From Falciphora oryzae (lineage: Eukaryota > Ascomycota > Sordariomycetes > Magnaporthales > Magnaporthaceae), in contig JNVV01000009.1 in NCBI GenBank assembly GCA_000733355.1, positions 411,521 to 475,520 on the forward strand: DNA of 64,000 bases, written 5' to 3'. The notes below the pieces were generated by a model. That model was not told the origin of the DNA and ran no database searches. It saw only the letters and a program-made list of their open reading frames with translations. The position numbers were made by a program, and so were the translations under genes. Positions within the stretch are counted from its first letter, which is position 1. Each line of letters opens with the position of its first letter. Shown piece by piece: positions 1 through 64,000 of this stretch.

Positions 1-1516
1 GAGGGATTCGTCCTCCAGTGAGTCCCTCTGCGGGAACGGGGTGATGGCCTGAAGAGGAAACCACTGCGAACCCCCTGCGCTGGTTACAACGCGGTACCGT
101 CATGGCACACAGATTCGAACATGCAACAAGCCCCGTGGCAACTGAAATACTAAGCCTCGGGCAGGCACCACGCTGGTGAACGCAGGGTGGATCCGGAGGT
201 CATCAAGGTTCTTGCTCTGCAGCTGTATTTAGATACCTAGGTACCTAGGTGGTAGGTCGCTGGGTAATCCTTGGCCGACGATAGGTGGATGTCAAAGGAC
301 CGAAGATGGAGGTTGTGGATGGCCTGATGGTGGATGGCAATGGCGATGGTGGACATGCCCCGCGGATATGCGTGAATAGGTCCAAGGAGAGTGCCGTATC
401 CCATATCCCCTCCCTCTTCACCATCGGATGATTGGCAGTCCGTCCGACGAGACGAAAACGGCCAGCGGCACAAACGGTGAACTGGCTCGGCCCGTTTTAG
501 CGTTGACTGAATTGTGATCAGCATGAGATTGCTTGACGGGGTGTGTGGTACCAGCCGCTCATTGATGATGGTGGGGTAGTGGTATCCATTGGATCGAGGG
601 ACCTCTCTAAACACGGTCTCGAGGCTTGAACCCGGCAAAATACATTCGAGAGAGACGGCAGGAACGAGCTTAACGTTAATCTCACTGCTTCCCGTCAATA
701 GTTCCGGGTCCCACCCGTGCTCCTTCCCAACCCGATTTCGATTTCGATTTCTTCTCCAGCCTAGGAAGGCCCTCTCACTACTCTTTCATCGCTGGGAAAC
801 CCACACGGCGCAAACCTTGCCTAGTGGCTTGATGACCCCCGTTCTAATTTTTGCCCATCGGGTGCCGCCTCCGGTTGGATCCAACGCCCAACCGGAAATC
901 GCCATGGCAGACATTGAAATATCGATTCCTATGCATGCCCTCTGGTGAACCCCATTTTTTCTTCCCGGCAGAAGGATTGGTGATCAAGTTCAGCCGATAT
1001 TTTTAGAGAGTTCGTCCCATGCCCATCCCAGTAATCTCTCGCTGCCCCTCGCGCTCCTGCGTCACTAGGGTCTGCAGGCCTAAGACGCTTGATTCGCGCT
1101 AGCACGGGCCATACAGGACATCGCCCGCGCCCAGCCACGATGAGATCACTGCTAGCACCGGCTTGTGGACACGCTCGCAGTCGTCCTGACGCGACAAAAC
1201 ACGACGGCATTCACTGGCGGCCAAACTCCCCAATCTTGATGGGCTAACGTCCTAGAGATGGACGTATTCAGAGCCTCTGATTCAATCTTTCACGCTTCTC
1301 TGGGCGTGGGAACGCAGCAGACCCGGTTTTGTTCAACACGTCATAGCAACATTGGTGGCTTCTTGGTGCGACCGTATTTGACCCTCCTTCCACAAGCAGT
1401 GGCCAGTGTTCGTGGCCAAATCACAGCGCCAAGCCGAGCTGGCATGCTGGAAATCACCAGGCGCTAGGTAGAGTCGCAATCTTGTCTGGATCCCCTGCTT
1501 CGAACCCTCCATCCCA
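1..1516. other. no gene recognised
   Basis: Both strands hold only short open frames with no recognisable domain and no convincing splice structure. Codon use does not show the strong GC3 bias of the real genes in this window. I see no tRNA or other RNA gene. Confidence 0.5.
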
Positions 1517-2298
1517 TTAGCCTATGCCACCCATGCCATCTTCGTCGAGGAATCCTTCGGCGGGAGCTGCCAGAGTCTGCGCCATTTCGATGGGGTCGTC
1601 GCCGACCTTGGGCTTGTCCCATCCGACTGAACTCGACTTGGGGATACAGCTCGAAGGCAGCCCTCCACAGGACGCGCCACAGCCACGCCCGAGGTAGGCA
1701 CAAGAATAACGCCAGAAATAACGGCAAAGCAGCGGGAGGGGAGGCGCCACCCGGCAGACAAACCCACCAGACCAGACCCTGCCGAGGTTTCGGGCGCTGT
1801 CGGCCTGAGCCTCTGCCTGGCAGGGGGACACTTCATTCGGTGCAATACGGCCCCAGGTGCATTCGGATGGGTGCCGAGAGGCGACAATGACAGAAGGAAT
1901 CCTTTCCGTGCTCGCCGTCGTGCATCTTCCGTTTTGGAGCTTGCAACCAGGGCCTCAATAGCATCCATGACATCCCCTCCTCTCTGCTGATGTATATCTT
2001 CACTTGGATGCCCAGGTCCATGCCATCGAGAGCGCTGGCCGCCCAAACACCAACATCGACCCATCCCCTTTTTGTTGCGTTGCGCCTCTTTCTTTCCACC
2101 CCCAAACCCCTCTCTTTTTGCCCGCCCACCACAACAAAGCCCACCCGCACCACACGCAAATGACCCTCCCGTCTGCCTGGTCCCCCTTACCTCCAGGTAC
2201 ACAGGCCCGTGCTTTCCATCAAATTCCACGCTCGGAATCTTGGCTTGCATTTGGGTCCGCGAACGCAGCCAGAAGTTGAGGTACCTGACCAGGTCCAT
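1517..2298 (-). CDS. possible small spliced gene of unknown function
   Basis: A first exon at 2298..2191 encodes 36 residues beginning MDLVRYLNFW, with coding-like codon choice, and stops at a good donor (GAG|GTAAGG). A second exon may start at 1983 after CATCAGCAG and includes a stretch beginning RGGDVMDAIE. A GC3-rich terminal exon ends at 1517 with residues like GWDKPKVGDDP and EGFLDEDGMGG. The join between the middle and last exon could not be settled: several donors and two acceptors (CCCCAAG and TTCAG) fit. I do not recognise the product and see no signal peptide or membrane segment. It would be divergently transcribed from the Zn2Cys6 regulator, sharing about 400 bp of promoter. It could also be a chance frame in a promoter. 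Confidence 0.33.
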
Positions 2299-2698
2299 CG
2301 ATTTCTTGTTTGGGGGCTTTCAGCGCCACCACCGCACTGACCGACCCTCGGCTCGGAGCTGTCAACCCCCGCCAGACGCACAGCCAGATCCATCCCCTGC
2401 CTTGGAGGAAGGAAAACAGACGACTGCAAACACGGGGTCGGAGAGAAGGAAGGATTCGAAAGAAAAACCGGGTTCCAAGGCCTGCACCGCCGTTAGACTC
2501 GGAATCTTACAAGTTCAGCTGCTGCCGCCACCAAAGCAGGAGAGACGCCCCCAAGGCAAGGGGGATAAAAGTCGCCCTCTTTTTGGCGCCCCAGTCCTCC
2601 TTGACGCCTTTCCCGCAAGCCACCAAAAATTCCCCTTGGGCGGGAGGCTATTCCTGCCGGTCCCGCAGGACTCGAGTGCGCATCTGCACAACAACATC
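2299..2698. promoter_or_regulatory. upstream region of the Zn2Cys6 regulator
   Basis: This 400-bp stretch lies directly upstream of the regulator's ATG and between it and the doubtful divergent gene. It is rich in C and A tracts, as fungal 5' leaders often are. No specific operator was recognised. Confidence 0.35.
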
Positions 2699-5531
2699 AT
2701 GCCAAGGTCAAGGTCGACATCGAGCCCATCCGCTGCTCAAAGGTTGCCGGTAAATCCACGTCGACACAAAGTTTCTCCTGAGCAGAGAAAGCGTGTAGCG
2801 ACTGCGTAAGTGAAACACTCCAAGCGAGCGGTCCCGCTGCCTGCCTTCCACTTGGCTCCCGGGGTGATGCGTCAGCGGGGATGAAGAAAAAAGAGGAGAA
2901 GGGAGAAATCAAAAGCAACAAAACTTTAGGCTTACCACCCCGCTCTTGCCACAGGTGCAATAGCTGTAATGTCAAGCGCGTCAAGTGCTCTGGCGAGAGA
3001 CCATGTAGGCAGTGCGAGGCCGCGTCGAGGGACTGCGTCTACCCGGTCGCTATCGACAAGGTGACAATACCAAAATCGGAGCTGGAGGAGCTCCGATCAA
3101 AATGTGCCTCGCTGGAGCGCTGTCTCCAGGAGCTCGATCCCGACAACACCCGCCGCCAGCAGCCGTTCAACTTCAACACGAGCCCGCAGCGCTCGCTGTC
3201 CATCTCGTACGATAATGGTGCTAGCGCTGGCGCTCTCGGCCTAAGCTCGCCGACCGCCAGCAGTACCGTGGGCGAGGCCGAGGAGCCACACTCGCCGCCC
3301 GAGGATGGTCGACTGCTCCAGGATACAGATGGCACTGCGCGGTACCTCGGCGAGACGTCGGGTGCCACCTTTCTCGATAACCTCAAGCAGTTCATGTCGA
3401 CAATCTTCCCGCTCGCCTTCAACGGCGGCTCGGTCCCAGATCACGGCACAGGCAACACCTTCCTCGCCTCGGTGGGCCGGTACCAGACCTCGGACTCACG
3501 TCCGCTGCCTGCTCTCAACGTTAACCCTCTCTGGCTACCGCCGCCGGGCGAGATGTCGGAAAAGCTAGAAGAGCTGCGCTATTTCATCCAGGACGGCGGC
3601 GTGTCCGGAGGAATCTATTTTTGGGGCGACCTGCGCTCCATGCCCGACGGGCCGAGCATGGGCGCGGCTTCCCGACTGGCCTCGACCACTGAGGACCTCG
3701 TCGCGCACCGCGGCATGGCGTTTTACCACGCGGCCCTCGCCTATGCGAGCTTATTCGGTCCGACGACTACCAACCCGAAGCAGAACGGCGAAATGTTCTT
3801 CGCATGCGCGCGTATACTACTGGGTAACCCTCTTGAGGTCTCAACTTATTCCAGTACCGACGTTGCCGCGATGGCTCTCATGGGCCTGTACATGGTCGAG
3901 ATGAACCGCCGCGACGCTGCGTATATGTACATCACTACAGCGATGCACACCTCTATTATGCAGGGTATCCATCGCGGCTGTTCCACCAACGAGCTCGACA
4001 AGCGCATCTTTTGGACAGTCTACATTCTCGATCGCTGGATCAGCTGCCTCATGGGGCGTCCGCCCACAATAATGGACGAAGCCATCAGGCTAGACCTACC
4101 ACAAGACGTGCCGTAAGATGCTGCGCATCTCCTACCTCCCGCTTCTTGCTGTCGTCGGTTGACTAAACTTGCTTGTTCTACTTATAGAGAACTGCCAAGC
4201 TCTGTCGGCCTTCGAGCCCACATCGCCCTGTCGAGGATATCTGGGCACATCGTGTGCAACACATATCGCATCGCCCGTAGCACCTGGGCCGATGTAAACC
4301 CAACAACCACCGGAACCTCGCATGTCGACAAAGCGCTGCAGTTGCTTTCCGACTGGCTGGGGAGTCTTCCCAACGAGCTACGCATGTCGGACGAGACATT
4401 TCCAAAAGACAGGCCGCTATGCACACTCCACATGAGCCACAACCAGGTGCGCCATTGCCCCATTATTTGTTGCAGTCTCTCAGCAGATACGAGGATGGAG
4501 CAGGAGTCCTAACACTACTTTCAACTTGCCTACAGCTTCGGATCCTCACTATTCGTCCCATCTTTTTGATCGCCGTCAAGAAGGCAGTCGCTGATCGCTT
4601 CCTCACGCGATCGTGGCAACAACGCGGGCAAGCTGCGCTGGACCAACAACATCAACACCATTCGGATGGCTCCTCCCCCCCGTCGCATTCAAGGATCGCC
4701 AGACCACCGTTTCATACACCCTCTGCTGGTATTGAGGACCATCACCCGCAAATTGGCTTGTTTCGCGAGTGCTCCGAGGCGGCACGGCGCAACCTTGGGC
4801 TGGGTCGATGGCTGGCCAAGATCTCTCCCGCATCCAAGTTGCTGCTCCCAGACATGCACTGTGTCTTCAATGCCGCCATCATGCTACTGCTGCATCAGAT
4901 CGCATTTGTGGATCTGCAAGCGGACGACGTATCTGATATCACATTCGCCCTCGAGGCCTTTGAATGTGAGGCGGCTGCGGGCGATACGTACGCCACAGAT
5001 TGTCTCCGCGTCATGCAGGACCTGGCTAGTCTTGTCCGCCAACTGCGCGCACTGATGTTCACCGGCGTTCCTCACACCCCCAGCCCGCAATTCGGCCCTA
5101 CCATCGCTGTCGCCGGTGCTGCGAGTGGCGTTGCCACGTCCGCCGCCGACTCGGCTAGCCCGTCGCCGCTCCTTGCCGTGACGTCCCTAACCAACTTATC
5201 TCGCGGGATGCGCGGTGGTGGCGCGCCAGTTCAACCGCAACAGCCGCTGCCGAGTCCCGGGATGGATGGGCCCCAGCCTACGTCTCTCCCGACATACCTC
5301 CACCCTCACGGGTATAGCAGAGGTGATGACGGAAGTGTTTATCACCACTTGACGACGATCCCAGTATCGGCGGCCATGGTGGGCGGCCCTACTCCCGAGA
5401 TTGTGTACAATCCCATAGGAACGGCGACCTCGACCGGACTGATCGAAGGTGGTGAAGCGGTGTACACCGAGCTCCTGGCATGGCTCCAAAACGACCCGAT
5501 AACCGATATGTATGTCCCACAGTTTATGTGA
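2699..5531 (+). CDS. Zn(2)-Cys(6) fungal transcription factor
   Basis: Exons 2699..2805, 2955..4112, 4188..4446 and 4536..5531 join in frame to about 839 residues. The first intron (GTAAGT...CCACAG) splits the codon just before the first zinc ligand. Joining gives an exact C-x2-C-x6-C-x5-C-x2-C-x6-C cluster (Cys 37, 40, 47, 53, 56, 63) followed by a short coiled stretch (SELEELRSKCASLERCL) that may dimerise. Residues of about 270-430 resemble the fungal-specific transcription factor middle domain, including a run like KRIFWTVYILDRW and GRPPTI. The C-terminal 250 residues are rich in Ser, Pro, Gly and Gln and may be an activation region. It should be a nuclear DNA-binding regulator. Its target pathway cannot be read from the neighbours, since no biosynthetic cluster adjoins it. 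Confidence 0.9.
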
Positions 5532-6788
5532 TTTACAGATAGTCTTCCATATATGGTTTTCGAAAGGGCTTTTTTTTTCCTGGCTTGATTTTGCATTTTG
5601 GGCTTGATTATTTGTGAGAAAAGCGACGTCGATATGCATTAATCCGATCACTCTCTACCATATTTTATTGAAAATAATCGATATTCTATCCCGTCACTCT
5701 CCTCGCTCTTGTATCCTTTCCTTTTCCGAACTATCCTTCCTTTTTTACACGCCTTCCCCTGTCACCCCTGCCCGTAATGCGGGATTACCCGGCACAGAAC
5801 CTGGCGGGGCAGAATCCGGGATGACTGCACAAGACTTGCAGTCTACTGCGCGGTATCTCTTACGTTTATGCCTGTGTTTTGCGCGGCAAGCCTACCTAGC
5901 GACTATGCGGGGAATACGGGGAAATGGCTCGGTACCTCTTCTAGGTCACGATCTCGACTAGTGCAGGTGCGTGTCTCCCACCGGACCGAGATGGAATGTG
6001 CTTGCGACTGCTCGCCATGCAATCTAATCAGCTAGCCCGTAATTATTATTAGCTGGACGGGTACTGTACCCGTACCATCGTCGGCGGCCGCTTCTCTCAT
6101 TCGCTCCCGGTTCTTTCAGCTCACAGCCCCCACTTGCCCACGGAGGATGAACAACGCAGCATGGATGCCAGCAAACCCATTCTATTGCATGGGATAATTA
6201 TGTAGAGTACCACCCCCATATCCCACAGCCAGCCCAACGCTTTCGCTCATAGGTCTGCAGAAGCGAAGACTGCTATCTTCCCAAGCTTCGCCCCCGAGAA
6301 GTCCGTATCGCCGCCTTGAACCACAGGTTGCCGCCGATAAACGCGCCCCTTCGGCATGCAAGCGGCCGATCCGCGCCTTTCTGCCGGCGGTTTTGCAGGA
6401 CGCCAGGGGCACTTATTTGGGGGCTGTGCTTCGGCGCCGCACAGCATGCCTGTAATGGGCTGGCTCGGTTGCGCCGGGAGGAGGTCCCGGGCGCGAACGC
6501 CTAGCCCTCTTGTGTCCAAGCAGAATCACGACATCAGGGCCTTTGAGGCACACCAATCTGTCAAAGATTCTCTTTCATTGGGTCGCTAAAACACTTTATG
6601 TGCCGCTTGCTTACATACGCTCGTAGCCGCGGTTAGCTTGAGTGGATAGATGGCTGTGCTGAGCGTCAGATCAAGTGGTGCCGTACGGATGGGCCAGCGC
6701 ACAGGGCTTGCATCACCAGTGTTACTGGCACCAACAGCGCTAAAGCGGCAATACGAAAGCATTCAGGCACTTTCTCGGCTTTAATCCC
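5532..6788. other. intergenic, no gene recognised
   Basis: The first about 150 bases are T-rich and probably contain the 3' end of the regulator transcript. The rest shows no open frame with domain or splice support on either strand. Confidence 0.5.
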
Positions 6789-9691
6789 ATGATGCCGACG
6801 TCCTACAAAACCGAGGAACATGGGACCGCCCCCGGCTGCCAACCAACTATTCCCATCTCCCCGACATGGTCTCCCTCGAATTCCAATCACCAGAACCCGC
6901 GGGTAATGGAGGGCCACGTCGATATGGAAGCAAACTTCTGCAGGAAAATTCGCCGGGACTACTCGGCCCCCATTACGTTTGACTTGAGTACCGAAAGACC
7001 GGATAAGACGGTGGATATTGGCAAGGATGGAACCTGGGTCTCGGCAGATCCCTTAGGACGAGTGAGTTAACTGATATCGACACTCCTTAGAATAGAATCA
7101 AGGGGCCTCAAGGATGCAGGAGAGGAGACCGAGGGCTGAGCGAGCTTTATCTCACCATCACACTTGGGCCTTTTCAGCCTCGCCACCTACTCACCCAACC
7201 TGTCATCTTGAATGTCTTTCACACGACAGCGAGGGCGGAGAGCTGTGCCGCTGAAGAGCTCGGAGGTTGACCATAGAGAGATTGAAGCCGTGGATTTTCT
7301 AACAATAGGAACATGATGGGGGACAGATACTCCAGCTGAGCGCCTTCCACCCGAAGCATGGAGTCGTCGTCGCCGTGCCGTACGAGCAGTTCGACGGGGC
7401 CCGGTTCCGCGACCCGCTGTACGTCCGGGACTACAGGACGCGCATGCTGGACTTTGTCGCCAAGGGCAGGCCGGGGTACGGGATCGTGGTCAAGGGCAAG
7501 CCCAAGGAGGTCTCCGTCATCATCCCCCGGCCCAACGTCGCCAACGTACGCTTCCGGGTCGACGACTCGATCGAAGTCCACACGACACTCGTGGTGCACG
7601 ACGGCGAGGCGGTGCAGAGTGTGACGCTCCGGAACACGGGTTGCGTCGCCGCCGCCAGGACGGTCGAGGGCGAGCTGTCGCTCTGCGCGAGCGTCAACCG
7701 CGCCTCGTACGGCCAGCTGACCGAGGGCGGGCCGCTGCCGATCCCAAAGTCCGAGAACTCGCTCGACCTGGCCGAGGACGGGGGGCGCTTCGCCGTCACG
7801 AACCGACATCTCGAGGCGCGCCTTGAAGGGTGTTACTATGTCGGGGACAAGATCGCGAGCCTCTGCGGCCTGCTTGATGACGCCAGGGACTGCCAGCACG
7901 GCAGCATTAACGGGAACACCGTTAAGAATGGCATCGGGGGTCCCGGGCGCCGCGCGGTGATGGTGCTTGGAGGCCCCGTCTCCGCGACGACGCCTTGGAA
8001 GGTCCTCGTCCCGGCTGGCTTGAGCGTGGAGCTGACGGCGCGGTTCCGACTAAGGCCCGTTGCCAATTGCGCGATTGACAGCGGCCTTGCCCCCATCATC
8101 GCCCCGTTCCCGTCGCAGTACCGTATCAGACAGACCATTGTGGGGGCCGCGGGTAGGCTGCTGTCGACGGCGGCGGACTGGAAGGATCCCCACAGCGTCG
8201 AGACGTACATCATACGGAGGACGCTCGACTACATCATCGGCAACTGCCTCGTGCCCCTGGGCGAGGGCTGCTGCGCCATCGTGACGGACCACGTTGCGCT
8301 GCCGCTGGGGTGGAATCGGGACAACTAGTACGGTTTCCACTCTCCATTGATGCACCTTTTATTTCCTATCTAACAAAAGCCTTTCTCGACACAATCTCCC
8401 AGCTGGCAAGTCCGCTTCCTTCAGTACGCCGAGCGCACGCTCAACAACCTCCTCCATCCGGGCCCCGCGGCGTCGTTTTACGCGGCCACGATCCGGCGCA
8501 CGCTCCGCGGCCACCTGGCCTGGGTGTTCCGGCGCGCCGAGCGCCCCGCCGGCTACTGGCACCGGTCGTACCTGGTTACCGGCAAGCCCAAGGACGGCAA
8601 GGTGTTCCAGCTGGACCAGCAGCTGTACCCGCTCGTCGAGCTGTGCGACTATGCCGCCGCGTACCCGGAGGACGGCGATCTGGTGAGAAACATGCTGCTG
8701 CGCGAGCCGACCGTGACCGAGGTCCTTCGCGTCGTACTCGCCAAGGCCGACCCGGTTACGGGCCTGGTGCCGACCGAGGAGTCGCCGGGCGACGATGAGA
8801 TCGACCACCCGTACCACTTCTCGACGCACGTGGTGCTGTGGTTCGCGCTCTTCCGCCTCGTCCGCCTGCTCGAGGGCCTCGGGGTCGTCGGCGAGTGCGA
8901 GGCGTCGTCGTCGTCGTCCGACTACGGGCGGCAGGCGCACGCGCTCGCGACGTCGCTGCTGGCGCGCACGACGACGCGGATCCGACACTTTTTGGTGCGC
9001 GACGAGCAAGGGAGGCCGATGTTTGCATACGTGACAAACGGCAAGGGGAAATACACACTTTATCATGACGGAAACGACATGCCCACGCTGTTCGTATCGC
9101 GCTCGCAGCTCAACCTGGCGGGAATCCTGAACGGCGTCGGCGCTCAGCTTGGGGTCGCGGAGCGGGTGGATGAGGTGAGTGACTTCCTGAGGAGGCTTGC
9201 CCGCCATGTGATTTGAGCGCTAGGGATAACAGGTGAGACGCAAAAAAAAGGACGAGATTGAAGAAGCCTGGCGCAACACCATGCACTTTGCTTTCTCCCC
9301 GCGCAACGCCTCGGGCTTCTGCGGCGGTAGCAGCCCGAACGAGAAGCAGCAGCAGCAGCAGCAACGCCAGCCACACGAGCAGCAGCAGCAGTACCCCTTC
9401 GGCGGCCTCGGCAGCGTGCACAGCAGCGGGGCGTGGACGCTCGGCTACTTCCAGGAGCTGATGTTTGCGCGGATGGAGGGCGACGGCGCCGCGGAGCGGG
9501 ACGCGTGGCGGCGCATCGTGGGCGCCATGCAGTGGGACGGCTCCTTTGCCGAGGCCGTCGACGCGCGCTCGGGAAAGTGCACATCCAAAGCCTGGTTCAG
9601 CTGGCCGGCCGCCATGATCGGCGCCGCGCTCGTGGATGCCAGGGAGACGGCGCGGCTAAGGGAGATTGCCGACGAGCTGGGGATGGAGTGA
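6789..9691 (+). CDS. six-hairpin glycosidase-like protein
   Basis: Exons 6789..7061, 7327..8327, 8403..9174 and 9233..9691 join in frame (about 834 residues). Splice joins are well supported: the second restores the continuous motif LGWNRDNYWQVRFLQ across GTACGG...CCCAG. An N-terminal all-beta region is followed by an (alpha/alpha)6-type helical region. WNRD carries a likely acidic catalytic residue. Later motifs are FQLDQQLYPLVELCDY, PYHFSTHVVLWFALF and SKAWFSWPAAMIG. This pattern fits the six-hairpin glycosidase superfamily, but I cannot assign a GH family, and substrate is unknown. No clear signal peptide is seen, so it may be cytosolic. The start could instead be the ATG at 6906. The last exon has a CAG-repeat insertion giving glutamine runs near residue 720. 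Confidence 0.7.
9346..9393 (+). repeat. CAG microsatellite inside a coding exon
   Basis: Two runs of CAG codons (six, then four), separated by codons for RQPHE, encode glutamine-rich sequence in the last exon of the glycosidase-like gene. The frame is kept on both sides. Confidence 0.85.
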
Positions 9692-9772
9692 TTTGGCACA
9701 GCTAGTACTACCTAATTATCTGTCCCCTTTGAGCACAACCTCAAAAATCCTTTCCACCATCAGTCTCTCCCC

Positions 9773-12701
9773 TTAGGGTGCCAGCGGCGCATCCATGGCA
9801 TCAAAGAACTCGTCCGAGTCTTCCTCATCCGAGTCACAGCCCACCATATCATAACGGGTTGCCCGGTCCTCTTCTGTAAACAGGCAGCCGAACACCGATC
9901 CTTCGCTTTCCGTCAATTCTCCCCGGATCTCTCGTTCCGTGGGGTCGTCATCCTGACAATAATACCAATAAGACGGATCGGCAAGTCCTTCCCACAGCTC
10001 GTCTTTGAAGCCCGGTAGGTATTGCATGCGCAAGCACTGCCTTCCCGGCCACCCTTTCAGGGAACTGTGCGATCCGTCTCTTTGTAACATGGCCTCGCTG
10101 TCCAAAAACCTTCCCCCAGACCAGTTCCTTTCCCTCAACTCCACCACCAGCGCACTGAAAGCAAACACATCGAGCTGAGTTAACGGCCTCACACAAAAAT
10201 CATCGGCCAAATACGTCGCCAGTTCAATTCTCTGCTGCAAGATGTCCAGCGGAGACTGTCCAAGCGTATCTCTGGCGTCGGGATCCAGCTGCAGGTCAAG
10301 GCGATCCCGGAGAAAGTGGATCTGACTCGAAGGCCCGCACCTGGCTGTAATGGCCAGGACCGTATTTCCGTCGAAATCACCCGCGGCGTCGATCCGCGCT
10401 CCGTATTCCGCCAAGGCTCGTATGACGTCTGGTCTGCCCTCCCAGGCTGCGCAGAGCAGAGGCGTGTTGCCTGCACCGCTCCTGTGCTCCAAGGCGACGC
10501 CCACATCTATGAGGACACGCAACACCTCCGAGAGACTCCCTGGCGTATCGGGGCCTCTTTTGGAATCTGACAGGACGTCCAGGAGGGACTGCACCCTGTG
10601 ATGTCTTGCGGGGGGGTTCGGCTCTGCACCGTGTTTCAGCAACAGACGGACCATATTAGGGTGCCGGAGGCCGAAGTACAAAGGCGGCCAGCCATATATG
10701 TCTTTGGCGTCGACGGCGGCGCCGTGCTGAAGTAGCACACTTGCCACAGCGAGGCACCCCAGCTCGCAAGCCATGTGTAAAGGGGTTCGACCTTTTTCCT
10801 TGTCTGGCAAGTTGGGATCTGCCTCGTGCTGTAGGAGGAAGAGAGCGGCGGCTCTGTCATTGCGACATGCAGCCCAGTGAAGGGGCGAGTACCCGTAACT
10901 GTCCAGAGACTTGATACTGTCAGGGTCCATCGCCAAAGCCTGCTGCAAGGAGATATCTAAGGTTCCGAGCATCGCGTCGCGTATCGGTGATGGTGAGGCC
11001 GCGAGGTGATCTGATCCCAGCTCAACGGCACGCTGCAGTAGGCTGACAGACTTCGAGTCTAGATTATTTTGTCGCCAGATCATGATCTGGGCGTGGTCCG
11101 CCACAGAGCTGCATCTCCGTTAGATGATGTATTTCGAAAGCTTAAGTGCAATCTAGCAGACTCATTCCCTTCCGCAGATGCTGCGGCTTGCGTGGTGACT
11201 TACACCCCATTTGCATCGCACACGGAAGACGCCAGGTCTGTGACGAAGAGATGGAGGACTTCCAGTGACTTTGGGGAAAGCCTCAAACATAACTAGACCA
11301 TTTCGAATGCAATCATCAGTGACGGCTACAAGCAGTAAGAGGCAGTGAAAGAAACTCGACATAAAACGAAATGGGAGCGGGAGATAGGGTTATGAACAGA
11401 AACCATAACCTACCGCCACCGGCGGTTCGCCATTAGAGTCGTCCACGTCGGTAGGGAGGATCCTTTTCTTTGCCAAAGAGCGACGTAACCATTCGACGTT
11501 CCCAGATCTCATGGCATTGTGGACATTTGTAAAGCAAATTGCCCTTGGAATCTTCAGCGAGATTTTAGCTCCCGTGCCGAAAGCATCCCATGTAGCAGCA
11601 CAATGGACGGCATAGCCAAAGAGCCAGGACGGGAGCTCCACCCTGAGGCGCATTGATCTCTCTGAGCCGGCGTGACATTGACCTGAGTTGCAGGGCCGTC
11701 TGTCAAACATAGGTATGCCGTTGTACCGAAGCAAACAGCCGCCTATGGCATAGCGAAGCCAACTGGGAGTCTTGAGCTGCGACACTGTGTGGCACTGGCA
11801 CTGGCATGCCGCAGGACATGCTTGTTGAAGTGTAGCATGGCTTGAAGCGCCTTGGTCAGCCTACTAGCATACCTACACTAGAGAAGGAGGCCACTCCCTA
11901 ATGTGAGAGAAGCGGTCACGCTCGCTTACAATGAGACGACATCGGACTGGTGATGCTCTTTATTGAGCTTTTTGTGGTTCTTTGTCTGACTGCAGGCGTG
12001 CCCGCGTGTTGGACAAGTGAATTTATGGTTGCTTGGAGGTTGTCGATCCTTCCAACTACTTGTCGCGCTGCGTGATCTGTGGCTTGTTTAACCGACTCGG
12101 TGGTGGAGGCGCTCAATCCTTCTATCCTGATCATCATTTGTGTGTGGTTCATTCTGTAAAGGGAGTGCTATTATTAGATTCAAAAAAAAAAAAAAAGATT
12201 GTTTGATAAGGAGCCAAGGAAAGAAGGGGAAAGGGTGAAGGCGGGCCCGCACGCATGTAATGAGGCCCCCAAAACCCCGAGGAATGCGCATATATCATCG
12301 CGTGAATGACGGCACTGCGCACGCAGAGCAGCAGCCCTGCTCTTGTGCCTCTGCCACTGGATGGCCGGGACTCTCTTTTCGCCCTTCTTGTTGGGCCTGC
12401 TGGCGGCGACCAGGTCTTCGGCCAGGATGTCGAGCTGCTCAGCTGTACTGGAAAGCTTTAGATGCAGACGTTCGAGTTGCTGTAGCGGCAGTGCAGCAGT
12501 CCTCGTCTCTGGTCGCGAGAGGTCCGAAACGGTCTGCACCACCTGTTCCATGAAGGCGTGCAGCATCTCGAGTTCGTTGAGGAGGTCGCAAAACTCGATG
12601 TCGGATTGAGCGATGGACCGCAGCAACTTGATGCCCTTCCCCACGGTGCCTGCCACCTCGACAAATGTGACGACAGCTGTTGCGATGCTAAGCGGATCCA
12701 T
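9773..12701 (-). CDS. fungal N-terminal-domain / ankyrin-repeat protein (NLR-like)
   Basis: Five exons on the minus strand, 12701..12253, 12153..11930, 11850..11414, 11292..11204 and 11108..9773, join with consistent phase to about 844 residues. The start MDPLSIATAVVTFVEVAGTV matches the fungal N-terminal domain that heads many NLR-like proteins. A Cys-rich motif (ACPAACQCQCH) and a TPSWL segment follow, the usual linker of this architecture. At least five ankyrin repeats come next, with signatures such as GYSPLHWAACRNDRA and GRTPLHMACELG. The tail is acidic. There is no NACHT/NB-ARC nucleotide-binding domain, so it is not a complete STAND receptor. Function is probably recognition or scaffolding. 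The splice at 11851 uses CAAG and is the least certain. The gene lies directly downstream of a HET-domain gene on the same strand. Confidence 0.75.
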
Positions 12702-13048
12702 TGTGTCTCGATGTGTGCGTTCCGGAGCAGGGTTAGGCAGGAAGGTTGAAAGCGTCGGAATCATGGCCGACCTCTCCAGTTGGCGACGCGGGGTAATTTA
12801 CCTACCTGCCGCTGCCTGTGTGTCTGCGCTGTGGCTTGGTTGGTCCGGGTGCTGTTCGACCGGTCAGGCTGAGGGTCGGGGCCTCCAGGGATATGTGGCC
12901 TATCGTAAGACGACACTAGACACCATCAAGGGAGAGGGACATTTTGAGGATGTTGCCCGGCCATGCAGGCGCGCCCTGCTGCGCCTCGCTGTCGTCCTTC
13001 ATGTGCTGGTAGCCCAAGTCCAACTGCATGCAAGCGTCCTTACGTTCA
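12702..13048. other. gap between two tandem minus-strand genes
   Basis: About 350 bases between the end of the HET gene and the start of the ankyrin gene, presumably 3' UTR of the former plus promoter of the latter. No separate gene is supported. Confidence 0.5.
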
Positions 13049-15456
13049 TCAAGCAAGGCCCACCAATTCCCTCCTCGGACTTGCGCTAGACCACCCATCC
13101 TCCTCGATAATGGCCGTATCCGACCTGTACCATACGCCATCGCGTAGCTGTAGCATCAACACAATCTTCTCCGATGGGATGCTTGTCTGCACCCGCGTGG
13201 CCAAGAGAGCGAAGCGGCGGCGCGTTGTCCCGGCGTCCTCCTCGTCGGTATCCTCGCGGCAGGGCGAAATCCTGCCCACGTTGACGCCATCAGGGCCATA
13301 TACAAACCTGAGGAACATGCCGCGACCCATGTTGAGCCGTGCGGAAATGTTGAAATAGGCACACTCGGTCCAGAAAAATATCATCTGGTTGTCGGGGATG
13401 CCATTTAGTCCCGTTGACCCCCCTAACCCGGGGCAGTGTTGATGAATGTCCCGCAGAGTGACTCCAGAAGAGTGTCCCTTTAGCGACTCTGACGAAGGCG
13501 TATCTGCCGCGTTCCCTATTCGATGAAAATGGGTACTGGGTGCGTGCCTGATGGTATAACAGACGACGTCCGGTTCGAGACTGCGGATAAGAAACTATGT
13601 CAGCAGGCTCCGGCTCATGAGCATGGTCAGATGGCCACTCACCCTGACTCTACCTGCTCGCCTATCCGGTACTGAACCCTCCCCATCCACCCCAACCATG
13701 ACCATGACGGAAACGGCACCTGCCTGTTTAGCGTCGTGGCAGGCAGCGTCGTCACCTCCTTCCTCCTCCTCAAGCCTTCCCGCCATGGCATCCACGTCAG
13801 GGCCAAGGCAAACTGGCCAGCAGGCAGCGCCCACACAAACTCCTCCCCCGTCATGGCGGCCGCCTGCGCAAGCACCGCGCCAAACGCGTCGTGGGCGTCG
13901 CCCTGAAACCGCAGCGCCCGCGACGAGAAGTCCAGGACCAGGTGCTGGAACGCGTACCAGAAGTGGCCGCAGCTCTCTTCGCCGCGGGCGCCGACCGGCC
14001 CGTTGGCGAAGCGCTCGGTCAGGCTCAGGCGCTGCGGGCTGCGGCTGCCGAGCATATAGAAGCTGGCGGTGGCCAGCGGCGACGAGCACTCGGTCTCCTC
14101 GGACTCGGACAGCGCGGGACAGCTCCAGATGACCTGCTCCGGGGTGAAGATGAGCAGGCGGCGCGACACGGCGCGCTCCTGCAGCGTCCAGCCCCGCGTC
14201 GCCCACACGGTCCCGTTGAGCACGTGCGCGTCGCCCGGGATCGCCGACTGGCTCGACGCCCGGTCGACCAGCGGCGACAGCGACGTCAGCAGCTCCATGT
14301 CGGCGCCGACGCGCACGCGAACTTGTTTCTTTGTCCGCGGGACATGGACTCCCGGGAGGCGCGAGCCGGCGTCTTTCCCCGCGGCGGCGATGACGGTGAC
14401 CACGGCGTTGGCATAGACGGCGCTCATGGCGCCTATCTGGATGGCCTTGTCGGCGTTGCTGTCCTGCATGATGCATAGGGCATCGACCCAGATATAGGGG
14501 ATGCCCAGGCGGGCGATGAACTCGATCGCGTCCTGGATCGTGGGCGAGACTACCTCGCCATCCAGGGAATAGGGGAGCTGGAGGGCCTTTTGGTTGCTTG
14601 TGAGAAGAACGATTCGCTGTTTCTCGCCCCAGACGTAGCTGAGTGCTGCATACTGCAAGCGATGGGAAGACGGATTCGGGATCTCAACCAGCCTCTTGCT
14701 CTGGGTGTCGATGAGCCGCAGGAGTCGCGGCAGCGCTGGCACAGAAGAATCCTTGCTCCTCCCTTCGACTCGATGCGCCGCCCAGCCTCGACATTTGTCG
14801 CCGTGTTTTTCCGTGCAGTCTTTCAACCACCTTGTTGGCAGTTCCATGTCGATCATAGCCGGCCTGATCCTCCCCGCAAACTGCGCTCGACCGCTTTCCC
14901 TCCCGCCATCATTTTCCCCGCCATAAGTCTGGAAGCAGTCGATGGCCGAGGTCACGGCATGCCCAACGGCCGCGGCGCTGCGCTCGCTCCCCACGTTCCC
15001 CGGCGGAAGCTCCAGGTCGCCAGGATCCCTTGGAGTCCACCAGTCCAGGCCGAGCCGGTAGCTGCGGTAGTACCCGGTGCTCAGCTCCCACTTCTTTCCC
15101 GGGAGCGGGTGGAACTCTACGGTGCCCTCGACGCTCGCGGAGCACAGGAGCCAGGTCTCCGCCTTGTGGTTCCCTAGAGCGGCGTGGATGTCGGGGGTGT
15201 CGCGGATGAGGGCGCAAATGGCGGCGCAGAGCCCACAAGTGGCCGAGGACCACTCGATGCGAGTGCGCGACCCGAGGCGCCACCGCGGGGCCGGGACACG
15301 CTCGATCACTCCGGCGCGGGTGGAGCGGAAAGGCTGGGCGTCGACGACGGCGCCGCGGTTAGCCGCCTCGAGGTCCAGGTCGGTTGGGAGGCGAAGGATG
15401 CTGAAGTCAATCCGCGCGCAATATTTGCAGAGCGAAGGGGTCTGTTTCCCGGCCAT
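13049..15456 (-). CDS. HET-domain protein (heterokaryon incompatibility)
   Basis: Two exons, 15456..13643 and 13580..13049, join in frame (about 781 residues) across an intron GTGAGT...CCGCAG. The N-terminal zone has paired Cys motifs (CKYCARID, CGLCAAIC). The HET domain begins near residue 268 with YAALSYVWGE and continues through SPTIQDAIEF and IPYIWVDALCIMQD to GWTLQERAVSRRLLIF. These are the three conserved HET blocks. HET domains trigger regulated cell death when unlike fungal individuals fuse. The C-terminal 300 residues (PSWSWLGWMGRV and beyond) are typical of this subfamily. It sits upstream of, and in the same direction as, the ankyrin protein, so they may belong to one recognition locus. 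Confidence 0.88.
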
Positions 15457-15780
15457 GTTGTTCCAGCTTGGTTGCCTCGTGTGCTTGCTGTCGTCGAGCG
15501 CGCTGCCGCGAAGGATTGGAGCCTGGTGTGCGCACGAAGACGGCCTTCGTTAGGCCGCCAGTCGCTGCGGCTAGAAGCCTGGGCTCCATGTTATTTGCTG
15601 CTCGCTAGCCAGCCGGATCAATATTGTTTGCGTCTCCTTCCATTGCCCCGATTCTAGCCACCTACAGACAGAGATTGAACTAGCAAGGGTTGATTACGGG
15701 CAGTCATATGGCGCAACACAATCCCCGAGGCATCGATCAATTCGATAAATTTTTATCCCATCTCAGAACCCAACCCTCCG
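15457..15780. other. gap upstream of the HET gene
   Basis: This 324-base spacer lies between the ATG of the HET gene and the stop of the FAD oxidoreductase, both on the minus strand. No gene or clear element was recognised. Confidence 0.45.
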
Positions 15781-17190
15781 TCATGGCGTCATCATCCTTT
15801 CAACCAGCCTCTGCGTAAACTCCCAAATTTTGGCCGAGTCCTGCGTCTGCCACGCCGCCCCAGTCCACCACGTGTTGGCCTTGCTCTGCAGCGCATACAA
15901 ATCCTTATAATACCCCGCCGCGATCTCGCCCGGGTCGACGTGCAGCCGCACAGGCGTGTGGTCGTACCACCCGAGCACCTCCGTCTCGTCCCTCCCGATG
16001 ACTCCGCCCTCAGCCAGGCGGTCGATGGTGGCCAGCGTCAGGTCGAGCGCCGTGTTGTTGGCCATGAAGCCGCTCGCGCCAAAGTAGACGGTGTACGTGT
16101 CCGGCAGCTGCGTCGGCCCGACGTTGAAGATGCTCGGGAGCGAGGGGACGCCGCGGAGGCGCTCGGGCGAGAAGTTGTCGATATACGCGCCGCCGATGCC
16201 GCGGTGCCGGATTACGCCCGCCCAGTACGAGTACGGCTGGAACTTGGCGAACAGCCGCGTCTCCTCGGCCGTCAGATCCCAGCCCTTGAGGTTGGAGAGG
16301 AGGGGGTAGGCGGCCATGAGCACCGTCTTGGCCCGGACCGTCCTGATCCTGTTGCTGCCGGTGGTGCTGTCGGAGGTGCGGATCTTCGCGACAACGCCGC
16401 CGGTGCCAGTCCGGTCGAGGCTCGCGATGGTCGAGTGGAACAGCACGCGATCGCCCAAGATGACCGCGGCGGCGCGGTAGGTGTCCATCATGTCGCGCGG
16501 CGCGACGGGGCTGAGGTTGATGTTGGAGGGGCCGAACGACTTGAGCGTGTACAGGGCCGTCTCGCGCAGCAGGTCGACGGGCTGGTTGAAGGTGTTGATC
16601 GTCTTGAGGATCGCATCGAACCCCTCGCGTTTGGCGAGCTCGGCAAACGGCATTAGCACCGCCTCGGGCACGGGGTCCGGGATCCCGTCGTAGCCCACGT
16701 CGAGATTCGGGAAGTTGGTCATCCAGTACTCCTGGTAGCGCGCAAAGGCGGCCAGGGTCTCCTCGCCTGTGGGCTCCGGGAAGTCCACAACCTCCTTCCC
16801 GGTGCGAAGGTCGGCCTTGATGCGCCGCAGCGGGTTCCCGATAACGACGGGCGATAGGGGCACGCCCAGGCGGTCGAAGTAGCTGCGCACCACGGAGATG
16901 TTGTGCACAAGCTGCACGCCCGCGTTGATGACGCCGCCCGTCGCCGGGTCGGTGTAGGTGCTGGCGTGGCCACCGAGCTTTCCGCTCTTTTCTACCACCA
17001 GCACTTTCCTGCCACGGTCGGCGAGCTGGATGGCGGCATATGTCCCGGCTGAGCCACCACCCACGATGAGGACGTCCGTTTCCAGGACACCGTCGCCCGG
17101 TGGGTTGCCACAAGGAACTGAGGCCCATGCGCCATGGAGAGAGGAGGCCGCAGCCAGGAAAGCGGTCACGTAACCGCCGCGGCGCATCAT
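15781..17190 (-). CDS. secreted FAD-dependent oxidoreductase (amine-oxidase fold)
   Basis: A single exon. I choose the ATG at 17190, since the next 22 residues (MMRRGGYVTAFLAAASSLHG...) form a signal peptide, although the frame stays open up to 17277. The mature part begins with the FAD-binding Rossmann motif VLIVGGGSAGTYAAIQLADRG. The second beta strand ends in VVEKSGKLGGHASTY, the usual flavin/NAD(P) dinucleotide pattern of the amine-oxidase-like group. The length, about 470 residues, fits this family, which includes beta-cyclopiazonate dehydrogenase-type enzymes. Substrate is unknown. No biosynthetic gene cluster surrounds it, so a secondary-metabolite role is only a possibility. Confidence 0.82.
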   Translation of the reverse strand: MMRRGGYVTAFLAAASSLHGAWASVPCGNPPGDGVLETDVLIVGGGSAGTYAAIQLADRGRKVLVVEKSGKLGGHASTYTDPATGGVINAGVQLVHNISVVRSYFDRLGVPLSPVVIGNPLRRIKADLRTGKEVVDFPEPTGEETLAAFARYQEYWMTNFPNLDVGYDGIPDPVPEAVLMPFAELAKREGFDAILKTINTFNQPVDLLRETALYTLKSFGPSNINLSPVAPRDMMDTYRAAAVILGDRVLFHSTIASLDRTGTGGVVAKIRTSDSTTGSNRIRTVRAKTVLMAAYPLLSNLKGWDLTAEETRLFAKFQPYSYWAGVIRHRGIGGAYIDNFSPERLRGVPSLPSIFNVGPTQLPDTYTVYFGASGFMANNTALDLTLATIDRLAEGGVIGRDETEVLGWYDHTPVRLHVDPGEIAAGYYKDLYALQSKANTWWTGAAWQTQDSAKIWEFTQRLVERMMTP

Positions 17191-17277
17191 GTTGAGAACC
17201 CGGCGCAATCTGGCGAGGCAGGGCTCGAGGAGCAGGCAGCAATTGACGAGGGTCTCGTCTGGTATTTGAGTTCCCAT

Positions 17278-19078
17278 TATCCTACGGCCTGGCTACGGCT
17301 AAGGACATCTTTTCCTCTTCCACTCAAGTTTCCCCTCTTCTCGTCGCCGAATCCGGCCTCATTGGCCCCAGACGAAAATATGTCTGGACTTCGGGACCGT
17401 TGTGAGGGAGGGGAGGGCTCGGCGACCCTCGCACCCTCTAGTCCAGATGTGGCAAACGACCCGGACACCGGTGGGTGACCCTCACCTGCTTTCTTTGGCC
17501 AGCTCAGTCGGCATCCGCTCCATCCACTCCCCATTTCCCGCATCTCTGGGCTCCGAATATGCGGCCGTCCGGCCGAAAACGTCGCGATCCCTGGTCACCA
17601 CACAATATTGAATCCATCTGCGGGGACGTACGTCGCTTCACACTTGAACTCAGTGCCCTAGTTGGTTAGGGCGGAGACAGCATCCAGTCACATTAGCATG
17701 CCACGCGATCTATTGTCACCCACATCCACATGGGTTTGCTCGTCGAGGCGGTATAATTCCCCACTGTGCCACCTGCAGTCACATTTGGCCTGCTGTCGGT
17801 AACGCCATCCGCACACGCTTGCCAAGTCGTGTGAAAACAACCCACCAGAATCCCGGCTGCAGCAAATGTGAACACCTTTATGCCATTCTGGACCAAAACC
17901 CGAGGCACTCACTCCTCTGGACGTCTCCTACTCACCGCCATAAATCGGCTTTTGCCATCCAGCTAAGAACGAGAGCCCGAGCCACTACTGCGGGATTCCA
18001 TGACGATACATCTCCGCATGCGTCGCCTCGGCAGTACCTGCAAAAGCTGCAGGCTTAGGTGGCAGTGGACCCCCGGGTTACTGGCGCTAGGGTGTGCGGG
18101 CTGAATGCCAGCCCACGGCATCTTGCGCCCAACCCGTCCCAGGCATTGCCCTCGACGGGGATATGTACCTGGGATCAGCCGTCCTCTCCAATCTCAGGGA
18201 GCCAGCAGAAGTGACCTAGCAGACTTGCGGGCGAGAGGCTTACGGATATCCCTTAGGAAAAGTTTACTAAGGTTCAGCTTGCGGCAGGTCCCGTCATTCT
18301 GTGGGCAAAACTACAAATGGCTCTTTCTTATGTTGGGGTTAATAAGCCGAGGCGGTCCCTAGGGTCGTTGGCAATAAGCCAAGGCCAGTTCACTGGCAAC
18401 TCCGTCAAGCGCGGAGAACCGAACAGCCTGTTTCGTGCCGATGGCGAAAGCCGCGTTCAGTTGGTCGTGGGCAAAGCCGGCCAATGCTAGGCAGGGGTCC
18501 AGCCGCCGGGAGATCGCGATATCTCCTGTCATCAATTAGTGAGCACGCTGGTGGGCTTATGCTTGGAGCGGCGCCGCGAGCTAGGAGGCGCATCTATGTT
18601 TTGCTGCGGGGATTCCCGCAACGAGCTCTGCTTGCGGCTTGATCACGAGGCCCTACCCCTTTTCTCGAGGGCAGCGAGCGACACTATCACACAAATGGCG
18701 GGACGTGCGTGGCCCATCACAGCCGCGCCCTCGGGGAACGCCAAAGAGGCGTCGTGGCGTCGTTTGGCAGTTTTTCGCCCCCGCACTTGGCCCTCATCAT
18801 CTGGGACCAAAAGCTGAAAAGAATTTAGGCTCGGCTTCGAGTCTTTAGGTCTTTTTTCGCTCCTCGGTTGCCTAAGTAGTGGGTGTCTCGCTCTTGGGAA
18901 AACGGGTCGCAACAATCGACCCCCCTCGCATCTCACGTCCTCTCCTTCGACTGCCAAACACTCTGGCAGACCCACCTCGTTTTTTCTCTTCGTTTCGTAG
19001 CACGCGTGTGCTTGGTCACTCTGGCCGGCGATTGCATGGCGATGAGCGCTCGTCGCGCGTCCAACGGACATTGACAAA
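17278..19078. other. long intergenic region, no gene recognised
   Basis: About 1.8 kb between the divergent FAD oxidoreductase and the Pth11-like gene. Short open frames occur on both strands but none shows a domain or splice signals with frame continuity. It probably contains both promoters. Confidence 0.5.
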
Positions 19079-21356
19079 ATGTCGGACGGCGTGCTGACGA
19101 TCAGCTTGCTCGGCGTCTACGATAACTCCAAGGAGCCTCTGCCTTTGTTCGCGGATCCCACGGCAGCAAAGATCGCAGTCGCTTTCAGCACAGTACGTTG
19201 AACCCTGGTAGGCCTGGCAATCCGCATGCGGTCCTGTTCGAGGAGACAGGCAAAGTGCCCAGAGAACGAGAATGGTGGAAAACCAACGTCATGGCCATCG
19301 TGAGACTGACAGAATCTATTATCTCTCGTCTGTCTTAGGTTGTATCGGTCTTGGCCGTATCGTTTCGGCTTTACACGCGTTTAGTTATCATAAAAAAGTC
19401 TGGCTGGGATGATCTACTCTTGGGCATATACATGGTGAGTGATAATTATTCCCAACCACTCCGCCCTCAGCATAAGGCCACCTACCACATTGCTGCCGAG
19501 AAAGTCGGCTGAACTCTCTCCTCGGACGGAATCAGGTCTTCGGCGTGACGCTGTGCGCTCTTGTCTTCGAACGTAAGAGACCCCCAATCGAGGCCCATAT
19601 ATTGGCCTGCGCCTACTTGGGGTATACAACAGGCAGAAAAGTTCACGGAGCTTGGCCCCAGTGCTTCTTCGATCTACAGTCTAACAAACTTTAATGTCTT
19701 GTAGTGACGAAGCACGGATGGGGAATGCACATCTTGAAGTTAAAGCCTATTACCACAATGGAGTTCAGACATGTATGAATGACTACCCCTATCTTTTTCT
19801 CCGTTGCCCTATCCCCTCCTCTTTTTCTGCTAGCGAATCTGGAAAGGCCTAGGACACGGAATCGATTACTGATCAACCGCTAACCCATTCTCTCCATCCT
19901 AGATCTTCTACTATGTGTCTGGACTCTACACATTAGCGACAGCCATCGTCAAACTGTCGCTGCTCTTTCAGTACCTGCGTATCCCCAACCAGGGGAAAGT
20001 CTCCTACTGGCTTATCATCACCGCAATAGCCGGGGTGTCGATCTGGGGCCTCATTTTTTCGGTCCTGGCCTGGTACCCTTGTACCAAGATATCTCTTTTT
20101 TGGGACGCGGGCGACATGGGCTTTTTCAGTTCTGGTCAATGTTGGTTCTTCGGATCGCCATTTGTCAAGGAATTACGCACGGCCTACTTGTCCCACAGCC
20201 TGACGAACATGATCCTCGACCTTGCCGTTCTCGGGCTCGCCACCCCGCTGTTCTGGAGAAGGGACACGTCGGCCAAGACCAAACGCGGCCTGCTCGCGCT
20301 GATGACCATGGGCGCCTTGTAAGAAAAGGAGTCCCCCCCCAAGAAAGAAAGAGAAGAAGAAGAAGAAGCTGACAGTAACCGAACGAAAGCGTCACCGGAC
20401 TGGCGATATGGCGAGTGCAGTCTATAATGGAGCACCAGACGGGGACGTGGCCGACGCTCGACCCCTTCTTCTACACCCCGACCACCATCGTGCTTTCGTA
20501 CCTCGAGATCAGCTGCGCCAGCGTCGTGGCGAGCGTACCCGTCTTCTGGCCCGTGCTGCTGCGGCACATCTCGCGCATCGTCGTCCACGTGACCGAGGAG
20601 GTCCGGGTCGAGACGCGCAACCGCGGGTCGCTGCTCGACGACATGGCGGCCGGCGGCGCCGGCCGGCCCCGCAACCTGCTCGACGACCTGCGCGCCGGCG
20701 AGGGCGGCCGCGTCTGGGACATGGGCTGGGCCGCCGAGATGGGCAAGAGGGCCCGCCGTGGCGGCGGCGGCGGCGGGCCCGACAGCTGGGTCCGGCTCGG
20801 GTCGACGACGTCGACGACGACGAGGCAGACTGCTGCTGCTGCTCAGATCGCAGGCTCCGACGCCGGGCCGTCGTCGAACGGCGATGATTGCGACGACCTT
20901 ACGAGGGACTGGTCGATGCCCCCGCCGCCGGTAGTAATAACCAGGACCCGCGTGGTGGCGGGCCAGCCGGATGTTCATCACTGCTGCAGGAACAACTCGG
21001 AAGACGGGCAGAGCGTCGCTTCGCACGATGTCTACATGGCGAGCATCGCGAACCCGCTGATGGCGCCGGCGCCCCCGCTTCCGGGAGGGAGGAGCACCAA
21101 GCATTCTTCTTCCCTCAGACCTCCAATGCGCGAGGTAAACACGCCGCGGAGGAGCAACAGTCCTGCAGGCCAGAATCAACACCAAGTTTACGTGCCGCAG
21201 CGACTGCCCCAGGGGCAGGATCCAGGCCCGCTGACGAGTTTTGGTCCGGGCTACGCCCAGTCAGGGTCTCTTTTGAGCGTTGAGGACCCATGTCAGTCGC
21301 TGCGAAGGAAAACGTCGAGGCACATGGCTTTCGAGATACCGCACGGGAGACCATAA
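19079..21356 (+). CDS. rhodopsin-domain (Pth11-like) seven-helix membrane protein
   Basis: Six exons, 19079..19192, 19339..19434, 19536..19572, 19705..19772, 19903..20318 and 20390..21356, join in frame (about 565 residues). The membrane part shows the usual features of the fungal integral membrane 'rhodopsin domain' family: FRLYTRLVIIKKSGWDDLLL after helix 1-2, then LTKHGWGMH, then helices beginning IFYYVSGLYTLATAIVKLSL and YWLIITAIAGVSIWGLIF. The cytoplasmic C-terminal tail of about 250 residues is low-complexity, rich in Gly, Arg, Ser and Pro. Relatives include the Pth11 surface receptor, and many are predicted GPCR-like. The last intron has an unusual purine-rich (GAA)n tract just before its acceptor. 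Ligand unknown. Confidence 0.85.
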
Positions 21357-21891
21357 CGATAACGTTAGCGATGTCGATTCAATACAAGCGTTTTATTTTG
21401 CCATGTTCGAAATTAATTATCATATGAGGCCTATCGACGATGAGTCGAAACTTGACGTCCCGTGTCCACTTTCTTCACATATCACAAGTCTTCTTTCGCA
21501 TCCATCCAGGAACACACCTGCGCCTGAGGCTTAGTGACTATTTTGAGTTATCCCTGGCATTGCGCCCCGATTAGCCATGGTTAGTTGGCGCAGAGTCTAG
21601 CGCCACCACGCGAAAACACCGGATCATCCGCGGACTCGGAGGCTGGTGGCGCACCATCGGGACCGAGGCGGGACAAAAAGGATAAAGGCAGAGGAAGGTG
21701 AGGAAACAAAGGAAACGCGACTTACTATTGTTATCAATGAGCGCTATGCAGGGTTAGGAAAGCCCAAGCAAGAGCAAAGAAAAGTTTCTACAAAGAAAAT
21801 ATGGCGCGACATGCCTAGTTAGTAGTAGTTTATCCACCAGAATGTGTGTTTTACGAGAAGGGGAATCGCAATGGTTGTTAGCTGTCTCCCT
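21357..21891. other. convergent 3' region
   Basis: 535 bases between the stop codons of two convergent genes, AT-richer than the coding sequence, with no gene recognised. It should hold both 3' UTRs. Confidence 0.5.
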
Positions 21892-23517
21892 CTACTCGTC
21901 CCGGTAGGGGTTCTGTCGACCCTCTTTCGGCCTCACCGGCGTGATGCCCTGTCGGATGCGCTCACGCCGGGACTCCGGGTCGTTCTTCTCGGGCTCCGGG
22001 AGGCCCCGCTCCCGCCTCCAGTCGGCCATCCAGTCACCTCCGGTGCCGTTGTCGGCGGTGCGACCGCCGTCGTCGCAGGGCAGCAGGGTGGTGGGGACGG
22101 CCGACAGACCCGCGTATCTACTCCTCCTAGTGGTAGTGCTGTTGTTAGCCGCGGTAGACTGGGTGTCTGTGGCGGTGGCATTGCTCACCCTGCCATCCTC
22201 GGCGCGCGATCCCGCACCGGGACGGTACGGTTCGTATTTGCCGTTGTCATGCTGCGAGGAAGCGCGGTTGTTTTCCCGAGACAGCTGTGGCGTGGCGGGC
22301 GGTGTCGGGCGCTGCCACTTCGCGTCCTTCGGGGGAGGCGGGGGTGGCGGGGACTGCTGCTGCTGCTGCTGATGGTGGTGATCGCAGGGACGACAGGGCT
22401 GGCGGCCCTCAGCCTCGGCGACCATCTCCTCGACAAGCGCGGGGCTCATGCCGGCGGCGATGAAGAGCGGCACAGCCCTGGGGAAGGCGAAGGTGAACTC
22501 GCGCCAGAACTCCTTGTCCACAATCATCGGCGCCGCGTCCGGGGTCAGCGGGCCCGTGCCCGGCTCGCCCGGCGCCCTGAGCGACATGCGCTCCAGCATC
22601 CAAAAGATGTCGCGGCCGATGTTGGATCGCATGTTGGAGGCGCGCCGCGCTTCGTCGGCCATGAAGGAGAAGGCGGCGAGGTTTAACAGGGTCGGGAGCT
22701 GTAGGACCGAGGGCGTCGCCTCGGTGATGCCCTCCTCCTCGCTGCTGCTGGTGTTCGCTAACGAAGGGGGCATGAAGATGGGCAGGCGGACGGCGCGGAA
22801 GTCGCTCCAGGCGTCGTCGTTGGCGCTCTCGATGTACTTGAGGCGGATGCGGCGGAACTTGCCGTCGGCCGTCGGCACGCCGAGGAGGTCGGGCCTCGAC
22901 GCAAAGGTGTCGAAGCCGGCGGGCTTGGCCCAGCTCAGGATGGTGTCCTTGGAGTAGGCGGGCACGACGACGGAGACGTGGTATGGGCACTTGGCCGTGT
23001 AGCCCCATGCCGCCAGCGCCGACATGCCGTTGATGGCGTAGGGCGTGTGGCGCATCGCCTTGTCGAAGATGTGAAGCGTCTCTGCCAGGGTGTCTGGGGT
23101 TAGCAGCTCCCGCGACAGGCGCTTGAGTCTCTCTTGCTCGTCCATTGACCTGCGGCGGCTACCGGCCTCGGATCTCTTGGCGGTACTAGCGGTACTCAAG
23201 GTCGAGTGGCGGACGTTGCTCGGCGATTCAGAGCGTTGTTCTTGCTGATGATAGGAAGCCCGGACGTTTGAGGGTCTGACCGGCAGACCGATGGTCGGCA
23301 GGGGAGTCGAGGCCGGGCGGCCACTCTTTGTTTGTGGTTTGGTGACGGATACAGGCCTCTGGTATGGGGTGGAAGATGGGCGGCTGTTGGTGTTGGCGGG
23401 AAAGTTGATAGCCGAAGATGACTGGGACCCGAAGCAAGACGCAAGTTTGGTGCAGAGATTCCACGAGGTCCGCTTGTTCCGGGTCCCAGCCGATTTTCGG
23501 CCAGACTGGCGAGCCAT
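21892..23517 (-). CDS. conserved-looking fungal protein of unknown function
   Basis: A single exon. The frame is open up to 23739, but the first 74 residues look like translated leader, so I favour the ATG at 23517 (MARQSGRKSAG..., 541 residues). The N-terminal 125 residues are Ser/Arg/Pro-rich and probably disordered. The middle (TLAETLHIFDKAMRHTPYAI, then NGMSALAAWGYTAKCPYHVS, SVVVPAYSKDTILSWA) looks folded. Its pattern of a helix, small residues and a strand with CPYHVSVVVP may hint at a nucleotidyltransferase-like fold, which is inference only. The C-terminal third has His, Gln and Pro runs and basic patches. No signal peptide or membrane helix is evident. Confidence 0.7.
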   Translation of the reverse strand: MARQSGRKSAGTRNKRTSWNLCTKLASCFGSQSSSAINFPANTNSRPSSTPYQRPVSVTKPQTKSGRPASTPLPTIGLPVRPSNVRASYHQQEQRSESPSNVRHSTLSTASTAKRSEAGSRRRSMDEQERLKRLSRELLTPDTLAETLHIFDKAMRHTPYAINGMSALAAWGYTAKCPYHVSVVVPAYSKDTILSWAKPAGFDTFASRPDLLGVPTADGKFRRIRLKYIESANDDAWSDFRAVRLPIFMPPSLANTSSSEEEGITEATPSVLQLPTLLNLAAFSFMADEARRASNMRSNIGRDIFWMLERMSLRAPGEPGTGPLTPDAAPMIVDKEFWREFTFAFPRAVPLFIAAGMSPALVEEMVAEAEGRQPCRPCDHHHQQQQQQSPPPPPPPKDAKWQRPTPPATPQLSRENNRASSQHDNGKYEPYRPGAGSRAEDGRVSNATATDTQSTAANNSTTTRRSRYAGLSAVPTTLLPCDDGGRTADNGTGGDWMADWRRERGLPEPEKNDPESRRERIRQGITPVRPKEGRQNPYRDE

Positions 23518-24245
23518 AGAAGGCTCGTTCGCGAGTCCGGAGTCGTTTGTGCTATCGAGGTAGAGATGACTTTGGGTGTTGATTCTGTGATCTCGGCTGG
23601 GATGAGAGATGCGCTGCGTTGCATGCGACTGGGGTAGCTCAAGGGGGCAAATATGTTCAAAGCAAGAATTCGAGAAAGGAGCGGGAGGGGCTGGGAAAGA
23701 TATAGTGCTCGGGAAGACTGTTCTGGTTCCAACTGACAATAGATTGTCTCGAATAGGGCTGCCTATTGTCGAGTCTTTGTTTCTGTGGTGGTATCAAGGC
23801 CAGCCTAAGACTATAAATGGTATGAATGATAAGAAGCCGAACAAAGAACTGGCGGAATACTGGAAAACGTCACCGTTGTCTAGCAAGTTCTTTGTCCGGA
23901 GCTTTGGCAGGGTGATACTTGTGGTGGCTTCGAAGCCTAGAATGCCAGTTGCCCACGTGAGACCTGCCGCTGTTGACCATCAAGTTTACGATAACATCGG
24001 CCGAAGATCACTCAACTGCCCCCAGTTTGTTCGAAAAGAAGCTCGATACAGGGCACATTGGCCCTTATCTAATATGCGTGTCTTTAATCCAGCCCAACGC
24101 CGCCCGCCCTACTAGTACAAGCAAACCAGGCCAATCTTGGTTTCGGCCTGGAGCATTGCTAAAGGAACCCTTGAGAGTGAGGTCCGGTTCCCCTCTCCGA
24201 CAAGGGAAACGGGATAGATCCGTGACCAGTGACGTACCGTGCAAA
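23518..24245. other. intergenic, no gene recognised
   Basis: 728 bases between the unknown gene's start and the RPN11 stop. It presumably holds the promoter of the former and the 3' UTR of the latter. No ORF or RNA gene is supported. Confidence 0.5.
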
Positions 24246-25453
24246 TTATAGCTCCTCCTCGACCTCCATCTGGTCGCCGCCGCCGGAGCGACCGTTGGAG
24301 GGGGTGTCCTTTTTGGGCATGGTCGCCTCCTTGTCGATCATCTGCCTCGACACGGCGACGATGTTGTCCTCAATAAGCTGCTGTCCCACGTCCTCAAGAT
24401 GCTTCTTCGGATCCAGCTTGCCGACGTAGCGCGTCTTGAGCTGGTCCTTGGTTAGCTCCGTCTCCTCCTTGACGCGCTTCTCATAGCCCTCGGCCAGAGT
24501 GACGAGGCGCTCAAGGCGCTCCTTGTTGCGTTGGCCCTCGGCGCGGAAGTCGTCCATCTGCAGCGCCTCGGTCCAGACCTGCTTGTGCAGGTTCATGAGC
24601 ATGTTCTCCTCGAGCGCCGTCTTCCTGTAGTTGATGCCGATAGAGTAGTAGTGGCGGTTCAGGCCATGGATCAATGCCTGGATAGACGGCTTGTTGAGGT
24701 GACCTAGGTTGGACGTGCTTTGGCGGGGCTCCTGACCGAGCATCAGCGACTGGGGGTTGATCAGGCGAAAGGCGTCGATGACGACCTTGCCCTTGACCGA
24801 CTGGATCGGGTCGACGACCACGGCGACGGCGCGGGGTGTCAGCTGCTCGAACGACTGTTGGGTGTTGATATCAACCGAAGACAGCCAGCAGCCAAAACCG
24901 GGATGCGAGTGGTACCATCCAACCACAGACTCGGGCCTGCGAGCAAGATTTGGTTTGTCAGTTGCTGTTGGGCAGGACGCGGCGAGATACCGTGTTCCCA
25001 AGCACTACTACCAAGCACTCAGAGGGCCGCCACACACCTTCCCGTTTGCCGGAGCATGTCCATCATCTTCATCTGGAACACCGGGTCGACGGCCTCGACA
25101 CTGACGCCGGTACCGCTTTGGGGCATGGCGAAGACGTCCACCACGCGGACTGTGAACTCGTCGACGAACTCTCCCAGCATAAGGCCCATGACCTCCATGG
25201 GCACGCCCGCCCGGCCGTGCCGCAGCATCTTGAGGAGGGCGAGGGAGGAGATGTAGACGGTCTCGGAATTATCGATCAGGTTCGTGTTGTCCTGCGGGGC
25301 GCGCTGTCAGCAATCGGGACGGCACCGTGACATGACGCACAGAGACCACATGTTCGAGGGCAGACTCGGATGTGGAAGCGTAAGATGGCCAAGGCTCACC
25401 GTTCCCGGGGCGGCGCCGCCCATGCCGCCCAGCATGCTTCGGAAGCGCTCCAT
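24246..25453 (-). CDS. RPN11: 26S proteasome regulatory subunit Rpn11 (deubiquitinase)
   Basis: Three exons, 25453..25400, 25291..25038 and 24936..24246, join in frame to 332 residues, close to the family length of about 310. It is the zinc metalloprotease of the proteasome lid that removes ubiquitin chains from substrates as they are unfolded. The JAMM motif is complete: the glutamate in [10 protein letters not shown] and the [14 protein letters not shown] block (H-x-H-x7-S-x2-D). Other family-invariant runs are [39 protein letters not shown] and [19 protein letters not shown]. The second junction rejoins [15 protein letters not shown] across GTGTGT...CGCAG. The C-terminus has a fungal acidic extension (DQMEVEEEL). 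It is divergent from RPD3. Confidence 0.97.
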
Positions 25454-26063
25454 TTTGATGTTGGGGTCTGGCGAAGCGGGGGAGGAGACGGAGAGGGTGA
25501 TCGAGGTTCCAGGGCGGAGCGATGCCAACTGTCGGGAATGGTGTGTCGGGGAGAAGGAGAGCGGTCGGTGTCGGTTTGGTCGTCGAGGAAATCTGGCTGA
25601 TGAGGGTTTGAAGCGGCGGTGCTTGCCAGCGGGCGCAACAAAACCGAATAACTTGATCCGGAGTTGACGCAGCTGCAGCGCAGCCTGGCGGTGGGGACAG
25701 AAGCCGTGCTTGAGCTTGGGCCACTTCTAATGCGGTCCGGAAAGTGGCTGGTGCATGTTGGATAAGTGGTTGCCACAGGTGGCTTGCCTGGTGGATGGGC
25801 TTGAGCTAGGGCTACCCCGGAAGCGCTAGACCAGGAGTGGTTAGCCCGAGCCTTCCAGAGCTGTGCCGAATGGTGGGCACCGCCTCGAGCTTCGTTTTCT
25901 CCAAGCTCGATTGCAACACCCGCCGCCGCCAGCCGCGTTCGGTTCTCTGCTTCCCCCACACCTGCCTGTCGAGGAAGCGCTCCGCGCACAAAGACCCATT
26001 CCTCCTCGGCAATCACAGCAATCATTTCTTATTCCCTTTGCGACTCTGCGTTGCCTTCCCATA
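25454..26063. promoter_or_regulatory. divergent promoter shared by RPN11 and RPD3
   Basis: 610 bases separate the two start codons of the head-to-head pair. No gene lies between. A bidirectional promoter is likely from the layout. I saw no exact match to the yeast proteasome control element GGTGGCAAA. Confidence 0.6.
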
Positions 26064-28443
26064 ATGGACACCTCGGACAGGTGGGAGTTGACGCCCTCAG
26101 GCGGCGCCGACGCCCCGCTGCATTACAAGGTCGTGAACACGGACAAGAAGCGCGTCGCCTACTTCTACGACTCCGACATTGGCAACTATGCCTACGTCAC
26201 CGGCCATCCCATGAAGCCGCACCGCATTCGACTTGCCCACAGTCTAGTTATGAACTATGGCGTCTACAAGTTCCTTGAAGTCTACGTACGTCGCTCATGC
26301 CCTTGGCCCGACCCCGCTGGGTCTTCCCGGCCCCCTTTCGCGCGACCTGCTTGATTACGAATGGCGCGGCCTTTTTTTTTTTTTTTTTTTTTTTGAGCCG
26401 AGACCGTCAGGCGCAAATGTCGAGCCAGCCTCGGGAGGGCGAGAGGAGGCAGTTAGGCGGCTTGCGCCAGAGGTTCACGTCGCTGACAGACAGTTACCCC
26501 GAACAGCGTGCCAAACCCGCCGTCTTCACCGAGATGACCCAATTCCACACGGACGAGTACATCGAGTTCCTCCAGAGAGTCACTCCCGACAACATGGATG
26601 GCTACGTTAAAGAGCAGAGCAAATACAATGTCGGCGACGACTGCCCCGTCTTCGATGGCCTCTTCGAATTCTGCGGCATCAGCGCGGGCGGCAGCATGGA
26701 GGGCGCTGCGCGCCTCAACCGCGCCAAGTGCGACATCGCCGTCAACTGGGCTGGCGGCCTCCACCACGCCAAGAAGAGCGAAGCAAGCGGGTTTTGCTAC
26801 GTCAACGGTGCGCCTTGGCTGGCACTCCTGGGCCACGGGCTAGGTTCCCCTCGAGCAGCTAGGATATGACAAACTGACCCCTCGTGCTCCTTGCAGATAT
26901 TGTTCTTGCCATTATTGAGCTGCTGCGCTTCAAGAAGCGCGTCCTGTACATCGACATCGACGTCCACCACGGCGACGGCGTCGAGGAGGCTTTTTACACA
27001 ACCGACCGTGTCATGACAGTGTCGTTTCACAAGTATGGAGAGTACTTCCCCGGAACCGGCGAGCTGCGCGACATTGGAATCGGCCCCGGAAAGCACTACG
27101 CCGTCAACTTTCCTCTTAGGGATGGCATCGACGACGAGTCGTACAAGAAGATCTTCGAGCCCGTCATCGACGCCGTTATGAAGTACTTCCAGCCCGAAGC
27201 AGTCGTCCTCCAGTGCGGTAGCGACAGTCTATCGGGCGATCGCTTGGGCTGCTTCAACCTGAGCATGCGTGGCCACGCTAACTGTGTGGATTTTGTGCGC
27301 GGCTTTGGCCTGCCCACCTTGGTTCTGGGAGGAGGAGGATATACCATGCGCAATGTGGCGCGCACGTGGGCGTACGAGACAGGGCGCCTTGTCGGCGTCG
27401 AAATGTCGAGGGAACTGCCGTACAATGAGTACTACGAAGTAAGATCACATCATCACCACCGCATATTGTACCTGCTGCTAACCCGTCCTCGCGTTCGGCA
27501 GTATTACGGCCCGGATTACGAGCTGGATGTTCGTGCGTCTAACATGGAGAACGCGAACAGCAACGAGTACCTGGAGAAGATCAAGATCTCCGTCATCGAG
27601 AACCTGCGAAAGACTGCTCCGGTGCCTTCTGTGCAGATGCAGGATATTCCAAGAGCCAGCATGGGTATGACAGACGAGGAGGAGGCGGAGCTGGACGACC
27701 TCGACCAAGACGAGAACCCCGACGTCCGTGTCACACAAAGGCAGTGGGAGAAGAGCGTGGCACGGCAAGACGAGTTCGACGACAGCGACGACGAAGAGAT
27801 GGCACAGGCCAACGGCGTCTCGGCAACAGCAAAGCGACGACCCTCCATCATGAATCACAAGAACCCACACGCCCAGGCCGACTTTGACACAGAGCTAGGC
27901 AAGGTAGCGCCAGCTCCGCACCGACGCACCTCCAAGGGGCGCACACGGGACGAGGATGATACGGTGATGGAGGATGCGGAACCCCTGGAGGCCGGTAATG
28001 TGGAGGAGGCGGCCAAGAAGAAGTCGGGAGGTGATTCGGGGGCGCACCCCACGGCCGAGACCGAGGATGTGGAGATGGTTGATTCGACAGACGACAAACC
28101 ACAACCAGCCGAGCCCGCGCAGAGGGAGTCGGAAAAAACCGGCGAAAAGGATGCCGAGATCAAGAAGGAGGCACCCGAGAAGACACCACCATCCTCACCT
28201 AAGAAGAGCAACGCCGACAAGCCCGCGTCGGCCGATGGTGCTGCCGACATCGCGGACGACGCGGCCGCAGCGAAAGGAGCTGATGCAGAAGCCGACGCCG
28301 CGACCGAGAAGAAAGATGAAAAGGAAGCGGCCGCGGCGGGCTCCGCCAGGGACGACAAAGCCGAAAAGAGCACCGAGACTACTGAGAAAGCCGATAAGGA
28401 GACAAAGGGGGACAAGCCTGACAAAGGAGAGAAGGAGCCTTAG
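26064..28443 (+). CDS. RPD3: class I histone deacetylase Rpd3
   Basis: Four exons, 26064..26285, 26507..26807, 26897..27438 and 27502..28443, join in frame to about 668 residues. The catalytic domain is near-canonical: [20 protein letters not shown] and [20 protein letters not shown], the His-His pair in [19 protein letters not shown], the zinc-site run [14 protein letters not shown], and [20 protein letters not shown] with [18 protein letters not shown]. It removes acetyl groups from histone lysines within Sin3-type corepressor complexes in the nucleus. The long acidic, Lys/Glu/Ala-rich C-terminal tail of about 240 residues is typical of filamentous ascomycete Rpd3 (RpdA) and absent from yeast Rpd3. 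Intron 1 contains a tract of about 22 T residues. Intron 3 is 63 nt, stop-free and a multiple of three. Confidence 0.96.
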
Positions 28444-29199
28444 TGTGACCCCGATTCCCCGATTGCTAGCATCGAACCTGATGAGCGGGGCCTAATGTCC
28501 GTCTGTGATCGCTACTACTGTCCCCTCTAAGGCACTCGTCCGCTCCCCACGGATATACATTTCCAGGTCTCATGAAACCCCTAAACTTGTCGCGTTGGCA
28601 CCCGAACCCCCTCGGCGAGGCAATGAAGCAGGATAAAGCGTGTTCATACTTGGTGGCTTTGGGGTCATGTTTTGCTGTTGTTCATTTGTTCCTGGTCCGG
28701 CTGTTGGCGTTCCTTGGAGTCTTTTGGCGTCTGAGTTACATTATTCCTCTCTCCCCAGTATACCATAGGTTTCCATGGTTCCTTGCTTTGCGCCTCCGCT
28801 CTATTGTACCAAACGAATGGTTTGTCCCCATTTGCACGATCCCCGTACGCCGCCCCCAGACGCCAGAGGTAAGGCTCTCGCAGATTCCGTAAGCCCTCAT
28901 TTACCCGAGCGTACCAGAAATCGATTCTAGAAGGGCTTCCAGGAAAGTGTCTATCTGCCTGCCCTGGTGTCATTCCGCGCCTCTCAAGTGCTTCTTATCC
29001 TTACAGCCGGCGGATGCCTGATTGAGGCTGTGTTGGACAGGCTGCGGACGCACATCTACAAAAGCTTGGTTTTCATCGTCCCCCTCGTCTAGCTGACCCA
29101 ATCTCAACCAAACCCACCACCACCTCACATTACCGCCCTCCACAACTTTATCGTCGCCGAAGATTCCCAATCCGGTGTATCCGGCTCACGACGAACAAA
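28444..29199. other. intergenic between RPD3 and the DUF4419 gene
   Basis: 756 bases with no supported gene. The left half should be the RPD3 3' UTR and the right half, with C/A-rich runs before 29200, the leader of the next gene. Confidence 0.5.
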
Positions 29200-30507
29200 A
29201 TGCCAGTCACTGCCAATATCGCTCCTACTCAGCCAGAAGCGTGGACCAAGGACAGGGTCATCACGCCCGGCCAGCTGCTCGAACAAGCCTGGCGCGGGGC
29301 GCCGCGCGGCTCGTCTGACCGCGTTATACAGAGCGACATCTCTGCGGAATCAGGGCTCAGGGCCGCCCATGTGTCGCCGTCCCGCAACGGCTTCGTCTGG
29401 GCGGCCTACCACGCCTACTGCACGCACCACCACCTCGTGCTCCGCCCCGACGACATCTGGTTCGCCATCCTGACCCAGGCCAGCTTCTTCATCAACGCGC
29501 ACGCCGAGGAGCTGCGCTCCTTCTTTGTCGACCACCAGGGTCAGAATGAGCTCGAGGCCATCTCCTGCGTGCACGACTTTGGCGAGCTTGCGCTGCAGAT
29601 GGCAGGCATCATCTCCAAGAACGTCAAGGACCCGGAGCTCCGCGACTGGGTCATGCCGGACTTCAGCACAACCACTCACAGCGACAGGGTCGTGGGCTCC
29701 GTCCTCTTCATGGGCGCCATGCAGAAGTACTTTAGCTACCTCTTCACGATGACATGTGGCATCCCGTCTGTCACCCTGCTCGGCGAGGTCGGCGACTGGG
29801 AGAAGCTGTTGGCGCGCGTCGACAAGCTGGACCTGCTCGGCGAGGAACCCAAGAAGTTCGCCAGGCTACTCCGCCCTGTTCTACGCCACATGGTCCTGAC
29901 ATTCAAGGAGCCCGAGAGCGAGGTCGTCAACAACTTCTGGAACAGGATCGTGAGCCACAATCACATGGGCAGCGGCACCGACTACCTCACCGGGTGGCTG
30001 ACCGTGTTCTGCTTCTGGGACGAGAAGGGCAAGGCCAAGTCTTGGGGCCAGGAGGGCGATCGGTTCGCCTTCATGCGTACCAGCTCGGACAATGACAAGG
30101 AGGAGTTTTCATTCCCAGTGATCGACATCGACAAGGTCACCGGGGGATGCGCGTCCGTGCCGGTCACCGTGGACGACAACGGGTATGTCTACAAGGCGAC
30201 AATGGTAGCGGGCTCGGTCGGCATTGCCGCTTCGGCAGGACCTCACGTGTCCCAGGCACCGCAAGGTGCAGGTGGCGAGGCCGCTGCCGAGACTGCCGGT
30301 GATGCGGCCGCACTGACCACGATACAGCCGGTCGCTGGCTGGTGGATCTTTCGGGGCGAGGAACAGGTGGAGACCACGGGGAAGGAGGCCAAGGGGGTAC
30401 TGATGTGCGGGGGCGAGACGGGGCAGTCCGTCCAGGGGGTACTGACGTGCGGGGGCGAGACGGGACAGTCCGTCCAGGGGGCTCCAAGGAGTCTTATTCA
30501 GGGGTAA
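29200..30507 (+). CDS. DUF4419-family protein
   Basis: A single exon of 435 residues. It shows the hallmark runs of DUF4419: LRPDDIWFAILTQASFFINA, FTMTCGIPSVTLLGEVGDWE and GTDYLTGWLTVFCFWDEKGK. The family is widespread in fungi, with no established biochemical role. No signal peptide or membrane helix is seen, so it is probably cytosolic. The C-terminal 80 residues lie outside the domain, are Ala/Gly-rich, and contain a tandem duplication of 14 residues (GVLxCGGETGQSVQ). The ATG at 29200 is the first in frame and lies in good context. Confidence 0.88.
   Translation: MPVTANIAPTQPEAWTKDRVITPGQLLEQAWRGAPRGSSDRVIQSDISAESGLRAAHVSPSRNGFVWAAYHAYCTHHHLVLRPDDIWFAILTQASFFINAHAEELRSFFVDHQGQNELEAISCVHDFGELALQMAGIISKNVKDPELRDWVMPDFSTTTHSDRVVGSVLFMGAMQKYFSYLFTMTCGIPSVTLLGEVGDWEKLLARVDKLDLLGEEPKKFARLLRPVLRHMVLTFKEPESEVVNNFWNRIVSHNHMGSGTDYLTGWLTVFCFWDEKGKAKSWGQEGDRFAFMRTSSDNDKEEFSFPVIDIDKVTGGCASVPVTVDDNGYVYKATMVAGSVGIAASAGPHVSQAPQGAGGEAAAETAGDAAALTTIQPVAGWWIFRGEEQVETTGKEAKGVLMCGGETGQSVQGVLTCGGETGQSVQGAPRSLIQG
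30397..30480 (+). repeat. 42-bp tandem duplication in the DUF4419 gene
   Basis: Two adjacent 42-bp units starting GGGGTACTGA and ending GTCCGTCCAG differ at only two bases (T/C and G/A). They encode 14-residue units and keep the frame, so the change is recent and in frame. Confidence 0.85.
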
Positions 30508-31160
30508 CTTGTTCAGAATGCAGCCCAGTTGCGATCTTGGACCAAGTTCTCCGCCTCGGGATGACTGAAGCCACAACCAGATGCGCTAGAATGGGCACCG
30601 TGGCGGTGGGTACCTGACGAGGCAGCCGGATATCGTATGTCGCCAGCACATTGTCAGAGGAACGTTATTTTGATCTCAGGATCGGCAGAAAGAATGTTTG
30701 GGGGAAATGCTTGTGTCATGCTTTGGCCAGCCACGTTGAGCCGCCGATAGTGCTATTCACCATCACACCACGTCAGCCTCGGACTCGATACGTCGTCACC
30801 TCGCATTTCAGGGGTCGACCTTGAGATTTTACCCCAGCCTTTCCGTGGTGCACGGCGAGCTTTCTGGCCGCTGGGCTCACATAGGTGATGCTCCCCGTAC
30901 CGCATGGGGTCACGAACCCGGGAGCATACGCCCCTTCTAGGATCGGCGTCAGGTGCCTTTTCCACTCGTAGTTCCTGGTCACGATCGCTCTTATCGAATC
31001 CTACCCACATCTTTGACGCTTTAGTAACCGTCAACCAGCACTGCGATGATAACGGACCGCTGTTCCGGGTCTCCTCGCCGTTCGGCTGTTGGGCAAGGGC
31101 GTCATCCTCCCGGCCTGGCCAGGAGGTTTATTGCTGTGATGAGTACGGAGTGACGGGCCG

Positions 31161-31299
31161 ATGTGATCTTTGGTTTGGTTAACCAGTGAAGCTCGGCATA
31201 ACCGCGGTCATGAGGCCACTGCATAACTCTGAAGGATGTCCGCACTCTCTGGGGTGGCGTTGATGTGATCTGCAATAGCTACTACTCATGAGATCACAT
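31161..31299. promoter_or_regulatory. three copies of ATGTGATCT upstream of spherulin-4
   Basis: The 9-mer occurs at 31161-31169 and 31263-31271 on the plus strand and at 31291-31299 as its reverse complement, AGATCACAT. The last two form an inverted pair with 19 bases between. The location, 110-250 bp before the ATG, suits an activator site. The binding factor is unknown. Confidence 0.45.
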
Positions 31300-31316
31300 G
31301 CGGCTGAAGTAGCGTG

Positions 31317-31322
31317 TATAAA
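31317..31322 (+). promoter_or_regulatory. TATA box of the spherulin-4 gene
   Basis: TATAAA lies 93 bp upstream of the ATG at 31410, a normal position for a strongly regulated fungal gene. Confidence 0.5.
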
Positions 31323-31409
31323 ACTCTCTAGACTTCACTCTGGTTCTCATGAACGTCTTTTAATAATCAACGAAGAAACAGTAGCCGAGGTTCAGAGAGA
31401 GTCGCTACA

Positions 31410-32252
31410 ATGAAGTTATTCTTTGTCCCACTATTGACCTTAGGCCTTTCCCATCTGGCCACAGCCACCAACATCCTCTTGCCGCTCTACGTCCGACCCA
31501 GCGTGGTCTGGAACGACAACGCTTCTAGTTGGCAATCTCTCCTATCCACCATCCGCGCCCACCGGGGCGTCCGGTTCGATGTCATCATCAACGACGACTC
31601 GGGCCCCGGCACGGACACGGACGACATCAACTTCACCGCGGGCGTGAACCTCCTCAACGCTGAGCCCAACGCTCGCACCCTCGGCTACGTGCACACGGGC
31701 TACGGCAACCTGAGCCAGGACGCCGTCGTCGCCAACATCACCCGCTGGGCGGCCTGGGCCGCCCGCCCGGACGGCATCTTCTTCGACGAGACGCCTAATA
31801 ATATCGACCGCGGTGGCTTTAGCTACCCGCCCGAAGGCCGCGTGGCCGACGCCGAGTACATGCGCACGCTGGCTGCGAAAACACGCGCCGTCGCCGGCTT
31901 CGGGGCGCCCGCGCCGCTCGTCTTCAACGTCGGGCAGGCGCTGCTGCCGCAGAACGTGGAGACGTACTTTGAGCTGGCCGACACGGTCATCGTGTTCGAG
32001 GGCTTCTGGTCCACCTACCAGGGCGCCAACCCCATCACCGACAACATCCCCGCGGGCCAGGCGGCCAAAAGCGCGATCCTCGTGCACACTTTCGACGGCA
32101 CGCTGGCCCGGCTGGAGGTGGAGCTGCGCAGGATCAGCGCGGCTGGGGTTGGGTCGGCGTGGTTCGCGCAGAGGGGGACGGACCCTAACGTGTTTTCGAA
32201 CTACACCACGCCGCCTGCCAATGCGGAAAACCAGGCCAGCATCCTGCTTTGA
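31410..32252 (+). CDS. secreted spherulation-specific family 4 (spherulin-4) protein
   Basis: A single exon of 280 residues. A signal peptide (MKLFFVPLLTLGLSHLATAT) leads directly into ILLPLYVRPSVVWND, the normal start of the spherulin-4 domain. Other family runs are VIINDDSGPG, LGYVHTGYGNL, PDGIFFDETPNN and VIVFEGFWSTYQ. The domain fills the protein. The family is TIM-barrel-like; its Aspergillus member Sph3 is a glycoside hydrolase (GH135) acting on galactosaminogalactan. The acidic pair in IFFDE could be catalytic, by analogy. It may act on exopolysaccharide at the cell surface. A TATA box and repeated promoter 9-mers suggest tight regulation. Confidence 0.9.
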   Translation: MKLFFVPLLTLGLSHLATATNILLPLYVRPSVVWNDNASSWQSLLSTIRAHRGVRFDVIINDDSGPGTDTDDINFTAGVNLLNAEPNARTLGYVHTGYGNLSQDAVVANITRWAAWAARPDGIFFDETPNNIDRGGFSYPPEGRVADAEYMRTLAAKTRAVAGFGAPAPLVFNVGQALLPQNVETYFELADTVIVFEGFWSTYQGANPITDNIPAGQAAKSAILVHTFDGTLARLEVELRRISAAGVGSAWFAQRGTDPNVFSNYTTPPANAENQASILL

Positions 32253-32495
32253 ATGGCGCCGTAAATACTAGGCAATGCGCGAAGGAACCAGCTAGCTTAC
32301 TTGGCCTCGCTTAGCAGGCATGTGGAGGGCGAATTTGGTCAGGACTATTCTTACCTCTGCTCGGCTTCTTTCGGGTAAAACCGACGCAGAACAGCAGGGG
32401 TGGTGGAGGGCACGGATTATGGACTAGCTGTTCATTATATTAAGGCAGATATATACTTTTACTTTGTTTTGCTTCCCGCGGATCGACGTTCCGAA

Positions 32496-33825
32496 TTACT
32501 GGTCAAACTCGCCAGCGTACAGAATCTCGCCGGGCTGGCCGTTAACCTTGTCCCACAGCGAGCGTGCCTCGAGCTCCATGTCCCTCCTCAGCAGGGTGAC
32601 GTTGGTGCCAGTCTCCTTGGCCTGGTCCTCTTTTGCGAGCCTGACGTGCAGGAAGACGCCGGTACGCTTGCCCGAGTACAGGGCGTGGGGCACGTTGGTG
32701 CTGTTGTCCGCGTTGGCGTCGCCGACGGCGTAGATGCCGGGGACGTTGGTGATGTAGCCCTTGGACACGTCCGAGGCGAAGCGGCCGCCCCAGAGCTGGA
32801 CGCCGGCCTCCTCGCCGACCTTGGAGCGCTGCTCGCTCGGGTACTCGACGAACAGGGCGGCGCGCTGGACAGGCGCGCCCGTGGTGAACTCGATCGAGAA
32901 GAGGTCGTTCTCGGGCGCGGTGGGGAGCGACGGGTCGTGGGCCGGACTGCCGCCGTCCTTGAGGCGCGTGATGCGCGAGATGACGCGGTTCTCGATGGTG
33001 ACATTGTGCTGCTTCAGGTAGTCTTCGAACTTGGGGTTTTTGGACTCCGTCTTGGCGCGCTCCTCAGGGGTGTCGGTCCCGTTGGCGAAGCCGATGATGT
33101 CCTTGTTGAGGGTCAGGATCTCGCGCGTGAGCGAGGCCAGGTTCGAGAACTTGTCGGACAGGAGGCCGAGGGGCTGGTCGGCGTGCTCGTTGCCGTCACA
33201 CCAGGGGCACTGTGGGGTGCGTGTTAGCAAAAATGCGAAAGACGAGTGAGCAATCATGGATCGTATGGATGTCTTACCCAGTAGATACCCTTGCCCCAGT
33301 TCTCCCACAGGCCGGGGGTTTGAGGGAGGTTATCCTTCAAGCCGGTAGCCAGAACGATCTTCCGGGCGCGGACGGTTTGGGTTTTGTTGTCGACGCCGGT
33401 AGCGGTCACGACAAAGTTGTCTGCGTCGTTCCCACCAATCTTGGTGACGGTTCCGTTGGTGAAGGTGACGCTCTTGTAGTGCGAGATCTGCTGACGGGCC
33501 GCGTGCCGGTAATACGCCGGGGTCACGCCTTTATAACTGTCAGATACTACTGGGAGCATATATAGATGAGGATAAAGCACAACGCAAAAAGCATACCATC
33601 AAACCCGAGGACGTCGTGCATGTGTCTCGTAGGCGCATTGCGATACTCGCCAGAGTCGATGAGGAGTGTGTTACGGCGCACGCGGCCAAGGGCGCTCGCG
33701 ACTGCGAGCCCAGAGGGGCCGCCTCCAACGACGATGGCGTCGTACACAAAGGTGTCGTTGATGGGCAGAGCGAGCACAACGCCCGATGCGGCGGACAAGA
33801 GGAGAGAGATGAAAGAGACCTTCAT
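32496..33825 (-). CDS. secreted thioredoxin-reductase-like flavoenzyme
   Basis: Three exons, 33825..33597, 33549..33278 and 33209..32496, join in frame to 404 residues. A signal peptide (MKVSFISLLLSAASGVVLAL) precedes the FAD motif YDAIVVGGGPSGLAVASALG. The redox-active pair is C-P-W-C (YWCPWCDGNEHADQPLGLL), placed exactly at the start of exon 3 as in thioredoxin-reductase-like disulfide oxidases. The second FAD motif is GYITNVPGIYAVGDANADNS. Relatives include fungal dithiol oxidases such as GliT, but those are cytosolic and cluster-bound. This one appears secreted or vesicular, and no epipolythiodioxopiperazine genes adjoin it. It converges on the spherulin-4 gene with 243 bp between the two stops. 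Confidence 0.88.
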
Positions 33826-36126
33826 GATGGGCGACGAGGACGACGAGACGAGTTCAAGGACTGAAGGAAAAGAGCGAAAGACCGAAAGACCGGGCTGTCG
33901 CTGAGGCTGGGAGGGAGCTGGAGCTGGAGCTGGGTGGTCCCATCATCGTGACGGAGAGGAGGCCACCTGCGGTCGTTTATAGATGGCCTCGCGGCGCGCT
34001 CCTCCAGCAACAGACGCGGCGTCATGTCCGTGCCACTGGGTTCCGATAGTGCGATGCCTCGGGATTCCAATATTAGGGTCGAGGGGTTGTCGATCCCTCC
34101 TGGCGAAGTAACGAGCATCCACCACCGATGTCTCCATGCCCAACTGATGTGGAGACGCCTGCGGAGTCACCGCAGCGACGACGTCCAGATAGAGTGATCT
34201 ACTGCACTATTCGGCGCCCAGATCTTTAGCGCATACCACTTGTAAGTCGTGTCCAGCGCCACGACGAGATGGATGGACGGCATCGGCACGCAGACGGGCA
34301 TCGCGGGGGCAACCACGTCAGCCACAAAAAGAAACACACAGATTATCATAACGTAAAGTACAAAATAAGCGTGCCGGGGCAGGAGATCAGCGAATGCCGT
34401 CGTGGGTAACCCTTCCCGGGGCGCAACTCGATCTGGCGATCCGCAGGTTCAAGACAATGTCTGGGCCACATGCGGATGCTATCATAGCACCAACCCCTCG
34501 ATCCAGCGGGAGTACCACAGTAGCGTTGGTGTGTGCGAGTGTCCTGCTGGATTTGGTGATGGGTACGACCCGGCCATGTCAAGGATGTTTCAAAATCCTG
34601 CGAATGGCCAATGACGCCATCGTGGGCACGACGTGAGGGGCCCGCCCAACCGTCAAAGCACGGGCAGGACCGATTCATAAACGAAAATAAACTTCGGTTC
34701 CTGGCCATCGAGCGGCTGCTCCTTAATTTGCGATGTTTCTGTTATTTTGTAGTCGCGTGTTTTTGCGTTTAAGCTGGGCGTCCTCGCGCGTCCTTTCTTT
34801 TCAAGAGCCCATATCCTCTGGTGCTTCCGTTCCGAGCGCTCCCCGATCCAGCTGCCATCGAGCCCCAGCTAGCGCGCCACCGAAGCCCGGAGTTTGCGTG
34901 GGGGATCGCCATTATGCGCATCGGGCCCACTGATAGGTCAGCTCCGGCCCGAGACGAGCTGCAGCCAAGGAGCCCGGAACTTGGCTTACGGGTGCTTCCG
35001 ACGCCCGGCCTTCGTCCAAGGCGGTCCGCTGGAGAGCACAAAATAGAAAGGCAGGTTCAAGCCGCAAAAAGGCAGGGCGGTGAACACCTGGGTAGGCGAG
35101 AAGGGTCTCGTTCGATAGAAAACACCGTGGATTCGACTGAGCCGATGGTATTGATATTGGTGACCTTGTCGGATCGCGAACTCACGCATCCCGCTATGCC
35201 CGCAAACGGCTAGGCACATCGGCGGCGCCTGCGGAACAGCGAGGCGCAGCAGGGCGGTCACAAAGCTCTCCGCCACGCGAGACCTCGCAGAGTGTCCAAG
35301 CCGGCCACCCCTTGATGCTTTCGTCCGGATCATGAAGACTATCACAGACGCGCATCAGTCTACTTCAGAGGCAAGGAGAAGCCTCGATAGACCCTGTCTT
35401 TAGCCGAGGGAAGGAATTACGAGCCAACATCTCCGCTCGAGTCGCCGCGACATACCTAAGGTAAATTGCGTTCAAACGTAGCAATCCGGTTTAAAAACAA
35501 CAACCTACACATTATTGACAGGAGTCAAGTATACCTAGGCGGCAACCGCCCGACATTATGGGCGATGCCGCTGTCCTCGCGCTTCCGGACTTCGTCCAAG
35601 AGGCTAGTGCGAAGCCGGCGGCTAATTCCAGCTCCGATTTAGCGTTGGGACCCGCGACCCGATACAGCCCGCAGTCGTGCGTGTACGTATAATCCACGAG
35701 CTTCGCACCTGAAGTATCCAATGCGGGGGAGCACGGCTCCGGCGCCGTCCCGCGAAATCTTGGGACGAAGTGGGGAGGCGAAGTAAACTGAAGAATGACA
35801 GCTCCCACAAAAAGGAAGATAGGCAACGATACCCCGAGTAAAGAAGCTCTCCCTGGAACGTTACTGCAAAGCCACAGACAAACGCCTCCGTGAGGCTCCC
35901 GAAGGTAAAGCCGACTACCTAGGTAGGCCATGGAAATGTATAGCCTCGCGGAACCACGATGGCCCAGCTATCACTAATGGTGGCCATGGAGACGGATCTA
36001 ACATTAGATCTCCAAAGTACCTAACAGACGTAGGCAGTATTAGAAGGGTGCTCGGGCGCCCCGCGGAAAGCCATGGTATATAAACGGGCAAAGGATGGCC
36101 CTCAAAATACTTCAAGTTTCGTCATC
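33826..36126. other. long intergenic region, no gene recognised
   Basis: About 2.3 kb with only short unsupported frames. The TATATAAA at 36077 near its right end belongs to the broken gene that follows. No RNA gene or repeat was recognised. Confidence 0.5.
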
Positions 36127-36725
36127 ATGGCCAGCATCACTGCCATCAGCAACGGCACTACCGTCGCCATCGTGCTGCGCGTTTCAACATCTAAACCCAC
36201 ATTTTTTTTCACTATCAACGCATCAGAGTTTGTAAAAAAAAAAAAAAAAAAAAAAAAAGCAATTCATATCGCCCCATACGATACATTATCAAAAGCCATC
36301 AACTATACCTTTCACCCCACCTCGTGACAGTGCCCTCGAGCGCCGCACCAAGTCGCCAGGCTACAACGAGGTCAAGATGAACATCGTGATGCACCTGACC
36401 CTGGGCATTGGCGACGTCCACGTCAACAACGAGTTCGACAGGCTGTCGGCCCTCGTGCGCGCCGCGGGGCTCAAGGACATGCGCGCCCACATGCTCACCC
36501 CCGACACGACCCTCAACCAGAGTCCAGACCCCAAGAGTGACCGGGATATGGTCGGCACGGCGCAGGCCCTGGAGCAGAGCTAATTACAGGAAGCTCGGCG
36601 GCTACATCGGCAACGCCATCGGCGACAGCAAGCTCAGTCCTGTCAACTGGATGACCCACCCCATAGACAGGCAAGCTGAGGTGGCGGTTTCCCCGACCGG
36701 CAGCGTTACCCAAAATCTGATATAG
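36127..36725 (+). pseudogene. degenerate gene of unknown function
   Basis: TATATAAA at 36077 precedes an ATG at 36127 (MASITAISNGTTVAIVL...). A run of 23-24 A residues (near 36235) lies in what may be an intron. From about 36330 a strongly GC3-biased frame reads VKMNIVMHLTLGIGDVHVNN and RLSALVRAAGLKDMRAHML, ending in a stop at 36580. One base later the coding pattern continues in another frame (NYRKLGGYIGNAIGDSKLSP to about 36680). A single extra T near 36580 would explain the break. No intron with matching phase could be found between the first exon and the rest. I do not recognise the protein. Damage or a sequencing indel are both possible. Confidence 0.45.
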
Positions 36726-37096
36726 GGCTCTAGATACTTGGATTTTAATCATCTCCATGCTAGGCATCAAAAAAGGCGTACAATCACCATCTCAGCTTGG
36801 TAAAAATACGGCGTCTGGGGTCGATATAATGGGATTTTTGGCGGCTTACAAGGTTCTTTCCAGCTCCTTTTAGATTTGCTATTGCTTCGATTATGTTATG
36901 CTTTTCGAACTTATCATTGGAGTCCCGGGCTGCTACTAGAGGTATGCTTTTCTGCATAATTAATTAGAGCATTAAATCAAGTGAGTGGCATTCATCTCCA
37001 CTCCTCCCGTCACAGAGCCTTCTCAATTTGGCCGCCATGAATGTGTTTGTACCCTATTTCCTTCGGTTTTAGGCGGCGACTTGTAGGTTCGCTGTG
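36726..37096. other. spacer left of the split HET gene
   Basis: 371 bases, AT-rich, between the degenerate gene and the detached 3' end of the HET-domain gene. It is probably that gene's original 3' UTR. No feature recognised. Confidence 0.4.
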
Positions 37097-37230
37097 CTAT
37101 CCAGACTGGTCCCGTTTCCCCCTAACCGGGCTTAGCCCAGCGAGCGCCCAAAAGACCGACAAGAAACTGAGTACAATGGATGCCGGAACTGCCGCATTTT
37201 GAAGATCGCCCGGGTTTGCCGCTTTATAAA
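37097..37230 (-). pseudogene. detached 3' coding end of the HET-domain/ankyrin gene
   Basis: Read on the minus strand from 37230, directly after the target duplication, the sequence encodes YKAANPGDLQNAAVPASIVL and a further run to a TAG at 37097. This is the expected C-terminus of the gene body that breaks off at 52471, 15.2 kb away. The frame is exact: 388 nt of the last exon on the right plus these 134 nt give 522 nt, a multiple of three, and the split valine codon is restored. The residue pattern (a membrane-like segment VLSFLSVFWALAG after NPGDLQNA) matches the usual ending of this HET/ankyrin subfamily. Confidence 0.88.
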
Positions 37231-37238
37231 CTCCAAAA
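37231..37238. repeat. left 8-bp target-site duplication (CTCCAAAA)
   Basis: CTCCAAAA here and at 52471-52478 are identical and abut the TAGGG...CCCTA ends. Eight base pairs is the hAT superfamily size. Both copies lie in coding sequence of the HET gene. Confidence 0.92.
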
Positions 37239-37384
37239 TAGGGACTGCCAAAACCCATAGGACCCATAAAGGACCCAAACCCATTGGACCCAAACCCAAA
37301 ACGGGTACCCATTAGGTACCCGCTGTAGGTTTTAGGTTTTGGGTTTAGGTTTTTTATAGGTTTGGGTTTTGGGTTTTGGGTTTT
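37239..37384 (+). repeat. left end of the hAT-like element
   Basis: TAGGG terminus followed by repeated ACCCAAACCC-like and GGGTACC motifs. It is the inverted counterpart of 52325-52470 and is cut off at 37385 by the gypsy LTR. Confidence 0.8.
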
Positions 37385-37911
37385 TGTAACACCCCACACA
37401 GAACCATGGCCAGCAGCCGCAGGGGACGCCACCGGTGACCACAAGGGAAGCCTCCGGGTGGTAGCCGGAGGGGCGCAAGCCCTAACGGATGTGCGGATCA
37501 AAAAAGTTTAACTTTGCGACACGAGCGCCGATCAGCCCCCGCAAATCAGCCCGGCCCGGAACCCTAAAAGGGACGAAACACATCCGGCTCCGACGGACGC
37601 CGCGGAGGAGGCAGTGTGCCGATAACAACCGAAAAGCAGGCCCCGACGGACGCTACGGAGGAGGAGGCGCGCCAACGACAGCCAAAGGACGGACGGAGGG
37701 CTAAAGCATAAGGAGGGCCCGAAAGACCCCTTGTAAAGGAGGTTGGGAAGGCAAACTATCGTTTTTGTTTTTACCTACACCATAAATTTGTTAAGCCCTG
37801 CACGAATATAACTGTTAAGCTACTGAACCTTTAAAACCTCCCTGCGAAAACCCCCCTTTTTTAGGCCTAACACTACTATAGCTAGCTATAATAAGGCTAA
37901 AGCCTGTTACA
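37385..37911 (+). repeat. gypsy 5' LTR
   Basis: 527 bp, TG...CA ended, aligning over its whole length with 51090-51616. Differences are mostly C/T or G/A. Confidence 0.93.
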
Positions 37912-38459
37912 ACTCGATAGCTTCCTTTATTTAAACCTTCAGCATTTACCAATTACCATATCGGACTTTAACGACTTCGTTAACATTAACGATTTAAGCT
38001 AAAACGAGGATCCAGGAACGGGAACATCCACCCTTTCCTTTAAACGCGAGCAACCTACCCCCAACAACCCTCGTAAATACCCTAACTTTAGCATCCACAG
38101 CGTTATATCCTACATTCGTTCGCAGCTCGCCTATTACGTAACGCGAAACTATATCCCTACCAAAATCCTGCCATAGTTCCAAAAAGCATTTGTGGAACGG
38201 AAGGCAGTTCGCGAAGCCTTTGGCCTCCCAAACGATTCGGACGATCTAAATCGCCTTAATTATAAGCCCCAAATTCCGGCTCGTTCCCAAAGTTTAACCC
38301 TAAAACAGTACGGTTAAAAGGTTAACCGCCCGTTAGGAAAACCCGGCAATTAATCGATACCCCGGGCACCGTCGCACCACACCCTAATAAGGGACGACGA
38401 CGAAAAAAACGACATTTTTCTTTCGTACGATAAAAACAAAAGCAGTTACAAAATCTTAT

Positions 38460-39256
38460 AAAAAATGCCCGAACTAAAGCTTCCAAACTTAATATAGAAC
38501 TTCGACCATTAGGAAAGTAAATTTAACCTTACGTTCGAAGCCAACCTTAACGGCTTTATTACGGCTAAATTACGTATCGCAGCCGCTATCGGAACTTTCG
38601 ATAGCGATTTTAACTCCGCCTATAACGGCTCGCGCAAAGCCAGCCCGGTATTGGGCCTACATTGGCGCAAGTTTATGCGATGGCTCCGTAATACCACATT
38701 GCGAAGAAATTTTTCACTCCTAAGGGCTACTAACGACCTACAGCAACTTATGCAAAAAAATAACGAGGACCTTAGTGTTTTCGCAATACGGTACCGACGT
38801 ATATGCGGCGAAATAGGACAAACAGCAGATATTAACAGCTACGTTGTCCGTTTGGTCCCTGCTTTAAAAGTCCAAATCACCCGCGGAATGCATTATAAAA
38901 CGGAAACTTTGGAAAACCTCGTTGCCACAGCCCAAATCCTTTAGGATACCCTAAATACGGGTGCTCGCGCCCCGTACGACGAAAAGAAAGATTCCTATAA
39001 GTCCTTCCATAAAAAGGACCAAAAGGAATCGAATAAAAACGGGAAGCACAAATTTCGAAGCAAACAAAAGGGGCGTAACCAACGCAACGGCAATGGCAAA
39101 GGCAACGGACGTTCGACGTTTTTAAACGCCGAACGCCAACAACGCCGGGACGAAGGCGTATGCCTTAAATGCGGCAAACCTAACCATATAGCGAAAAATT
39201 GCAAAAACCCCTTTTCCGCTACCAAACCTTTAATTAAAAAGGGCGAATCCCCCTAA
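38460..39256 (+). pseudogene. gypsy gag remnant
   Basis: A frame with a few stops reads MPELKLPNLI, then HWRKFMRWLRNTTLRRNFSL, then a basic region, and ends in a zinc knuckle CLKCGKPNHIAKNCKNP (C-x2-C-x4-H-x4-C) at about 39166-39216. Stops at TAG/TAA replace likely Trp or Gln codons. Confidence 0.8.
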
Positions 39257-39299
39257 AAGGAAAAAGCTAAAGTTAATTTTTTAAAGCGCCGAAAGGAGG

Positions 39300-40162
39300 A
39301 AAGTGGAAAAAAGCAAAGCGAAAAGCGCTAAAAAAACTAAAAGGGAACCCGGTTATCCCCGTACCGACGTTCCGTAACGACCAGATACGCATAGCCTTTA
39401 CGCTCGTTATTAAGGGGACCGTTGGCTTTTTTAACGGCGGTTTGAAAGTTGAAATTAAGGTCGGTTTAAATACGTTCGCTAAAGTTAATACCGTTTTTAT
39501 CACCTTTTGCAAATCCTTGGGCTATAAACTATGCAACCGTTTTAAACACGATTACCAATCCCTTACTTTCGCCGCCGTAAGCGATTAGGGCGTTAAAACC
39601 TATAATATTTACCATTTACGATTAAGCTTTTGTAATTAAAATAGCACTCCGGTGGAAGTTATCCGGCCATTCCTCGCTATCGAACGAAATTTGGCAAACG
39701 CCCTTATTTTTATAGGCATACTATTAATGCAAAAACTGGCTATGGACCTCCACCCGGCTAAAAGCACCTGGTATTTTAACTAACGTTTTTGCATTTATTA
39801 GCTATCCGCATACTATTTCCGAAGGAGCCTTTAAATTAAAAATCGCGTATTTATTTGTTTTTTTCGCTTTAACCCTTTTATCGGCAGCACCAGGGAGGAC
39901 GACCCTTTCGAAAACCGTTTAAACGAACCGCTAAATTTAAAAAACGTTTTTGCAAATTTACGGATAAGTTATTTCGACGTATTCGACGTCCGCAAAGGGA
40001 AAATGCTTTTAAAACATAGCTATAATAACCATGCTATCGATCTGCTCCCGGGCAAAAAGCCCCCGTGGAAGCAGATTTACCACCTGTTTCCAACTAAATC
40101 CACGGCATTTTAGGAATACCTTACCGATGCTTTCGCATAAGGCATTATCCGCGAGTTACAGT
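39300..40162 (+). pseudogene. gypsy protease and start of reverse transcriptase
   Basis: The frame after gag carries a degraded protease-like segment. It then reaches the start of the reverse transcriptase at about 40070-40162 (PWKQIYHLFP, GIIRELQ), where the copia element interrupts it. Stops are frequent. Confidence 0.65.
40158..40162. repeat. left target duplication of the copia element (ACAGT)
   Basis: ACAGT here and at 47756-47760 flank the copia LTRs, giving the 5-bp duplication usual for copia elements. Confidence 0.9.
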
Positions 40163-40788
40163 TATTAATATTGGGAGGTCAAATCGGGGATTTGCAGCGC
40201 AGTCACAGTGGCCAGCAGGGTCTCGGTTAGTTGGATTGGGCCCTGACAGGCGCTATAAATAGCGCTGTCGGGGCCCCAAGCTTAGTGGGTGGAACAGGCT
40301 TGTATTGCAGTTGAGGGGCGCCAACAATCGCTTCCCTTATATACCCACCGATATCGATCCCGCGGGTTTTCCGCCGTGGGGGCTTCCGGTGCCGCGAGCG
40401 ATTTTCCGAAAAATTATTTTGTGTGGGATTTCCAAAAAATCGACCCACGGCCACCAAACCTATCTCCGCGTTGGGCTTCTAATTCTGACTTGTGCAAATT
40501 GACTCCTGACCAATTCTGTGCAGAGTAGATGTGCAGGGTAGGCGAGTTAGTGCGACCCACAACGGCTGACTTGGGTGCTTAGGCATCCTACAGAGGCCAC
40601 AGGCTACCTTTAGGCTTTCGGTAAGCGCTGTAGATGCTGTAAGCCACCCCCGGGTACGCTATAAGCCCTGCCCGCTACTCCTGTGCACAACCCCACAACA
40701 GTACAGGGTAGATAATCTAATAAGAGTAGTATATGGTAGGTTGGGCCTATGCACCCAACTTAGGCTAAATACATTAGTTCTTTTAACA
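40163..40788 (-). repeat. copia LTR (left copy, 3' LTR of the element)
   Basis: 626 bp, nearly identical to 47130-47755. The visible differences are transitions, most with T here and C in the other copy at CpA sites. Confidence 0.93.
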
Positions 40789-40931
40789 CCCCCTCTCTTT
40801 GATTATTTGCTTGCAAAAAAGGAAAAGGCTAATTACGGGATAAAAGAAATAAGGGTTGTAAAGAAAATTTTCTGTGCAGTAACCAGCACTGATTGACAAA
40901 AAGCCTAACCAAAGAGCACTAAGGAAAAAAC

Positions 40932-42284
40932 TTAAGCTGGGGTTTGTAGGCCCATTAGCTTTAAAAAAGCCTTGTGTTTTGGAGGGGTTAAAGGCTTAGT
41001 TAACCTATTAGCGGGCATATTTTTGGTATCGATGTACTGTATCGTAATTGTTTTAGCGCTAACCTCCTCCCTGACGAAATGGAACTTTAGCAGGGTATGT
41101 TTAGTCCTTGCATGCATGGTAGGGTTGTGCGTATTTCCGATAGAACCAGTGTTATCGCCAAAAATAGCAATAGGTCCGTTAATAGGGCTTTGCAGCTTTG
41201 TAAACAGGTACCTTAACCACTTCGCCTTTCGAAGGGTTTCCGCTAAAGCATCAGTTTCAGCCTCGACAGTGCTAAGGGCTATAGTGCTGGCCCTTTTGCA
41301 CTTCCAACTAATAGGACCACCTGCTAGGTAAAATAAATAGCCATAAGTTGATTTTGAGGTGGATTTATCTCCCGTATAATCGCTGTCGCTAAAACCAACT
41401 AATTTTAACAAGTTACTTGCAACTTGTGCATGTATAGGATTTGTTGTTTTCCTTAGGTGCCCGTAGCAGATAGTTATTTGACGGGTTGTACTTAAGTACC
41501 TAAGTAGGTTTTTTGCGGTATTAATATGCGTGTTGGTAGGCGCTGTAAGGTGGCGTGAAATCCATTGAATAGTAAAACCGATATCCGGGCGGGTTAAAAG
41601 CATTAAATACATAACGGTCCTTATAATCCTTTGTAGCAATTTAATTTCGGCAGAGGTTATAGGCGATCCGCTAGTATCGTTTAGCACACCCGGTTGTAAA
41701 GGGATACTTATATTTCGAGAATTTTGCAACCCGAAGGCTATTAGCATTTTATCGATGTACTGGCTTTGGTGGATCCAAAGAAGCCTTTTAGGCCTATCCC
41801 TTATGATTTGAACACCTAAAAAATAGGTGGCAGGCCTACGGTCTTTTAATGCATACACTTTGTTTAACGACTTTTTTAGGGACCGGATATATTTGATATT
41901 AGGCCCTATTAACAAGCAGTCGTCCACTAAGGTGATAATAAAATGCTTTGTTTTTGCATTGAAGTAAACCGCTGGATTAGAAACAAGAGGCGTAAAACCT
42001 TCCTTTTTGAGTAGGGTTTTTAGCTTGTTCTGCCATTTACGGGGTCCTTGTTTTAAACCATATAGTGCCTTTTTTAGCAGGATTACCTGTTTTTCCGAAG
42101 ATTTAAAGCCAAAATGCTTGGCGAGCTTTTTGATTTCGGGGGTTGCAGTAGCTAACTATTCCTTAAAGCCTTTTGGAATACTAAGGTATAGCTCCACGTT
42201 AAGGTTATTGTTTAGAAATGCCCCAATAAAATCGATTTGTTCGATTTCCTAATCTTTTGCTGCAGTAAAGGCTAGCAAAATACG
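40932..42284 (-). pseudogene. copia reverse transcriptase and RNase H
   Basis: The long frame 41927..40932 starts in the catalytic VDDCLLIG block, the copia form of YxDD, followed by TYFLGVQI and LTRPDIGFTIQWISRHL. It ends with RNase H motifs (GFSDSDYTGD, STVEAETDALAE). The fingers and palm region between 41928 and 42284 carries stop codons. Confidence 0.88.
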
Positions 42285-43745
42285 CTAGGTAGGCGGTATA
42301 CTAGTAGAGGCAAAGGTTTCGATAAAATCCAAGCCTTTTATTTGCAAAAAACCCCTAGCAACCAGCTTGGCTTTATACTTTAGGGGGCGATTTTCTTTAT
42401 TTTTTTTGAGCTTAAAAACCGGTCGATAGGTTATTAATCTCCGCCCTTTAGGTAGTTTAGCTTTTGGCAGGAAGTTAAAAGTTCTAGCGCGTAAAAGTTG
42501 CTTGAATTTTAACCCTAAGGCAGTTAACCAATGTTTATTATAGGAGCTTTTTAAAGCTTTTTTATAGGAATTGGGTTCGCCGTCTTTAGCAGGCTTTTTT
42601 TTTTTAACAGCTTGTTTTGCCTTATAGCAGATATAGTGAACGAAATCGTCGATTTCCATTAGGTTTGGTTTAGGTAATGCCTTCCCCAAAGCATTAACGA
42701 GGGTATCGCTAACACGCACTTCCTTATCCATTGTGGGTACTGGTATTTTACGTGTCGGGGGCACTGAAACTGTAGGCTTTTCAGGGGGCCGTATAGTGGT
42801 TTGAACAGGCTCAGGGGGCCTGTATTGCAGGGTAGGTAGCGGAGCTTTTGAAGTCTCCGCAGGCAGTTGATTTGGTAGAGAATCGATTTCCACTTCGCTT
42901 TCAGATTCACTAACGGGGGTAAAAACACTAGTTGGAATAGTGCCTTTTTCAGCAGGGTTTTCGATAGTAACCCCCTCTGAATTATTATCCCCCTTTGGAA
43001 CGAGATTTTCTACTGTTACCCCCTTTAATAGCTTGATTGTAGAGGTTTTATATACCGCCCTTCGTGCAGGCGCATATATAAGGATAGTTGTTTTGCTTAG
43101 GGCTCCGAGGAGCCTGACGGGTTCCGTTCTGGTTGCTAGTTTTTTCGATTTTGCCCTGTGTTCTAGGGGTATCAATGCCTCCGCATGGGTACCAATTACC
43201 TTATAATGGCCTAAATTAGGCCTGTGAGAAGATCCGGGTTCTACTTCGTCATAGAACTTTTGGTAGGGGCAAAGCTCCCTATTAGTGACTGCAGTAGCGT
43301 TCACTAGTTCAACCACGGCAGGTAGGATATAACACCACAAATAAAACGGCAGGCCTGCCGCAGTAATCGTAGCCCTAAGCCTGTTTAAAATCACCTTTAC
43401 AGAGCGTTCTGACAGGCCATTTTGCCCGTGGTTATAGGGGTTTGACGTTTTAAACGCAGTGCTTTTTTTACTGAGCCAATCTTTTAGCGCCAAATTAACC
43501 TCCCTATTACCATTAAAGAATAACTTTGAGGGATAGCGCCCGTAGTTTGCTTTTAGGCCTTTAAAAAAGGACTTTATAGCTGTGTACATTACTGGGCCGT
43601 GCTTATTGGATAGCTGGAAGGTCCACCTATATTTTGATTTTCGATTAATAAGTAGAAGGATTACTGGCTTTCTGTTATGTGGCGTTGGGGATAAAGTAAC
43701 GGTATCCCTTTCGATAGAATTTAGAACGTTATCCGGTGAGGGCAA
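42285..43745 (-). pseudogene. copia integrase and linker to reverse transcriptase
   Basis: 486 codons. The integrase core is recognisable by YNHGQNGLSERSVKVILNRL, which holds the catalytic Glu in the NGLxER block, and by PNLGHYKVIG. The aspartate block reads FFNGNREV, with Asn where Asp is expected, a G-to-A type change. The C-terminal part enters the reverse transcriptase at FNFLPKAKLPKGRRLI and LVARGFLQIKGLDF. Confidence 0.88.
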
Positions 43746-44480
43746 CGGGCCTTTTCTAGTTTTTTACACTGCTACAGTTTTGGCACAAATTGCGCATTGC
43801 AGCCTTTGAACCTTATCAAAGTTAGGGAGACCTGCAGTTATTTTAGCAGTCTTTTTCAGCAACGCTAACCCCAAATGCCCTAATCGGCGGTGCCAAAGCA
43901 GCGCTTTTAGGGCCAGATCTTCATCACACCCTTTTACAACGTCCCCCTTTGCACTTACCTATCCGTCAGCTGACTTTTGGAGGCTTTTAGGGGTAATGTC
44001 GATATTAGGGGCCGCTTGTACCTCACCTACTGGGGGAGACTCGGGCAACGGATTTCTTGCATGGGAAGTCCCCCTTTTTAGTGAAGTAACGTCCTTTGGA
44101 ATAGGCTCTTTAGTGGACTTGTCTAGTGGCTTGCCGAGCTTACGGGGCTTAACTATACGGGAGTTTTCAGGGCTTTTTGCATTAAACTTAGGCTTGGTTC
44201 TAGTGGCCCCCTTTTCTAATTTTTTCTTTTGGTTTAGGGTAGCCTTACCTTTGGTATAGGGTAGCTCTTCCGTTTGATCCGTATTTTCTTTTGAATCAGA
44301 ATCGAAACGAGCATATTCCTTTTGATTTACAGGGGGAACGTTATCAAGTTTAACGCTAATTACGGGAGTTACCCGCTGTAAGGTATGGCTGAAACTTGTG
44401 CTATAGTGAGATCCTTTGCGTACATTGGGCAATATATGCCCTTTAACGTCAAGGAAAAAACCGTTATTAACGGGATCCAA
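43746..44480 (-). pseudogene. copia region between protease and integrase
   Basis: An open frame at 44480..43959 (MDPVNNGFFLDVKGHILPNV...) is followed by a stop-containing stretch that includes the integrase zinc-finger area (ALLWHRRLGHLGL-like, near 43870-43910). The middle is Lys/Pro-rich. Confidence 0.6.
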
Positions 44481-44486
44481 GACGCC

Positions 44487-45458
44487 CTAACATTTGCGAT
44501 TGGAGTTAAATAGCTTGTGTTTGATAAGGACACCGCTTGACTCATAGTGACGAAGACCACTAATGATATTGACATCGAATTTGGGGATAAATAACATATT
44601 TATTAGTGTTATTATTTCGAAATCATTAAGGTTTTTAGAGCATTTTACTGCTATTTTAACAGTGCCTATGCCTTTAGTGATTACGGGGCCGCCACCCGTT
44701 ATAATCTCCTTTTTAGTTTTGGTACTAAAATTAGAGAAAAACTCCATAGAGTTAAAGATGTGATTTGTGCTACCTGTATCGTATAAAATAGGGGCTTTTA
44801 AAGCCTTTTTAGCGTTATTTACAGATTTACAGTGCGTGCAATGCATTGCTACCGGTAAATTAGAGGTAGTTGAAGCCTTTGAATCGGATTTAATATCCGA
44901 AAAGTTACTGTCGTCTGATGCGTTTAGTGACTCCAAGTCCATAGTTTCGCTAGTAGCGTTACTTTCCGAAAACCCTACAGAGGGGTTTTTAGCACCAAAA
45001 TCTCCTGATAGGAGACTGTAATTTAGCATTGCAAAGGAAGTTCCTTTTTTATCGGAGGATTTGTTACCGTTTTTTCTCTTCTTTTTAGATTTATTAGATC
45101 TAGAGGAGCTATTTTGGCTTTTAGGCTTATTTTTAGCCTTTTTGCCTTTCCCCTCAGCGGCTTTCTTCTTTTTCTTTTTACTTTTGCTTTTGCTTTTGGC
45201 ATTGGTACCCTTTTTACCTTTTGGCTTATTTTGCATTTGAGCCTTGTAGTTAGCAGCTTGTTTGTGGGCTGTAGAGATTGGATTATAGGTTTCAGCAATT
45301 AAATCAGCCATTAGGTACTGCAAATTGATGCCTTCGGTAAACTGCCCTAAAGCAGTAGCATTACGAATAGTGCTTCGAAGCCTTTTAGCCCATTGGGGAA
45401 AAGACCCCTTTATGGCTTTTAGGTATTGATTTTTGATATTAATAGCAGCTAATTGCAC
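44487..45458 (-). pseudogene. copia late gag and protease
   Basis: 323 codons. A Lys-rich stretch (about residues 75-130) leads to the aspartic protease motif APILYDTGSTNHIFNS. The catalytic D-T-G is present. A CTHCKS segment just before it may be part of a zinc knuckle. Confidence 0.8.
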
Positions 45459-45638
45459 TTGATTATTCCGGAGCCGAACTAGCAGTGAATTGAAGTAGGA
45501 ATTAAACTCGCTAATACCGCTTTTATATTTAGCGTAGTCTAGGGCATGAAATTCCCTATAAAGGGCATTTCGTTCGATTTCTGGCGTTAGGGAGTAACTA
45601 TCCCTTAGGGCAATAAACGCTTTAGTAGGTGTTGTTTC

Positions 45639-46229
45639 CTACGTTATAGTGTGAAGCACCTTTTTACTGCAACTGTCTTTTAGGAATAGCAACAAATTTG
45701 CTTGATTTGCTAGCGAGATTTGAATAGCCGCTTTAGGGTTTTCTGTAAAACCCGTTACACCCATTGCGGTAAATTGTAGTTCCAGCGTGTGTTTCCATTC
45801 TGCATAGTTTTGGGCCCCTTTTAGTTTTGAGGTTTTAGGAAAAGAGTGCACTTTACGGAATAATTCCCTCATTATTGGGTTGGAGTAGGATAAAATATCC
45901 GCCCAGTTATTAGGGGCCGGTGGTGCTGGCGCAGGTGCCGGTGCAGGCGGCGGAGATGGAGCCCTCGATAAATTAACTAGATTTTCAGATACGCTAGGGG
46001 CAGCAGTTGTAGGGACTCCCAGCTGCCTAGGGATTTGAAGATTTGACGGAGGAAATGTAACCCCCGTTGCCCCCTGTTGTTGCGTTTGTAACGCTTTTAA
46101 AGCCCTAGTTAATTGATCGATGCGCGCCGCTTGTGCGGTTACTGTAGCCAAAATTGTTTCCAGTGCAGTTGGGGCAGTATTACCCCCTTTACTCGTTATT
46201 TGAGTTCCATCGTTTGGGTTGTTTTGCAT
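45639..46229 (-). pseudogene. copia gag N-terminal part
   Basis: The frame starts MQNNPNDGTQITSKGG and contains a coiled stretch (LTRALKALQTQQQ), a Pro/Ala-rich run and LKGAQNYAEWKHTLELQFTA, a pattern common in copia gag. A stop at 45639 separates it from the downstream frame. Confidence 0.75.
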
Positions 46230-47129
46230 ATTTGCTTAAAGTGCCCTATATAGGGTAACTTATAGCAATTTTAACCTCGCAGTTCCTGTTTATAACAGTA
46301 TTGCTTAGATGCCTAAAGGTCACCGTCCTCCAGGACTTTTTAACAGTTGCTTTGCGCTAATTGACCTAAAAGGTGCCTAATCTTTTAGGGTTTTGTTTAA
46401 CAGTTACTGTAGCGCAATTGGCCTGGAGCTTGCAAAATTCTAGGGCTTAAAATACAGGGTAGCTTTAAAGGCTGACTAGACCTTATATTCCCTTAAGGGA
46501 TCGTTACAACTACAATTAGTTGACCTAAAGGTGGCTAGGCCTTAGGATTTTATTTCCAGCTTCCACGTGCATTAACAGGGTTCCCAAAGTGCAGCTATTC
46601 AGCGTTCCTTTAGGTGCTAAATGCACTACTAACACCAATTAAGTCGTTGGTTACCGAAGCAAGCAACTTCCGCTTTAGTGGGTTTACCGCGAGGGTAGAA
46701 CGTTTTTTAGGGTAGGTTACAGACTGCCTTGACCGAGGTGTATTTCCTACGAGGCTGCATAACAATTTGCGCAACGTTACCCCCACGAGTATGAGACTAG
46801 ATAGGTACTTATAGTGCGCTCCTAAGCGCTATAGCCCTCAATTAATAACTGGATATCCTTATTTGGATTATTTACAGCGTTGTGCAACGCCGCAATAAGC
46901 TTTGGTATTAGCGCTCCTTAGCGCCTACTAGTAGGTGTTACTACCTTCTAGCAATTAGCTCTAGTACCTTTAATCCCCCAAATCAAGGCCCTGACTCGCC
47001 CTCTACAGGGCGGTCATAACGTCAATTCGTCGCGCAATCCAGCGATCGCAGGGTCTATCAGTAGGCTTAATTTAGCACTTGATAGGCTCCGATCGCCTGC
47101 CAGTTACTGGATTTCCCGGGCTTATAACC
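46230..47129. other. copia non-coding leader
   Basis: 900 bases between the gag start and the 5' LTR of the minus-strand copia element. AT-rich, no frame recognised. A primer-binding site would be expected next to 47130 but I could not assign a tRNA. Confidence 0.5.
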
Positions 47130-47755
47130 TATTAATATTGGGAGGTCAAATCGGGGATTTGCAGCGCAGTCACAGTGGCCAGCAGGGTCTCGGTTAGTTG
47201 GATTGGGCCCTGACAGGCGCTATAAATAGCGCTGTCGGGGCCCCAAGCTTAGTGGGTGGAACAGGCTTGTATTGCAGTTGAGGGGCGCCAACAATCGCTT
47301 CCCTCATATACCCACCGACATCGATCCCGCGGGTTCTCCGCCGTGGGGGCTTCCGGTGCCGCGAGCGATTTTCCGAAAAATTATTTTGTGTGGGATTTCC
47401 AAAAAATCGACCCACGGCCACCAAACCCATCTCCGCGTTGGGCTTCCAATTCTGACTTGTGCAAATTGACTCCTGACCAATTCTGTGCAGAGTAGATGTG
47501 CAGGGTAGGCGAGTCAGTGCGACCCACAACGGCTGACTTGGGTGCTTAGGCATCCTACAGGGGCTACAGGCCACCTTCAGGCTTTCGGTAAGCGCTGTAG
47601 ATGCTGTAAGCCACCCCCGGGTACGCTATAAGCCCTGCCCGCTACTCCTGTGCACAACCCCACAACAGTACAGGGTAGATAATCTAATAAGAGTAGTACA
47701 TGGTAGGTTGGGCCTATGCACCCAACCTAGGCTAAATACATTAGTTCTTTTAACA
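47130..47755 (-). repeat. copia LTR (right copy, 5' LTR of the element)
   Basis: 626 bp, same length as 40163-40788, ending TTCTTTTAACA on the plus strand, directly before the ACAGT duplication. Confidence 0.93.
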
Positions 47756-47760
47756 ACAGT
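47756..47760. repeat. right target duplication of the copia element (ACAGT)
   Basis: Identical to 40158-40162. Beyond it the gypsy reverse transcriptase resumes. Confidence 0.9.
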
Positions 47761-50700
47761 TATTAGCAAAAGCCCCTGTCATTTTCGTCCTGAAGAAAAA
47801 CGGCACGTTACGATTGTGCGTTAACTATCGAGGACTTAACGACATTACCATTAAAAATAAGGCACCGTTTCCATTAATCGGGGAAATGCTCGACCGCTTA
47901 AACGGTGCCAAGTGCTTGTTTAAAATTGACTTCGTTAATGCGTATTACCGATTTCGCATTAAAAAGGGGGACGAATGGAAAACCGCGTTTCGCACCAAAT
48001 ACGGGCATTACGAGTACCTCGTATTACCGTTCGGATTTACCAACGCCCCGGCATCGTTTTAAACCTACATTAATAAAGCCCTACGGGGCTTAGTGGACGA
48101 TTTCGTTATCGTTTATTTAAACGATATCCTTATTTATTCCGGTAGTAAAAAGGAGCATTAGCACCACCTAAAGCTGGTTTTGGATCGATTTTACAGTTTT
48201 AAGCTTTATACCAATCCCAAAAAGTGCACCTTTTTCCAGCAAAAACTTAAGTTCCTAGGTTTTATCGTTAACACCGAAGGGTTTAAAATGGATCCTGCGC
48301 GTGTTTAGGTCGTCCGCGAATGGATTAACCACCCACCTCGCACGTATAGAGATATCCAGGTTTTTGTGGGATTTTGCAACTTTTATCGACGGTTTATCCA
48401 CGGCTTTTCCCGCATAGCGAAGCCTTTGTACGACCTATTGCAAGGAATAAAAAACGGACGCAAGCCAGGCCAAATAGGCCATTACTGGCAGGAGCCCCAA
48501 CAGCAAGCATTCGAGGACCTAATTAACGCGTTTACGACCGCACCAATGCTGCGGCATTACAACCGACTTTACTATTACGGGTCGAAACGGACGCTTTCGA
48601 TTTTGCTATGGCAAGCATCCTATCGCAAAAGCACGACGGCCAATGGCACCCTATAACCTACTGGTCCCAAAAATTCAAAGGTGCCGAAATTCGGTATCTT
48701 ATATAAGATAAGGAACTTTTCGCAATAATAAGAAGTTTTCGCCATTAGCGACATTATTTCGAAGGGGCGTAAACTACGGAGGTGTTTTCAGATTATAAAA
48801 ACCTTAAGGCTTTTATAAAATAGGAGCGTTTAAACGGACGACAGGCACGCTAGTTATTGCAGTTAGCACCCTACGATTTCGAAATCAAATACCAGCCAGG
48901 GTTTTTAAACCCAGCCGACGTTCCGTTTCGCCAGCCGGACTATATAAACGGTCGCGAAAAAAAACAAAAGATTTTTATTAAAAAACTTTTGCTAACGTTA
49001 TTTAATAAAATGGGTCGGAAATAAAACGTATTTGTTTATAAGCAATACGCAAAAAACATTACCAAAAAAGCGTCGCCTAATAAGCCTCCCCAGCTAGTAA
49101 GCGCAAAAAGCGCACCCAACGAGCGATCCCCCAAAAATTTTATTTTTAACCGGCGAAGCGAGCGGGATAGCGTACGTTTGGCACAACTCACGTTAGCCGA
49201 CGATCCAAACGCCTTTAAGGTTATTTATGCCTTACAAATGCAATTTGTCACTCGTTAAGAGGCACGCATTGCTTTAGATTAGCTTAAAAACAACGTAATT
49301 ACGGATTCCCCGGAAAAAATCCCAACGCCGCTAAAAAAAAATGGATTAGGGACGTGCAAAAGCGGGATCCGGCGAGCATAAATTTGCTTAAAAGGCTAAC
49401 AGTAGTTAAAAAGCCCCGCTTAGCAATACCTAACGTAAAATATACCGTACCGCACCGAAATATTGCGATAACGACTCGGTAGCAAAAAGTATCGTGCTTC
49501 CACCTAGCTAACGGTAACGAGTTAATTTTCCGGGGAAATTAGGTTTATATCCCTACAAACGAGGCTTTAAAAACCGAAATTTTAAAACAGTTTTACGATT
49601 TCCCGGGAACCGGTTACTAAAGCGTAGCTAAAACTTTAAATCTCATCCAGCGCTTTTTTTAATAGGATGGAATTAAAAGGGATATTACGGTATATATGGC
49701 ATCGTGCCTTTAGTGCTAAAGGAAAGCGATTTATCGTTACAAGCCTTACGGCAAATTTAAACCCCTATTACCGCTAAAAAACGGGCAGCTTATAAAAAAG
49801 ATCTTTTTAGATTGGGTAACCGGCTTACTTAAAAGCAAAACGGCGGGTGGTTAGGTTTTTAACGCGATTTTCGTCATCGTATGCCGATTAACCAAATACG
49901 TAGTCTTTATCCCTATACGAACTAACACAAATGCAGGACAATTCGCAAAGCTATTTTTTAAACGTATCGAATGCGTATTCGGTACCCCTAAAAGCATCGT
50001 TAGCGATCGCGATAGCCGCATTACCAGTGGCTTTTGGGAAAAAGTGTGCAAACACCAAATTATTAAAAAACGCATATCGACCGCCTACTATCCTTAAACG
50101 GACGGGCAGACGGAAGTCTTTAACCGCGTTATCAAAAACTACCTCCGCAGCTATTACGCCGGTTTGGAAAACTCTTAGGCATTACTGCTACCGTTAGCAG
50201 CTTACGCTTACAATAACAGCAAAAACTTCACTATAAAGCACTCGCCGTTTTATTTTTTATACGGATCGGATTGCGAAATGCGGATTGATATCGCGGACAA
50301 TATCCTTAAAGGGAAGGTACCCGCAGCAAAAAAGCGCATCGAACGATTTTATGCATTGCGCAAAAAGCTTAAAAAAACGTTACTACAAACATAGGAACGG
50401 TTAGCTAAATACTATAATAAAAACCACATCCCTATGCAGTTCGTAATTGGAAATTTAGTTAAAATATCTACGAAAAACCTGCGTTTAAAAAACAAAAAGT
50501 TAGCACCTAAATAAATCGGTCCCTTCCGAATTACTAAACGCATAGGCTAGCAGGCCTACCGTTTGGCATTTCCCAAGCATTAACGCCGTTTTTACAACGT
50601 TATTCCCGTGCGAAACTTCAAACGGTATACTGCTAAAAAATAAAGAAACGAGGTGCCGCTACCTATACCAAAGTACGAGGACGACCAAAAGGAATGGGAG

Positions 50701-50920
50701 GTCGAAAAAGTACGAAATAAAGGACGGATCCGAAGCAAAAAGTACTACTTGGTTAAATGGATAGATTGGCTAGCAAAGTACAACATTTAGGAGCCCGAAA
50801 AACACCTTCGCGGCGCACCCACGAAAGTACGAGCCTTTCAAAGGGCCCGGAACAAAAGGAACCGAAAGATCCGCAAGCTCCAGGACGTGGAGCCAAGCAG
50901 TAAAAAAGGGGACACCTGAA
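47761..50920 (+). pseudogene. gypsy reverse transcriptase, RNase H, integrase and chromodomain
   Basis: Reverse transcriptase runs [49 protein letters not shown]. The catalytic box reads YLNDILIYS, with Asn for the first Asp of YxDD. GFCNFYRRFIHGFSRIAKPL marks the connection to RNase H. The integrase core block VSDRDSRITSGFWEKV is near 50002. A chromodomain (EWEVEKVRNKG...KYYLVKWIDW, then EPEKHL after a TAG where Trp is expected) lies at about 50690-50810. More than ten in-frame TAG/TAA stops occur. Confidence 0.88.
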
Positions 50921-51089
50921 ATCGCCAAATTGGTTATCCTTTTTTAAAGGTTTTATTAGAAACCAGCGCCTACCCCAAGCAAAGGAAAAAAACGGTCAAC
51001 GCCCTTGCGAATTTACGAAAACTTGTCGTTACACCAGGGAAAAAAAGAAAGTTAGAAGCCGAAGACAGCCTCTTTAGGAAGGGGATAAT

Positions 51090-51616
51090 TGTAACACCCT
51101 ACATAAAACCATAGCCAGCAGCCGCAAGGGACGCTACCGGTAACCACAAAGGAGGCCTCCGGGTGGTAGCCGGAGGGGCGCAAGCCTTAACGGATATGCG
51201 GATTAAAAGAGTTTAACTTTGCGATACGCGCGCCGATTAGCCCTCGCAAATCAGCCCGGCCCGGAACCCTAAAAGGGACGAAATACATCCGGCTCCGACG
51301 GACGCCGCGGAAAAGGCAATGTGCCGATAACAACCGAAAAGCAGGCCCCGACGGACGCTACGGAGGAGGAGGCGCGCCGACGACAGCCGAAGGACGGACG
51401 GAGGGCTAAAGCATAAGGAGGGCCCGAAAGACCCCCTGTAAAGGAGGTTGGAAGGGCAAGCTATCGTTTCTGTTTCTACCTACACCATAAACTTGTTAAG
51501 CCCTGCACGAATACAACTGTTAAGCTGCTGAACCTTTAAAACCTTCCTGCGAGAACCCCCCTTTTCCAGGCCTGACACTACTGTAGCTAGCTATAGTAGG
51601 GCCAAGGCCTGTTACA
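51090..51616 (+). repeat. gypsy 3' LTR
   Basis: 527 bp, equal in length to the 5' LTR and similarly TG...CA ended. Confidence 0.93.
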
Positions 51617-52250
51617 GTGAGGCTACGGATTCCAACTCCCCCAAGGACGCCTTTAAACGACCCCGAACTTTGGACCTTTAAAACGCCCCGGACGGCTAGG
51701 GAAGCAATTTCGCAATCCGAACATATCAAAACTCGGATTTCCAATCACTAGGGCAGCTTTCCAACTCCTATTTATACGGTTGTGGACCAAATTGCAAAGG
51801 GGGCGAAAGCGATAATGCATAAGGTAGCCCTTTTCCAAACCGAGGTATCCACGCTTAGAAAGGCGAACGAGGTACTAAGCAAACGCCGGAGGGCCAAAAA
51901 AACACGTGTTCGATTTGGAAGGTTACTTACTATCGACGAAGTACGAAATGTTTTGGACCAGCAGGAGCTAGATGGATAGTTACAGTAAGAAATGCGCGAC
52001 CATGGGGGTTAGGAAAAAAGGGCGACGACGACTCGTCGGCGATGTGGCACTTGCGGCAAAACCGGATACAATGCGCGCACCTGTTAGGAAGAAGTAGAAA
52101 TGTCCGATGTATATAGTTCCGAATAGTTTGAATGGATTCCTGGCGTTGTTGGGTTGGCATGCGTGTCGATTGACCGGAGGTCGGATGTGGGTGCGCCACT
52201 TACTTGTGTGCGCCACTTACTTGTGTGCGCCATTTACTTGTGAACCACGT
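51617..52250 (+). pseudogene. 3' fragment of a pogo-type transposase element
   Basis: Frames with stops encode TFKTPRTAREAISQSE, QIAKGAKAIMHKVALFQTEV, LRKANEVLSKRRRAKKTRVR and LLTIDEVRNVLDQQELDG, then a zinc knuckle RRCGTCGKTGYNARTC. This is the C-terminal tail of fungal pogo (Tc1/mariner superfamily) transposases, after the DDE catalytic domain, which is missing. The fragment begins exactly at the gypsy LTR edge and ends near ACGT|TA at 52250. It has stops where Gln or Trp is expected. Confidence 0.78.
52191..52241 (+). repeat. three 17-bp tandem repeats at the pogo 3' end
   Basis: GTGCGCCACTTACTTGT occurs three times in a row, with one C-to-T change in the third copy. Tandem subterminal repeats are usual next to the inverted repeats of these elements. 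Confidence 0.85.
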
Positions 52251-52252
52251 TA

Positions 52253-52470
52253 TCCCGATTTTGCCTATTTATTTTACTATAATTCGTTTTACTATTTTTT
52301 TTTTTTCTCATTTCCTTATTTTTTTGGGTTACCCGTAGGTACCCAAAAAAAAACCCAAAACCCAAAACCCAAAACCCAAATGGGTACCCATTTTTTGGGT
52401 TTGGGTCCAAACTTTTGGGTCGACCCACGGGTTGAAATGGGTACCCGTGGGTGGGTTTTGGCCTGCCCTA
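52253..52470 (+). repeat. right end of the hAT-like element
   Basis: An A/T-rich stretch is followed by four AAAACCC units, GGGTACCC boxes and the terminus GGCCTGCCCTA. It matches the left end in inverted orientation. Confidence 0.8.
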
Positions 52471-55400
52471 CTCCAAAATATGCAAAAGGGCCCACCAGTA
52501 TAAGAAAGTGATAGAGAACAACGCGGAAAAATGAAACCGCAAAGACTGGCTCCAGCCCCCAGACTGGCTGTTTCTGATCCTCGCCAAAGCGTTTCGTCCT
52601 CTTGGGGATGCGTGCCAGGTTCTCGGTGCCGGTCTGATCTGGGATGCAGTGGTGAAAAGCTGACCAGGTGCAAGACGGAGGGCAGCTGTAGTAGTAAGCT
52701 TGGAACACGTCGTCTTCAATCGGAGGGTTCGTGGCATCCTGGTGGTCGGGACGGGGATCGTAGCAGTATTCATCCTGTCTAGGAAGATCCGAACGCTCAC
52801 GGGCCATCAAGGCAGGCGCGATTTGCCGGAACTTGTACCAGTTACGGGAGGACATCAGCTATTGCACAGGGGTATGATCGAAGTGCGGCAAGAGAGTGTC
52901 CATGCAACAGACTCACCCTTGTCACCTCACAGTAGTCCAGCTGCCAAATAAGAAACCACAGCCTCCATCGGCCTCGCTGGGTTTCGTAACACTGCTTCAA
53001 CTTCCTAAAGAAGTCGGTATCTGTGTTTTTCTCGTCAAGATCGAATTGGCCAATCGGAGCAACCGCGCTGCTTGGCCACGCTGCTTGGACGCCGACTAAT
53101 ATCCACCACTTTTTCTCGACGGTTGGCTCAGCGGTCTGCACTAGACCGAATTGCCGGAGGGCCTGCGTTCCGAGGGACCCAGTGGGGGCCGCGGCGCTGG
53201 TGCCCTGACTACGAGCTGAGCCGGAAGTGGCGTCGTTTCTTGGAGGCGATGACCCATCGTTGTTGGAAGGAGTATACCGCTGGGCTGCCGATGACCGCGC
53301 CCTGGTGGTGGCAAAGGAAACTGCATTCCGAACCGGGGTGGAAAAGATTTCTGACAGGCTCCGTGCTCTTTTGTGCGAGCATCCGGGTGGGAGGTCCGGC
53401 TTGTCCCTCAAAAGGCTGAGTATCTGCCTCACCGAATCTGCTTGCGCAACGGAAATCTCTTTCCACCGCAGCTCTCCGCAACTCTGTGAAGCGTCAGCGT
53501 CATCTTCAAATACCCACCGCTGAGCACTAGGCCAGCACATTTTGACTTACACATCTCCAGAAAATTCGAGACTCGCCATCTTGCAATGGCCGTCTTCGCC
53601 GCTCAAAAGGCCACCAGTTCCACCTCACCTGCGTGTAGCCCTCCACCCACGACTTCAGCCTATTTGTAACCGAAGTATCCTGCCGCGTCGACAAACTGAT
53701 ATTCTTCCTGGGTACCGATCGAAGCACGCGCATCAACCACGTGGGCAAGAACATGAGCTCAAAGTCTTTGAGCAGCCTCTCATATGATTCAGCCCGTTGT
53801 AGAAAGTTTCTCAGCTCGGAGATGTGCGGGTACTCTTCGTCGATGTCGGTTTCATCTTCGGAGCTTGTTGCTGAGTGCTGAGACTCCTCGCTCGTCGCTA
53901 ATGTGTGATCGTGATGCTCTTTGGGCTTTTCAGCGATGGTCTCAAGCCAGCTTTCCACGCTGCGTTGGTCTTGTGGGGCAACCCGCGCCTCTACCCGGTC
54001 ACCATCCCAGCCTTCCCGATCCTGCTTGAGAAAGGTGGCGAGCTGGTGGCTGATACGGAGTCTCCCCCGACGACTCTGCAAGAGCTTGGCGACCGCTTTC
54101 TCCCCCTCGGTGGCGGCCTCTAGCAGCAGGTTCTTGTAAAAAGACTTCAGCAGCCGCCGCATATTTTGGACAAAGCGCTGGTCCCCCATTGCAGATGTTG
54201 CCTTTTCGCACAGTGCCCTGAATCGTGGCTCCTCGCTTAGGAACATCCTTATCAAGGTCTTTCCGGTAAGTGCTGCGGCGTTTGTCTCATTGGTTGCTTG
54301 AGAAGCGACATCGTCGTTGTCGGACGTGACGGACCGAACGTCATCGTCGGGGTCAGACTTGGGGGATTGGGGCGTAGTTAGGCTTGTTACTCCAAAGACA
54401 GATTGTTGCGAGGATGGTATAAGAGTCGGCGCCCGCGATGCTGATCCATATCCCGAATCTTGGTCTGCGTGCTTTTGGACATCAACTTCCACCAGAGATC
54501 CGGGGTCTGTGTCACGAGATCTTTGAGCCATGCTGGGCAGCTGCACGGGCACATATTCATCAATCCCGTCGATCACGACTACTTTGTTGTTATCCTTGTC
54601 CAGAAGGCGCAGGGTGCTTGGGTCTGCTTCACCCGTGTGACCATGGAACAGTTCTCTGTACCCGTCAACAACTGCTTGAAGGCTCGGGTGTTTTTCAAGA
54701 AGCTTATGCATGGGCGCCTGACGATCCCAGATGGCCCGAGTGGATAGGAGGGCCTCGATGATGGTATGATTTCTTGGAAGCCCCGAAGGTTCCGTCCAGG
54801 CTGATTCCAGCGGTGTCATGCCATTAGAGCCAACGTGCCATATATCGATGTCGGGCCGGGAAACAAGGACTCTTGCCATTCTAACATTTCGCGAGTTGAC
54901 AGCAAGGTTCAGGGCGCTGTCTCCCTGATAGGCGAAGTTGACCCCTATGTCGTCCCGCTCGAGAAGGATTCTTGCTAGATTTTCGTCACCGTCGTTTCCT
55001 CGCTGGGCCAGAAGACACAGAGCTGGGCACTGTGTTGCTGAAAAGTCGTCGATCTGGATTTCGGATCGCTCTCGAAGGAGAGCAGCTAAGGAATTTGGCC
55101 GATTTGTCTCAACAGCCCATCGCAACAAAGTATTTGCCAATTTGGTAGGTGAACCAAGGGGTTCTGTGAGCTTAAAACCCCTCAGTTCGACCAAAACCTC
55201 TTCTTGGCCAGCCATGCTCTTATCAGGGAACAAGAAGGACCAGAGAGTTTCCGCAACCGTCTGCTCCATAGCCGCTTCGTAATACCGCTTTAGTAGGCCA
55301 TCATCCGAAGCTACTGGTAGCAGGGCGGAGGCTTTATCCCTAGGATCTGAGGCCTTGCGTTTGGTGACATTGCGGAGCAGGGAGAAGAGTTTGCCGGCGC

Positions 55401-56232
55401 CGTTCGCTCGTGATTCCGCTCTCAACGCACCTTGCACTAATATGTCGAGGATCGGTCGGGCGTGTGTGGGAAGAAGAATAAAGTGGCGGATAGAAGGCAT
55501 CACGAGTGCCCCTGAACTAATGGCATCACGCCCGTACATGATGACAGTTTGTTTTGCGGCTGCCACATCTTGTATAGTCCAGGTGCGTGAGAACCATGGG
55601 CTCCTGCAAAGGACAGAAAGCATGTCTTGTGGTGTCTGGCGGCGTTTGGTCTCAGCATCTTCTCCTTGGGCAGCAGCACAAGCCTGTGAGGCGCCGGAAG
55701 GGACCATTCCCGGGGGCTCATCGGGGTTTGAAAAAGGTGAGTCCCTGTTAAGGCCCCGAGAATCAAGCAGTTCTCGATCAGAACCGCGCAACCATTGCAT
55801 GGCAGTTTGCGTTTCCGATGTTTCGGGCCCCAGCCAAATAATCACACTTGCGGCTTCAGCAAATATGCGCCGCGTCAACGAGATTTGTTCCCTCTTTTCC
55901 ATCGCATCATCTTGATTGATGCAGATGGCATCTATCCACAGAACTCTGACTTCTCCTGGGAGACGAATATTTGTCAGGGCGCAGTGGAGGCTGGACGTGG
56001 CGGTGACTTGGTGTTTGTCCACGAGGATTTCCCTAGAGTTTGAGGCGTCGCCCCATACGTAGGAGAGGGCCTCATAAGAGACTATGTCGTTATGATCCGC
56101 ATCCTCGCCGAGAGAAGCTTCAAATAGCTCGCAACTAATCGGATCGCTGTCATGGACCGCAGGCAGGAGACGAAGAAGTCGAATCTCACGCCTTTCCGGG
56201 TCAAGTGGACGGTAGTCGATGCGTGCTGACAT
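52316..56232 (-). CDS. HET-domain/ankyrin protein, last exon split by a transposon
   Basis: Exons 56232..53551, 53483..52917 and 52858..52471 are native. The frame then reads about 50 codons into the hAT end and stops at 52316 (about 1263 residues). The ATG at 56346 is also in frame, but MSARIDYRPLDPERREIRLL is the usual HET-protein start. HET blocks: YEALSYVWGDA near residue 55, VLWIDAICINQDD and SPWFSRTWTIQDVAAA. Degenerate ankyrin repeats follow (residues of about 380-500, e.g. GDSALNLAVNSRNVRMARVL). The C-terminal block FFRKLKQCYETQRGRWRLWF and FQAYYYSC is standard for the subfamily and normally ends in two hydrophobic stretches. The first remains here and the second lies at 37097-37230. 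Intron 1 has a CTGAC branch site. Confidence 0.88.
52471..52478. repeat. right 8-bp target-site duplication (CTCCAAAA)
   Basis: Identical to 37231-37238. On the minus strand it is the TTTTGGAG of the HET gene's last exon. Confidence 0.92.
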
Positions 56233-56485
56233 GATATCCGGCTCGCGTTGTTTGGGGATGGATGATTGGACAATAGGCGATAATTGAAGATTAGAACGAT
56301 GCAAAAGAGTTACTAGGGGAGACCGAAGTAGACGGGGAAGGAACACGGTTGGTGACTGAGATAAACCCGGGAAGGCCGTGCATTTAAATGCATGTGGGTG
56401 TGGGGGTACAGCATCCGGTCGATGGTCGGGCGACCAGTCACATGGGCGGGACAGCGCTTCTAGAAGGGCTGTACCACACTTCCGC

Positions 56486-57115
56486 CTAAGCTAGTTGGAC
56501 AAAAATGCCTTGGATTTCCCCTGCTTTTGGGCTGAGCCTGTCCTTGTGATTTGTGGCACTGAACACACTTGTCGGGATCTCGGGCAAGGCGGAAACAAGA
56601 TCCTTGTAGTAGCGTCCGAGTTCGCCTTTCGACATGCCTTGAACAATCATTTTGAAGGGAGGTTTGTAGGAGACGACGAAAGTTGATAATGCAAACTCAA
56701 TGAGACGCTCCAAATCCAAACCAGGCCGATGATATAACGCCGTATCCGAAAAGAATGCAAAACCGTTGGTAGGAGTGGTACTCCTGTAGACGCGGAGACC
56801 TCCGTAGGTATGAACAATGATCGTACGATCTGTAAAAGGGTCTCTATTGTGCATGAAGAAGGGAAAGAGTCTATCTGTAAAAGAAGGAGGACTCAACCTC
56901 CTTATATACACATCTGGGAGCGGAGAAAGGGTCCTTTCCTGATCCCTGGCACCGGGCCCCGAGGGTCCCGTGCTCCGGGACCCTCTGCCCCTCTTGTTGC
57001 CTGCGCAGAGTGCTGACAATCCGACAAAAACGCCATAAAATGCAAAACACAATTGCTCCCAACAAAGTTGAAAACCAGCCCTCAGCTCCAATGCAATAGA
57101 CAAAAGCGAGCGCAT
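56486..57115 (-). CDS. doubtful ORF of unknown function
   Basis: One open frame of 209 codons. The second half (from MHNRDPFTDRTIIVHTYGGL, 119 residues) looks more protein-like than the first. No domain was recognised. A hydrophobic segment near the start (LCFAFYGVFVGLSALCA) could be a membrane helix. No flanking intron evidence. It lies between the HET gene and the repeat-peptide gene, both on the same strand. Confidence 0.25.
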   Translation of the reverse strand: MRSLLSIALELRAGFQLCWEQLCFAFYGVFVGLSALCAGNKRGRGSRSTGPSGPGARDQERTLSPLPDVYIRRLSPPSFTDRLFPFFMHNRDPFTDRTIIVHTYGGLRVYRSTTPTNGFAFFSDTALYHRPGLDLERLIEFALSTFVVSYKPPFKMIVQGMSKGELGRYYKDLVSALPEIPTSVFSATNHKDRLSPKAGEIQGIFVQLA

Positions 57116-57168
57116 GCTTAAAACCCACGCGTTGTAAACAACCCCCTGGCCCTAGGTTCGCTCAGTTC

Positions 57169-58104
57169 CTAGATGGTGTGCCTCCGTCCACCGTGTTTCT
57201 TGGCGTTGGTTGTCTTCTTCGCCTGCGTGTTGGTGTTAGTGTTCGTGTTTGCCGAGTACCCCGGGGCAGGCAGGATCGGGGAGTCCGGACGCGCCGGCGG
57301 CCAGACGTAGGCGGGCGGGTTGTTGTTGTTGTTGTTGTTGTTGTTCTGCTGACCCGGAATCGGAGGCAGAGGGATGGTCGGCGGCGGCGGCTGCATCGGC
57401 AGGTAGCGCGGAGGAGGGTTGTTTGTGGGCTGGCGCCGCGCGATCTCGGGCACCGTGGGCGTGGACCGCTTGCTGTTCCTGCTCTTCTTAGTCGTCTTTG
57501 CCTGCGTGTTAGTGTTTGTGTTTTGGTTGTATCCTGGAGCGGGCAGGATTGGAGAATCCGGGCGCGCCGGAGGCCACACGTAGGCGGGCGGGTTCGGGCC
57601 CGGGACGGGAGGAAGGGGGATCGTCGGGGGCGGCGGCCGCACGGGCAGGTAGCGCGGAGGGGGGTTGTTCGTGGGCTGGCGCCGCGCAATTCCGGGTACT
57701 GTGGGTGTGGATCGCTTGCGGTGCTTGCTCTTCTTGGTCTTCGCCTGCGTGTTAGTGTTGGTGTTGGTGTTTTGGTTGTTGTATCCGGGCGCGGGAAGGA
57801 TCGGAGAGTCTGGGCGCGCCGGCGGCCAGACGTAGGCCGGGGGCTGAACTGGAATCGGAGGAAGAGGGATGGTCGGGGGAGGCGCCGGGGGCGGATGCGG
57901 AGTGTATGGAGGAGGGTTGTTAGTAGGCTGGCGCCGTTCGATCTTGAGTGTCTCAGTCGGCGGAAGGCCGAACTCAGACTCAAAAACCGCGTTCACATTG
58001 GCCTCGTCGTCGATGATGCGGTCGTCAGTGGTCGGAGTCGGAACCGCGGCCGCGACGGAGACGAGAGGCAGGAGAAAGAGAAAGGTGGCTTTGAGGGTCG
58101 CCAT
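57169..58104 (-). CDS. secreted three-repeat proline-rich protein with Kex2-type sites
   Basis: Single exon, 311 residues. A signal peptide (MATLKATFLFLLPLVSVAAA) and a short acidic pro-region (about residues 21-55) are followed by three repeats of about 80 residues. Each starts RRQPTNNPPP, passes through PPTIPLPP to the nearly invariant AYVWPPARPDSPILPAPGY, then an Asn/Thr/Gln spacer (NTNTNTQAK) and a basic cluster. Repeats 1 and 2 end in KR followed by STPTVPxIA before the next RR; repeat 3 ends in KKHGGRR at the C-terminus. Such dibasic KR/RR spacing is what the Golgi protease Kex2 cleaves in fungal repeat precursors (pheromone, repellent and RiPP types). The product is unknown. No DUF3328 (UstYa-type) gene was seen nearby, though a sequence gap follows. 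Repeat 3 has a nine-Asn run from a microsatellite. Confidence 0.8.
   Translation of the reverse strand: MATLKATFLFLLPLVSVAAAVPTPTTDDRIIDDEANVNAVFESEFGLPPTETLKIERRQPTNNPPPYTPHPPPAPPPTIPLPPIPVQPPAYVWPPARPDSPILPAPGYNNQNTNTNTNTQAKTKKSKHRKRSTPTVPGIARRQPTNNPPPRYLPVRPPPPTIPLPPVPGPNPPAYVWPPARPDSPILPAPGYNQNTNTNTQAKTTKKSRNSKRSTPTVPEIARRQPTNNPPPRYLPMQPPPPTIPLPPIPGQQNNNNNNNNNPPAYVWPPARPDSPILPAPGYSANTNTNTNTQAKKTTNAKKHGGRRHTI
57317..57343 (-). repeat. GTT/AAC microsatellite coding poly-Asn
   Basis: Nine trinucleotide units in the third repeat of the proline-rich gene encode nine Asn on the minus strand. Confidence 0.8.
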
Positions 58105-58800
58105 TGTTGCTAATGCTCAAGACTGTAGGGGAGTATTGATGTGATTGTTGTTTGGTAGAGTGGTTGTGTTGTGATTGCTGTTGCTGTTGACGTTCTGAGA
58201 TGATAAGTTTCGAGATCCAGTGCCGTCGCTGTTGCTTTTGTACTTGTTCGCCCTCCGATGCGAATGGCTTCCTTTACTGTATTTACTTTCGCATCTTCTA
58301 AAATTAGTCCTCCCCTAGCCTGAAGCCCCTATTCCGCGGTTACCGTCTACATCCTTTGCACGATTCCAGGGGCTTACTGCGGCTCCAAGAGTTCGGTGTA
58401 TGTAGATAGCTAGGCCCTGGCATCTCTGCAAAAGCTGAAAATGTTGACAGAAGGTCAATCGCCCATCGTGGCTCAGCTTTTGGCGAGCGTCCATTGGCCA
58501 ATGACGCAAATCCCATCGTAATGGTTCTTAGTGATCTCTGTGCCCGAGGCTGGCTTTCGCAACCCATCGGCCTATCAGAATGCACCACGGTACGACAGCC
58601 GAGACATGGGTCTGTACCTGAGCAGGGGCACCGCCCTTGCTGGGCGATACCTTTTCCGCAAAAGCTTGAGAGCCGCATGCACTGCCTCCAGATCAATCCC
58701 CTAACGCGCGGTGATATGCTAAACTCGGCTCGACCCGCAGATGTCGGCCCCTGTTGATTATCGATCCGGGGTGCAGATGACCTAGTCGCGATCAGCTCGC
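58105..58800. other. intergenic upstream of the repeat-peptide gene
   Basis: TTG/TGT-rich leader sequence next to 58104, then about 500 bases without a supported gene, running into the assembly gap. Confidence 0.45.
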
Positions 58801-59075
58801 NNNNNNNNNNNNNNNNNNNNNNNNNNNNNNNNNNNNNNNNNNNNNNNNNNNNNNNNNNNNNNNNNNNNNNNNNNNNNNNNNNNNNNNNNNNNNNNNNNNN
58901 NNNNNNNNNNNNNNNNNNNNNNNNNNNNNNNNNNNNNNNNNNNNNNNNNNNNNNNNNNNNNNNNNNNNNNNNNNNNNNNNNNNNNNNNNNNNNNNNNNNN
59001 NNNNNNNNNNNNNNNNNNNNNNNNNNNNNNNNNNNNNNNNNNNNNNNNNNNNNNNNNNNNNNNNNNNNNNNNNNN
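58801..59075. other. assembly gap (275 N)
   Basis: A run of 275 unknown bases. Anything spanning it cannot be judged, and frames that appear to cross it are not real evidence of coding. Confidence 0.99.
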
Positions 59076-59272
59076 ACCCACCTGCGCCTTGTGATCCACC
59101 AGGGGTCGACTCCCTCGGCATCAATTAGCGTCGCCGACACGGCGGCGAATGGCGTGGCGCAGCTTTCATCGCGTCCAAAGTCCCAAGTCGCGCTAGTTTC
59201 ACGTTGCGCGCCCTGCACCTTGACTGGGTAGGCTCATCACACCGCGTAGAACACATAGGTCTGCTTGATTAC

Positions 59273-60443
59273 TCAGTAGAGTCTGGCGCAAAACCCGTCC
59301 AGCGCGGCACCGTCGTGCCCCTGCCACCGGCCTACTACGGCCACCAGCCCGTTGAGCCTGATCAGGGCGCCCGTGACGACCAGGAGGTGCATCCAGTTGT
59401 GGCTCTGGCCGACCAGGTCGAAGCGGCCGGGGAACCATCGTTCTGGGATGCGCATGGCGTACACGGCTGAACCGGAGAAGTTGACCACCGCGAGGCCAAA
59501 GAAGGAGACGAGTCCCGCCATCTCATCTAGCCGCTGCCAGCCGAACCTGTGGAGCCCCTGAACGACGGGAGTGAACAGGCTGGTGCCCAGCAGGGCATAC
59601 ATCAGGAAGCGAACAGCCCGGTAGGATGGCTGTCGGAACTTGGGCTGTAAGGTAAAGATGCCGCAGCCGATGGCGGCGGCGGTAAGCAGGGCGAGATAGA
59701 CGTTGCGGACGGCGGGATGGCAGTAGAAGGCGAAGTGCGCGACCGACACGCCGGTGCCCCACATGACGAAAACAATGCCCAGGTGGTCGAGCTCGTTGCC
59801 CAGCTTGTGTATCTCCGGGCTGTGGTCGGAGAAGGTATGGAATGAGGTTGATAGGACAAAGCAGACGACTACGGCCATGTAGTAGACGCCCAGAGCAACT
59901 CCATCCTCGGTTCTCACGCCGTCCGCCAGGTGGGAGAGGATGAAGAAGTGGGCGAAGAGGCTGGCGAAGAGGAGAGCGCCCAGCAGATGGGACCAAATGT
60001 TTGCTTGTAAGTTATTAGCTACTGATCGGTTCTGTGTGTATGCTTGTGGTGGGAAATGGTAGGCATACCAGTCTCATTGTGGACGGTAAAGATGCTCCAT
60101 ATCGAGGTGATGTAAGAGAACGAAGCGCGTCTGCTCGAGAAGTGTTAGGCGCGATCAACAGCTGGGCATGCAGGACGGAAGGGCATACCGGTAGCCAGTT
60201 AGAATAAACTCGTTATCTCTGTGCAGGCGTGTGACCTGATTGTTAGAGGTATATACCTGCGCAAACATATCGCTGGGTTCACGTACCGTTGCCAGGGGGC
60301 TATGCAGAAAGAACGGGAAGGTTAGCATTGTTCGCCATGGTGCAAACCGCACGCCCTCGCGCCAGTTTTCATCGCAGCAACTTACCAATCTCAGCCCATG
60401 TCAAAAACCCGTCGCGGGCTGGGCCTTGGGCGTTTCTTCCCAT
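59273..60443 (-). CDS. PAQR / hemolysin-III family membrane protein
   Basis: Five exons, 60443..60386, 60299..60287, 60218..60189, 60130..60069 and 60003..59273, give 297 residues. The joins restore the family signature step by step: FLTWAEIAPWQRDNEFILTG, then YRRASFSYITSIWSIFTVHN and ETANIWSHLLGALLFASLF. Later motifs are STSFHTFSDHS and SHNWMHLLVVTGALI, holding the conserved His/Ser residues of a metal site. Seven membrane helices are expected. Relatives are adiponectin-type receptors and yeast Izh proteins, which act in lipid and zinc homeostasis, probably as ceramidase-like enzymes. The 13-nt second exon is unusually small. The protein is close to the family's normal length. Confidence 0.9.
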
Positions 60444-61049
60444 CGCTTGGGACAGGTAAGGAGATGCCGGCCTGCTAGGAAGCAAATCGAATGGAGGATA
60501 TGTATGATGGCTGCGGGTTGGGTTGTCGAAACAACCGACGCGCCTGGCGAGACACCCCCTGCCACCTTTTGATGGACGACCAAACCTGGAGGCCTCGGCA
60601 AAATTAGAAGTCGTGGGCGCTAAAAGAATGCACGTGGGCGGGCGCTTGCTCGCCAGAACATTGATTGACGCGTCCAGTAAAAACCGAGCTGGGCTCGCCC
60701 AGGTGGAGTTGGTGGGGTGAGAGCGCAATCCATGGCCGAGGAAGTCACTCTTCCACAGCTTCAGGCCCGGAACACGCATCAACAAAGGGTCCAAACGAAG
60801 CAAAATAATTCCACATCAATGGATTGCTAATAATGGCGAGCTGCATGTCCAGTCTGCAGGCTCGCGACAGCCGCCCATCGCGCGCTTTCGAGGCCATTCA
60901 ATTCGTCCTGGCTCCGATTTATGGCGCCTATGATCGGGCAGGCGCCCATCGCTGTGTTTATGGTACGGCTCGAAACAACGACGAGTCTGCTCCTGGACTT
61001 CATCTTCAACATTTAATTCGACCTCCGCTCTCATCTTATCGTCTAGTCA
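60444..61049. other. divergent promoter region
   Basis: 606 bases between the PAQR gene and the divergently transcribed membrane protein gene. No separate gene is supported. Confidence 0.5.
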
Positions 61050-62830
61050 ATGTCTTCTAATTATGCCCTCTATGTTAGCACCATGGCAAACGCAACCGTC
61101 GACTCGGTGGTGGTCGGGTACGTCAGCGACCCGCACGGCCGAGGCACCATTTCACTTCTGATTTCCTCCATCCTAACACTCATCCTTTGCGTTTGGTCGG
61201 CCCTACACTTTAATGTCCCACCACCGAACCAGACCGCGGCCCAAGGGGCACTCCTCAGTGCCAAATGGGTCATCGCAGGCATCTATGCCCCCGAGCTTGT
61301 CGTCTTCACGGCTTGGAGGCAGTGGTCATCCGCAAAATTACTGCAGACCCTGGTGGAGCAAGCCGAGGCATCGCGAATTGGCTCGGCAGGGCCTGAGTGG
61401 ACGATGACACACAGCTTTTTTGCATGTACTGGGGGGTTTGCCTTCGAGTTTCCTGGACTTGAAAAGCTGTCCGCATCTCGAGAAGAGCAGGAGAGCCAAG
61501 CTCCGAGACGACTCACCCTCACGGCTCGAGGAATGGCTCTCCTCGCGCGTTGCGGCCATATCCCAGACGTCAGCCGCGCCGAGATAGAAGACAAGAGCAA
61601 GGCTAATGACCTCGCCAAGGCCATGGTGCTGCTCCAAGCAACCTGGATGCTTGTTCAGGTGCTCGGAAGACTCGCTGCCCGCCTTCCGGTGACATTGGTA
61701 GAGGTGAACACTGTTGCTCATGTGTGAGTCTATGGAGATATATGATGTGCCCTGATAGATTGATGTTTGCGCTTCGTAGCTGACCGACCGGAACGAACAT
61801 GTGCAGGCTCTGCGCATTCGCCATGTACATGTTTTGGTGGCATAAGCCCCTGCTGCCACGGGAGCCCCTGATAATCCGAGACCAAAGCCTTCTCCCGCTT
61901 GCTGCATTTATGTACTGCAGCAGTGAGATCAGTGGCTACGTCGACCCGAAGAGGGTGCAGTTACAGACAATCGTCAAGACTCTCTTCGCTCATCTCAACC
62001 TCTACTCGAAAACTCCAGAGCTGGAAACTCTACGCCTCCGCTCGGTGCAGCAGACCTCAACTGAACACGATGATTCTGATGACCCCAAGACACCCATAGT
62101 CACTGTGGGCACTGGGGCTCTAGGAGAGATTGAGCAAGCACCAGACTCTTGTCTTGCCCAAGTCCAATCCCAGCGCGAGAAGGAGAAGGGAACTGCTTTC
62201 TTCGAGAGACGCCCACGAGTGGTCAACTCGCGTCCAGATGACTCCCGCATTTCAGCCAGCGACCGAGCGAGATGGGACTACGTTCTCCACTCCCTGCAAC
62301 ATTACCCGCTTCTAGACGGGAGGTCCAGCCTCGAGCACAACCTCGCGGATGGAACACGCTGCACACATCTCAGACCAGAGCAGCTTGTCGCTGATCATAT
62401 TGGCAACTGGCCATCTGATGATCTTCTTCGCAACGTGGATGGCCTCGTTGTGGGTATGGTTCTATGGCTCGCCAACTTCTGCTACGGTGGGATCCACGCC
62501 GCCGCCTGGAACGACTATTTCCCAAGCGAAGCTGAGAAGTGGATATGGCGAGCGTCTGCGTCTTATATCACTTTTTGTGGAGGACTTTGGGTCATGCTGA
62601 ACTTTCTGGTTGCGAGGTTCCGGAGGCTGAACCGGTTTTGGGAGCACTGGATGGATGGCAAGAAGCCTCTCTGGCAGAGTCTTCTGCTAGGAACCGTGGT
62701 TTTTATATGTGGATTTAGCTTAGTATTGGCCCGTGTCTTTATTGTCATTGAGGCCTTCATCAGTGTCAGGGAGATGCCACTGTCTGCATATCGAACTCCG
62801 GAGTGGTCGGACATGATTCCGCACTTTTGA
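61050..62830 (+). CDS. multipass membrane protein of unknown function
   Basis: Two exons, 61050..61723 and 61807..62830, joined across GTGAGT...GTGCAG, give 565 residues. The ATG at 61083 is an alternative start. Hydrophobic segments include TISLLISSILTLILCVWSAL, WVIAGIYAPELVVF, LVVGMVLWLANFCYGGIHAA and LLLGTVVFICGFSLVLARVF. The run WSALHFNVPPP before the second segment, and KWVIAGIYAPELV, are common in a large uncharacterised fungal membrane family. A hydrophilic loop of about 170 residues (near residues 260-430) separates the helix groups. The role is unknown. Confidence 0.8.
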
Positions 62831-63334
62831 GGAATACATGCAAACGGGGCACACAGCTTCAGAAAGAATGGGGTACATAAGATTTTAAAGAATTATAAGG
62901 TTGAATATCAAATGAGCTTTCGATTACTCTTCCGGGACTATTTGTGCACCGAGCCACCACCGTCGAGACGGAGGCGAGCTCGGATCGATTGCCGCTATAA
63001 GTACAGTTTGCTTCAGCCGACAGCTTTCGGAAATGGAGGAAGATTGCGAGAGGGGAAATGCGCCCGAAAGAAGCACGCAAGATTCATGCTGTAGCATCGT
63101 ACCGACGTCACGGTGCGGAAGAATGCCACCAACCCCTCACGTCGGCCGATCTTAACAGTCCGTTATCAAACCATATTCCGTATTGGATCGCGCCCGACAC
63201 TGCTCCTCTTTTGCCCGGCTCTGGCGCCTCCCTGCGCGCCTTTAATATGTCTGCGTCGCCGCCCGCAGCGTTTTAGATGGTGTTACCGCCGGCATCATCG
63301 CTAGCACGGCATCCTTCCTAGTCACACGACAGCC
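62831..63334. other. intergenic upstream of the GH92 gene
   Basis: 504 bases with no supported gene. The right part should be the GH92 promoter; no TATA box was clear. Confidence 0.45.
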
Positions 63335-64000
63335 ATGGGGTTCCGCCGCCCATTATCCACTGCGCTCTCAGCGCTCGCCGGCGCCGTAGCATCGGCCGCC
63401 GTGTCGCCCGGGCCGCTAACGCAGTTCGTCGACGTGTTCGCGGGCACGGCGCAGAACAGCGACCCGGGCAACGTCTTCGCGGGGGCGTCGGTGCCGTTCG
63501 GCATGGCCAAGGTGACCATCAACGTCGCCGGCTATGCGCCAGCCGGCTACGTGTCCGAGTCCACCGAGATGGTCAAGGGACTGTCGCCCCTGCACGACTC
63601 GGGCACGGGCAGCGCCGACGGCAGCTACGGCCAGTACAGCATCATGCCCGTCGTGTGCGGCGACTTTGCCTACTGCCCGACAATCGAGACGGACCGCGGG
63701 CTGCGGCGCGACGGCGACGGCGCCAAGGACCAGGGCTTCCCGGGCTACTTCAGCACCCCGCTGGCCAATGGCGTGCTGGTCGAGGCCGCGTCCGCGCAGG
63801 GCGCGTCGCTGGAGCGCTACACCTTCCCGGCCGGCGTCGCCCCGACCCTGGTGCTGGACTGGACCACGGACGGCACGCACTCGTTCAACCATGGTGAGAT
63901 GCAGGCCGACTGGGCCGCCCAGCGCATCCTCATGAACGGAACGTGGTTTAGCAGCTTCGGGCCCAGCATATTCCGGTACGCGGCCTTCCAGTGCGTCGAC
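63335..64000 (+). CDS. GH92 alpha-mannosidase, N-terminal part (runs off the window)
   Basis: 222 codons are open to the end of the window. A signal peptide (MGFRRPLSTALSALAGAVAS) precedes the N-terminal beta domain of glycoside hydrolase family 92: FVDVFAGTAQNSDPGNVFAG, then ASVPFGMAKVTINVAGYAPA, GLSPLHDSGTGSADGSYGQY and GYFSTPLANGVLVEA. GH92 enzymes are secreted, calcium-dependent exo-alpha-mannosidases (often alpha-1,2) that trim fungal or glycoprotein mannans. The catalytic (alpha/alpha)6 domain is outside the window. Start chosen by the signal peptide and its position. Confidence 0.9.
   Translation, partial: MGFRRPLSTALSALAGAVASAAVSPGPLTQFVDVFAGTAQNSDPGNVFAGASVPFGMAKVTINVAGYAPAGYVSESTEMVKGLSPLHDSGTGSADGSYGQYSIMPVVCGDFAYCPTIETDRGLRRDGDGAKDQGFPGYFSTPLANGVLVEAASAQGASLERYTFPAGVAPTLVLDWTTDGTHSFNHGEMQADWAAQRILMNGTWFSSFGPSIFRYAAFQCVD

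What the first reader, a model, noticed from the sequence alone, without database searches (positions are those of the whole stretch)
37097..56232. A HET-domain/ankyrin gene split by a 15.2-kb transposon nest, with its C-terminus recovered on the far side
The last exon of the gene (52858 leftwards) runs in frame to TTTTGGAG at 52478-52471, then enters the hAT terminus. The same 8 bp occurs at 37238-37231, where the minus strand continues as YKAANPGDLQNAAVPASIVL to a stop at 37097. The split codon and the phase agree (388 + 134 = 522 nt), and the segment is what the C-terminus of this HET subfamily should look like. So a recognition gene linked to allorecognition death was broken by a dated, precise insertion. 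That could be a loss-of-incompatibility allele, a relaxed pseudogene, or a presence/absence polymorphism in the population.
Basis: partly seen in the sequence, partly recalled or inferred. Interest (0 to 1): 0.9.

Follow-up and report, generated by a model that had tools for sequence, protein, structure and literature searches.

The report
Fungal death-domain gene split by transposon
A fungal gene of the kind used to sense foreign cells and trigger cell death has lost its last membrane-anchoring piece because a mobile element landed inside it and then filled with other mobile elements; the break is real and unusually clear, but such broken recognition genes are already known in fungi.

Summary
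A HET + ankyrin gene (minus strand, start codon 56232) is cut by a non-autonomous hAT element at 37239-52470 (15,232 bp) flanked by the 8-bp duplication CTCCAAAA. Searched apart, the pieces match one intact protein of Gaeumannomyces tritici (P0001): exon 3 at residues 1107-1226 (90%) and the far piece 37097-37228 at 1229-1271 (86%, to the stop), both ungapped. Of 11 database relatives of this C-terminus, 8 reach the end and all 8 have two hydrophobic segments there; the insertion falls between them.

Corrections: exon 3 starts at 52831, not 52858 (phase unchanged). 'Dated' is not supported: 41 of 42 Gypsy-LTR and 12 of 12 Copia-LTR differences are transitions (RIP-like), and the Gypsy flanks do not match.

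Most likely this is a loss-of-function or weakened allele: HET, ankyrin and one helix remain, and a 51-residue hAT-encoded tail replaces the second helix. Population status is untestable with one assembly. Transposon-broken recognition genes are known (Podospora nwd2). The more novel by-product is a C-terminal membrane module, without a Pfam model found here, attached to several different receptor-type N-termini.

The parts
53551..56232 (-). Exon 1: start codon, HET domain, ankyrin repeats, and the start of the C-terminal module (894 codons)
   Evidence: Pfam HET 4.3e-31 and Ank_2 7.2e-10; 55% identical to P0001; GTAAGT donor at 53550
53484..53550 (-). Intron 1
   Evidence: GT-AG borders; homology resumes at SCG
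52917..53483 (-). Exon 2: C-terminal module, middle part (189 codons)
   Evidence: 72-73% identical to P0001
52832..52916 (-). Intron 2
   Evidence: GTGAGT donor, AG acceptor; homology resumes at FRQIAP
52471..52831 (-). Exon 3, native part: includes the first hydrophobic segment; its last bases are the 8-bp duplication
   Evidence: 90% identical to P0001 1107-1226, 93% to P0121 1411-1531
52471..52478 (+). Target-site duplication CTCCAAAA, right copy
37231..37238 (+). Target-site duplication CTCCAAAA, left copy
37097..37230 (-). Orphaned C-terminus: two bases of the split codon, 43 codons and the stop, with the second hydrophobic segment
   Evidence: 37 of 43 identical to P0001 1229-1271, 39 of 43 to P0121 1533-1575
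37239..37384 (+). hAT element, left part with terminal inverted repeat
   Evidence: 95% identical over 147 bp to two-ended genome copy L028
52297..52470 (+). hAT element, right part with terminal inverted repeat (inner border approximate)
   Evidence: 91% identical to L028 202-373; other two-ended copies 87-96% over their aligned parts
52316..52470 (-). Tail read into the hAT end as the sequence stands: 51 residues (the first shares its codon with the duplication) to a stop, with a hydrophobic stretch
   Evidence: ORF to 52316; mean hydropathy 1.5 over 19 residues
37385..51616 (+). Gypsy-type LTR element (LTRs 37385-37911 and 51090-51616); flanks GTTTT and GTGAG do not match
   Evidence: RNase H-like match below its cut-off (21.3 against 29.8 bits); control flanks
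40163..47755 (-). Copia-type LTR element nested in the Gypsy element, flanked by ACAGT on both sides
   Evidence: LTRs 98.1% identical, flanks; RVT_2 2.7e-21
51617..52225 (+). 3' end of an abundant pogo/Fot-like DNA transposon (5' half absent)
   Evidence: 40 other matches listed with 40 of 269 candidates scored; fuller copy L052 has HTH_Tnp_Tc5 and HTH_psq

Best explanation
A non-autonomous hAT element inserted into the last exon of a HET/ankyrin gene for which no other full copy was found in the genome, duplicating 8 bp (shown). It then received a pogo/Fot-like element and Gypsy sequence, and later a Copia element inside the Gypsy (order shown by nesting); that two Gypsy copies recombined and removed the middle of the hAT is inferred from unmatched flanks. 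HET domain, ankyrin repeats and the first C-terminal hydrophobic segment remain in frame, but the second segment and the charged end are cut off, and a hAT-encoded tail follows instead (shown as sequence, not as protein). Inferred: the intact protein is a membrane-attached receptor whose HET domain triggers cell death when the ankyrin/C-terminal part is engaged. Without the paired-helix anchor this allele most likely signals poorly or not at all.
For: TSD and TIRs; two-ended family copies with 8-bp TSDs, 8 of 9; pieces in order and ungapped on P0001 at the break; second hydrophobic segment in all 8 relatives with a complete C-terminus out of 11 found and, by eye, in the own-genome paralogue L039; only this locus covers the whole of P0001 among the 37 of 102 candidates scored; HET domains induce death and are remotely TIR-like (PMC9815663, passages).
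Against: The three exons are free of stops and read in single frames with GT-AG splice sites, so the gene up to the insertion is not decayed. The hAT tail has its own hydrophobic stretch that could act as a helix. No expression or phenotype data exist here, and the role in allorecognition rests on domains only.
Confidence: 0.8

Rival explanations
1. The truncated allele is still a working protein: the hAT end supplies a replacement hydrophobic helix and stop, giving a chimeric receptor with altered or self-active signalling.
For: Open frame runs 51 residues into the hAT with a 19-residue hydrophobic stretch bordered by lysines; upstream exons undamaged and without the RIP-like indices of the nest.
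Against: Hydrophobic low-complexity frames also occur in other copies of this element (19-residue maxima up to 1.98), so the stretch is a property of the element and no sign of selection. The far piece shows no more divergence than exon 3 (Fisher p 0.52 and 0.57), so an undamaged frame may only mean recent insertion.
Confidence: 0.12
2. The insertion is one allele of a balanced presence/absence or active/inactive polymorphism, as at Podospora nwd2 or het-v.
For: Precedents: nwd2 inactivated by a transposon in all het-s isolates analysed so far (PMC3321046, passages); five genes at het-v replaced by a transposon cluster in the V1 strain Y (PMC9262711, passages). The HET/ankyrin part differs more from P0001 than the C-terminal module does.
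Against: No second isolate of this species was available; divergence from one protein does not show selection.
Confidence: 0.25
3. The split is an assembly error, and the gene is intact in the living strain.
For: Repeats of this kind are hard to assemble (general knowledge; no call).
Against: A matching 8-bp duplication exactly at both element ends, with both gene halves in order and in phase on one contig.
Confidence: 0.02

Closest known systems
Podospora anserina nwd2 inactivated by the REPA element in het-s strains (PMC3321046, passages seen)
   Same: A fungal recognition-type gene interrupted by a transposon
   Different: nwd2 is a STAND gene beside het-S with a survey of isolates; here a HET/ankyrin/membrane-module gene, one genome, no phenotype
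Podospora het-v, V1 strain Y, where five genes are replaced by a cluster of transposable elements; het-Vb pseudogenes in Neurospora (PMC9262711, passages seen)
   Same: Loss of recognition genes at a transposon-rich site
   Different: There genes are absent or stop-coded; here one gene is split with both halves preserved
Gaeumannomyces tritici RB601_001390 (P0001)
   Same: Aligns with 98% of exon 1 and with the whole C-terminus; HET domain above cut-off
   Different: Uninterrupted; 55% identity in exon 1; its ankyrin match is below the Pfam cut-off (24 against 27.3 bits)
Gaeumannomyces hyphopodioides RB595_003849 (P0121)
   Same: Same C-terminal module (93% in exon 3, 91% in the far piece)
   Different: Sacsin-like N-terminus instead of HET and ankyrin

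Membership tests
HET-domain protein (PF06985) | Match to the HET profile above the curated cut-off | tested here: met
   108.7 bits against 22.5, residues 53-221
HET-domain protein (PF06985) | Induces cell death on recognition | not testable with these tools
   Needs expression or barrage tests
Ankyrin-repeat protein | Ankyrin profile above cut-off | tested here: met
   Ank_2 39.7 bits against 27.3; the single-repeat models Ank, Ank_3 and Ank_4 are below their cut-offs
Non-autonomous hAT element | Terminal inverted repeats and 8-bp target-site duplication | tested here: met
   8 of 9 two-ended genome copies also have it
Non-autonomous hAT element | Mobilised by a related transposase in the genome | tested here: inconclusive
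   3 Dimer_Tnp_hAT matches in the genome, not linked here to these termini
Transposon-inactivated allorecognition allele (nwd2/REPA kind) | Coding sequence interrupted by a transposon | tested here: met
Transposon-inactivated allorecognition allele (nwd2/REPA kind) | Intact allele segregates in the same species | not testable with these tools
   One assembly only
Transposon-inactivated allorecognition allele (nwd2/REPA kind) | Gene shown to control incompatibility | not testable with these tools
   Needs crosses or barrage tests

The most novel reading that the evidence does not exclude
The C-terminal module ending in two hydrophobic segments is an unrecognised plug-in membrane unit of fungal immune-type receptors. 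The same unit is attached to HET+ankyrin, HET alone, NB-ARC-like+TPR, AAA, sacsin-like and DUF7580 N-termini (and its first half to a caspase), and this insertion is a natural knock-out of its second hydrophobic segment. It would define one membrane-linked class of fungal death receptors.
Probability: 0.35. Interest if true: 0.65.

Novelty: new member of a known kind. Interest (0 to 1): 0.42.

Why it matters
It is a clean, checkable case of a transposon disabling (or reshaping) a HET/ankyrin gene, with both halves and the target duplication preserved, so an empty-site allele can be sought with two PCRs. It also points to a C-terminal membrane module, with no Pfam model found here, shared by several receptor types linked to fungal cell death. 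That offers a way to ask where these receptors act in the cell.

Tried and rejected
Dating by LTR divergence: rejected. Gypsy LTRs differ at 42 of 528 sites (41 transitions, 1 transversion), Copia LTRs at 12 of 626 (all transitions). Against an assumed two-thirds transitions this is p = 9e-7 and 0.008. By context of the C-bearing copy, 16 of 41 Gypsy transitions are CpA and 18 CpT (background 94 and 134 of 580), and 9 of 12 Copia transitions are CpA (background 165 of 656); so the Gypsy differences are not confined to CpA, and RIP is the likeliest but not the proven cause. TA/AT and composite indices are raised across the nest and not in the gene. In addition the Gypsy flanks GTTTT/GTGAG do not match. 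Six control places were checked: 4 have matching 5-bp flanks, 1 had an unreadable right end and 1 (C89, 2 kb apart, not full spacing) does not match; five further flank stretches fetched were not used.

Purifying selection on the truncated frame: not claimed. The far piece, cut off from its promoter, is as well conserved as exon 3, so an undamaged frame says nothing about function.

Species name: not determined. The three protein searches went to exon 1 and the module; the closest protein is from Gaeumannomyces, so a Magnaporthales fungus is an inference only. Literature searches listed no title on this gene; searches returned nothing. The Gaeumannomyces genome paper PMC11905480 (term search and passages only) has no occurrence of 'heterokaryon', 'HET domain', 'vegetative incompatib' or 'allorecognition' in its main text. 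PMC10890737 (passages) held nothing that bears on transposon insertion.
Full report
The observation. The minus-strand gene starting at 56232 has a HET domain (108.7 bits, cut-off 22.5) and ankyrin repeats (Ank_2, 39.7 bits, cut-off 27.3) in its first exon. The sequence CTCCAAAA occurs at 37231-37238 and 52471-52478, directly outside two terminal inverted repeats of the form TAGGG...GCCAAAACCC. The enclosed stretch is 15,232 bp. The right terminus is repeated in the source genome G000 (50.2 Mb, 123 contigs, 40 of 85 candidates scored). Of 15 other copies fetched, 9 have both ends (118-435 bp) and 8 of these 9 have a perfect 8-bp duplication (L031 does not); 6 show only the right end in the stretch fetched. 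The outer element is therefore a small non-autonomous hAT whose middle is occupied by other elements; 54 bp of its centre are missing by comparison with copy L028.

The gene pieces. The nearest protein is P0001 of Gaeumannomyces tritici (1271 aa, 55% identical over 98% of the exon 1 query). Each piece was compared with it alone. Exon 1 covers P0001 23-922, exon 2 about 923-1106, exon 3 1107-1226 at 90%, and the far piece 1229-1271 at 37 of 43, ending at the stop. P0121 of G. hyphopodioides gives 93% and 91% for exon 3 and the far piece, also ungapped.

What was lost. Among 11 relatives of the C-terminal module returned have a complete C-terminus, and all 8 have two hydrophobic segments there; P0126, P0129 and P0130 end earlier. 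A paralogue in the same genome (L039, contig 67, DUF7580 N-terminus) also keeps this end, judged by eye. The insertion falls between the two segments: the first stays with exon 3 (mean hydropathy 2.09) and the second is in the far piece (2.01). As it stands, the frame runs 51 residues into the hAT, including VPIWVLGFGFWVFFWVPTG (1.5), then stops at 52316-52318. Hydrophobic frames occur in other copies too (maxima up to 1.98), so this is an element property and not evidence for function.

The nest. The Copia element is flanked by ACAGT on both sides. The Gypsy element is flanked by GTTTT and GTGAG. Of six control places, four have matching 5-bp flanks, one had an unreadable right end, and one with its LTRs only 2 kb apart does not match. 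The right neighbour, 51617 to about 52225, is the 3' end of an abundant DNA transposon (40 other matches listed, 40 of 269 candidates scored) whose fuller copy L052 carries HTH_Tnp_Tc5 and HTH_psq domains; the label pogo/Fot-like is partly recalled. The simplest reading is that two Gypsy copies, one in the hAT and one in the pogo-like element, recombined and lost what lay between. That is inference.

Why the date fails. LTR differences are almost all transitions (41 of 42 and 12 of 12). The C-bearing copy is CpA or CpT at 34 of 41 Gypsy sites and 11 of 12 Copia sites, against backgrounds of 228 of 580 and 317 of 656. TA/AT is 1.05-1.85 in the fifteen 1-kb bins from 37001 to 51001 against 0.49-0.56 in bins 53001-55001 of the gene. 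RIP-like mutation, not time, made most differences. The far piece, which presumably has not been translated normally since the insertion, is not more diverged than exon 3 (39/43 against 113/121 for P0121, p 0.52; 37/43 against 108/120 for P0001, p 0.57). This fits a recent event but sets no date, and with 43 residues the test is weak.

Function. HET domains induce cell death and are remotely related to TIR domains (PMC9815663, passages). That this protein is a recognition receptor is inferred from domains. No intact second copy was found: of 38 matches to P0001 (37 of 102 candidates scored), 4 are this locus, 2 the DUF7580 paralogue at 40-47%, and 32 others are 25-38% identical, most of them in the HET region. 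A damaged or weakened allele is most likely.

The module. N-terminal partners by Pfam: HET (P0001, ankyrin below cut-off there), sacsin-like (P0121), TPR with NB-ARC just below cut-off (P0122), NB-ARC/AAA-like, all below cut-off (P0123), AAA (P0124), HET (P0125), DUF7580 (P0128, L039), caspase (P0130); P0127 is the module alone, and P0126 and P0129 have no N-terminal family above cut-off. P0129 and P0130 carry only the first half of the module, P0126 a weak version (26%). No Pfam model above its cut-off covers the module. A NACHT-ankyrin gene on contig 55 (L059) has a distant version of the first half, 24-33% identical. Seven of the 11 relatives have a [DE][ST]G[YF][AG]S motif just before the module. 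From memory, related C-termini without the hydrophobic end are common in fungal proteins; I did not test that. The AlphaFold model was weak and fold searches were inconclusive. The searches were length-limited and scored only about 8000 candidates each, so the distribution is a lower bound.

Comparison with the known. Transposon-inactivated or otherwise lost recognition genes are established: nwd2 in Podospora het-s strains (PMC3321046, passages); het-v genes replaced by a transposon cluster in strain Y, and Neurospora het-Vb pseudogenes (PMC9262711, passages); NWD pseudogenes by RIP or rearrangement (PMC1805685, passages); and a null allele at hetE in Aspergillus fumigatus and relatives (PMC11138114, passages). 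This case is a new member of that kind, well preserved, with its population meaning still open.

Noticed in passing
37380-37384 and 51617-51621: Gypsy element flanks do not match although its LTRs are complete; it is probably a recombinant of two copies.
   Followed up: partly
P0001 about 600-1271; P0121-P0130: C-terminal module without a Pfam model, shared by proteins with HET, NB-ARC-like/TPR, AAA, sacsin-like, DUF7580 and (first half only) caspase N-termini.
   Followed up: partly
L039 1518-6006 (contig 67): Paralogue in the same genome: DUF7580 plus the same C-terminal module with both hydrophobic segments; apparently uninterrupted, but its exon structure was not worked out.
   Followed up: partly
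L059 2018-5965 (contig 55): NACHT-ankyrin gene with a distant version of the module's first half.
   Followed up: partly
P0001 615, P0121 912, P0130 337 and others: A DSGYGS-like motif marks the border between variable N-termini and the module in 7 of 11 relatives; it resembles a phosphodegron (recalled, untested).
   Followed up: no
53551-56232: Identity to P0001 by 50-residue bins is 38-68% in the HET/ankyrin part (P0001 1-500), 23-37% in 501-600, 58-86% in the module part of exon 1; then 72% in exon 2 and 86-90% at the C-terminus.
   Followed up: partly
59273-60073, 31413-32252, 29161-30507: Neighbouring genes: HlyIII-type membrane protein, Spherulin4 family, DUF4419.
   Followed up: no
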